Positions 1-42,861 of a DNA stretch of 42,861 nucleotides are shown in pieces (position 1 is the stretch's first letter; each line of letters begins with the position of its first letter). Location: positions 1 through 42,861 of the forward strand of contig NZ_CM008325.1 of the NCBI RefSeq assembly GCF_002464935.1, in the 5' to 3' direction. The notes under the pieces were generated by a model, which was not told the DNA's origin, ran no database searches, and worked only from the letters and a program-made list of their open reading frames with translations. The position numbers and the translations under genes are program-made. Origin of the DNA: Candidatus Enterovibrio escicola. GTDB taxonomy: Bacteria; Pseudomonadota; Gammaproteobacteria; Enterobacterales; Vibrionaceae.

Positions 1-204
1 ACGAACGATTTCAATGTGTAAGATATCCTATCCTGAGGATAAACACATTATTGGCAAGCTCAATACACAACGCGTTGAGAGGGAAAATCAACCCTCCGTA
101 CACGCTTGAAACAACTCAATCTGAAAACGATTGGATACTCAAAATCAACAGAAATGCACGACAAAGTGATCAGTATATTCATTGAACGGGAGTATTACCT
201 TTAA
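1..204 (+). pseudogene. IS1-family transposase, C-terminal remnant
   Basis: The translation IGKLNTQRVERE (frame 2) followed, after one frameshift, by TLRTRLKQLNLKTIGYSKS and EMHDKVISIFIEREYY (frame 1, stop at 202-204) is the conserved end of IS1 InsB transposases. Its 5' part lies outside the window. In-frame stops and the frameshift make it non-functional. Confidence 0.8.
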
Positions 205-235
205 ACCATAATCAATCCATTGCATATGCATACGT

Positions 236-477
236 GATCGGACAGGGGTTATTACAAACGCTTATTAGCAAATATAGCAATGTTTCGCTATAAACAGTTA
301 CTCAACCCTAAAATCACTCTTCGTGATTACAATGCGCAAGTTGGTGAAGCGCTAGCAAATATGAAAGTAATGAATAAAGTCATTAAGACCAAGTATGCCT
401 ATTCGCTTGCAGATAAATTAAAACTGTAAAAAAGATTTAAATCAGTTCGTTATAGGCCTGATTTAATTAACAACGCC
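236..477 (+). mobile_element. IS5-family (IS903-like) 3' end remnant
   Basis: The sequence reads as the end of an IS5/IS903-type transposase (MFRYKQLLNPKITLRDYNAQ, with frame breaks) and finishes in the terminal repeat GCCTGATTTAATTAACAACGCC at 456-477. The same terminus recurs through the window. Only the last quarter of the element is left. Confidence 0.85.
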
Positions 478-517
478 ACTCAAGTTTGCAAATGAAACCC
501 TATAATCTATGATTAAT

Positions 518-1307
518 TAACCTGAGCTGCGCTCAATAAATGAACTAAATACCAAAGTCACGATCTGATTGTTTGAAATAAACTATTGACTGCACAAGGA
601 CTTGGGCATTAATAACTCAGACGCCGTTTTCGGCAACTTTTGTCAGACCTTCCTTCCTGCATGTGAAAAATACCTAATTTCTTCCGGTATCAAACAAAGA
701 AACAAGCTTTCTCGCTTCTGAGTTAGTAAACTGATGACGATAGGGATTACCTTCGTTGATTCATCCAAGCTACAGGTTTGTCATAACCTACGTATTTTCA
801 GACATCAGGTTCTTAAAGGTACCGAGAAGCGAGAAAAAGGAACCATAGGTGGTTTTACGGTTTCAAATTATACCTTATTATCAATGACCAAGGTGGCATT
901 ATCTCAGTGAGAGTGACGACGGCTAACGTGGATGATAGAAATCCTGTATCGAAAATTATTGATGAGATTTAGGGGTGTTTATACGGAGACAAAGGTTATA
1001 TTTCTGATCCATTGGAGCAGGAACTTGCAGACAAGGGTATGACACTGATAATGGGTGTGAAAAAAACATGAAACCAAAAGTTATAAAAATTTGGAACTGC
1101 CTGATGCTCCGGAAACGATTTATTATTGAAACCGTTTTTGACCAACTAAAAAATATATCCCAAATCAAGCATTCTACGGCACCGTAATTGTATCAACTTT
1201 ATGGTCAATTTGCTGACGGGGCTTATCGCGTATTTATTTCAACCAAAGAAGCTGAACATCAAGATGACTAGATTTGATAAGCAAGCGCTTATACAAATCT
1301 GAGGTTA
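518..1307 (+). mobile_element. IS982-family element, internally deleted (copy A)
   Basis: The left end TAACCTGAGCTGCGC and right end ...CAAATCTGAGGTTA match the ends of the other IS982 copies here. In between are recognisable pieces of the transposase (start region near 607, GFKLYLIINDQGGI-like segment near 860, C-terminus near 1250). At about 790 bp it is shorter than copy G (about 965 bp), so it has lost internal sequence. Several stops interrupt it. Confidence 0.85.
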
Positions 1308-1391
1308 ATTAATTTCTACGCGTAATTCTCTGATAAAAATGAGTATTTATAAATGTATTGTGAAAAATAGAAAGATATTTGAGATATTCCC

Positions 1392-1420
1392 TTGAGGGTT
1401 GTTGTTAGGTTTCGTATACT
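1392..1420 (+). promoter_or_regulatory. Predicted promoter of the rep transcript
   Basis: A TTGAGG (-35) and TATACT (-10) lie exactly 17 bp apart, about 400 bp upstream of the rep start and just after the IS982 end. The long leader they would produce contains several stem-loops, as expected for IncFII-type copy control. Confidence 0.55.
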
Positions 1421-1464
1421 ATTTATAGGCATCAAGTGTGAGAGTGCAACATATAGCGCTCGTT

Positions 1465-1496
1465 CACCATGTACCACTTTCGAGTGATATATGGTG
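1465..1496 (+). promoter_or_regulatory. UUCG-capped stem-loop in rep leader
   Basis: A 14-nt arm (CACCATGTACCACT) pairs with the following AGTGATATATGGTG with one mismatch and one G-U pair, closed by a TTCG tetraloop. It would fold in the rep mRNA leader. Without an RNA map I cannot say whether it is an antisense target or a stabiliser. Confidence 0.6.
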
Positions 1497-1548
1497 TGTT
1501 TTTACACTGATGTTTAGAATGTGTTGAGGGTGGTACCTTGACTAAATA

Positions 1549-1692
1549 GCATTCGCACGAATGCCGCTTTCCCCAAACGTAAAGCGGTTTTTTTGTGTGA
1601 AAAATACAGTCTCTTGATTTATAAATGCCTTTCAGATAAAGTGCTTGCTCTTCTATGTTTGGTTACCAACCAAATATCCCTAAACCGTTTGG
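1549..1692 (+). promoter_or_regulatory. Copy-control region: two hairpins and possible pseudoknot
   Basis: Hairpin one is GCATTCG-CA-CGAATGC (1549-1564). It abuts hairpin two, CCGCTTT (1564-1570) paired with AAAGCGG (1581-1587), followed by seven Ts. The 10-nt loop of hairpin two contains CCAAACG (1573-1579), the exact complement of CGTTTGG at 1686-1692, which sits just before the GGAG ribosome site of the leader ORF. In IncI/IncB/IncL/M replicons a loop-downstream pseudoknot of this kind activates rep translation, and an antisense RNA to the loop blocks it. The T-run means hairpin two could instead be an ordinary terminator/attenuator. Confidence 0.5.
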
Positions 1693-1701
1693 AGTCGCAC
1701 T

Positions 1702-1830
1702 ATGCTGTTATTACCCCCGATTCACGCTGTACGAGCAGAAGGCAGAGCACATTTTAAACAAGTCCTCTCCATTCTTCGTCTAAAGAGCGATAGTGATTGT
1801 TTAAAAGGCATGTCTCATGCAAACAACTAA
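1702..1830 (+). CDS. Putative rep leader peptide (42 aa)
   Basis: This ATG is preceded by GGAG at about 8 nt. The 42-codon frame (MLLLPPIHAVRAEGRAHFKQ...) stops at 1828-1830, so it overlaps the rep start at 1817 by 14 nt, the arrangement used for translational coupling of leader peptide and Rep in IncFII/IncI-type plasmids. A second 42-codon frame at 1655-1783 (MFGYQPNIPKPFGVALCCYY...) spans the proposed pseudoknot and could be the leader instead. Neither has a recognisable domain; support is position only. Confidence 0.4.
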   Translation: MLLLPPIHAVRAEGRAHFKQVLSILRLKSDSDCLKGMSHANN

Positions 1831-2749
1831 GCATCAATCCGCCACCTACAACCAGAAAATTCAGACTTCGACTACGAGGCCATTAACTCCTTTGTGGTAT
1901 CCAGATGAAGCGTTAAGCCCTAAAAATGAACAGGGTGAGCGTACACTGTTGGATAAGAAATATCGGAAATCAAGACCCATTCCAACGATAAATCGTAAGC
2001 TGTGGAACACAGTAGAAAAAGTCGGCTGTTGGGTAAATGCGCGGTGGCCGTGTCTTGTCATGGCACTGATAGAAGCAGGAATGCGCAAACATAATTTATC
2101 CTTTAGGCAAGACCATAAACGTAATCTAGAGAATTTTCTACGTTGGATTGCCTATAACAGTGATGCCGTAACAGGTTGTATCAATGTAGCACTGCTATGC
2201 GTAGAAATCAGTCGTGAAATCGGGGTATCTAAATCAACACTGTACTACATGATAAAAGAATTAACGGCAATTGGAATATTGAAAGAAGCTGAGTGGAGTG
2301 GACATGGCTGCCAAGATATTTTGCATGGCGGATGTTTACCACTCACATTATGTGCATCCCCTCTGTTTTATGCCTTGATGGGAATTGATAGCATAGAGCT
2401 AGAGCAGTTCCGCCGATATGAGAACGATCGACGGCGTAAAGATGCTGAGCGTCGTCACCAAATCTACGATGCGGATATCGCGCTTCAACAATATTGTCAT
2501 AACAACCTGTTACGCGTTTGGGAACACCGGCATACCAAAGACAGATCAAGTTACAAGATAAAGCTATCTGACATGCCACCGCTTGAGCGGTTGGCTTATA
2601 TTGCTAAAAACCTCATCAAACGTATTTTAGCTAAAGGCTGGCATATCAGTATCGATGCCCAGACCATCACTAAGATGGCTACCAATCTTCTATTCCGCAT
2701 GGGACTCGGCGTCCGAGTAGGCAGAAACGCCTCACCCAGCCCCGTATAA
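1817..2749 (+). CDS. repA: IncFII-type replication initiator Rep
   Basis: The 310-aa, basic, soluble protein has the IncFII RepA layout. A central winged-helix-like stretch (ISREIGVSKSTLYYMIKELT, about residues 135-155) is followed by a segment resembling RepA's TPALFAAL region (SPLFYALMGIDSIELEQFRR) and then an Arg/Lys-rich helix (YENDRRRKDAERR). The usual family length is about 280-350 aa. The start is ATG 1817, with AAAGG about 10 nt before it; an in-frame stop at 1802 rules out longer starts. It probably binds the plasmid origin downstream of its own gene and loads host replication proteins. The structured leader implies copy control by antisense RNA. The frame is intact although IS remnants lie on both sides, which suggests it is still under selection. 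Family assignment is by motif only. Confidence 0.75.
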   Translation: MQTTKHQSATYNQKIQTSTTRPLTPLWYPDEALSPKNEQGERTLLDKKYRKSRPIPTINRKLWNTVEKVGCWVNARWPCLVMALIEAGMRKHNLSFRQDHKRNLENFLRWIAYNSDAVTGCINVALLCVEISREIGVSKSTLYYMIKELTAIGILKEAEWSGHGCQDILHGGCLPLTLCASPLFYALMGIDSIELEQFRRYENDRRRKDAERRHQIYDADIALQQYCHNNLLRVWEHRHTKDRSSYKIKLSDMPPLERLAYIAKNLIKRILAKGWHISIDAQTITKMATNLLFRMGLGVRVGRNASPSPV

Positions 2750-3060
2750 CCGCCTTATTTTAAATGATGGTCTTGATTGACTAGGATACTTTTCGTCTAA
2801 TGGAAAATACTATGCTAAAACACGTATAAACTTCGAAAAGCAGGTCGTATCCACCCTTATTTTTACATGGATTTTGCTGCAAATAACCTATTCTCATAGG
2901 TATCTTCTTATCTTATACACGTATATCGGAATAACCCCTCTGTTAAGTCGTTCTCACCCCTCGATAAACTCGCTAAATATTCTTTAATAAATAAATTCAA
3001 TTCTAATTATTTCCTCTCTAATTAGAGAGCAGATTTAAGGAAGATCATAGATGAAGAGAT
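2750..3060. other. Gene-free region after rep; possible origin
   Basis: No gene is seen. The sequence is AT-rich, has two copies of ACACGTATA (2819-2827, 2917-2925; the second within the palindrome TATACACGTATA) and a perfect 16-bp palindrome CTCTCTAATTAGAGAG (3014-3029). IncFII-type origins lie just downstream of rep, so this is the natural place for it, but I find no convincing DnaA box. Confidence 0.35.
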
Positions 3061-3864
3061 TACCTTCGCTCAAGCAAGGATCAATCATCAGTCTAAGAAA
3101 TATTTAAGGTTTAAAAAACCTGCCCTCATTTTCAGATCAGATGGTATTAACAGCTTGATTGGAATCTGTGGCACTTCAGACTTAGATTTAGGACGAATCA
3201 TAGGTGTTCTTGCAAGAGTAATGAATTCAGCAATCAAGTTGACCTTAAATCTCACCCTACTTCCGTTCCGGAATGCTAGATTTACGATATATTTTATATA
3301 GTCAAAAATCGTTTCCGTAGCATCAAGCAGTTCCAAATTTTCATCACTTTTGGTTTTATATTTTTTCACACCCATTATCAGTGTCACTACCTTGTCTGCA
3401 AGTTCCCGTTCCAATGGACCAGAGATATAACTTTTATCTCCGTAGAACCACCCCATCATTCCTTTTCTTCGCTTCTAGACACCTTTAAAAACCTGATGTC
3501 TGAGAATGCGTAGGTTATGACAAACCTGTAGCCTAGACGAATCAATAAAGGTAATCCATGACGGTGAGTGAAGTAAGAGCAAAGCGGAACCAGAGCACCT
3601 TGCATGAACTTGAGCATTCGCGTGTAGTTGACTAATTCAGGAAATTCGTTAGTAAGATAACGGCAAACAAAGTGGCTATAATAGATTTTGAAGTCTCAAT
3701 ACCCCGATTGATAGAACGCGATCACTATCGTCATCACTTTACTAACTCAGAGGTGAAAAGCTTGTTTCTTTGTTTAACACCGGAAGAAATCAGGTATTCT
3801 TACATGAAGGGAGGAAAATTTAGAAGAAGTCGTCAACATCGACGAAAACAGTGTCTAAGTAATT
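3060..3864 (-). mobile_element. IS982-family remnant (copy B) with unassigned flank
   Basis: From about 3290 to 3864 the reverse strand matches the other IS982 copies (GDKSYISGPLERELADK, then the reverse of the 5' half). About 45 codons are missing between MMGWFY and GDKSY. The right end is cut by an IS5 fragment at about 3865. Sequence 3060-3290 continues the same open frame (3088-3459) but does not match IS982; it could be another transposase remnant that I cannot name. Confidence 0.7.
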
Positions 3865-4446
3865 GATATTACGAGCCTCAAAGTATACGGCGAAGGTGAA
3901 TGGAAAACACGCAAACAAGATAAGAAAAAGCGACGTATCTAGCGCAAACTTCATCTTGCCGTTGATGTGTCTATTAATGAATTTATTGCTGCAGAAGTTA
4001 GCCTGGTTTTTGTAGGTGACAATGAGTTTTTACTTACATTGTTTAACCTATGATGACGAAAAACACAGCAAGTCAGTGCTAATGGAGTCTATGACATAAG
4101 AGCGTATCACCACGTGCTAAAAAAGAAATAACACCCACTATTCCATCTCAAAGCAACACGAGGTACTTGGAGAAAAAGCATCCTAGAAATGAAGCTATAA
4201 AGGCGTTAAAAAACATAGTTTATCACAAACATTTATTATCAGCTGACAGCAGTATTTCGTTATAAACGATTGCTCAGCCCTAAATTCACTCTTCGTAATT
4301 ACAATACTCAAGTTAGTGAAACACAGGTAAATATAAAAGCGATGAACAAAATTATAAGACTCGATATACCTGTACAACAGCAGAGAAATTGAGACTGTAA
4401 AAAATCAGGATCAGTGAGTTATAGGGCTAATTTAACCAATAACCCA
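3865..4446 (+). mobile_element. IS5-family remnant, 3' half (copy b)
   Basis: It starts inside the element (ITSLKVYGEGEWKTRKQDKKK...) and ends near AATTTAACCAATAACCC, a degenerate terminus. It carries stops, including TGA at 4054-4056, a site where three other copies also have TGA. It is fused directly to IS982 copy B. Confidence 0.8.
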
Positions 4447-4492
4447 CCTAACACTCCAATTCTTGATAAAACAGTCAATATATCCCTGACAA

Positions 4493-4837
4493 CTACAAAC
4501 CCTTAATTTCACCGGATTCTAGTTGACTAGCAAGCTCTCTCACTCCTTTTTCAATAATGGAGGTTAATCTTTTCCTATCAGACACCCCAGTTCTATTTTT
4601 AAGTTCTTCCAATACCTTTTTGGTGTAATCGTTAACCGTAACAGAAGAAATAGTATTTTTTTTCTCTGGACTATTTGGATTAAACTCCTGCCAAGAGAAT
4701 TCATATAGAAATAAAGGATCTTGTTCGGGTGTTTTAATTGCCTCTTTATTTACAAGTTCACTACCAGTATCCCGAGCTTCTTGTACCTTTTGGTCTACTT
4801 CTGTAATCCAGCTTTGTACTGGCTTCTTATGACTCAT
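4493..4837 (-). CDS. Ribbon-helix-helix-like partition/repressor partner of ParA
   Basis: This 114-aa protein has a flexible, charged N-terminus and a C-terminal segment (SSVTVNDYTKKVLEELKNRT followed by GVSDRKRLTSIIEKGVREL) that looks like a beta-strand plus two helices, as in ribbon-helix-helix DNA-binding proteins. Its start codon overlaps the stop of the upstream ParA by ATGA (4834-4837), so the two are cotranslated. In type Ib partition systems the small RHH protein binds the centromere and represses the operon; direct repeats at 5429-5453 are plausible sites. I cannot confirm the fold, and it could be a ParA accessory protein of another class. Confidence 0.6.
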   Translation of the reverse strand: MSHKKPVQSWITEVDQKVQEARDTGSELVNKEAIKTPEQDPLFLYEFSWQEFNPNSPEKKNTISSVTVNDYTKKVLEELKNRTGVSDRKRLTSIIEKGVRELASQLESGEIKGL

Positions 4838-5403
4838 GATAATGCTCTCGCCAGCAGGCCTTCAATTTCAGCTCTAGGCTCCCCTATCTTCCCAACTCTA
4901 TCGAAAGACTTATCAAAAATAGTTTTATTAGTATTGTGGGCATTAACAAAAGTACTTCTCCGCCTAACAGAAGATGCTCCCTGCTTCCGCATTAGACGGA
5001 TAAACTCTCTTTCATCTCTTACCCTCATGTCGCCTCTAGAACATACTTCAATAATTTCTTTACCTGAGTCGGTAAGAACATGCTTAGACTGAGAATAGGT
5101 TCTATAATCCAGTTTACACGGAACAATAGGACAAATAACCTTTGTTGTTTCCGGAGCATTTCTATCACCAGCGGGATGATCAATAATAATAAGATCAGCA
5201 TCAGGTTTATCCCTAGGTACCCCTTGATAAATATCAAATGGATAAGAGCCTCGACCAAATTCTTTCATGGCCTCATCATCCTGAATATCCCGACTAATAA
5301 CCACTGTCTTTAATCCTAGTTTTGATGCAGCAGCGGCCAAATTCAGCGAAATCGTAGTTTTCCCTTGTCCCCCTTTCGGGTTCCAAATAGCTACAATTTT
5401 CAT
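4834..5403 (-). CDS. parA: ParA-family partition ATPase (short, 189 aa)
   Basis: MKIVAIWNPKGGQGKTTISL holds a deviant Walker A motif (KGGQGKTT, residues 10-17), and LIIIDHPAGD is the switch/Walker B region with His and Ala where Cys-Pro is common. The size fits small type Ib ParA proteins. I place the start at ATG 5403 because AGGGGA lies about 8 nt upstream; a 12-residue extension to 5439 is open but lacks such a site and would run into the operator-like repeats. The product should form a nucleoid-bound ATPase gradient that segregates the plasmid, together with the 114-aa partner downstream. It is distinct from the larger parA at 9.5-10.3 kb. Confidence 0.8.
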   Translation of the reverse strand: MKIVAIWNPKGGQGKTTISLNLAAAASKLGLKTVVISRDIQDDEAMKEFGRGSYPFDIYQGVPRDKPDADLIIIDHPAGDRNAPETTKVICPIVPCKLDYRTYSQSKHVLTDSGKEIIEVCSRGDMRVRDEREFIRLMRKQGASSVRRRSTFVNAHNTNKTIFDKSFDRVGKIGEPRAEIEGLLARALS

Positions 5404-5428
5404 ATTTAATTCCCCTAAAAACAAAGAT

Positions 5429-5453
5429 ACTATAGACAAAGGTTACTATAGTC
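5429..5453. promoter_or_regulatory. Direct repeats upstream of the short parA, probable operator
   Basis: ACTATAGAC (5429-5437) and ACTATAGTC (5445-5453) repeat at a 16-bp interval, 26-50 bp upstream of the parA start at 5403. Short direct repeats of this sort are typical sites for ribbon-helix-helix partition repressors. Confidence 0.5.
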
Positions 5454-5553
5454 AATAATACAGGTAGACACCAATAAATTCGCATGAATTGATTGATCAT
5501 AAAAACAATATTTCTTCTCAACCATTAAGATCTTGCTGTTAAATCTCAGACAG

Positions 5554-5614
5554 TCTTTACTAGACTGGAGCAGATTAGTCTGATTTAGACTAATCTGCTC
5601 CAGTCTAGTAAAGA
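5554..5614. repeat. Perfect 27-bp inverted repeat with 7-nt loop
   Basis: Positions 5554-5580 are the exact reverse complement of 5588-5614, around the loop TGATTTA. The core CAGTCTAGT occurs in the right arm, in reverse in the left arm, and again at 5621-5629 (then GTCCGGAC). It lies 150 bp upstream of the short parA and 440 bp upstream of the 295-aa gene. There is no T-run. Candidates are a partition centromere, a single-strand origin or a recombination site. Confidence 0.8.
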
Positions 5615-5639
5615 TCTAACCAGTCTAGTCCGGACGAAA

Positions 5640-6054
5640 ACCCTTAATAAATAGGTAACTTAGAGAAGAAATAACTAAATAATGAGGTTAATATGACTGA
5701 CTCGTCTAAATAAGGTAATGATCACGAGTCGACAACAAAAGTAACTATACTATTGATTAAATGTATAATTTCATGCAGGATCCTCCAAAGATAAACAATT
5801 TGAAGGTAGGAACTATGAATAAATAGGAATGAGATAAGCAAGCTTTGAAAAGAAAGATAAGACTGACGCCAAAAGCATCAGCGCAAACATAAATATTTGG
5901 GATAAACCTAATTTACTTCCAACTAATTGATTATATATCACTATTTTGCTATATGGTTTGTAAAAAATACAAAAATAAAAGTAGATTTTTAAAGAAATAG
6001 GTTAAGTCTTAGGTTTTGTATGCCTAAGAATCAAAAAATCAAAATGAGTATACT
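5640..6054. other. AT-rich gap before the 295-aa gene
   Basis: No gene or IS remnant is recognised. A dyad TCTTAGG (6007-6013) / CCTAAGA (6023-6029) sits 26 bp upstream of the start at 6055 and may be its operator. Confidence 0.4.
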
Positions 6055-6942
6055 ATGAAATTAAGCATCCATACGAACGACTTGGCATATGAACTCGCCA
6101 CATCAATTACAAAAAATCAACTTTGCAAAACACTATCATTACTTATATCTTCCATGGCACTCTATGCTGATAAAGTTACCTATGCCATCAAGGCAAGGCA
6201 AAAAACCCTTTTTACTGCCTACAATGCCCTGCTAACCGAATACGACCTAGATACCTGCTCACTAGCCACCTACAAACGACGTCGGGATACTCTTGTCCAT
6301 AAAAATCTTCTTGAAATGAAAACCACCCCTAGAGCAACCCATTTCACCCTCCGCCTAGATACCATTGCCAAGCGATATAAGCGTGCCTTCGGTAGAATGA
6401 AAACTGCTACCCAGAAACGCTACAAGGCAGTTTGCCAACAAAACGAAAGGGAAACCAAACAGAAAACAGCCAAACCCCAGACAAAGTCTGTCATAGCAGT
6501 GACAAGTAAGCATCTTCGGATACAAAAAAGTGAGCCCGCGGAATCGTTCTCTGTGGATAACTCTTCCAGCTCAGAGATGACGTGGCCTACAAACGAAAAT
6601 CACCATAAAAAAAATGAGCTGTCCAATAATCAAGATCTTACCAAAGAAAAGATGAATATATTTATCTTTTTAGGTAAATTCGTGAAAGGCATGTTTGTGA
6701 CTAATGAAACCAAAGAACGTTTGTACAATGGCATCGCAGAGCAGGAGGAAGTTGAACAGGCCAAGAGGATTTATGCTTTCCATGGCTGGACTTGGAAATT
6801 CTTCCAATACGATCACTTAGATTGCTTCCAAAATACTGGAAAAGCCGGAACTTCTAAGTTAAAAGTTCACTCTAAAACTTGGAAAGCCCGCGAAATGCTT
6901 GAGCTAAAGAGAGAGAAAGTCAACTCAGAGTCTTGGATTTAG
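6055..6942 (+). CDS. Unrecognised basic plasmid protein (295 aa)
   Basis: I do not recognise this protein. The first 115 residues look helical and basic, and SLATYKRRRDTLVHKNLLEM then RATHFTLRLDTIAKRYKRAF could be the recognition helix and wing of a winged-helix DNA-binding domain. Residues about 120-205 are polar low-complexity linker (Lys/Gln/Ser/Asn-rich). The C-terminal part (FLGKFVKGMFVTNETKERLY..., HGWTWKFFQYDH) is more globular. This layout, the AT-rich upstream region with a dyad, and the neighbouring partition genes make a replication or primosome-like accessory protein possible, but nothing proves it. It is intact. An IS30 end lies about 50 bp beyond its stop. Confidence 0.6.
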   Translation: MKLSIHTNDLAYELATSITKNQLCKTLSLLISSMALYADKVTYAIKARQKTLFTAYNALLTEYDLDTCSLATYKRRRDTLVHKNLLEMKTTPRATHFTLRLDTIAKRYKRAFGRMKTATQKRYKAVCQQNERETKQKTAKPQTKSVIAVTSKHLRIQKSEPAESFSVDNSSSSEMTWPTNENHHKKNELSNNQDLTKEKMNIFIFLGKFVKGMFVTNETKERLYNGIAEQEEVEQAKRIYAFHGWTWKFFQYDHLDCFQNTGKAGTSKLKVHSKTWKAREMLELKREKVNSESWI

Positions 6943-6994
6943 GATGTAATTAACGCCTAAAAATACATAAATGATGTTAAAATACATTGACATA

Positions 6995-7035
6995 ACCCTC
7001 CTTCAGGTGAAATGCAAAACTTATCGGATGGCGAC
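6995..7035 (+). mobile_element. IS30-family left-end fragment
   Basis: ACCCTCCTTCAGGTGAAATG matches the left terminus of the IS30-type element at 20171, with one change. Only about 40 bp are left. Confidence 0.6.
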
Positions 7036-7102
7036 GAAATTTTATTGCTTAACAACGGAGCATATTCTATGCAATAAGTAGTTTAAACAAAAGTCTAGTA
7101 TC

Positions 7103-7355
7103 GACACACAAAAGCGTATCTTATCAGAATGGTATTCTGATACCGAATTCATCAGTGATGTTGCCAGTGATTTTAATTTTAAACGAAAATGACTCAAAGC
7201 ATTATTGATTTCAGCAAGGCTCGGTCACTCAGTCTATATTGTCGTTGCTACAAAAAAGAGACTCGCCAGCTCTAGTTTTGAACTTATCAAATTGTTTGTT
7301 CAATTATCAGGTGGACGAATCGAAATTTTAGATGACGCGGATAACGCCACTGAAT
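7103..7355 (+). pseudogene. IS607-family serine recombinase remnant
   Basis: In one frame the translation reads SDVASDFNFKRK-stop-LKALL, then YIVVATKKRLASSSFELI and SGGRIEILDDADN. This follows the IS607 TnpA pattern (FKRKGLKALL, VVAHRDRLARFGFELIE, GGRITVLD). An in-frame TGA and changes in the DRLAR motif show it is dead. It is cut at 7356 by an IS5 terminus. Confidence 0.65.
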
Positions 7356-7529
7356 GGCGTTGCTGATTAAATCAGGCCTATAATGCACATAGCAAAAATT
7401 TTTACAGTCTTGATTTATTTACCGTCAGACAGGCATATAGAGTATTATAACGTTGTTTATTTCTTTCACATTTCCCAGCGCTTCACCAACTTGAGTGTTT
7501 TAATCACAAGAAGTAAATTTATGGCTGAG
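7356..7529 (-). mobile_element. IS5-family 3' end remnant, inverted (copy c)
   Basis: GGCGTTGCTGATTAAATCAG at 7356 is the terminus of the IS5-type element, reading inward on the reverse strand into the C-terminal coding part. It is joined head-on to copy d, so the two outer ends form an inverted repeat around 7356-8536. Confidence 0.75.
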
Positions 7530-7538
7530 CCACTGTTT

Positions 7539-8536
7539 CTTGACGTTGTTTCCTGAATATCTAAACTAACCGCAATTCCTACGATCAAATCATAATTGAA
7601 TTAAGCAGGAGGTGATGATGGGAAAGTCCATGCACAAGATCAGCAACTAGAAACAATATGATCAAGCATTAGTAAACTGAATCTCAGTCATTTTTTAGAT
7701 AAACGTCACTGCCATTAAGGTATGGGACTGTCTAAAGCATCACGGTCATCGTGGGCGTGGATTTGTATTTTCTGATACCGAGATTGAAATGGCACTGATG
7801 GTGGAAGGTACTTTCAAGCTCCACTTTATGGATAAGAAGACTGTTTCGATTCGGTTCTTACGTTGATGAATGTCTTGCTAGAATTCCCTACATACACTTA
7901 CATTAGTAATGTGTTCGAAGACCGTAGAAGTTAAGTACCGTTTAACGAGTCTAGGAGCGGTTTCCCCACGTGGTTATTGATGTCACCGAACTAAAGGTAT
8001 ACGGTGAAGATGAATGGAAATCCCATAAACACGGGAAGGAAAATCGGTGTATCTGACTCAAACTTTATCTTGCCGTTGATGTATCTACTCATGCGTTTAT
8101 TTTTGCAGAAATTAGCCTAGTTTTTGTGGGTGATAATGAGGTTTTATCTACATTGCTTAGCCCATTATGACGAAAGATACAGCAAGTCAGTGCTGATGGA
8201 GCTTATGACATAAAAGTATGTTGCTACGTACTGAAAAATAAAGAAATAACGTCCACTATTCCACCTCGAAGCAACACGGGATATTGGGAGGAAGGGTATC
8301 CTAGAAATGAAACTATAAAGGCGTTATAAGAAGATAAATTAGCGGAGTGGAAAAAGGACAGGGTTTATCACAAACGCGTATTAGCAGAAATAGCAATGTT
8401 CCGCTATAAAACAGTTACTTGGCCCTAAACTCATTCTTCGTGATTACAATATTCAAGTTGGTGAAGTGCAGACAAATTAAGACTGTAAAGAAGATTGGGA
8501 TCAGTGCATTATTGGGCTAATTTAATCAATAACGCC
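7539..8536 (+). mobile_element. IS5-family element, near full length, decayed (copy d)
   Basis: MMGKSMHKISN-stop-KQYDQALVN and KVWDCLKHHGHRGRGFVFSD are the start of an IS903-type transposase. The middle (KVYGEDEWKSHKHGKE), the C-terminal part and the terminus TTTAATCAATAACGCC (8521-8536) follow. Many stops and frameshifts are present, including TGA at 8168-8170. Confidence 0.8.
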
Positions 8537-8559
8537 TGATCCGACAAAAAAACCAAACT

Positions 8560-8607
8560 TAAAGTTACTAGGTTTAAAAAAGACGTGTTTATACAGATCT
8601 GAAGTTA
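8560..8607 (+). mobile_element. IS982-family right-end fragment overlapping the parB stop
   Basis: ACTAGGTTTAAAAAAGACG...TACAGATCTGAAGTT matches the last 45 bp of the IS982 copies. Its final bases overlap TTA 8605-8607, the stop codon of parB on the other strand. Confidence 0.7.
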
Positions 8608-9489
8608 ATATACGATTGAATTTTGCATGCAAAATTCAAAATACCCAACGACATGAATATCTGAGACAGGAACAATCACCTTTTCTGAATTATTATCAAG
8701 AATAATATCAATGAAACCATCTTTTGACTCACCCTTTAAATCAATATATCCAAGATGATCATTATATTTAATACGGACAGAGCGAGCTTTTTTGACTAAT
8801 TTGACTTTATGATTAATTTTTAAAGACTTAACTAAAGCCTTTGCTTCCTTTCTTGATATTGAATTTTCAAGAGCTTCATTTACCAATCTTTTATTTATGT
8901 TATATGCAATACGCAATGAATTTATGGTGTCTACATCTCCTATTTTACCCTCTTTGTACGCAACCTCTATTTGCAGGGGACATGATGCTGCTTTAATAAA
9001 TGCTGAAACTCTAGCTTCTGAAATTGTTAATTTCAGAGATATTTGCTTATTATCCAACCCTTTTTCTTTTTTAGCTTGGATAATGGCTCGCCCTGTTTCA
9101 AATGGAGTCAAAGCTTCTCTGATAATGTTTTCCGCAAGTTGCTCAAAGACCGTGCCTTTTACACGAATAATACAATCTAGAAACTTCACATTATCATTAC
9201 TCATCGCACCACGCCAACGACGTTCCCCTTTTTGAATTTTATAACCTTGATCATCTTTAGGATAAACAACAATTGGCTGGATCTGTCCATGTTCCACAAG
9301 ACTGTTACCCATTTCTCTAATTCTCTCAACATCAAAAAATTTTCGGACTTGGGAGGATGAATAAATTTCTGTTTTAGGTACACGAATACAAATTAATGAG
9401 ATAGATGATTCAATCGTTGTATCATCAAGTAAATTAAGTTTCGAATTAGCCCGAATTCTTTCCTTAAAACTGCCACTTTTATTTTTCAT
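8605..9489 (-). CDS. parB: ParB-family centromere-binding protein
   Basis: This 294-aa protein has the ParB/Spo0J N-terminal domain with both nucleotide-binding boxes: GERRWRGA (about residues 108-115) and ENIIREALTPFETG (about 140-153). A helix-turn-helix region follows (GLDNKQISLKLTISEARVSA). ParB proteins of this type bind CTP, load at a parS centromere and stimulate ParA. Its start overlaps the end of parA by 11 bp, so they form one operon. The C-terminus is odd: the stop codon coincides with the end of an IS982 fragment, so the last few residues (MQNSIVY) may not be native. No parS was identified. Confidence 0.85.
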   Translation of the reverse strand: MKNKSGSFKERIRANSKLNLLDDTTIESSISLICIRVPKTEIYSSSQVRKFFDVERIREMGNSLVEHGQIQPIVVYPKDDQGYKIQKGERRWRGAMSNDNVKFLDCIIRVKGTVFEQLAENIIREALTPFETGRAIIQAKKEKGLDNKQISLKLTISEARVSAFIKAASCPLQIEVAYKEGKIGDVDTINSLRIAYNINKRLVNEALENSISRKEAKALVKSLKINHKVKLVKKARSVRIKYNDHLGYIDLKGESKDGFIDIILDNNSEKVIVPVSDIHVVGYFEFCMQNSIVY

Positions 9490-10273
9490 TTAATACACCT
9501 ATTTTTTTATCAAACTCATTCAAAAAAGAAAGCAATTGAATGTGCTCCGCTGATTTTAAATCGTACTCTAATATACTTTGATTGAAATGAGATGCCTCAG
9601 CGACTTTTGTTGTTCGTTGAATTTCAGAATTAAAAACCAAGCAACCGTGTTGTTCACGTAACATTTTAGTAAAGTGGTCTTGAACTTGAGTTGCCCGTTT
9701 TAACGTTTTATTCAACAAAATCCCTAAAATCATGATCTCAGGATTAAATGTTTTTTTGATTTTAGAAACGGATTTAATAATTTTGTCTACACCTTTTATG
9801 GAATCCGCTTCTGCTTCTGTCGGAATAAGAACGCCGGCACAAGAGGTTAAAGCGGAGAACTGTAGATTACCCACAGACGGAGGGCAATCAATGAAGACAA
9901 GATCATATTGTTCAGATAATTTATTAAGGTTTTCAGCAAAATTGGCTATTTCATCACTAGGACAATTGTTCTCAGCACTAATAAACGCGGTTGTACCTAA
10001 TATATGAAGCCTGTTGTTAACGACATAAGGTTTACCATAAAAATCTTCATCAAATAGAGAGATAGAATTCGATTCACCTACTTTTCGGGAAATAGAAATA
10101 GGTTTACTCTCTTCACTATAAAAAAACTTATCAGTCAAGTTATGTTGAGGATCTAAATCTAACAATAACGTTTTTTGTTGCTTCACATTTGAGTAATAGT
10201 AAGCAAGATTAAGAACTGTAGTAGTTTTACCAACACCACCTTTTTCGTTTGCTATAGTGAATATTTTTCCCAT
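9479..10273 (-). CDS. parA: ParA-family partition ATPase (264 aa)
   Basis: MGKIFTIANEKGGVGKTTTV carries the deviant Walker A motif (KGGVGKTT, residues 11-18); LLLDLDPQHNLT and YDLVFIDCPPSVG are the Walker A' and B regions. Size and motifs fit type I ParA without an N-terminal helix-turn-helix extension. It works with the overlapping parB to position plasmid copies. AAGGAA lies about 5 nt before the ATG. The IS982 copy E terminus begins only 15 bp upstream of the start codon, so the native promoter has been displaced and expression must come from within or beyond the IS. Confidence 0.88.
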   Translation of the reverse strand: MGKIFTIANEKGGVGKTTTVLNLAYYYSNVKQQKTLLLDLDPQHNLTDKFFYSEESKPISISRKVGESNSISLFDEDFYGKPYVVNNRLHILGTTAFISAENNCPSDEIANFAENLNKLSEQYDLVFIDCPPSVGNLQFSALTSCAGVLIPTEAEADSIKGVDKIIKSVSKIKKTFNPEIMILGILLNKTLKRATQVQDHFTKMLREQHGCLVFNSEIQRTTKVAEASHFNQSILEYDLKSAEHIQLLSFLNEFDKKIGVLNEK

Positions 10274-10288
10274 TATATTTCCTTAAAA

Positions 10289-11248
10289 TAACCTAAGCTG
10301 CGCATAAGAAATGAACTAAATGCCAAAGTCGCGATCAGATCGTCTGAAATAAACTATTGACTGCACAAGGACTTGGGCATGCATAACTTAGACGCTGTTT
10401 TCGTCGATGTCGACGACTTCTGCCAGACTTTCTTTCCTGCATGGGCAAAACACCTAATTTCTTCTGATGTCAAACAACGAAATAAGCTTTCTCGCCTCTG
10501 AGTTAGCAAAGTGATGACGATAGTGATAGCTTTCCATTAATCGGGGTATCGAGACCGCAAAACCTATTACATCCACTTTGTTTGCCGTTATCTTACCCAC
10601 TAATTTCCTGAATTAGTCAGCTACCAGAGAATGCTCAAGCTCATGTAAGGTGTTTTGGTTCCGCTTTGCTCTTACCTCACTCACCGTCAAGGATTACCTT
10701 TGTTGATTTGTCTAAGCTACAGGTTTGTCACAACCTACGCATTCTCAGACATCAGGTTTTTAAAGGTACCTAGAAGTAAAGAAAAGGAAGGATGGGGTGG
10801 TTCTACGGCTTCAAATTACATCTTATCATCAATGACCGAGGTGGCATTATTTCAGTGAAAGTAACGACGGATAACGTGGATGATAGAAAGCCTGTATCGG
10901 AAATGATTGACGATCTTTGGGGGTTTTATACGGAGACAACGGTTATATATCTAGTCCATTGGAGCGGGAACTTGCAGACAAGAGAGTGACACTGATAACT
11001 AATATAAAAAAATGAAACCCAAAGTGATGAAACTTTTGAACCGCCTGATGCTCCGGAAACTATTTATTATTGAAACTGTTTTTGACTAACTAAAAAATAT
11101 ATCCCAATTCGAGCATTCTCGGCACCGTTGTTGTATCAGCTTTATGGGCAACTTGCTGGCTGGGCTTATCGCGTATTCATTTCAACCAAAGAAGCCGAGC
11201 ATCAAGATGACTAGGTTTGATAAGCAAGCGCTTATGCAGATCTGAAGT
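10289..11248 (+). mobile_element. IS982-family element, near full length, decayed (copy E)
   Basis: The left end TAACCTAAGCTGCGC and the right end ...GCAGATCTGAAGTT bound 960 bp. The transposase reads MHNLDAVFVDVDDFCQTFFP then breaks by stops; GFKLHLIINDRGGI and [20 protein letters not shown] are further pieces. Its left end points at the parA start. Confidence 0.85.
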
Positions 11249-11261
11249 TTATTATGCATTT

Positions 11262-11880
11262 CAGTTACTTTTGAGTGTCCAATCGTTTTCTGATTAAGGC
11301 ATTTCCGGCGTGTATGCAGGGTGAAATTTTCCCTATCAATGCGTTGCGTATAGATCCTGCCAATAATGTATCTATTCTAGGGAAAATATTGTAAATATTG
11401 AAACCGTCCGTGCTCCAGAATACAATATTGGATATGTATAACAGATTAAAAAATAAATTAAATACTTTTATTCCACGACAACCGAGTGCGTGAGCAATTA
11501 TTTTTTCAATCGAGGTTTCCAAACAGACTAGAGCCAGTGTTGGTTATTTATTTACCAACGAAAGACCATTGTTCATCTACTTCGCAGATAAGCACTACTT
11601 CCTGTATATAAAGAGAGTATGTTAGTACACAGCGAAGTGTAAGTTTTTGAAAAGCTGATAACAAAATTATTCATAGAAAGCTCAATAAGTTGCTCTGTTC
11701 TCTCCGCCTGACAAGTCGTGTATGTATATCCAAACTGGAAGGTTCGGCAACATGATTGGCAACAATAGCATTGGTGTCCATCATGGCAGATACTCTGATT
11801 TTAAACTGTTTTTGTGTGCTAACAAAAACGACATTTAACGTCAATGATAATTATCACCATATAAAGGTAGACCGACTACT
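11262..11880 (-). mobile_element. IS1-family remnant, inverted
   Basis: On the reverse strand HDGHQCYCCQSCCRTFQFGY (zinc-finger-like InsA region), CEVDEQWSFVGK (InsB start of the catalytic region) and the C-terminal IGRIYTQRIDREN-like stretch occur in order, the IS1 layout. All parts are broken by stops. The borders are approximate. Confidence 0.75.
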
Positions 11881-11989
11881 AGTAAGTAAAACCTCATGAA
11901 TACATGACCAGAAATTTCTCGATAATTATTACAAATAATTTTTATAATTTTCCGTGGCATTAAAACGCTGACTTAATCATATAATTCCT

Positions 11990-12556
11990 GCACCATCGGT
12001 CAGGTGAAATGTCCAATCTATTGGAGAGTCAGTCAAACTAAAGTACACTCTCTCATCCTCTTTTAGCTTGGAGATGTTCATGTTTCATAAACAGTTCGTT
12101 CTGCAAGGATCTTTCCACATCATGGCAAACCATACAAAATTAAGATTAACATCGGCGATAAGGTAAATAACCGTATTGGCATTGAGAAACAGCCTGATAT
12201 TGCAGATGAAAAGACCGTGTTTAGCCATTTTGAAACGGATACTGCCGTCGGGACTGGCTACAAATATTTTTTACGGTGATAAAGATGTTTATTGATATAG
12301 TAAATTTTACCTTCCATGGCTTTAAAAGCCTCACGTTAGACGACGGTACAAGTTATCAGGGACTAAATGAGCATACCAATGGTCTGATATGACGCTTTTT
12401 ACCCACGGTAACTAATTTCAACGAGGTTAGTTATGCGGAAATTGCCAAGATATAACATATCCTCAATGCACGTAGTAGATCTCCTGACGATGGTTTTTTA
12501 GAGTATTTGATGGCGACTTAAGATAGAACACATGTGCATTTCAGATGACGGGGGGC
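11990..12556 (+). mobile_element. IS30-family remnant with internal deletion
   Basis: The left terminal region (CGGTCAGGTGAAATG) and the N-terminal start region jump straight into the catalytic half: IGDKVNNRIGIEKQPDIADE and TVFSHFETDTAVG, with a later LNEHTNGLI-like signature near 12364. The right end is near GATGACGGGGGG. It is a shorter, separately decayed version of the element at 20171-22606. Confidence 0.75.
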
Positions 12557-12559
12557 GTA

Positions 12560-12690
12560 ATACTTGATTATATTGTTTCCAGTTGCTGATCTGATGCTTA
12601 GCCTTTCCCCTCATTATCCCCATGATGAGTTAATCGGGGGAATTGTGGTTAGTTCAGATATTTCGGAAACAATGCAAATTCATTCAATAA
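12560..12690 (-). mobile_element. IS5-family 5' end fragment
   Basis: It matches the 5' non-coding and start region of copy e (the stretch at 13975-14095) in the same orientation. No coding potential is left. Confidence 0.6.
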
Positions 12691-12870
12691 GATAGGGCTC
12701 CAAAAACGAGTACAGACACACAAGCATTTAAATGTATAAGCACACAGGAGCCATACATCTACAACATGCGGGGCATCACCTGTTGTAGAGTTGAGAACTT
12801 TAATTCAATCTAGTTACTTTGTCACCATTTAATCTGAGGATTACCCATAGATGCATAAATGCAATCAATT
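12691..12870. other. Short gap with a hairpin
   Basis: There is no gene. CTACAACA (12759-12766) pairs with TGTTGTAG (12781-12788) around a 14-nt loop; its role is unknown. Confidence 0.4.
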
Positions 12871-13051
12871 GACCTGAGCTGCGCATAAGAAATGAACTAA
12901 ATTCCAAAGTCGCGATCTGATCGTTTGAAAAAACTATTGACTTCATAAGGACTTGGATATGAATAACTTAGACGCTGTTTTCACGATGTCGACAAATTTT
13001 GTAAGGTTTTCCTTCCTGCTTCGAAAAACACCGGATTTTAGGGGTTTAAAA
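12871..13051 (+). mobile_element. IS982-family 5' fragment (copy F)
   Basis: ACCTGAGCTGCGCATAAG at 12872 is the left terminus; the first transposase residues (MNNLDAVF) follow at 12959. The element is cut at 13052 by the terminus of IS5 copy e. Confidence 0.8.
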
Positions 13052-14095
13052 GGCTTTGTTGATTAAATTAGGCCTATAATGAACTGATCCCAATCTTCTT
13101 TACAGTCTTAATTTGTCTGCAGGAGAGAAGGCATACCGAGTCTTATAACTTTGTTCATCGTTTTCACATTTGCCAGCACTTCACCAACTTGAATATTGCA
13201 ATCACGAAGAATGAGTTTAGGGCTGGGCAACTATTTTATAGCGAAACATTGCTATTTCTGCTAATACGCGTTTGTGATAACCCCTGTCCTTTTTCCACTC
13301 CGCTAATTTATCTTCTTATAACGCCTTTAATAGTTTCATTTCTAGGATACCCTTCCTCCCAATATCCCGTGTTGCTTCGAGGTGGAATATTGGGCGTTAT
13401 TTCTTTATTTTTCAGTACGTAGTAACATACTTTTATGTTATAGTTTCCATCAGCACTGACTTGCTGTATCTTTCGTCATAATAGGTTAAGCAATGTAGAT
13501 AAAACCTCATTATCACCCACAAAAACTAGGCTAATTTCTGCAGAAATAAACGAATGAGTAGACACATCAACGGCAAGACAAAGTTTACGCCAAATACGCC
13601 GCTTATCCTTACCATGTTTACGCGTTTTTCCTTCACATTTGCCGTATACCTTTAGGCCTGTGGTATCAATAACCACATGGCAACAGCTCCTCGATTCGGC
13701 AAAAAAATACTTAACCTCGACGGTCTTCGAACGCTTACTAATGCAAGTGTATGTAGGGGATTCCAGCGGGAAATTCATTAGTATAAAAACCGAATTGAAA
13801 ATCCTTTTAATCCACGATTTATGAGCTTTAGAATACCTTTTACCATCAGTGTCGTTTCAATCGAGGTATCCGAAAATATAAACCCCCGCCCACGCTGACC
13901 GTAATGTTTTAGACAATACATTCTTTAATTGTAGCCTTGTCTATCTAAAAAGTGACTGAGCCACGGTTTACTAATGCTTAATTATATTATTTCCAGTTGC
14001 TGATCTTGGCCTTTCCCCTCATAACCACTCGCTTAACTCCATGATGATCTGATCTTAGGAATCGCAATTAGTTTAGATATTTTGGGAATAACGTC
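13052..14095 (-). mobile_element. IS5-family element, near full length, decayed (copy e)
   Basis: Its outer terminus GGCTTTGTTGATTAAATTAG (13052) is the exact inverse of the outer terminus of copy f at 17348. The open piece 13476-13778 encodes MNFPLESPTYTCISKRSKTV... and HVVIDTTGLKVYGKCEGKTR, the middle of an IS903-type transposase, ending at TGA 13476-13478. Copies e and f bracket the tryptophanyl-tRNA synthetase gene as an inverted pair. Confidence 0.85.
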
Positions 14096-14213
14096 CTGTA
14101 GATATTATGAGTTCTAATAAGAGTTGTAACCATGAAAAACTTTATTTCCATAGCCGTAAAATAATGTATAAAACACATAACCAGAAGCCAGCTATACCAA
14201 GAATGAAACTATT

Positions 14214-14522
14214 TTATTCATTGATATCGGCCATCCAACGAAAGTGACAAAGATTATCCATGGATAGATGCATACGGAACAAGACAATGTACCTAAAACC
14301 ACAGGGAGTAATAGTCGCATAAATATTATTGGCAAGCTCAATATCTCTAATATTGAGAGTGTAGTTGTCAGCGAACAGGATACCATCAACAATGCAAATA
14401 TTGTTCGTTCTCTTTGCACGTTGAGAGATGATTAGCCATTGACCCATAAGCTGCATATAATCTTGGATTGAGTGGGCTCTCAGCGATAGTAACCTAGTTA
14501 GATATGTTGCGTTCCTCCTCAA
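14214..14522 (-). CDS. Hypothetical 102-aa open frame, uncertain
   Basis: MRRNATYLTRLLSLRAHSIQ... and FADNYTLNIRDIELANNIYA have no family I recognise. AGGAGG lies only 1-7 nt before the ATG, too close for an ideal site. It may be a remnant of a transposase or a chance frame. Confidence 0.25.
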   Translation of the reverse strand: MRRNATYLTRLLSLRAHSIQDYMQLMGQWLIISQRAKRTNNICIVDGILFADNYTLNIRDIELANNIYATITPCGFRYIVLFRMHLSMDNLCHFRWMADINE

Positions 14523-14604
14523 TATAGAGCGTGACTATCTACCGCTTTACAGTCCAAATATTAATCCAATATAAAAGTGTTGGAAAGTGATGGATAAACG
14601 GTAA

Positions 14605-14751
14605 ATGAATAACGTTTATCTTAAAAACAAACGCTCTTTCAAAGAGGCCATGACCAAATTTTTTACTGTAACTCTTCCAGATATTGCAGACTCTTTGGTA
14701 TCTAAAATAAGTGATGAAATTCAGATACTAAGACCTGTATTTTTAAGTTGA
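14605..14751 (+). CDS. Small open frame upstream of trpS (48 aa)
   Basis: MNNVYLKNKRSFKEAMTKFF then TVTLPDIADSLVSKISDEIQ is a plausible small soluble protein or the end of a lost gene. It contains no Trp codons, so it is not a tryptophan attenuator peptide. It has no clear ribosome site and no family I recognise. Confidence 0.3.
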   Translation: MNNVYLKNKRSFKEAMTKFFTVTLPDIADSLVSKISDEIQILRPVFLS

Positions 14752-14772
14752 TTGAGTATATATCTTTTCTGA

Positions 14773-14787
14773 GTGAACAAAGTTCAC
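14773..14787. promoter_or_regulatory. Palindrome GTGAAC-AAA-GTTCAC before trpS
   Basis: A perfect 6-bp dyad around AAA lies 23 bp before the trpS start and just upstream of its GGAG ribosome site. It could be an operator or a small 5' hairpin. It does not resemble a TrpR operator. Confidence 0.4.
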
Positions 14788-14809
14788 CGAACAGTTTCTG
14801 GAGAAATAC

Positions 14810-15811
14810 ATGTCATATACAATATTAACAGGGGATCGAGCTACAGGTCTCCTTCATTTAGGACATTACATTGGTTCACTTAAACTGCGAGTGGCACTAC
14901 AAGATGATCATCAACAGTCTATACTTATCGCTGACTTACAAGGGCTTACTGACAACGGACATGATCCCGAAAAAGTATCAGGCAACATCTTAAATGTGAT
15001 GGCTGATTATCTAGCTGTAGGCATTGACCCTGCTAAAACTAATATATGCCTACAATCAGGTTTACCGGCTCTGTCAGAGTTAACAATGTATTATGCCAAT
15101 ATCGTGAGCATTTCTCGTTTAGAACGTAATCCAACAGTCAAGGCAGAAATTGCAAATAAATCGTTCGGAAACTCCATTCCCGCAGGCTTTTTTACTTACC
15201 CTATCAGCCAGGCTGCCGATATCACAGCCTTTAGAGCTGACTGTGTTCCTGTCGGTGATGATCAAATACCCATGATAGAGCAAACTAATGAAATAGTACG
15301 TAAGATTAACAAGATAGCAGGAAGTGATATTTTAGTCGAGTGTGAACCTTTGTTGAGTAAAGTTACTCGCTTGCCGAGTGTGGATGGTAAGGCGAAAATG
15401 TCTAAATCTTTAGGTAACACCATAACATTAAGTGCCGATGAGAAAGAGATCACTGCTGCTGTAAATAAAATGTATACAGATCCCAACCACCTTAAAGTGA
15501 CAGACCCAGGACAAATTGAAGGTAACGTCGTCTTTACTTACCTTGATGCCTTTCACCCCGATGAAGACCTAGTACAGGAGCTCAAACTTCACTACATAAA
15601 AGGTGGTCTTGGTGATGGAAAGGTTAAAAATATCCTTGAAGAGTGTTTACAAGAAACCTTGCGTCCTATCAGGGAAAAACGCAGGAAGTTAATTAACGAT
15701 AAAGGCATGCTATTAGAAATACTTAAGCATGGTACAGAGAAAGCTGTCGTAGAAACAAATAAAGTCCTTTATGATGTCAAGCAAGCTTTCGGTTTGAATT
15801 TATTCATCTGA
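14810..15811 (+). CDS. trpS: Tryptophanyl-tRNA synthetase, second-type
   Basis: The 333-aa protein charges tRNA-Trp with tryptophan in the cytoplasm. The class I signatures are intact: HLGH (residues 16-19, HIGH motif, within TGDRATGLLHLGHYIGSL) and KMSKS (196-200). The GDRATGxLHLGHYxGSL form differs from the E. coli housekeeping form (GAQPSGELTIGNYMGAL) and matches the type found as a second TrpRS in several bacteria, where members have been linked to resistance to the TrpRS inhibitor indolmycin. GGAG lies about 10 nt before the ATG. The gene is complete and sits alone between inverted IS5 copies e and f. Whether it is the sole TrpRS, a spare copy or a resistance gene cannot be decided here. 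Confidence 0.92.
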   Translation: MSYTILTGDRATGLLHLGHYIGSLKLRVALQDDHQQSILIADLQGLTDNGHDPEKVSGNILNVMADYLAVGIDPAKTNICLQSGLPALSELTMYYANIVSISRLERNPTVKAEIANKSFGNSIPAGFFTYPISQAADITAFRADCVPVGDDQIPMIEQTNEIVRKINKIAGSDILVECEPLLSKVTRLPSVDGKAKMSKSLGNTITLSADEKEITAAVNKMYTDPNHLKVTDPGQIEGNVVFTYLDAFHPDEDLVQELKLHYIKGGLGDGKVKNILEECLQETLRPIREKRRKLINDKGMLLEILKHGTEKAVVETNKVLYDVKQAFGLNLFI

Positions 15812-16000
15812 GGAGATAATTAATTCTAGCGCGGAATTTTAAAAAATAAAAGTAGCTCAGATTATGAATATAATTTGCTAGTAAGTGCGTAAATGGCACT
15901 TGGTTAGATGGTCATGTATTCAATACATTCCCACCGAGGTTATTATTATGTCCATTTGAAATATTGATAATTTCTTTTGTTTTATAAGACAGATGAAAAT
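15812..16000. other. Gap after trpS
   Basis: No gene, hairpin terminator or IS end is recognised. Confidence 0.4.
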
Positions 16001-16215
16001 ATGAGTAGACTGGGTAACTGTTGGATTAATAGTCCTATAGATATATTATTTAGAAGCTTACAAGACAGAATAAGTACCCTATAAATGGTTTGATGATTTC
16101 ACTCAAGGACACTGTACAACCATAAAATACATCACGGAATACTACAGTGAAACCAAGCATCATTACATATAACTGGAGTCATGCAATAAAACAAATTAGA
16201 AATATTATTTTAGAG
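16001..16215 (+). pseudogene. IS3-family transposase (OrfB) C-terminal remnant
   Basis: MSRLGNCWINSPIDILFRSL followed, after a frameshift, by KWFDDFTQGHCTTIKYITEY and YSETKHHY matches the end of IS3-type OrfB (MSRxGNCWDNAPIExFFRSLK ... YYNxxRPH). The catalytic Glu position (usual PIE) reads PID. Confidence 0.75.
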
Positions 16216-16469
16216 AAATTCTAAAACTGTAGCCAATATCACTTGACCATTACAGTTATAATAAATTGAATCTTTTAGTGTATAAATATACATACCATTC
16301 AAGTTATTAGAACAGATTTCTGCTTATCAACCACAGTGCTTTTCTACCAGTTAACAATGAATTATTTATTCAATAAGTGGGATTTCGTGAACAAATACTT
16401 TTTATTTACTGTTGAACAGTACTGTTAAAAAATAGGGTACTTAGAATGTGGGTATACTATGGCTTGCAT

Positions 16470-17348
16470 GTTACTAGGTGTTATTTCCTAAATATCTAAA
16501 CTAATTGTGATTCCTAAGATCAGATCATCATGGAGTTAAGCAAATGGTTATGATGGGAAAGGATAAGATCAGCAACTGGAAATAATATAATCAAGCATTT
16601 GAAACGGCACTGATGGTAAAAGGTATTCTCAAGCGCATAATCGTGGATTAAAAGGCTTTTTCAATTCGGTTCTTATATTAATGAATTTCCCGCTGAAATC
16701 CCCTAAATACACTTGCATTAGTAAGCGGTTTGAAGACCGTCGAGGTTAAGTATTTTTTGCCGAATCAAGGAGCTGTTGCCACGTGATTATTTATGCCACA
16801 GGCCTAAAGGTATACGGCGAAGGTGAAAGGAAAACGCGTAAACATGGTAAGGAGAAACGGCGTATTTGGCGTAAACTTTATCTTGCCGTTGATGTGTCTA
16901 CCCATGCGTTTATTTCTGCAGAAATTAGCCTAGTTTTTATGGGTGATAATGAGGTTTTATCTACATTGCTTAACCCCTTATGACGAAAGATATAGCAAGT
17001 CAGTGCTGATGGAGCTTATGACATAAAAGTATGTTGCTACGTACTGAAAAATAAAGAAATAACGTCCACTATTCCACCTCGAAGCAACACGGGATATTGG
17101 GAGGAAGGTATCCTAGAAATGAAACTATAAAGGCGTTATAAGAAGATAAATTAGCGTAGTGGAAAAAGGACAGGGGTTATCACAAACGCGTATTAGCAGA
17201 AATAGCAATGTTTCGCTATAAAATAGTTGCCCAGCCCTAAACTCATTCTTCGTGATTGCAATATTCAAGTTGGTGAAGTGCAGACAAATTAAGACTGTAA
17301 AGAAGATTGGGATCAGTGTGTTATAGGCCTAATTTAATCAACAAAGCC
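16470..17348 (+). mobile_element. IS5-family element, decayed (copy f)
   Basis: The 5' region resembles copy d; the open piece 16783-16983 reads ATGLKVYGEGERKTRKHGKE and ends at TGA 16981-16983. The terminus GGCCTAATTTAATCAACAAAGCC spans 17326-17348. It is in inverted orientation to copy e. Confidence 0.85.
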
Positions 17349-17846
17349 TATTGGAATTGTAAACCGCTGGATGAAATGAAGGGAAAAGAATCCTGAAATA
17401 AGACTGATTTTTCTGGTCGTTTATTCAATAAGTAGGTTTTCGTGTAAAAGATCTATTATTTATCATGGTGATACGGACTCTTAAAAAGCATGATATCCAT
17501 AATTATGGATACTAAAGCTACCACCTTACAAATCCCCCTGACGGTTATTCTAACTTATTAGATACCTGCCAGATTTTTTAACAAACCTATTTATTTGGAT
17601 AGAGAAAATAGTGAAAGTATAAACGGATATGTCATCGATGATACATCTTAAATAACAAATCTCGATCATATCAAAATAAATATATTGTTCAGGTATAAAC
17701 GGTCTGAATGGTTACAGATCCTGAAGATAACCAAGAAATATGTTGAATTAACAAAGTCCCTTTTAATTATTAACAGGAAAGCGTGTGTTACTTCATGTTT
17801 AAAAATGCCATTTTGTTACATGAGTAACGTTGCTTAAGAAAAAATC
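17349..17846. other. Gap upstream of the chemoreceptor
   Basis: No gene is seen. GTTACTTCATG (17788-17798) can pair with CATGAGTAAC (17819-17828) in a bulged hairpin just before the receptor start. No convincing sigma-28 promoter was found. Confidence 0.4.
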
Positions 17847-20162
17847 ATGAAAATAGCTTTAAAGATAAAAACTGCAATAGTAGTGACCAGTATTTTCGCT
17901 GTCATAGCAACCGCAGTTTTGCTCACTGTAACAGCTAAAGAAACGTTGAGCAGTGCACTGGAGCAACAGGTGAAAAATCAACTTATTTCCGTTCGAGAAG
18001 CAAAAAAAATGGAGATTAGAAGCTACTTCGGTAATATACAAAAGCAACTAATTAACCTTGCTAACTCTACAATGACCGAAGATGCTATGTCGCAGTTTGC
18101 TCGGAGTTTCCAATCTGTACAGAGTGAAGCAACACCACTTCCCAACCAGGCACAAGTTCTTAAAGACTATTACATCAATGCATTTGGCAAAACCTACCTC
18201 GAAACGAACACAAGCAGTACCAACGCACTCTCTAATCTCGTAAAAATTAGTCTGACAGGTCAATTGCTTCAGCAAATATATATTGGCAACAATCCAAATT
18301 CTCTAGGCAATAAGTATGTCATGGATAAAGGTAGTGATGACACTACTTACAATAGAATCCATGAGGTTTACCATCCAAACTACCGAAAATTCCTCGAATC
18401 CTTTGGCTATTACGATATTTTTCTCGTCGATCTAAAAGGAAATGTGGTCTATTCCGTTTTTAAAGAACTGGATTACGCCACTAACCTTACTATTGGACCC
18501 TATGCACAAAGCGGCTTGGCCGATGCATTCAATACTTCAGTAAACCTGAGTAAGGGTGAGTACAGTTTCATTGACTTTAAGCCCTATTATCCGTCTTATG
18601 ACAGCCCTGCTTCTTTCATCAGTTCCCCCATAGTAAAGGAAGGAAAAACCATCGGCGTGCTTATTTTTCAAATGCCTATCGATAATATTAACGCCATCAT
18701 GACTTATAATGGAAAATGGCAGGAAGATGGATTAGGGAAAACTGGTGAATCTTTTCTTGTGGGCTCGGACAGGTTAAGTCGTTCACAAAGTCGGATGTTG
18801 GTTGAAAATAAAGAAGTGTACTTAGACAGTTTACGTGCCGAAGGCATAGCAGAATCCGTGGTTTCTCGTATCAACAAAACAGAATCCTCTGCGGGTCAAC
18901 AACTGATGACTTCAGACTATATTAGTAAGGCTCTAAATGGAATGAGAGGCTTTTCAACCGTCACCAATCATGCAAATAAGGAAGTTCTATCAGCATTTAC
19001 ACCAATCGATATATTAGGGAAACAATGGGCATTAATATCAGAAATCACACGTGAAGAGGCACTGTATGAAGTCACAGTACTCATCAATAAACTAATCACA
19101 GTTGTGGGTATTATAGGGACGATACTCGTGATTATTTCAGCCATTCTTGCTTGGATTATGGCCACTAGTATTAGCTACCCTATTTCCAGTTTGACCTCAC
19201 GTATAATCCATATTGCTAAAAACCATGATCTTACTCTTCGCCTGCCTATCCGAGGAAAAGATGAGCTATCTGAGCTGTCTCAAGCAATGAATCTCATGCT
19301 CGATGATTTCCTCAATGTTATCGAAGGTGCTGATAACACAATCAAGACTCTTAACACTGCATCAAGTGAAATTCAAAACAACATCGATACCATGCGAACA
19401 GAAATGGATAATCAAGCAACAAATTCCAACCAAGTGGCTACTGCGGTTACCCAAATGAGTGCATCAGTGAGTGAAGTAGCAGGTTTTGCAAAAAATGCCT
19501 CAGATTCGTCTGAACATGTTGTTCAGTCGGTCATAGAAAGCACCAATGTGGGTAATCGTTTGGTGAGTGAGATATCAGCACTGTCAGATAAAATGGACGA
19601 AGCCACAACATCAATGCAGCGATTGTCCACTGAGAGTGCTTCAATCGGTTCAGTGCTGGATGTAATTCATGGCATTGCTGAACAAACTAACTTATTAGCG
19701 TTAAATGCAGCGATTGAGGCCGCACGCGCTGGCGAGCAAGGCCGTGGCTTTAGTGTGGTCGCTGATGAAGTCCGTTCATTAGCTATTCGTACGAAAACAT
19801 CGACGGAAGAGATTCGCTCTAAAGTCGAGTCACTTCAAGCAGAAACTGGGAAAGCGGTCAGCGGAATTAACAGTGCGAACCAATTTGTCGCAAGTAGCGT
19901 TGAAAACTGCGGTAAAAACAATGAAATGTTGGAAGGAATAGCTCGCATGATGACTGAAATAAACGACATGAATACGCAAATTGCGACTGCAGCCAGTGAA
20001 CAATCTTTCGTAACAGAAGAAATCACCGAGAATGTTAACAACATAGCACACTCTGCTGGATCCGTATCAGAAAGAACCCATAGCATCGATGTGACTGCAA
20101 ACACCATCAATGAGCAGGCACGCCATCTAACCACTCAAATTGGGTTGTTCAATATTTTATAA
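17847..20162 (+). CDS. Methyl-accepting chemotaxis protein
   Basis: The 771-aa inner-membrane receptor has a first membrane helix at about 8-30, a large periplasmic sensor (about 35-405; [20 protein letters not shown] and [18 protein letters not shown] fit a double-Cache-type ligand domain), a second helix at about 412-436, a HAMP domain (about 437-490) and a cytoplasmic signalling hairpin whose conserved tip [20 protein letters not shown] is at about 611-630. There is no C-terminal NWETF-like tether. It should signal through CheW/CheA; the ligand is unknown. The reading frame is fully intact, which implies that motility or chemotaxis still matters to the host cell. The ribosome site is weak (TTAAGAA). 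IS30 begins 8 bp after the stop. Confidence 0.93.
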
Positions 20163-20170
20163 CTAAATCG

Positions 20171-22606
20171 CCCTCCGTCAGGTGAAATGCATAACCTAGC
20201 AGAGAGTTAACCAAACTAAAGTACACTCTCACATCCTCTTTTGGCTTGGAGATGTGCATGGTTCATCAATAATTAAATAACAATGCCCGATTTTATATTG
20301 AGCAATGATTGGATAAGGGTAATTACTTTAGCCAGATTGCTCGAATACTTGGCTGTGCTTACTCCACTATCAATCGAGAAATAAAGCGCTATATCCCGGA
20401 CGATTTTCACGGTATATACTGTCATCGCCTTGTATCACAACAGGCTAAATAAACCCACCTCAATGCTATGAACGAGATGGCTTTTAATTATACTTTAGAG
20501 AGAACGAAAGCGTTCATTCATGAGCGTTTTAGTACGCTACATCACCCGATGTGATGAGCAGTGAGAGTACGATTTACGGATATCTATGGTATGATAAGGC
20601 TAAGAGCTATGGTCATAATCTGGTGTATAGCATCCAGAGGAGTATCTTGATAATTAACGTTTATTTTACGAATGCCATTTCTGAATTTCACGCCTTTGAT
20701 GATATCCAAGAGTAAGTTAAAGCCTCGCAGGCTACACCAGTTAACCTCATAGGTTCGCATCAGTTTGCAGGTCATTGCCAGTGTCGTTTTTCAGTTTCAA
20801 CAATTTTTGGGTTTGTTCGTTTTTAACCTCACCGTTGCAAACATTGATTTAATGGGGTTTGTCGTTCGAATATGTGTCCAGTGCTCGGCGTGGAAATCGT
20901 AAAATACCAGCATTTCCAATTTGTCTTTGATTAGGCACTCCGCTGCTTTGGGATATTTAGCACCATATCGTGTTTTGAACTATCTGAAGGCTTTCTGTGC
21001 CTCTCATTGTGTCTCCTCCATCCAGATATCGTGAAGTGTTTCTTTCATTCTTGGTTGTACAGATTTTGGGACTTTATTTAATACATTGACCGTTTTGTAT
21101 ACCCAGCAGCGCTGATGACATGTCGTTGGCTAATGCTTTGTCACTGCATTCCAAAAAGAGAAAGCGACACACCAAGGGCGAGTTCAGGAGCGATACTAAT
21201 ACCTTCGGATGTTAGCTATGACAGAATTTAAAACCAACTGACCTCTAACGCCCTGTACTCATCGACAACGGCTAGCACTTCCTTGCGGTCAGCATCATCA
21301 ACGCCGATGATAACAAGCAGGCAAAGCTTGTCCTTCATCTGAACTTTGCAGTAAATACCATCGGCCAAAATGTAGACATACCGCCGTTTGCTTAGGTCGC
21401 TCTCATGATACTGGTCATATTTCTTTCCCACTATTGCTTGAGTTGAGAAATACTGTTTACTGACACCTCTTGGCTTACTTACCTAAGAGCGATTCTAGGG
21501 CTGTTTGCATATCCCCCGTGAAGATTCTCCGCAGATAGAGCCAAGGCATAAGCTCTTCTATGTTTTTTGTTTGCTTGATATAGGGCGTAACCAGTGTGCT
21601 GTTGAACTTGATCCCGTTCCCTGTTTTATCTCAAACCTTTGGGACTTTGACGGTAATGTCGTCGAACCACGTTTGTAGGTGCCACTCAGGTAAATGGCCA
21701 TTCCGAACCACTCCCTGCTTTCCGTTAGCATTGGAGTGATGTGAAATTATCCAGTAAGGATTGAACCACGGCTTCTATAGCGTGAGCCAACAACTGCTGT
21801 ACTCCTTGTTTCAGCAGTTTATTAAGCGGGTTTTCTAGTTAATGAAGCTCGATAACATTATGATTGTTGTCCATGCGGTGTCTTCCTTGTTAGTTATTGA
21901 TCTGGCGAGATTAATCAACAGATTACACCGTATTATTTCCTACTCATATACCATAAATCACTATAGCTCTAAGGGTAATGACGTGGCGCTATATAAGGAA
22001 CTTTTTCATCCGAGTAACTCCTATAAAATTAAGATGAGCATCGGCAATAAAGTAAAAATAAACAACCGTGTTGGCATTGAGAAACGGCCTGACATTACAG
22101 ACGAAAAGACCGCGTTTGGTCATTTCTAAATTAACACTGTCGTCGGGGACTTGGCACAAATCTTTTCTACTTACCATGATGGATTAAGCCAATAAACTCT
22201 ACTGCATCAGAAAAATGTCTACTAAGTAGGCAGGTACAGTGATGGAGACGTTTATTGATATTGTAAATTCTAGCTTTCATGACTTTAAAACCCTCATGTG
22301 AGACAACGGTATAAAGTTTACCGGTCATGAAGAGGCTGTTGAAATTACAGACGTTTATTTCTATTCAGCCAGCCTTATCGGTCATGTGATATAGGTCTGA
22401 ATTAGCATACCAATGCTCTGATAAGGCGATTTGCACCCAAGTAAATTGACTTCAATGAGGTCAGTAAATGAGGAAATTACCAAGATAGAACACATCCTCA
22501 ATACACGTGGTAGAGTGAGTCGTTGGTATCGCTCTCCTAACGATGTTTTTTAAAGTATTTGATGGTGGCTTAAGATATAACACCTGTGTATTTCAAATAA
22601 GGGAGG
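20171..22606 (+). mobile_element. IS30-family element split by an IS256-family insertion
   Basis: The left terminus CCCTCCGTCAGGTGAAATGC starts at 20171 and the right end is near 22606 (reverse complement CCTCCCTTATTTGAAATAC). The first part encodes the N-terminal helix-turn-helix region (NYFSQIARILGCAYSTINRE, IPDDFHGIYCHRL). The second, from about 21960, encodes YKIKMSIGNKVKINNRVGIE, KRPDITDEKTAFGHF and TVVGD, the IS30 DDE region. Several stops are present. The middle holds the IS256 remnant. Confidence 0.8.
20615..21945 (-). mobile_element. IS256-family remnant inside IS30
   Basis: On the reverse strand, HESDLSKRRYVYILADGIYC, KVQMKDKLCLLVIIGVDDAD and VLAVVDEYRALEVSW (open 21228-21431) match the mutator-type transposase core (SKKRYVYFWADGIY, ILVIIGA, GYRES-W). 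Further broken pieces extend to both sides. The ends are approximate, inferred from where the IS30 reading resumes. Confidence 0.75.
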
Positions 22607-22633
22607 CGCTCTGATCTTTTGATAGATCTCAGG

Positions 22634-22662
22634 GGCATTGTTGATTAAATCAAGGCCTGTTT
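22634..22662. mobile_element. IS5-family terminus fragment
   Basis: GGCATTGTTGATTAAATCAA then GGCCTG is the IS5 terminal repeat with nothing of the element behind it. Confidence 0.6.
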
Positions 22663-22710
22663 GATGCATAAATAATTTATGTTGATTTTATTTATTACCT
22701 GTGCAAACTA

Positions 22711-22734
22711 TATCCTATCTCATTTGATAGGATA
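22711..22734. promoter_or_regulatory. Perfect dyad upstream of fabF
   Basis: TATCCTATC (22711-22719) and GATAGGATA (22726-22734) form a perfect 9-bp inverted repeat 125 bp before fabF; AGTGC/GCACT follows at once. It may be a repressor site or a hairpin. It does not match the FabR or FadR consensus I know. Confidence 0.4.
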
Positions 22735-22858
22735 AGTGCTCGCTTGGCACTGTTTGAAAAAAGATCAGCATCATTATCGCGTTTGCCTCTGGTTTCTTAT
22801 ATTACTTTCTTTGAAAGGTAAAAATGGGACTGGTTAGCGCTTACTCAATGGTAACTAT

Positions 22859-24157
22859 ATGAATATAAAAAAAAAGAAAAAACGTGTTGTTATCACTGGG
22901 ATTGGGTTGGTATCTCCTCTAGCTCATACTGTCGGTATGTCATGGGAAAGGCTTATTAATTGTGTATCTGGTATTAAATACTTACCTGAAGATATTTGTA
23001 GTAATCTCTCTGTTAAAATTGGTGGGTTAGTTCCAACTGTAGATCAAGATAAAAATGGGGGACTTGATCTAGATAAATTTATTACTCGGAAAGATAAAAA
23101 GAAGTCTGATAGATTTATACATTTGGCGTTAATTGCTGCTGCAGAAGCCATTAAACAAGCTGGTATTAGTGATTTGCCAGATCATAGCAAATTCAAAACT
23201 GCTACAATTATTGGTACAGGGATTGGTGGTTTTCACGCTATAACTAATTCCGTAAACTTGGTTCACAATGACAATAATAAGAGATTATCTCCATTTACGA
23301 TTCCGTCGTTTTTAGCTAATTTAGCAGCTGCGCATGTGTCTATAAAATACGGGTATAAAGGAATATTACAAGCCCCTGTTACTGCTTGTGCTGCAAGTGT
23401 CCAAAGTATTGGTGATGGGTTCAAATCTATTATGCATAGCGGTATGGATATCGCTGTAGTTGGTGGTGCTGAATCTTGTATTAATTCAGTGTCACTGAAT
23501 GGTTTCAATGCGGCTAAAGCATTATCAACAAATTTCAATGCAATACCTCAACAAGCATCTAGACCGTTTGATATTAAACGAGATGGATTTGTAATGAGCG
23601 AAGGAGCGGGTGTGTTAGTTCTAGAAGAACTGGATCATGCTATATCTAGAAGAGTAAATATCCTTGCTGAAATTGTGGGATATGGTACAACGTCTGACGC
23701 GTATCATATAACATCTGGACCTGCAAATGGAGAAGGTGCAGCGAGAGCCATGTTAATTGCTATTGAGTCCGCAGAAATTAAGCCCCAAAATATTGACTAT
23801 GTGAATGCTCATTCAACTTCAACCCCATTGGGGGATTTAGCCGAGCTCCAAGCCCTAAAATTAGTTTTTGGATTAAGTAATGAAACTAGTATTTCATCAA
23901 CAAAATCCTCAACTGGTCACCTCTTAGGTGCGGCAGGGGCTGTTGCTGCAATTTTTACAATTAAAGCGATTAATGAATCTATTATTCCTGCTTCCCTTAA
24001 TATTGTAGAATTACCTGAAGAAGCTTTTGGATTACATATCGTAGCCAATAAACCCATAAAAAAAATCATTAACTATGCTATGGTAAACGGATTCGGATTT
24101 GGAGGAGTAAACGCGTCGGTTATTTTGAAGTCATATGATAACGATATCAATAATTGA
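22859..24157 (+). CDS. fabF: 3-oxoacyl-ACP synthase II (KASII, FabF-like)
   Basis: The 432-aa condensing enzyme extends acyl-ACP with malonyl-ACP in fatty-acid synthesis. The catalytic triad is in place: Cys177 (PVTACAAS), His318 (NAHSTSTPLGD) and His354 (SSTGHLLGAAG). NGFGFGGVNAS near the end is the usual KAS glycine-rich loop. The length is slightly over the usual ~412 because of a Lys-rich start (MNIKKKKKRVVITGIG). It stands alone, without acpP or fabG beside it as in chromosomal loci. An IS6-type terminus begins directly after the stop codon. It could be a relocated essential gene, a copy tuned for membrane fluidity, or a bypass target for KAS inhibitors such as thiolactomycin; the sequence does not decide. 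Confidence 0.92.
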   Translation: MNIKKKKKRVVITGIGLVSPLAHTVGMSWERLINCVSGIKYLPEDICSNLSVKIGGLVPTVDQDKNGGLDLDKFITRKDKKKSDRFIHLALIAAAEAIKQAGISDLPDHSKFKTATIIGTGIGGFHAITNSVNLVHNDNNKRLSPFTIPSFLANLAAAHVSIKYGYKGILQAPVTACAASVQSIGDGFKSIMHSGMDIAVVGGAESCINSVSLNGFNAAKALSTNFNAIPQQASRPFDIKRDGFVMSEGAGVLVLEELDHAISRRVNILAEIVGYGTTSDAYHITSGPANGEGAARAMLIAIESAEIKPQNIDYVNAHSTSTPLGDLAELQALKLVFGLSNETSISSTKSSTGHLLGAAGAVAAIFTIKAINESIIPASLNIVELPEEAFGLHIVANKPIKKIINYAMVNGFGFGGVNASVILKSYDNDINN

Positions 24158-24556
24158 GGTTTTGTCGCAAAGTTATACAGAATAGAAATATACTGATTTT
24201 CAGATGCAATTAAACTGAAAGTTATAGGATTTATCCCAAACATATAAACCCTATTGGTTTTCAGCCTGTCCATTTGTAATCATCGATTACAACTCTATAC
24301 CAGCGAGTTGTTGCGTTGGCTCCTTCCATCTGATTTCCAGCCTAGACACCGGTGCATCTTACCTTTTACTTCCCGATGGCTTTAATCGATCAAGTTGCTC
24401 AAATACTTAACTTGAAGTACTTTTATCAAGTTGAGTACCCTCCCCGTAAATCAGAGTTGGATGTTGATGGTGTTCAGCGCTAACTTATTTGCACCACTCT
24501 TATCAATCACCACCTTTTTTTGTCGCCCTTTTCTTCCGATATCATCCTCTAGGTTG
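24158..24556 (-). mobile_element. IS6-family (IS240-like) remnant
   Basis: GGTTTTGTCGCAAAGTT at 24158 is an IS6-type terminal repeat. On the reverse strand VVIDKSGANKLALNTINIQL and VKYLSNLID-stop-SHREVK match the IS6 DDE domain (IDKSGAN...IN, QIKYLNNIVEQDHR). It is interrupted by stops and shortened. Confidence 0.7.
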
Positions 24557-24561
24557 TTAGC

Positions 24562-25526
24562 TAACCTGAGCTACGTATAAGAAATGAACTAAATGCTAAA
24601 GTCGCGATCTGATCGTTTGAAATGACCTATTGACTGTACAAGGATTTTGGCATGAATAACTTAGACGCCTTTTTCGTTGACTTCTGTCAGACCTTCCTTC
24701 CTGCATGTGAAAAACACCTAATTTCTTCCGGTATCAAACAAAGAAACAAGCTTTCTCGCCTCTGAGTTAGCAAAGTGATGACGATAGTGATAGCTTTACA
24801 TCAATCTTGGTATCGAGACTTCAAAACCTATTACATCCACTTTGTTTACCTCTACCTCACCAACGAATTTCCTGAATTAGTTAGCTACAAACGAATGCTC
24901 ATGTAAGGTACTCTGGTTCCACTTTGCTCTTACCTCATTCACCGTCAGGAAAGGCCGATAGGGATTACCTTCGTTGATTCGTCTAAGCTACAGGCTTATC
25001 ACAACCTACACATTCTCAGACATCAGGTTTTTAAAGGTACCTTGAAGCGAGGAAAAGGAACGATGTGGTGGTTCTACAGATTCAAATTACACCTTATTAT
25101 CAATGACTAAGGTGGTATGATCTCAATCAAAGTGACGATGGTTAACGTGGTTGATAGAAAGCCTGTATCGGAAATGACTGACGAACTTTGGGGGTATTTA
25201 TCCGGAGAGAAAGGTTATATTTCTGGCCCATTGGAGCGGGAATTTGCAGACAAGGGAGTAACACGGATAACGGGTGTAAAATAAAATATGAATCCCAAAG
25301 TGATGAAACTTTGGGATCATCTGATGCTCCGGAAACGATTTATTATTGAAACTATTTTTGACCAACTAAAAAACATATCCCAAATAGAGCATTCTCGGCA
25401 TTGCCGTTGTACCAGCTTTATGATCAACTTGCTGGCGGGGCTCATCGCGTATTTATTTCAACCAAAGAAGCTGAGTATCAAGATGACTAGGTTTGATAAG
25501 CAAGTTCTTATGCAGATCTGAGGTTA
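24562..25526 (+). mobile_element. IS982-family element, full-length but decayed (copy G)
   Basis: TAACCTGAGC at 24562 and GATCTGAGGTTA at 25526 bound about 965 bp, the best guide to the element's original length. The transposase starts at 24652 (MNNLDAFFVDF) and continues in broken frames to [12 protein letters not shown] at the end. Confidence 0.85.
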
Positions 25527-25546
25527 GTTATTATCTAAATTCAGGC

Positions 25547-25735
25547 ATGGCCAATATTGGAGATATAAAATCTATACGTTATAATAACTTCGAGTATATA
25601 TCCAATAAATTGGAAGGCACGTTAGTCATGACTAGTAACCTAGTATCTGTGGTATCCACCATTACAAATACCTTATTTTTTAACGGTGCTGATCACTATA
25701 ATAAAAATAGGTCTTTTGTACGAAAATCCACTTAA
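25547..25735 (+). CDS. Short unknown frame, probable gene remnant (62 aa)
   Basis: MANIGDIKSIRYNNFEYISN... VVSTITNTLFFNGADHYN is not recognised. A decayed relative of its second half occurs at 28640-28735, so both are probably remnants of one formerly duplicated gene. No good ribosome site is seen. Confidence 0.3.
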   Translation: MANIGDIKSIRYNNFEYISNKLEGTLVMTSNLVSVVSTITNTLFFNGADHYNKNRSFVRKST

Positions 25736-26041
25736 TGAATGATGACTATCAGAATTAAGTAGTCATAGGTTTGGTCGCCAATCTAATCCTTAATAACCAT
25801 CCCTGATGGAAGGCCACGATCACGATATAGAGGAATGGATAATGGCGAAATGTGGCTACACCATAATTAACACATAGTATTATCTCCGATCAAAAATGGA
25901 CACAATCTATGCTGGGATTACAATGTTCTTCCTACATATATTGTACATAAATGAATCGATTCTTATTTAGGTAAACAATGGATTGTAGATAAACCTTATT
26001 GAGTAGCACATCATCTTATTTACTGTTGTGGGTATCACATC
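25736..26041. other. Gap without recognisable content
   Basis: No gene, IS terminus or strong hairpin is seen. Confidence 0.4.
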
Positions 26042-26218
26042 ATGGAACGAAAATTTAATTACGCGATGACTAATAAATATGCGTTAAAAAACGAGGATAT
26101 CCCTGCCTCTACAGATAAACAACTTCGGAAAAAATCCCCCGTCCAAGTAAATCTAACTAGGAAACATATTGAGGAATATCACGAAAGGAAAGCTCTGGAC
26201 GATGAGCTTGGATGGTAG
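26042..26218 (+). CDS. Hypothetical small protein (58 aa)
   Basis: MERKFNYAMTNKYALKNEDI... KHIEEYHERKALDDELGW is highly charged and coherent in composition, unlike the IS shadows around it. No family is recognised and no strong ribosome site is seen. It could be a small toxin-antitoxin or regulatory protein, or a remnant. Confidence 0.35.
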   Translation: MERKFNYAMTNKYALKNEDIPASTDKQLRKKSPVQVNLTRKHIEEYHERKALDDELGW

Positions 26219-26399
26219 TCTCATAATCATATTCTTGGTACACCACCTACCAAACTATCGGTGGTGTGCTATGGATAGCGCTTCGGTATTTTGGTATGAA
26301 GTTGCAGCACGACGCCAACTATATGAATCTACATGTTTACTCATCTGTTCAAATAATCGAATTTAGAAACGTGGGTTGGCTTCTTTTTGCCATTGGCAC

Positions 26400-26718
26400 T
26401 AACTGAATTTCATTCACAACCTTTGTGAACGCCTCAATCTGGATATCGAAACTTCAAAACCCATCATTATCGTCATCACTTTGCTAACGGAGAGACGAGA
26501 AGGTTTGTTTCTTTATTTGAAACAGAAAGAAATTAGGGGTTTTTCCCATGCAGGGAGGAAAATCTGGCAGAAGTCATAGACATCGACGAAAACAGCGTCT
26601 AAGTTATTCATGCCTAACTCCTTATGCAGTCAATAGTTTTTTCTAAAACGAATCAGATTGCAACTTTGGCATTTAGTTCATTTCTTTTAGTTCATTTTCT
26701 TATGCGCAGCTCAGGTTA
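26400..26718 (-). mobile_element. IS982-family 5' fragment (copy H)
   Basis: The terminus CTTATGCGCAGCTCAGGTTA ends at 26718; the first third of the transposase lies to its left on the reverse strand. A short tandem duplication of TTTAGTTCATTTCT is seen near 26677-26700. Confidence 0.8.
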
Positions 26719-26827
26719 AATACATGACCACCACGTTAATGCATCCTTACGCTAACCGACTTCGTCATTGGACGCCGGAATCGGTCAGTCATTCTGGTAA
26801 AATCTGTTTTACGTAGGGTTCCTAACT

Positions 26828-27037
26828 TTATAAGGGAGGTGTTCCTTCCTTAAATTCTTTTACTATATTATCTCTGAATTCTGGGGTATCTTCACAACCG
26901 TGAATTTTACATCCCTCACTTTTACATTCATACTCCACCACTGCTTGAAGTAATTCTTCTTTCGTGTCAGCAGTAAGTGCAACAGAACATTTAACATCAC
27001 TAGGGTAATCTCTACAATCGATATAGTATCTAGACAT
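26828..27037 (-). CDS. DUF1059-like small protein
   Basis: The 69-aa protein MSRYYIDCRDYPSDVKCSVA... with four further cysteines (C-X3-C in ECKSEGCK, then IHGCEDTP) and DTKEELLQAVVEYE has the length and pattern of the DUF1059 family, small Cys-containing cytoplasmic proteins of unknown function, possibly metal-binding. AAGG lies about 10 nt before the ATG, a good ribosome site. It stands alone between IS982 copy H and an IS5 remnant. Confidence 0.7.
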   Translation of the reverse strand: MSRYYIDCRDYPSDVKCSVALTADTKEELLQAVVEYECKSEGCKIHGCEDTPEFRDNIVKEFKEGTPPL

Positions 27038-27251
27038 AGTAACTAACCTTAAATCTATATTTAATTAATATTAAAGGAATAATTTTCTAGAATCGAAACT
27101 TCCTTTCTTCCATTGATTATAGAGGATAAATTAAAAAACTTATTATTCATGATAAATTTTATTTATCATGATTTATAGCGGTGAGCATTGAAGATACTTG
27201 CTCCTCGATTTTAATTGATTTGAAATCAAGCATTTCCAATGATCTTGGTGT

Positions 27252-27700
27252 GGCATTGTTGATTAAATCAGGCCTATAATGAACTGCTCCTAATCTTTTT
27301 TACAGTCTTAATTTGTCTACTGGCAAATAGACATACCGAGTCTTATAACGTTGTTCATCGCTTTTATATTTTCCAACGCTTCACCAACTTGAACATTGTA
27401 ATAACCAAGAGTGAGTTTAGGCCTGAGCAACTCTTTATAGCGAAACATTACTGTCTCTGCTAATGAGCGTTTGTGATAACCCCTGTCCTTTTCCAACTAT
27501 GCCTGTTTGTCCCATTTCAACGCTTTCACAGCTTTATTTTCAGGAGACCCTTCCTCCCAGTACCCCGCGTTGCTTGGAGGTGGCATATTAGGCGTTATTC
27601 CTTTGTTTTTCAGTACGTGGTGACACGCTCTTATGTCATAGGCTCCATTAGCACTGACTCTCTGTATCTTTCGGCGTAATGGGTTAAGCAATGTAGATAA
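27252..27700 (-). mobile_element. IS5-family 3' half (copy g), joined to IS982
   Basis: The terminus GGCATTGTTGATTAAATCAG starts at 27252. The reverse strand encodes LNPLRRKIQRVSANGAYDIR and ACHHVLKNKGITPNMPPPSN. The element stops at 27700, exactly where an IS982 terminus begins. The same junction recurs at 29860. Confidence 0.85.
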
Positions 27701-28564
27701 CCTCAGATCTGCATAAGCATTTTCTTATCAAGCCTAGTCATCTTCATACTAAAGTTCTTTAGTTGAAATTAATACGCGATAAGCCCTGCCAGCAAATTGA
27801 CCATTAAAACTGATACAAGCACGGTGCCGTGAATGCTTGATTTTGGATTCATATTCTATTTTATACCCGTTATCCGTGTTACTCCCTTGTCTGCAAATTC
27901 CCGCTGCAATGGATCAGAAATATAACCTTTCTCTCCGGATAAACGCCCCAAAGTTCGTCAATCATTTCCGATACAGGCTTTCTATCATCCACGTTAACCG
28001 TCGTCACTTTGATTGAAATCATACCACCTGAATCATTGATAATGAGGTGTAATTTGAAGCTATAGAACCACCCCATCATTCCTTTTCCTTGCTTCCAGGT
28101 ACCTTTAAAAACCTGATGTCTGAGAATGTGTAGGTTGTGACAAACTTGTAGCTTGGACGAATCAATAAAGGTAATCCCTGACGGTGAATGAGGTAAGAGC
28201 AAAGCGGAACCAGAGCACCTTGCATGAGCTTAAGCATTCGCGTGTAGCTAACTAATTTAGGAAATTAGTTGGTGAGGTAGAAGTAAACAAAGTGGATGTA
28301 ATATGTTTTGAAGTCTCGATATCCAGATTGATGGAAAGCAATCACTATTGTCATCACTTCGCTAACTGAGAGGAGAGAAGGTTTGTTTCTTTGTTTGATG
28401 CCGGAAAAAATTAGGTGTTCTTCCCATGCAGAAAAGAAAATCTGGCAGAAGTCGACGAAAAAGGCGTCTAAGTTATTCATGCCAAAGTCCTTGTGCAGTT
28501 AATAGTTTATTTCAAACTATCAGATCGCGACTTTGGCATTTCGTTCATTTTTTTGCTCAGGTTA
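27698..28564 (-). mobile_element. IS982-family element (copy C)
   Basis: Terminus TAACCTCAGATCTGCATAAG at 27698; opposite end GCTCAGGTTA at 28564. Open pieces: 28265-28480 (MNNLDAFFVDFCQIFF...) and 27879-28202 (SGITFIDSSKLQVCHNLHIL, SFKLHLIINDSGGMISIKVT). Frameshifts and stops separate them. Confidence 0.85.
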
Positions 28565-28801
28565 GTTAAAAAGGAATCGTCAAGTTGATTGGGTATACTT
28601 CATGTTAGATGATATAATATAAGAAGATGTAAAGGATCATCTATTCAATGAGTTGTACAGTGGGTTATTATTACCATTTACGTGGCGACATATTGGTGTT
28701 TGCCATTACAGATACCCTGCTTTTTAACAGTGCTTAATCACCATGTGAAGTAACTTATGTGTTTGAAATCTAGCTATCTAGCTCCATAATGAGAGAATTA
28801 T
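28565..28801. other. Gap upstream of the lipoprotein gene
   Basis: It contains a decayed relative (28640-28735, GVCHYRYPAF/ITDTLLFNS region) of the frame at 25547-25735. A TATAAT-like box is near 28616; no full promoter is evident. Confidence 0.4.
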
Positions 28802-29290
28802 ATGATAAAAGCAACCACACTATCTTTATTATCGATAATTGTATTTACAGGCTGCCAAGCAACAGGCGAGAAACACAGGTCATCTTCTTATGTTTTAGGA
28901 GATATTAATAAAAGACAAGAAGCAAAAACAATAAACATTATCTCAATAACTGAAGCAAAAGTTGAAATTGATAATAAAGAGGCAAGGAAGAATATGGCTT
29001 TGGTTGGGGGGTTGATAGGGAGTGTGGCAGGCTCTTTTATTGGACACAATCAAGGAGAAACGTTAACTGGTGGCGCTCTGGGAGGTATTGCGGGTGCGAC
29101 AAGTGGTTTGCTTCCTTCTAAAAGTGTTCTGGTCGATGCTGTAACAATTACATACTCTGAGCATAATAAAATTTACACTTCAACTCAAATAGGATTAGCT
29201 TGCGAATTTAAACCTGGTGTTGCTTTAGTTGTTTCAACAAGAACGAACGAAACACGAGTACAACCGAATGCAAATTGTAAAAATAATTAA
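28802..29290 (+). CDS. Glycine-zipper lipoprotein
   Basis: The 162-aa protein begins with a lipoprotein signal peptide (MIKATTLSLLSIIVFTGCQA; lipobox FTGC, Cys18) and should be anchored in the outer membrane. The middle segment ALVGGLIGSVAGSFIGHNQG then GGALGGIAGATSG is a glycine zipper, as in SlyB/Pcp-type 17-kDa lipoproteins. The tail carries VLVDAVTITYSEHNKIYTST and two Cys. Its role is probably envelope stability. It is intact and lies between two direct copies of the chimeric IS5/IS982 unit, which could mobilise or delete it by recombination. An IS30 end begins within 5 bp of its stop. Confidence 0.8.
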   Translation: MIKATTLSLLSIIVFTGCQATGEKHRSSSYVLGDINKRQEAKTINIISITEAKVEIDNKEARKNMALVGGLIGSVAGSFIGHNQGETLTGGALGGIAGATSGLLPSKSVLVDAVTITYSEHNKIYTSTQIGLACEFKPGVALVVSTRTNETRVQPNANCKNN

Positions 29291-29292
29291 AT

Positions 29293-29410
29293 ACACCCTC
29301 CGTCATCTAAAATACACAGGTATTATATCTTAAGCTGCTATCAAATAATCTAAAAAACATCATTAGGAGAGCGATACCAAAGACTTGCTTTACTACGTGT
29401 ATTGAGGATA
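29293..29410 (-). mobile_element. IS30-family right-end fragment
   Basis: CACCCTCCGTCATCTAAAAT then ACACAGG through GTATTGAGGATA matches, inverted, the last 110 bp of the IS30 element ending at 22606. Confidence 0.7.
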
Positions 29411-29860
29411 AGCATTGTTGATTAAATCAGGCCTATAACGAACTGCTCCCAATCTTTTTTACAATCTTAATTTGTCTACTGGTCAATAGACATACCGAGT
29501 CTTATAACGTTGTTCATCGCTTTTATATTTTCCAACGCTTCACCAACTTGAACATTGTAATCACCAAGAGTGAGTTTAGGCCTGAGCAACTCTATTATAG
29601 CGAAACATTACTGTCTCTGCTAATGTGCATTTGTGATAACCCCTGTCCTTTTTCAACTGTGCCTGTTTGTCCCCTTTTAACGCCTTCACAGCTTTATTTT
29701 CAGGATACCCTTCCTCCCAGTACCCCGCGTTGCTTGGAAGTGGCATATTAGGCGTTATTCCTTTGTTCTTCAGTACGTGGTGACATGCTCTTGTGTCATA
29801 GGCTCCATTAGCACTGACTCTCTGTATCTTTCGTCGTAATGGGTTAAGCAATGTAGATAA
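29411..29860 (-). mobile_element. IS5-family 3' half (copy h), joined to IS982
   Basis: Same structure as copy g: terminus near 29411, LNPLRRKIQRVSANGAYDTR on the reverse strand, and an abrupt end at 29860 where IS982 copy D begins. Confidence 0.85.
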
Positions 29861-30663
29861 CCTCAGATCTGCATTTTCTTATCAAGCCGAGTCATCTTGA
29901 TACTAGATTTGGGATATATTTTTTAGTTGGTCAAAAATAGTTTCAATAGTAAATCGTTTCCGAAACATCAGGTGATCCCAAAGTTTCGCCACTTTGGGAT
30001 TCATATTTTATTTTACACCCGTTATCAGTGTCACTCCGTTGTCTGCAAATGCCCGCTCCACTGGGCCAGAAATATAACCTTTCTCTCCGGATAAATACCC
30101 CCAAAGTTCGTCAGTCATTTCCGATACAGGCTTTCTATCAACCACGTTAACCATCGTCACTTTGATTGAGATAATACCACCTTGGTCATTGATAATAAGG
30201 TGTAATTTGAAGCTGTAGAACCACCACATCGTTCCTTTTCCTCGCTTCAAGGTACCTTTAGAAACCTGATGTCTGAGAATGTGTAGGTTGTGATAAACCT
30301 GTAGCTTAGACGAATCAACGAAGGTAATCCCTATCGGCCTTGCCTGAGGGTGAGTGAGGTAGAGGTAAACAAAGTGGATGTAATAGGTTTTATAGTCTCT
30401 ATACCCCGATTGATGGAAAGCTATCACTATCATCATCAGTTCGCTAACGGAGAGGCGAGAAGGTTTGTTTCTTTGTTTGATACCAGAAGAAATTAAGCGG
30501 TCTTCCCATGCAGGGAAGACCATCTGGCAGAAGTCATCGACATCGACGAAAATAGCGTCTAAGTTATGCATGCCCAACTCCTTATGCAGTCAATAGTTTT
30601 TTCTAAAACGAATCAGATCGCAACTTTGGCATTTAGTTCATTTCTCATGTGCAGCTTAGGTTA
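29858..30663 (-). mobile_element. IS982-family element (copy D), best-preserved frame
   Basis: The open frame 30008-30577 (189 aa, MGMHNLDAIFVDVDDFCQMV...) covers most of the transposase. A stretch of about 25 codons present in other copies (LTHPQ-ARPIGITFVDSSK junction) is missing, and the C-terminus is frameshifted. Termini are near 29858 and 30663. Confidence 0.85.
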
Positions 30664-30697
30664 ATTACTAGGACTAATCTTTATTAGATTATCGAAG

Positions 30698-30732
30698 ATA
30701 CAAGTATGATATGGTACATATCTTACTTGTAT
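30698..30732. promoter_or_regulatory. Strong hairpin between IS982 and the sugar cassette
   Basis: ATACAAGTA-t-GATATG pairs with CATATC-t-TACTTGTAT around a GTA loop: 15 of 16 positions pair. It ends 28 bp before the first cassette gene. It could be an operator, an mRNA 5' structure or an insulator; no T-run follows. Confidence 0.55.
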
Positions 30733-30759
30733 AGACATTGAATTAATAAATTATAATTT

Positions 30760-31536
30760 ATGAAAGCAGTTATTCTAGCTGGCGGTTTTGGCACACGTAT
30801 AAGCGAAGAAACACACCTTAAACCGAAACCCATGATAGGAATAGGTGGCAAACCCATCTTGTGGCATATCATGAAAACCTACTCTCACTATGGCATTAAC
30901 GATTTTGTGATTTGTTTAGGCTATAAAGGCTATTTAATTAAAGAATATTTCTTTAACTACTCCAAACACTCATCAGATATCACCGTAGACTTAAGTGATG
31001 ATAGCCTACAAGTACACAATAACTATGCTGAATCTTGGAAAGTGACCTTAGTAGATACAGGTGAAGACGTAATGACGGGTGGACGTTTAAGAAGAGTATC
31101 CCCATATATTAAAGACGAATCAGCATTTTGCTTAACCTATGGTGATGGTGTTAGCGATGTGAACATTGGCGAGCTCATTAAATTTCATCAACAACATGGT
31201 AAACTAGCAACCTTAACCGCCATTACCCCACTTGAGAGATTTGGTGTTCTAGATTTAGCAGAGGACCATCGTATTCAAGCATTCCGAGAAAAACCCAAAG
31301 AAAATAAAGTGTATATTAACGGTGGTTTTTTTGTACTTTCTCCTCAAGTGCTAAACTATATAGACGGTGATGATATTTCCTTTGAAAAACAGCCCTTGGA
31401 AAAACTAACAGCCGAGAACAACTTATATTCGTTCAAACACAATGGGTTCTGGCAATGCATGGATACCTTGCGCGATAAAAACTATTTAGAAGAACTGTGG
31501 GATACTAGACAAGCTCCATGGAAAGTATGGAGTTAA
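30760..31536 (+). CDS. rfbF: Glucose-1-phosphate cytidylyltransferase
   Basis: The 258-aa enzyme makes CDP-glucose from glucose-1-phosphate and CTP, the entry step to CDP-deoxysugars. MKAVILAGGFGTRISEETHL with KPKPMIGIGGKPILWHIMK is the nucleotidyl-transferase signature; LTYGDGVSDVNI carries the metal-binding Asp; GFWQCMDTLRDK is typical for the RfbF/AscA/DdhA branch. It has the usual length (~257). It is first in a tight run of eight genes and overlaps the next by 19 bp. There is no clear ribosome site before the ATG, only the AT-rich tail of the hairpin region. Confidence 0.92.
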   Translation: MKAVILAGGFGTRISEETHLKPKPMIGIGGKPILWHIMKTYSHYGINDFVICLGYKGYLIKEYFFNYSKHSSDITVDLSDDSLQVHNNYAESWKVTLVDTGEDVMTGGRLRRVSPYIKDESAFCLTYGDGVSDVNIGELIKFHQQHGKLATLTAITPLERFGVLDLAEDHRIQAFREKPKENKVYINGGFFVLSPQVLNYIDGDDISFEKQPLEKLTAENNLYSFKHNGFWQCMDTLRDKNYLEELWDTRQAPWKVWS

Positions 31537-32600
31537 AACAGTTCTTTCAAGACAAAAAAGTCTTTGTCACAGGGCACACAGGTTTTAAAGGTGCTTGGTT
31601 ATGTTGGTGGCTTAAAACCCTCGGAGCAGAAGTTACTGGTTTTGCACTACCACCAGTTGATACACGTGGTAACTTATTTAACCTCACCACACTTAAATCT
31701 GAAATAAATTCTATAGAAGCCGATATAAATGATTTAACTAAGCTGACTAAAGCACTACAAAAGAGTACAGCTCAGATAGTACTACATTTAGCAGCACAAC
31801 CACTAGTGTTAGCTTCTTATGATGACCCCGTAGGCAATTACCAAACTAATGTTATGGGTACTATTAATATGCTTGAGGCAATTCGTCAGAGTCCTAACGT
31901 ACAAGCATCTGTGATGGTAACTACAGATAAATGCTATGAAAACAAAGAATGGCTGTGGCCATACAAAGAAACCGATCAACTCGGTGGGCACGATCCTTAT
32001 TCATCAAGTAAAGCTATGGCAGAAATTGCCATTAGTGCCTATTATCGATCATTCTTAAAGCAAAAAAATATAGGTATAGCTTCAGCCAGAGCTGGCAATG
32101 TAATTGGTGGTGGTGACTTTGCAGATAACAGAATAATTCCAGATATAGTAGAGTCTATAGTAGAACACAAAACGCTTACTTTGCGCAATCCTAATGCAAT
32201 CCGCCCTTGGCAGCATGTACTCGATGCCTTGTATGGCTATTTGCAGCTAACTAAAAGTCTGTACACAGATAGAGAAACCTTTTCTACCAGCTTTAACTTT
32301 AGTCCCCAAGATACCTCTAACCAACACACAGTTGAGTATATAACCCAAACATTTATTGACGCCTGCGGCGTAGGGGAGTATTGTATAGACAGCAAAGAGG
32401 CTGAAGTACACGAAGCCACTAACTTGCGCCTAGATGCCAGCAAAGCACGCAGTATGCTTTGCTGGCAGCCTGCCTTTACTACTCAGCAAGGTATAGGATT
32501 TACAGCTAGTTGGTATAAAAATCATCTTAATAAAACTAACAATCCAAAAGACTACACCCTTGAGCAAATAGCTACTTACAATAAGTTAATTAACCAATAA
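31518..32600 (+). CDS. rfbG: CDP-glucose 4,6-dehydratase
   Basis: The 360-aa extended short-chain dehydrogenase converts CDP-glucose to CDP-4-keto-6-deoxyglucose with bound NAD. KVFVTGHTGFKGAWLCWWL is the Rossmann GxxGxxG loop with the FKG form characteristic of RfbG/DdhB; YSSSKAMAEIA contains the catalytic Tyr-X3-Lys; RPWQHVLD is also typical. The start at 31518 overlaps rfbF; ATG 31527 is an equally possible start. Its product is the substrate of the next gene. Confidence 0.92.
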   Translation: MESMELKQFFQDKKVFVTGHTGFKGAWLCWWLKTLGAEVTGFALPPVDTRGNLFNLTTLKSEINSIEADINDLTKLTKALQKSTAQIVLHLAAQPLVLASYDDPVGNYQTNVMGTINMLEAIRQSPNVQASVMVTTDKCYENKEWLWPYKETDQLGGHDPYSSSKAMAEIAISAYYRSFLKQKNIGIASARAGNVIGGGDFADNRIIPDIVESIVEHKTLTLRNPNAIRPWQHVLDALYGYLQLTKSLYTDRETFSTSFNFSPQDTSNQHTVEYITQTFIDACGVGEYCIDSKEAEVHEATNLRLDASKARSMLCWQPAFTTQQGIGFTASWYKNHLNKTNNPKDYTLEQIATYNKLINQ

Positions 32601-32607
32601 AATAATT

Positions 32608-33816
32608 ATGGCTAAAGAAGACTTTTTACACATCCCTTACGGTTTAACCGTACATGGCCAAGAAGAAATAGATGCAGTAATCCATGTTCTTAAGACATCC
32701 ACCCAAATGGGTAAACATGTACGAGAACTAGAAGTAAAAATTGCAGCTAGCTTTGAAAAAAAACACGGAATAATGGTTAACTCTGGCTCTTCTGCTCTTT
32801 TACTCGCCATGGAAATTATGGATTTACCCAAGGGCAGTGAAGTTATCACCCCAGCACTTACCTTTGCTACAACTGTAGGTTATATAATTCGTAATGGCTT
32901 AGTGCCTGCCTTTGTTGATGTAGAACCAGATACCTACTGTATCGATCCCAATAAAATTGAAGAAATGATTGCCCCAAAAACCCGCGCAATAATTGCACCC
33001 CATTTAATCGGGAACATTGTTAACTGGCAAGAGTTACAGCCCCTAATTAAAAGATATAATCTACAAATTCTAGAAGATTCTGCCGATACCTTGGGAAGCA
33101 CTATAAATGGAGTATCTAGTGGTAAGTTGTCAGATTTAAGCATTACTAGTTTTTATGGTTCACATGTAATTAACTGTGCAGGTAATGGCGGTATGTTATG
33201 CGTTAATGATGATAAACTAGCTAAAAAAGCTAAACTATTACGTTCTTGGGGTAGAAGCTCCTCATTATTTATTGAATCAGAAGCAATTGAAAACCGCTTT
33301 AATGTTAATTTAGATGGCATAGATTATGATGCTAAATTTGTATTTGAAGAAATTGGGCACAACTTAGAGCCATCAGAAATGGGAGCAGCCTTTGGTTTAG
33401 TGCAATTAAATAAACTAGATCACAACATAAATGAGCGTACTAAAAACTTTAACATTCATACCAAATTTTTTAATAAATACCAAGAATTTTTTGTACTGCC
33501 GCAACAAACAGAAAATGCCAGAACAGGTTGGTTAGCTTATCCTTTGATTATAAAAGAAGATGCACCTTTTAATCGTCGTGAAATGCAGATCTTTTTAGAA
33601 AAACGCAATATTCAAACTAGAGTAGTATTCACTGGTAATATTCTTCGCCAACCTGGTTTCGCTAATGTCGAGATGCGAACTAGTAAAGACGGTTACCCTC
33701 AAGCAGACAATGTAATGCGTGGTGGTATTCTGGTAGCTTGCCATCATGGGTTGACGCAAGAAATGCGAGAGCATATACATGCAAGCTGTGAATTATTTTT
33801 AGGGAAATTTATTTAA
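32608..33816 (+). CDS. rfbH: PLP/PMP-type CDP-4-keto-6-deoxyglucose 3-dehydrase (RfbH-like)
   Basis: The 402-aa DegT/DnrJ/EryC1-fold protein has His186 (SFYGSHVINCAGNGG) where aminotransferases carry the PLP-binding Lys, the mark of sugar 3-deoxygenases such as RfbH/E1 and ColD. So it should remove the C3 hydroxyl rather than transaminate. In RfbH/E1 proteins a Cys-rich loop after the WGRD motif binds a [2Fe-2S] cluster; here that loop reads SWGRSSSLFIESEAIENRF, without cysteines. It may therefore work without the iron-sulfur cluster, as ColD does with GDP-sugars. It follows rfbG by 7 bp. An aminotransferase role is unlikely without the Lys. Confidence 0.85.
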   Translation: MAKEDFLHIPYGLTVHGQEEIDAVIHVLKTSTQMGKHVRELEVKIAASFEKKHGIMVNSGSSALLLAMEIMDLPKGSEVITPALTFATTVGYIIRNGLVPAFVDVEPDTYCIDPNKIEEMIAPKTRAIIAPHLIGNIVNWQELQPLIKRYNLQILEDSADTLGSTINGVSSGKLSDLSITSFYGSHVINCAGNGGMLCVNDDKLAKKAKLLRSWGRSSSLFIESEAIENRFNVNLDGIDYDAKFVFEEIGHNLEPSEMGAAFGLVQLNKLDHNINERTKNFNIHTKFFNKYQEFFVLPQQTENARTGWLAYPLIIKEDAPFNRREMQIFLEKRNIQTRVVFTGNILRQPGFANVEMRTSKDGYPQADNVMRGGILVACHHGLTQEMREHIHASCELFLGKFI

Positions 33817-33827
33817 GTGGTATTTTA

Positions 33828-34868
33828 ATGATTAAACCGCTACCCCAAGATGATTTGCAGTTTATTTACAGCAAGATATCTTCAACTATTGAAGACTTAG
33901 CTAATAAACATATATTTATTACTGGTGCTACAGGTTTTATTGGCTCTTGGTTAACTGAATTTTTAGTGTTTGCTGTAGAAAAATATCAACTTAATTTATC
34001 TATTAGTATATTAACTCGTAATAAAGGTAAGTTCAGTAGCAGCTACCCATATTTATCTACAGCAACATGCTTGCATGTGATAGAAGGAGATATTAGAGAG
34101 TTAGATATTGATCTGCTAGATAAAAGCACTGATTATATTATTCATGCAGCAACTGATACTAATGCTTCCTTGAATCAAAACAATCCTCTTCTAATAGCAG
34201 ACACTATAGTACAAGGAACACAAAACGTTTTGAATTTAGCACGTAATCATAGCGTTACTAATATCTTGTTTCTTAGCTCTGGAGCTATATACGGCAAACA
34301 ACCAATAGATTTGCAAGGGTTTGAAGAAGATTACCCTAGTGCACCTGATTGCAATAATTCTCTTAGTAGTTATGGTGAAGCTAAACGCTATGCTGAGTTA
34401 TTGTGTGCAATCTATAATAAACAATATGGGTTGCCTTATGTAACTGCACGTTGTTTTGCGTTTATTGGACCAAGGTTACCTTTAGATACTCATTTTGCTA
34501 TAGGTAACTTTTTGCATAATGTATTGAATAATCAAGATATTATTATATCTGGAAATGGTAAATCAGTTAGGAGTTATATGTATGCTGCTGATTTAATCAT
34601 TTGGTTATTGGTTATTTTAACTAAGGCAAAAACTGCTAGTGTATATAATGTTGGTGCTGATCAGGCTTACAGTATTGAAGAGTTAGCACAAACTATTATC
34701 TCATCTACTAATACACCTATCAAATATAGAATTCTAGGAAAAGATAGCAACAGCAGTGTTTATACACCTAATATTAATAAAGCTATAACAAGATTAGGTG
34801 TGAATATCTATACTGATTTACAGGATGCGATAATAAAAACGTTACAATGCCATCAAGACTACAGTTAA
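33828..34868 (+). CDS. NAD-dependent epimerase/dehydratase-family reductase
   Basis: This 346-aa extended SDR protein has the GATGFIGSW Rossmann loop (NKHIFITGATGFIGSWLTEF, about residues 28-47) and SSYGEAKRYAELL with the Tyr-X3-Lys pair. ARCFAFIGPRLPLDTHFAIG and YNVGADQAYSIEEL are usual nucleotide-sugar SDR features. Position after the 3-dehydrase and before the transketolase suggests it reduces or epimerises a keto group of the CDP-sugar, comparable in place to the reductases of the abequose, tyvelose and yersiniose pathways. The exact substrate cannot be read from sequence. The ribosome site is weak. Confidence 0.82.
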   Translation: MIKPLPQDDLQFIYSKISSTIEDLANKHIFITGATGFIGSWLTEFLVFAVEKYQLNLSISILTRNKGKFSSSYPYLSTATCLHVIEGDIRELDIDLLDKSTDYIIHAATDTNASLNQNNPLLIADTIVQGTQNVLNLARNHSVTNILFLSSGAIYGKQPIDLQGFEEDYPSAPDCNNSLSSYGEAKRYAELLCAIYNKQYGLPYVTARCFAFIGPRLPLDTHFAIGNFLHNVLNNQDIIISGNGKSVRSYMYAADLIIWLLVILTKAKTASVYNVGADQAYSIEELAQTIISSTNTPIKYRILGKDSNSSVYTPNINKAITRLGVNIYTDLQDAIIKTLQCHQDYS

Positions 34869-34872
34869 CTTT

Positions 34873-35835
34873 ATGACTAAAATAAAAGAACATAAAAAAC
34901 TTATATCAATAGTAGTAGCTGCTTACAACGAAGAAAGTAACTTGGAAGAACTATATAAACAATTAATTGAACTGTTTACTAATAATAATGACTATGAATT
35001 TGAAGTGTTTTTTATTGATAATGGCTCGCAAGATACCACATGGTGCGTAGCAACAAAGATAGCTAATAATGATAAACGCTTTAATGTTGTTAAGTTAGCT
35101 AGAAATTTTCTAACTGACGGAGCCATAACTGCTGGATTAACTTTTATTAACGGAGATGCTGCTGTAATGATGGCTGGAGATCTACAAGATCCCCCTCAAC
35201 TTATTTCTCAATTCATCAAGAAATGGGAAGTGGGTTATGAAAATGTGTATCAAATTGTCTCTAAGCGTTCTGGAACAAGCTTTATTAGAAAAAGTAATTC
35301 ACAGCTCTTTTATTGGTTAGTTAATGTTATGACTAAAGGTATGTTGCCAAAAAATGTTAGTGATTTTCGCTTAGTTGATAAAAAAGTTTATCTAGTTATT
35401 AACCAAATGCATGAAAGAAATCGTTTCATTAGAGGGTTGTTTGCTTGGATAGGCTTTAAGTCTATAGGTATCCCATACGAGAGACCCTTTAGGCACTCTG
35501 GTCATTCTAAAGCTAATACTTTGCATGTGTTAAGTTTAGCCATGAAGGGTATTTTTGCTCATAGTTATATCCCATTACAGATGGTGATGTATGTTGGCAT
35601 ATTGGTTTCCGTGTCTTCTTTTTTCTTCTTGGCATATACCGTTATAAAAGCATTCTTATATGGTGTACCATTTGCTGGTTATGGCTCAATTATGGGAGTA
35701 GTATTATTGATGTTTGGCTTTTTGTTTATTTTCCTTGGAATAATTGGTAAATATATTGGCTTAATTTACGAAGAAGTAAAGGTTCGACCTAACTTTATTG
35801 TCAGTGAGGTATATCCTCCAATTAATAATAAATAA
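34873..35835 (+). CDS. GtrB/DPMS-like family 2 glycosyltransferase
   Basis: This 320-aa protein has a GT2 catalytic domain (SIVVAAYNEESNLEELYKQL, then FFIDNGSQDTT; MMAGDLQDPPQLI with the DXD-like Asp pair; RNRFIRGLFAWIGFKS) and two C-terminal membrane helices (about 235-258 and 270-300). This is the layout of GtrB, which transfers a sugar to undecaprenyl phosphate on the cytoplasmic side. GtrA-like and GT-C-like genes in the same cassette support this role. The donor is expected to be the CDP-sugar made by the neighbours, but that is inference; family members usually use UDP- or GDP-sugars. Confidence 0.85.
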   Translation: MTKIKEHKKLISIVVAAYNEESNLEELYKQLIELFTNNNDYEFEVFFIDNGSQDTTWCVATKIANNDKRFNVVKLARNFLTDGAITAGLTFINGDAAVMMAGDLQDPPQLISQFIKKWEVGYENVYQIVSKRSGTSFIRKSNSQLFYWLVNVMTKGMLPKNVSDFRLVDKKVYLVINQMHERNRFIRGLFAWIGFKSIGIPYERPFRHSGHSKANTLHVLSLAMKGIFAHSYIPLQMVMYVGILVSVSSFFFLAYTVIKAFLYGVPFAGYGSIMGVVLLMFGFLFIFLGIIGKYIGLIYEEVKVRPNFIVSEVYPPINNK

Positions 35836-35853
35836 TATAATATACTTAGAAAA

Positions 35854-36669
35854 ATGCCGATAAAAACAACCCAAGAATTTGCCCGTGTCATCAGACATGA
35901 TGTAATTAACATGATCCATCAGGCTAAGTCTTCACATATTGGCAGCTGTCTCTCAATTGCTGATATAGTTGCCGTACTCTATGATCATGTAATGCGGTTT
36001 GATGCCAACAATCCCAAGTGGCAAGAGCGTGATAGATTTATTCTTAGCAAAGGGCATGCCACTGCTATAGTTTATGCAGCTCTCGCACATAAAAGTTTTT
36101 TCCCTAAAAAGTGGCTCAGTGAATATTGTGACGATGGTAAACCCCTATCAGGGCATATTACCCACAAACATGTACCCGGAGTGGAGGCATCAACTGGTTC
36201 TTTAGCCCATGGCATGCCAATTGGTACTGGTATGTGTTTAGCACTTAAAGCAGATAAACTAGCTAGTAAGGTCTATGTGCTGATTAGTGATGGTGAGTGT
36301 GATGAAGGCACTACTTGGGAGGCAGCCTTATTTGCTGGACATCACAAACTCAATAACCTGATTGTCTTGCTTGATTATAATAAAATTCAAAGTTACGGCA
36401 GTATTGAAAATGTACTTGATCTGCACCCCCTCAAAGACAAATGGCTCTCTTTTAACTGGCAAGTAGATGAAATAGATGGACACAACCACCAACAACTTAT
36501 AGATGCCATAGAGTCAGCCCAACAAACCACCGCACCCACAGTAATTATTTGCCATACTGTAAAAGGTAAAGGGGTGAGCTTTATGGAAAACAACCTCGCA
36601 TGGCATTACAAATACCCTGATGATGCACAACTGCAACAAGCACTAGCAGAGGTAAGCGGTGCGAAATAG
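35854..36669 (+). CDS. Transketolase N-terminal subunit (split transketolase)
   Basis: This 271-aa protein is the thiamine-diphosphate-binding half of a transketolase. RHDVINMIHQAKSSHIGSCL, FILSKGHATAIVYAAL, GSLAHGMPIGTGMCLALKAD and SDGECDEGTTWEAALFAGHH (ThDP/metal motif, with Asn-Lys downstream in LLDYNKIQ) are all present. A classical transketolase has about 650 aa in one chain; here the two halves are separate, overlapping genes. In a CDP-deoxysugar cluster the likely role is transfer of a two-carbon ketol unit onto the 4-keto sugar, forming a branch. Confidence 0.9.
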   Translation: MPIKTTQEFARVIRHDVINMIHQAKSSHIGSCLSIADIVAVLYDHVMRFDANNPKWQERDRFILSKGHATAIVYAALAHKSFFPKKWLSEYCDDGKPLSGHITHKHVPGVEASTGSLAHGMPIGTGMCLALKADKLASKVYVLISDGECDEGTTWEAALFAGHHKLNNLIVLLDYNKIQSYGSIENVLDLHPLKDKWLSFNWQVDEIDGHNHQQLIDAIESAQQTTAPTVIICHTVKGKGVSFMENNLAWHYKYPDDAQLQQALAEVSGAK

Positions 36670-37561
36670 TTTTGTTGATAATTTAGTTGCTGCAGCTAGC
36701 TGCAATAAAGATATTTATCTTCTGTGCGGAGATCTTGGCTATGGAGTGCTTGATAAATTTGCGGAGCAATTTCCTGAGAGATTTATCAATGTAGGTATAG
36801 CAGAACAAAATATGACTGGTATGGCAGCAGGTTTGGCTATGTCTGGTAAAAAAGTATTTACCTATTCGATTGTAAACTTTGCTATAGCACGTTGCCTAGA
36901 GCAAATACGAAATGATATTTGTTATCATAACCTAGATGTAACTATAGTAGCTGTAGGTGGTGGCTTACCCTATGGTACTCATGGTTATACTCACTTAGGG
37001 GTGGAAGATGTTTCTTTCATTAGAAGCTTACCTAATATAAATACTTATATCCCAGCTGACAGATACGAGCTTAAACATGCTATGGCTCAAATACTCGGTG
37101 CTAATAAACCAACCTATCTAAGGCTAGCACGTGGCGGTGAAGCAGATATTCACAATACAGCAGTAACTAGTAACTTGATAGCAGTATTACCAGAACAAAA
37201 AATTAACTTTATTTGCTCTGGTACTGTGCTCGAAGAAGCTTGTGAGGCAGCTAAACTACTTAAAGTAAAAAATATAGAAGTTGGTATATTAAGCTTAATG
37301 TCGCCAGATCCACAGCTAGCTTCATCAATTAGAGAAATATCAGCTAGAACTAAAGCATTAATTAGTGTTGAAGAACATATAACTTATGGTGGTATTGGCA
37401 GTTTTATTGCGGAAAGTATCTCATCTTTAGGTAAGCATGCTAAATTAGTGCGCTGTGGTATAGAGCATAACAAACTTAATCATACAGGTAGCCAGAGGTT
37501 TTTACGTAAAGCTAATAATATAGATGCTGCTTCTTTAGTTAAGATAGTAGAATATTTATGA
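36659..37561 (+). CDS. Transketolase C-terminal subunit (split transketolase)
   Basis: The 300-aa protein holds the pyrimidine-binding and C-terminal domains. INVGIAEQNMTGMAAGLAMS contains the catalytic Glu that activates ThDP; YGTHGYTHLGVEDVSFIRSL and YLRLARGGE follow the family pattern. It starts with GTG at 36659, overlapping the N-terminal subunit by 11 bp, so the two are cotranslated and should form an alpha2beta2-type enzyme. With the stand-alone halves next to rfbFGH, central carbon metabolism is a less likely role than sugar branching. Confidence 0.9.
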   Translation: MRNSFVDNLVAAASCNKDIYLLCGDLGYGVLDKFAEQFPERFINVGIAEQNMTGMAAGLAMSGKKVFTYSIVNFAIARCLEQIRNDICYHNLDVTIVAVGGGLPYGTHGYTHLGVEDVSFIRSLPNINTYIPADRYELKHAMAQILGANKPTYLRLARGGEADIHNTAVTSNLIAVLPEQKINFICSGTVLEEACEAAKLLKVKNIEVGILSLMSPDPQLASSIREISARTKALISVEEHITYGGIGSFIAESISSLGKHAKLVRCGIEHNKLNHTGSQRFLRKANNIDAASLVKIVEYL

Positions 37562-37968
37562 TAATGCCAACACCAGCATTAAAAATATTTTTTACTCTAC
37601 CTGAAAAGATCCGTTTTATCCTAGTTGGTGGTTTTAATACTATCTTTGGTTTTGTGGTATTTACTCTGCTTTGCTTATTAGCAGATGATTATTCTAACTA
37701 CCTAATAATTTTAGTCAGCAGTAACCTTATTGCGGTAGTAGTAGCATTTCTAATGTTGAAGTTTTTAGTTTTTCAAACCAAAGGTAATTACCTAAAGGAG
37801 TTTATGCGTTGTTACTTAACTTACTTAGTTATGCTTGGCATAAATGTATTATTATTATATTTAATGGTAGATGTATTAGCACAAGATATAGTTATATCAC
37901 AGTTTGTTATTACTGTTTTAATAGTAATATTTAGCTATTTAGGTCACAAATGTTTTTCGTTTAATTGA
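37558..37968 (+). CDS. GtrA-like flippase
   Basis: The 136-aa protein has four membrane helices (about 15-37, 42-64, 78-100, 106-130) and the start pattern IRFILVGGFNTIFGFVVFTL and end HKCFSFN of the GtrA family, thought to flip undecaprenyl-phosphate-linked sugars to the periplasmic face. It overlaps the transketolase gene by 4 bp (ATGA), so it belongs to the same operon. It pairs with the GtrB-like transferase upstream. Confidence 0.88.
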   Translation: MIMPTPALKIFFTLPEKIRFILVGGFNTIFGFVVFTLLCLLADDYSNYLIILVSSNLIAVVVAFLMLKFLVFQTKGNYLKEFMRCYLTYLVMLGINVLLLYLMVDVLAQDIVISQFVITVLIVIFSYLGHKCFSFN

Positions 37969-37979
37969 TAACTCTGTGG

Positions 37980-39599
37980 TTACTGTGTTTTCTTGTATAT
38001 TAACACCTTGGTATCTTTAACTTCAATACTATCTATAAGCTGCAAGTTATAATCCTTAATATACTTTTTTAATCTTAATGTTTCTGTAGGTTGTTGCCCT
38101 GAACCAGCATTACCAAATGCTGTCAGCATTTCATTAAACATAACATAATTAGGCTGATATTTATCTATATAATCAGTACCACAACCCTGCCAGTAATGGC
38201 AACCTTGAGATTTCATCTTATCAGGCAATGCTACATATTGGTCATAAACTAATTTATCTGTGGGTACTAAATGTTTACTAACATATTCATAAGTTTTATA
38301 TGCTATACCCTCCTTATATAGTAATCTAGTAATAAGTGTTGGTGTAAGTGTGTAGAGGTTTGACAGTATAGTAAGTAGTGCAGAATAAATAAAAGATGTG
38401 TTAGCAAATAGCCTTAAGTGCTTTAATCGAATATCCGTAATATTTGATACATAATTCATTATGGCAAATAAACTTAGTACAAAGAATGGATATAAAGGTT
38501 GTAGATAATGACCACTAATCATTGTTCTATTACCAATAATAGTGATACAAAGAACAAAGAATAAGCCTATAGTATTTGTTATATATAAAAATAAGCTGGC
38601 TCTTTTCTTATTAATATACATTAATAAAGTTATTACAAAAGTTATGGGTAGTAATATAATAGAGAGTTGAATGACGGAGACAGACATTAATAACTTATAC
38701 CAAGATATTAATGAATCTGTAAAAGACATAGCATATTTACTAGTTATCCAACTAGTACTTAAATTTATTTGATATTCAATGAAGTTTGTCAAATCTAAAA
38801 TAGCAAAGGGATGAATTATAAATAATATAGCTAGTGCTAATAAAGTTGTCCTGCCAAGAATTTTTATAAAATCCATAGAAAATACGAACTGCATATATTT
38901 TTGTTGTTGTTCTTTACAATAGAAATGTAGAAAAGAAAATAAGATAGGTAGTGACATGAAGAAAAAGATTTGTTTGCTTAATGTTGCTAACACTAAGCAG
39001 ATTAATCCTGCAAAATAAAGTTTATAATCTTGCGGATTATCTATGAACTTTAGCAAAGCTAGTATGCCTGAAAATATAAACATAAGCCCTGTAGTTTCAG
39101 GATGTATGAAATAGAATAATTGTGCACCAACAGGCGAAATGATATATAAAATGCTAGCACATCCAGCAAGTACAATACTGTTAAATAGTTTTTTAGCTAT
39201 TTCATAAAAAACTAGCACAGATATTAACCCTATCATAAACAAGATAAACCTTATACTAATATACAGTATTAAGTTATTTTCTGTACCTGTAAGCCAGAAA
39301 AAGAGTTTAATTGGTGCTAATAAAACAAAGTTAATTGCAAAATATGTCCAACCATAGAATTTGCTATGATAACCACCTTGCATATTATAGTAAGGAGGAT
39401 TAAAAAGATTTTCTATAGCAACAACATGGCTACCTGGATCAACCTCAAAACCAAGAATTAAACCTAAATCTTCTACTATAATAAATACATGAGGTAAGTA
39501 TAAAATGGCAAAGATTATAGATAATAATAGATAAACTTTATCTTTGCTTAGGTGCTTATATAAGCCAGAGCTTAATTTAAAGAAGATACTTTCTTGCAT
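37980..39599 (-). CDS. GT-C-like membrane glycosyltransferase
   Basis: The 539-aa protein has about ten membrane helices over residues 25-430 and a soluble C-terminal domain. The first periplasmic loop (VEDLGLILGFEVDPGSHVVA) carries acidic residues where GT-C/PMT-type enzymes have their catalytic Asp/Glu. As the membrane transferase beside GtrA and GtrB it is the best candidate for the periplasmic step: moving the lipid-linked sugar onto an O-antigen or other glycan. It converges with gtrA, 11 bp apart. The C-terminal domain (CHYWQGCGTDYIDKYQPNYV) is duplicated in a decayed copy upstream (39602-40018). The acceptor is unknown. Confidence 0.78.
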   Translation of the reverse strand: MQESIFFKLSSGLYKHLSKDKVYLLLSIIFAILYLPHVFIIVEDLGLILGFEVDPGSHVVAIENLFNPPYYNMQGGYHSKFYGWTYFAINFVLLAPIKLFFWLTGTENNLILYISIRFILFMIGLISVLVFYEIAKKLFNSIVLAGCASILYIISPVGAQLFYFIHPETTGLMFIFSGILALLKFIDNPQDYKLYFAGLICLVLATLSKQIFFFMSLPILFSFLHFYCKEQQQKYMQFVFSMDFIKILGRTTLLALAILFIIHPFAILDLTNFIEYQINLSTSWITSKYAMSFTDSLISWYKLLMSVSVIQLSIILLPITFVITLLMYINKKRASLFLYITNTIGLFFVLCITIIGNRTMISGHYLQPLYPFFVLSLFAIMNYVSNITDIRLKHLRLFANTSFIYSALLTILSNLYTLTPTLITRLLYKEGIAYKTYEYVSKHLVPTDKLVYDQYVALPDKMKSQGCHYWQGCGTDYIDKYQPNYVMFNEMLTAFGNAGSGQQPTETLRLKKYIKDYNLQLIDSIEVKDTKVLIYKKTQ

Positions 39600-39601
39600 G
39601 A

Positions 39602-40018
39602 TTATTTCTTATAAACAGAGATGGTTATATTATCTACTTTTAAAGTATCTCCTAATTGTAAATTACATTCATGCAGATACTGCTTTAAATCGCTCATTTT
39701 TTGCCTAAAAAAGTAAACTAAGTTATGTATTCAATAAGTTGAATGGTTCGTTGGTCTGACAGGTAACCCAAGTGTCGATGACTGCAGATGTCCTGTGTCT
39801 TAACAAGAATTTGTAATCCATGAAAGAATTTATTTTTATACGGAAATAAACGTGTTGAACACACGACCGGCAAATAAAGTATTAAAAATCATATAATTAG
39901 GCTGATATCTGTCTATATAGTCACTGCCCGAGTCTTGCCAGTAATGACAGTTTTGCGATTTTATATGAGCAGGCAAGATCTTAAAAAGATCTTTTTGTCC
40001 AAAAATATGATAGCACAA
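39602..40018 (-). pseudogene. Decayed second copy of the GT-C glycosyltransferase (C-terminal end)
   Basis: Two pieces resemble the end of the neighbouring 539-aa protein. Piece one (about 39890-39990): KSQNCHYWQDSGSDYIDRYQ compared with KSQGCHYWQGCGTDYIDKYQ. Piece two (39602-39697, to the stop): LKQYLHECNLQLGDTLKV compared with LKKYIKDYNLQLIDSIEV, both ending YKK. About 190 bp of unrelated or scrambled sequence lies between. The rest of the gene is gone. A tandem pair of transferases therefore once stood here, perhaps for two linkages. Confidence 0.8.
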
Positions 40019-40236
40019 TTTTTATTGAAATACAAAATAAATTATACTGGTTACTATCCTTATAAGACCATTTATCAGATAAAGATAGAATAACCTTAGA
40101 AATACTGGCAGATCTTATTAAAGATACACACATAGAAAAATAGCTATAACTTATATATTGACTATCTTGTCTTTTGTAGATTGAAAGATAGATACATCTA
40201 TTAGTGGTAGACAGGGAAGTAGTAAATTATCCTACA
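40019..40236. other. Gap between sugar cassette and Tn3 remnant
   Basis: It is AT-rich; only the fragment TLEILADLIKDTHIEK (plus strand, 40099-40143) looks protein-like, and I cannot place it. Confidence 0.35.
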
Positions 40237-40825
40237 CTAAGGGCTTGGCCAACGGTACTCTCCAGTTAATGCAATGTGCTCCCAGCTCAAGGGCGATATA
40301 TGCTGAAGAAGCTTGTCATCAACCTCTATACCTTGTTTTCTAAGGATTTCTACTGCTTTTTTCAAGTAGATTGTATTCCAAAGAACAATTGCCGCTGGCG
40401 CGGTAGCGCTGTTGCTCAAAACTACGGTCTCTAATTTCACCCAGTTGGTTAAAGAAAACGGTGCGTGCAAGCGCATTACGAGCTTCACCTTTGTTTAAAC
40501 CCACTTGGACTCGTCGTCTGAGCTCCGGACTTTGAATCCACTCCAGCATGAATAACGTACGCTCAAGCCGCCCAAAATCCCTTAGCGCGAGTGCTAGACC
40601 GTTTTGCCTCGGGTAACTTCCTAGCTTGTGCAAGATTAGAGACGCGGTCACAGATCCCTGTCTAATTGATGAGGCAAGCCTTAATATGTCATCCCAATAG
40701 TCTTCGATGAGATCTTTTTCTTTCTGTGTGAATGACGTTAACCGAATTAGCGTCGATTCATCGCCAGGAATACTTTTTAGCTCCTCACGCTCTAGTTGAG
40801 TTAACAATGGTTGTTTGCGTGGCAT
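40237..40825 (-). pseudogene. tnpA: Tn3-family transposase, internally deleted
   Basis: The start [20 protein letters not shown] is the N-terminus of a Tn3-type TnpA (normally ~1000 aa). After about 45 residues it jumps in frame to the C-terminal region ([40 protein letters not shown]). A further small deletion shifts the frame just before [20 protein letters not shown] and the end [16 protein letters not shown]. The catalytic domain is lost, leaving a non-autonomous remnant. tnpA and tnpR are divergent, as in the Tn3 subgroup. GC is clearly higher than in the sugar cassette, consistent with separate arrival. Confidence 0.88.
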
Positions 40826-40855
40826 GCAGACTTTCCTCTATTGTAAAAACGTTCG

Positions 40856-40910
40856 TTTGTGCAACGGTTATTAACGCAAGGCAGAATCAAGGTTTTGCGC
40901 GTTGCACAAA
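40856..40910. promoter_or_regulatory. res-like site between tnpA and tnpR
   Basis: TTTGTGCAACG (40856-40866) and CGTTGCACAAA (40900-40910) form a perfect 11-bp inverted repeat in the tnpA-tnpR intergenic region, where Tn3-type res sites bind resolvase and hold both promoters. Confidence 0.65.
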
Positions 40911-40953
40911 TATATTGCAAAATAAAAACAAATGGCAACAGGTTATCGCAACA

Positions 40954-41296
40954 ATGAAATGTGGTTACGCACGAATATCAACTCAAGATCAAAACACCCA
41001 AGTACAGGTAGCAGCGCTCAAGAGCGCTGGGTGCAAACTGGTCTTCGAGGAACAAGCCTCTGGCGGCCGCTGGGATCGACCTGAGTTACACCGTCTGCTT
41101 GAGCAATTGCGCCCCGGCGATACGGTGGTAGTTTGAAAACTAGACCGACTATCGCGGTCGTTAAAAGATTTGCTAACGATCTTAGAAAAAACAGAAATTG
41201 CTGGAGCGACCTTTTTGAGTCTCACAGAATCAATCGATACCTCAGCCCCTGCTAGACGTATGATGATGCAGATAGTGGGTTCGTTTGCTGAATCCC
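40954..41296 (+). pseudogene. tnpR: Tn3-type serine resolvase, nonsense-mutated and truncated
   Basis: MKCGYARISTQDQNTQVQVA carries the catalytic Ser, and the helix LEQLRPGDTVVV is followed by TGA (41134-41136) where TnpR proteins have Trp (VVWKLDRLSRS). Reading continues in frame through KLDRLSRSLKDLLTILEKTE and RRMMMQIVGSFAE, then ends at an IS5 fragment at about 41297, losing the DNA-binding domain. A TGG-to-TGA change plus truncation leaves no active product. Confidence 0.88.
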
Positions 41297-41462
41297 TGTC
41301 TACCCCGAAAAGATAAACCCACGGTCACGATGACCGTGATGCTTTAGACAATGCCATGCCTTAATGGCAGCATCCTCTATCCAAAAAGTCACTGAGCCAC
41401 GGTTTACCAATGCTTGATTAGGCAGCTTCCAGCTCTTCCATGCTTTTGTCCATTGGATTAAC
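41297..41462 (-). mobile_element. IS5-family N-terminal fragment (different subtype)
   Basis: The reverse strand reads KAWKSWKLPNQALVNRGSVT, FWIEDAAIKAWHCLKHHGHR and DRGFIFSG, the start of an IS903-type transposase. It has fewer changes than the other copies and a different N-terminus, so it belongs to another IS5 subtype or a younger insertion. Confidence 0.75.
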
Positions 41463-41466
41463 TCAA

Positions 41467-41818
41467 CTACTTACAACGACCTGCAGCTTTCAGGAGCGCG
41501 TTACATTGACCCTGGTTTTCTTCTGTTGCTGGTTTGAGTTTGGTGTCAGCTTGCGCATTCATTTTCCTACAGATGGCGTCTGACTTCACCACGATTGCCG
41601 TTGTGTAGTAGCAGCTATATTGCGAGCCATTAGCTTCGGCATCGAAAGTAATTTTTTCAAGGCCAGACTGCACGTTGGTAATTGAAATGTTGTTTGGCTG
41701 CGTGCCGATGGCAAACGACGCCTTTTGTTTCAGGCTTTCTTCGCTGGCAACCTGTTTTTCAATAATGCCACAGCCTGACAAAACGGTTAGAGCAAGCGGC
41801 GATAAGTTTCAATTTCAT
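41467..41818 (-). pseudogene. Small lipoprotein gene with frameshift in signal peptide
   Basis: From ATG 41818 the frame reads MKLKLIAAC... then fails. Removing one base in the GCTTGC run (near 41794) gives MKLKLIAAALTVLSGCGIIE, a perfect lipoprotein signal peptide (lipobox LSGC), running into the open frame MSGCGIIEKQVASEESLKQK... to ...LLKAAGRCK (stop 41467). The mature part (about 100 aa, four more Cys, ANGSQYSCYYTTAIVV) is not recognised. Either it is a pseudogene or the extra base is a sequencing error. Confidence 0.65.
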
Positions 41819-42009
41819 AAATGGCTTCCTTTCTTTTGGTTAATTTTGGTTGGCTAAAAAATACTAGTCAAATGCGCAATAGACTCACCTCGCTCAGAGT
41901 ACGCATCAGTGCGGTATTTTAGAAAGTTATTCCAGACAAAACGACGTTTCATGTTTTACAGGAATTATTACTTATTGGGAAGATATCGCGTACTTAGAGG
42001 GTAAGTACG

Positions 42010-42369
42010 TCACAATATAAAATCATCTTCTACTTCCTTGTCAAGCCCTCTGTTTTGTTGCTGTTCATTACTATGAACGGGCTTGTCTGCAATATTATCT
42101 TGTTTATTTTCAGTTACTTGTTTTTGCTCATGTGCCGATTTCTGCTCAATAAACATTTGTTGTAGTTTGGGCGAGTCGAAAACAATGTTGAGATTTTTAG
42201 CAATAGCAACATCTATCACTTGTTGTTTAAATGCTTTTGTGCCCGTCAATTTCACTGAGCCGAACTTTTCAGCAGCTAACGTCATTGCAGCCGCTACATG
42301 ATCAAGTTCAGGAATAGTGCTTTTCCCTTCTAGATCATTGCATTGCTCTTGAGATGTTGTACTGAGAAT
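42010..42369 (-). pseudogene. C-terminal fragment of an LPD7-like mobilisation/relaxase protein
   Basis: AMTLAAEKFGSVKLTGTKAF, KQQVIDVAIAKNLNIVFDSP and KLQQMFIEQKSAHE resemble the LPD7 domain found at the C-terminus of plasmid relaxases and other large mobile-element proteins. A Gln/Asn-rich tail (HSNEQQQNRGLDKEVEDDFI) ends it. The frame stays open upstream of the first Met through STIPELDHVAAAMTLAAEKF to the IS6 terminus at 42370, so the gene was longer and was cut by that insertion. Confidence 0.7.
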
Positions 42370-42861
42370 GGCTTTGTTGCAAAAAAATCAACCAAGACTC
42401 AGAATTTAGTTCTGTCTTTTCTGATCTAGTGACTCAATAACCAATCCCGCATTCAAATGGAAAAACTTTGCTCCTGAAATCATTCTTTGGTGCCTGCGCT
42501 GGTATGGTTTGACCCCAATGAGCTACGCCAACCTCAGCGACATGCTGGCAGAGCGAGGGGTTTCGGTTAACCACTCGACCATTTATCGTTGGTTCATGGA
42601 ATATGCCCCAGCATTACGCAAGAAGTTACGTCGCCATCAATTCATCCGAGCAGATTCTTTGTGGCAGCTCGATGAAACCTACGTCAAGGTGAAAGGGAAA
42701 TGGCATTATCTGTATCGAGCTATCAACAAGCAAGGCGAGACACTGGACTTCTATTTCTCACAAAAACGTAATAAAAACGCGGCTTATCAGTTCTTGAAAC
42801 GGTGCCTAAGATACTATGATGTAGACACTCAGCCTAAGACCTTGAACACAGACAAGCATTC
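42370..42861 (+). mobile_element. IS6-family element, 5' part, running off the window
   Basis: The terminus GGCTTTGTTGCAAAAAAATC lies at 42370. From 42425 an open frame encodes FKWKNFAPEIILWCLRWYGL, MSYANLSDMLAERGVSVNHS, TIYRWFMEYAPALRKKLRRH and DETYVKVKGKWHYLYRAINK (first catalytic Asp in DETY), with ...RNKNAAYQFLKRCLR next, all without stops to the window edge. It is the best-preserved transposase here. No ATG opens the frame: the position expected for Met (before TNPAFKWK) is ATA at 42437-42439, so initiation is uncertain. Confidence 0.85.

Follow-up and report, generated by a model that had tools for sequence, protein, structure and literature searches.

A nine-gene cassette in Candidatus Enterovibrio escicola, the luminous bacterium of a deep-sea anglerfish, probably makes a C-branched CDP-3,6-dideoxyhexose and passes it to a Gtr-type lipid-carrier route, as judged from the chemistry expected of its gene products. 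On the same grounds, the most likely product is CDP-3,6-dideoxy-4-C-(1,2-dihydroxyethyl)hexose. A rare branched surface sugar is likely made here via a two-part transketolase, instead of the enzyme known for such a step. The analyzed DNA is a stretch of 42,861 nucleotides (contig NZ_CM008325.1; hereafter the window). The replicon carrying the cassette is probably a plasmid, and the decaying symbiont genome retains on it an intact surface-sugar cassette, with a coding share of 99% vs. 35–37% in the rest of the window.

Organization of the cassette and its CDP-sugar enzymes

All nine genes of the original prediction were found, open and in the order given. The eight co-directional genes from rfbF to the GtrA gene span positions 30760–37968 on the forward strand, with intergenic gaps of −19 to +18 bases, and the ninth gene is convergent. 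The set lies inside the interval first assigned to it (30760–40018), of which the last ~420 bases fall outside the set, as the ninth gene ends at 39599. To the left lies a transposase fragment (30008–30577, reverse strand; PF13612, 8e-35), and to the right a Tn3-type transposase fragment (40340–40825, reverse strand; PF01526, 2e-43) and a resolvase fragment (40732–41136, forward strand; PF00239, 5e-14).

The first two genes encode a glucose-1-phosphate cytidylyltransferase (rfbF, 30760–31536) and a CDP-glucose 4,6-dehydratase (rfbG, 31518–32600), both scoring above the curated cut-offs of their models (TIGR02623, 422 bits vs. 300; TIGR02622, 463 bits vs. 278). With the third gene, for an RfbH-like C3-dehydrase (32608–33816), the window has the rfbF, rfbG and RfbH-type 3-dehydrase set of the yersiniose pathway. 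The RfbH-like protein stays below the cut-off of its own NCBIfam model (PRK15407, 306 bits vs. 423); among solved structures its best match is E1 (RfbH/DdhC; 3bcx/3bb8, 206 bits), with ColD in fourth place (147 bits). E1 is described as having four cysteines for a [2Fe-2S] cluster (PMC8987622). The window protein, in contrast, has no cysteine at any of these four positions, and the cysteine-rich loop of E1 is missing from all four close members of the subfamily (window, L008, L131, and L132). In all four, the motif SFYGSH has a histidine in place of the transaminase lysine, a histidine shared with E1 and ColD.

The E3 reductase (RfbI/DdhD) has no match in the window, and searching the host genome gave none of full length. 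The best one there covers only residues 96–315 of 319, leaving out the ferredoxin part, and sits directly after two luciferase-family genes; it is therefore probably LuxG. A canonical iron-sulfur RfbH with an unlinked E3 was rejected, as the cysteines are absent and no full-length E3 was found in the host genome. For the same two reasons the RfbH-like enzyme is, from its sequence, probably ColD-like; an enzyme of that type would regenerate PMP with glutamate and use no reductase. Compared with the yersiniose pathway, the window lacks both the E3 gene and the iron-sulfur cysteines of the C3-dehydrase, and the second absence would explain the first. Whereas ColD uses a GDP-sugar, the RfbH-like protein has CDP-sugar partner genes; from the cassette one would expect a 3-dehydrase for CDP-sugars that has no iron-sulfur cluster.

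The fourth gene (33828–34868) encodes an extended SDR (PF01370), which in the alignment retains the Ser and the YxxxK motif and probably reduces the ketone in the C2 branch. Its close homologues, of which four were found (L061, L131, L132, and L179), all adjoin ThDP ligases. With the window included, a ThDP carbon ligase of either type is present in 5/5 of the SDR loci found, as well as in 4/4 loci with the RfbH subfamily.

The split transketolase and its relatives

The genes for TktN (35854–36669), the ThDP pyrophosphate-binding half, and TktC (36659–37561), the pyrimidine-binding and C-terminal half, encode a split transketolase with the traits of such enzymes: separate PP and Pyr/C chains, the ThDP residues and the catalytic Glu. 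TktN belongs to the transketolase N-domain family (PF00456, 157 bits vs. 38 bits for DXP_synthase_N), and its best solved match is the split transketolase 6yak (2e-86). TktC matches PF02779 and PF02780, with 6yaj as its best solved match (1e-42), and scores nearly as well on the DXS model TIGR00204 (131 bits) as on the best transketolase model, NF004559 (137 bits). An artifact of the window sequence was rejected as the origin of the split, since the two halves have a gene each in the annotated relative L005, too, and in further loci, among them L008, L060, and L034, the last from a relative of the same genus. A role as the pentose-phosphate enzyme of the host was likewise rejected, given the full fused transketolase that the host genome has at C12.

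The window enzyme keeps the equivalents of H26, H66, H100, H261, and H473 and of the catalytic E411; H100 has a role in binding the donor C1 hydroxyl. Two traits of pentose-phosphate transketolases, H461 (substrate phosphate) and D469, are absent: in TktC these positions are Gly and His, respectively, and R520 is still Arg. The fused transketolase of the host keeps both residues. So does the Carboxydothermus hydrogenoformans enzyme (6YAK/6YAJ), which has the same two-chain domain split and is the best solved match of both window halves; it is described as reconstituting as alpha2beta2 and as the only transketolase of that organism (PMC7661550). Among the changes described to raise the activity of E. 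coli transketolase on non-phosphorylated aldehydes are H461S, D469T/A, and R520V/Q (PMC3657141, PMC5073344).

A tree of 63 rows was built, including the window and the fused enzyme of the host. It took in 14 of 16 loci of one set (L010 and L013 were dropped as cut off), the plasmid match H11 (1 of 453 records), 9/11 non-own matches from one further search and 17/17 matches from another, and 20 of 51 non-own matches from a third, picked to include all 13 at E ≤ 1e-80 (one already in). The tree has several weakly supported forks and a long branch leading to the window; in it, TktN and TktC of the window fall in a clade of 34 rows (support 99/97), apart from the pentose-phosphate enzyme of the host. 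All 34 clade rows have Gly at the H461 position and a replacement of D469. As both residues are also lost in two other split-transketolase clades, mostly without rfbFG, this loss is not specific to CDP-sugars.

A search for co-occurrence with the CDP-sugar genes, proposed with the original prediction, showed that the arrangement recurs: rfbF is in the locus of 23/34 clade rows vs. 1/28 other split transketolases (Fisher p 1.6e-7, kinship ignored), and the clade holds 21 of the 22 rows carrying both rfbF and rfbG. On the tree, the label for both genes is clustered, needing 10 changes vs. 18.4 on average when shuffled, and does not form one clade. The clade with its rfbF arrangement spans Pseudomonadota, Actinomycetota, and Patescibacteria. 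The neighbourhood is kept in other genomes, and the claim that the three modules are not usually seen together had to be abandoned, as they occur together in at least three phyla. As for rfbFGH as the core of the module, rfbF and rfbG recur and rfbH is optional: of the 21 clade rows in which the other two are present, only six have it nearby. One rfbH label used in the analysis took the window's protein as reference and missed some iron-sulfur RfbH proteins.

The fetched stretch lacks rfbF for 11/34 clade rows; of the eight genomes searched (nine of these rows), five have rfbF elsewhere and three have none, one of the three being 81% complete. The baseline for rfbF is 95/369 sampled Pseudomonadota. 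At the genome level, rfbF is present in 12/13 genomes with a TktN match at E ≤ 1e-80 vs. 82/355 others, counts from two samples that are not identical and in which several genomes share a genus, so that we base the case on adjacency rather than on genome-level co-occurrence. Among 34 viral contigs with split-transketolase matches, taken from one scan, none had an rfbF match, and no phage-borne CDP cassette was found. As a separate feature of the clade, Y or F follows GDLG in 34/34 rows vs. 1/28 other split transketolases.

YerE-type loci and the proposed pathway

The best evidence for the transketolase as the branching enzyme is its exchange for a YerE/JanthE-type lyase in L131 and L132, two other gammaproteobacterial genomes with an rfbF-rfbG-rfbH-SDR-GtrB-GtrA set. 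Identities to the window in L131 and L132 are 64 and 62% for rfbF, 46 and 44% for rfbG, 66 and 61% for rfbH (of the cysteine-poor subfamily), and 41% in both for the SDR; GtrA was recognized by a tblastn match in L131 and by a Pfam match in L132. The 19.9 kb read at L131 and L132 gave no split-transketolase match. Both carry a ThDP lyase (612 or 623 aa) with TPP_enzyme N/M/C, whose best solved match (413 and 788 bits) is 8rph, which is JanthE (PMC12188165). A 2-oxo-acid aldolase gene is nearby, of the HpcH/HpaI type in L131 and of the DmpG type, with an acetaldehyde dehydrogenase, in L132. In L179, too, the SDR (41%) is paired with a YerE-like enzyme (52%). The nine cassette proteins of the window contain no TPP_enzyme N/M/C domain. 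As the original prediction had it, the split transketolase occupies the place that a YerE-type ThDP enzyme has in these three related loci. With homologous partner enzymes and a different ThDP enzyme, the YerE-type loci form a matched control.

In a survey of 87 of 97 non-own rfbF matches (eight near contig starts and two second copies were dropped; window excluded), a split transketolase was present in eight loci and a YerE-like enzyme in ten, of which four show only 31–32% identity and could be normal acetolactate synthases; no locus had both. One locus, L158, is an E3-rfbF-rfbG-rfbH-TktN-TktC run.

In the proposed pathway, RfbF and RfbG would, by family membership, convert CDP-glucose to CDP-4-keto-6-deoxyglucose, from which the RfbH-like enzyme would remove the C3 oxygen in a ColD-like manner, as its residues suggest, with neither an iron-sulfur cluster nor an E3 reductase. 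With, for example, hydroxypyruvate or a ketose phosphate as donor, TktN/TktC would transfer a two-carbon ketol unit, as hydroxyacetyl, onto the ketone at C4; the exchange with YerE and the changes in the acceptor site point to this step. The SDR would then reduce the ketone of the branch to give CDP-3,6-dideoxy-4-C-(1,2-dihydroxyethyl)hexose, a hydroxylated yersiniose relative. The yersiniose (YerE) and related erwiniose-type (ErwE, JanthE) pathways likewise comprise CDP-glucose, 4,6-dehydration and C3 deoxygenation, and in them, as proposed here, a ThDP enzyme converts a ketone to a tertiary alcohol and reduction follows. Their ThDP enzyme is a decarboxylase-type lyase, whereas that of the window is a split transketolase, so the branch expected here is hydroxyacetyl.

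Other readings place the transketolase differently. It might act on CDP-4-keto-6-deoxyglucose, before or without C3 deoxygenation, with the RfbH-like enzyme working later or on another branch. In 15/21 clade rows with rfbF and rfbG, no rfbH lies in the fetched stretch (e.g., L007, L009, L060, L061, and L095–L097), and there this sugar may be the acceptor. For the window we consider this unlikely: its rfbH lies between rfbG and the SDR, L131 and L132 retain the same RfbH subfamily, and the YerE acceptor is described as a 3,6-dideoxy-4-keto sugar (PMC12247030). Since the SDR family could reduce C4, RfbFGH and the SDR might also form an ordinary dideoxyhexose cassette for a paratose- or abequose-like CDP-sugar, leaving the split transketolase to sugar-phosphate metabolism or an unrelated step. 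The fused transketolase of the host, the loss of H461 and D469, the recurrent nearness of rfbF in the clade, and the YerE-type enzyme replacing the transketolase beside the same SDR make this very improbable. Least probable of the three is that the enzyme, like the branching enzymes of aldgamycin and kosinostatin, uses an acetyl (pyruvate-type) donor, which would yield yersiniose itself: the near-equal DXS score of TktC points that way, and against it stand the transketolase-type N-domain of TktN and the conserved transketolase histidines, H100 included.

Returning to hydroxyacetyl transfer to a CDP-dideoxysugar, a parallel by description is that of miharamycin and amipurimycin, for which a split transketolase is proposed to move hydroxyacetyl to a keto sugar. 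According to the same 2025 review, it is only proposed that transketolases accept ketones when branching sugars; the review describes no structure and gives 13 further candidate sequences, all from Streptomycetes and none noted there as assayed (PMC12247030). It assigns the branching enzymes of aldgamycin and kosinostatin to the alpha-keto-acid dehydrogenase type, and describes enzymes for functionalized tertiary alcohols as wanted in biocatalysis (PMC12247030). The enzyme studied here differs in its partners, CDP-sugar and Gtr-type genes, and occurs in proteobacterial, actinobacterial and other genomes. We lean towards a widespread split-transketolase family in Pseudomonadota, Actinomycetota, and Patescibacteria that acts on CDP-deoxysugar ketones rather than aldose phosphates and swaps with YerE-type lyases in one sugar-branching module, to which some loci add a new C3-dehydrase without an iron-sulfur cluster. 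The cassette offers a compact, testable case of a putatively ketone-accepting transketolase with a predicted acceptor.

Gtr-type delivery

The remaining genes encode a GtrB-type polyprenyl-phosphate glycosyltransferase (34873–35835; PF00535), a GtrA-type lipid-linked sugar flippase (37558–37968), and a GT-C-like membrane glycosyltransferase (37980–39599, reverse strand), a candidate for GtrC, the strain-specific transferase of GtrABC systems. GtrB matches phrog_841 ("GtrB-like O-antigen conversion", 268 bits) and has two C-terminal hydrophobic segments; GtrA matches PF04138 (59 bits) and has four. The GT-C-like protein has eight, with a PF13231 score (33 bits) slightly above the cut-off of 26 and a single-sequence structure model too poor for use (pLDDT 43); no homologue of its gene was found in the fetched loci. 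From their families and order, GtrB would load the sugar onto polyprenyl phosphate, GtrA would flip it, and the GT-C protein would attach it to a surface glycan. Wzx and Wzy are indeed absent from the cassette, as originally stated; the conclusion drawn from this, that an existing glycan is decorated, gains little from it, as two Wzy_C proteins are encoded elsewhere in the host genome and the absence is hardly informative on the acceptor glycan.

The arrangement resembles GtrABC O-antigen modification, in which GtrA and GtrB families stand beside a GT-C-like gene and the usual donor is UDP-glucose. We know of no GtrB-family enzymes with CDP-sugar donors. The window cassette, in contrast to GtrABC, brings its own nucleotide-sugar pathway, and its expected donor is the CDP-branched sugar.

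Gene content and genomic setting of the cassette

The nine genes of the original prediction are all present and open at 30760–39599 of the window, but their combination, rather than being a one-off, is a module that recurs in other loci. Eight genes are co-directional (rfbF, rfbG, rfbH-like, extended SDR, gtrB, tktN, tktC and gtrA, in this order), with intergenic gaps of −19 to +18 bases, and a GT-C-like gene is convergent towards this run; tktN and tktC encode the two halves of a split transketolase (PP chain and Pyr/C chain). Transposase and resolvase fragments flank the cassette. Open reading frames of at least 100 aa cover 99% of it, compared to 37% of positions 1–30700 and 35% beyond position 39599. 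Coding density is low in positions 1–30700, where open genes are isolated. Here we identified a ParA/ParB pair (8605–10273), a class I W/Y tRNA synthetase gene (14810–15811), a chemotaxis receptor gene (17847–20162) and a ketoacyl synthase gene (22859–24157).

The window corresponds to C1:1–42861 of the host genome (2,645,619 bases, 39 contigs). The ParA/ParB genes, together with short matches to plasmids of Vibrio tapetis and others, suggest that it is a plasmid. Ca. Enterovibrio escacola MJ02, a luminous symbiont of Melanocetus johnsonii, is reported to have four circular plasmids and 974 predicted pseudogenes (PMC6020299). Two luciferase-family genes adjoin each other in the host genome.

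Relatives and acceptor site of the split transketolase

As a normal fused transketolase is encoded elsewhere in the host genome (contig C12), a role of the split enzyme in the pentose-phosphate pathway was rejected. In a tree of 63 rows, based on joined TktN and TktC, the window falls within a clade of 34 rows (support 99/97); of the 22 rows whose locus has rfbF as well as rfbG, 21 belong to this clade. This gene pair is clustered on the tree without forming one clade (10 changes, versus a mean of 18.4 after shuffling); several branches, including that of the window, are long and some inner forks are weak. Genes for RfbF and GtrB are found nearby in 23/34 and 22/34 clade rows, respectively, versus 1/28 each for other split transketolases (p-values of 1e-7 to 1e-6, ignoring kinship). 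For clade loci lacking rfbF, eight genomes could be searched; the gene is present elsewhere in five and absent from three. The clade spans Gammaproteobacteria, other Pseudomonadota, Actinomycetota, Myxococcota and Patescibacteria, with several members derived from metagenome assemblies; in the Myxococcota member (L016) rfbF was not found within its stretch. A second plasmid-borne case, likewise a member of the clade, is L005, on plasmid pHY1 of the soil bacterium Methylovirgula sp. HY1, with the order rfbF-rfbG-SDR-rfbH-TktN-TktC and a convergent GT2 and GtrA.

Residues were aligned to the host's fused enzyme, with E. coli transketolase numbering placed by motif spacing. The ThDP residues, the catalytic glutamate and the histidine set are conserved in the window and throughout the clade, except that L020 lacks the H261 equivalent. 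H461, linked to the substrate phosphate in transketolase (PMC3657141, PMC5073344), is replaced by glycine in 34/34 rows, D469 by Leu, Gln, Ala, Tyr, Met or His, and the R520 position holds lysine in 25/34 and arginine in 8/34 rows, including the window. Changes at 461, 469 and 520 are reported to increase activity on non-phosphorylated aldehydes (PMC3657141, PMC5073344). These changes are a sign of remodelling at the acceptor site, yet the identity of the acceptor does not follow from them alone: H461 and D469 are also lost in two further clades of split transketolases, most of whose loci lack rfbFG. These supported clades (L064, L068, L069, L070, L113; and L035, L065, L066, L067, L107–L110, L112) carry rfbF and rfbG in 1 of 14 loci (L067), and the surroundings of several members resemble polysaccharide loci, with SDR and DegT genes present. 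They are perhaps other ketone-accepting transketolases, acting on other nucleotide sugars.

Exchange with YerE-type enzymes and an unusual RfbH

Among 339 gammaproteobacterial genomes, four relatives of the window SDR were found at E ≤ 1e-60 (the host, G153, G177 and G273). The G153 locus (L061) reads rfbF-rfbG-TktN-TktC-SDR-GtrB. The loci of G177 and G273 (L131 and L132) contain rfbF, rfbG, an RfbH of the window subfamily, SDR, GtrB and GtrA; within 19.9 kb no split-transketolase match was found, and its place is taken by an acetolactate-synthase-type ThDP enzyme with three domains. The closest solved relative of these enzymes (413 and 788 bits) is 8rph, which is JanthE (PMC12188165), described as a YerE-like lyase (PMC12247030). 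2-oxo-acid aldolase genes are present in L131 and L132 as well, as would suit lyases like ErwE, which uses longer hydroxy-keto-acid donors (PMC12247030). A fifth SDR relative (L179) adjoins a YerE-like enzyme. Since each ThDP ligase occurs in the same module, both are candidate branching enzymes; finding either one there is expected if both perform this step. In 87 rfbF loci from a phylum-wide sample (window excluded), the split transketolase occurs in 8, of which 7 were already found from the transketolase side, the YerE-like enzyme in 10, and both in none; as both are rare in rfbF loci, this zero overlap alone is not significant. One locus of this survey, L158, has an uninterrupted E3-rfbF-rfbG-rfbH-TktN-TktC order, and its TktC carries Gly, Leu and Lys at the H461, D469 and R520 positions.

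The cassette RfbH is unusual, a point missed in the original prediction. It shares 61–65% identity with the proteins of L008, L131 and L132, and 30–33% with three Fe-S RfbH proteins. The cysteine-rich loop of E1, the Fe-S RfbH 3-dehydrase, is missing from all four proteins of this subfamily, which retain the active-site histidine; the ED-C-C stretch contains no cysteine in the window, L008 and L131, and one in L132. E1 contains an Fe-S cluster and is paired with the reductase E3, whereas ColD lacks the cluster and has its PMP regenerated from glutamate (PMC8987622). No match to E3 was found anywhere in the window, and the best match in the host genome lacks the ferredoxin part. E3 lies near Fe-S rfbH in L034, L158 and L178, but need not be linked, since it is not nearby in L005, L062, L100 and L102. 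We infer a ColD-like mechanism for the window protein. Its subfamily is rare, found in 1/398 genomes (the host) at E ≤ 1e-110 and in 0/87 rfbF loci.

The originally proposed chemistry, in which the split transketolase would add a two-carbon branch to the CDP-dideoxysugar, is most likely right, judging from these gene and residue patterns. By titles and abstract starts, open-licence PubMed Central yielded no paper tying a split transketolase to CDP-sugar or O-antigen clusters. The nearest literature is a review (PMC12247030, section 2.3), where miharamycin and amipurimycin are the cases for which a split transketolase has been proposed; the section gives 13 candidates, from Streptomycetes only, none assayed. 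We rate the cassette pathway as a variant of branched-sugar pathways of the yersiniose/erwiniose kind.

Proposed delivery and related loci

GtrA, GtrB and the GT-C-like protein would deliver the sugar, by a lipid carrier, to a cell-surface glycan outside the cytoplasm, a route suggested by their families. A search of the fetched loci for relatives of the GT-C gene gave no match. The host encodes two Wzy_C-domain proteins outside the cassette; as one gene adjoins lipid A acyltransferase and glycosyltransferase/deacetylase genes, LPS is a plausible acceptor.

Split-transketolase matches also occur on 34 IMG/VR viral contigs (L223–L256), several adjoining DegT- and SDR-like genes; rfbF matches were found in 0/34. 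Paired sulfotransferase and APH-type phosphotransferase genes are present in rfbF/split-transketolase loci, identified by Pfam in L060 (2018–4053) and as homologous pairs by clustering in L006, L014 and L021, suggesting that the branched sugar may be sulfated or phosphorylated.
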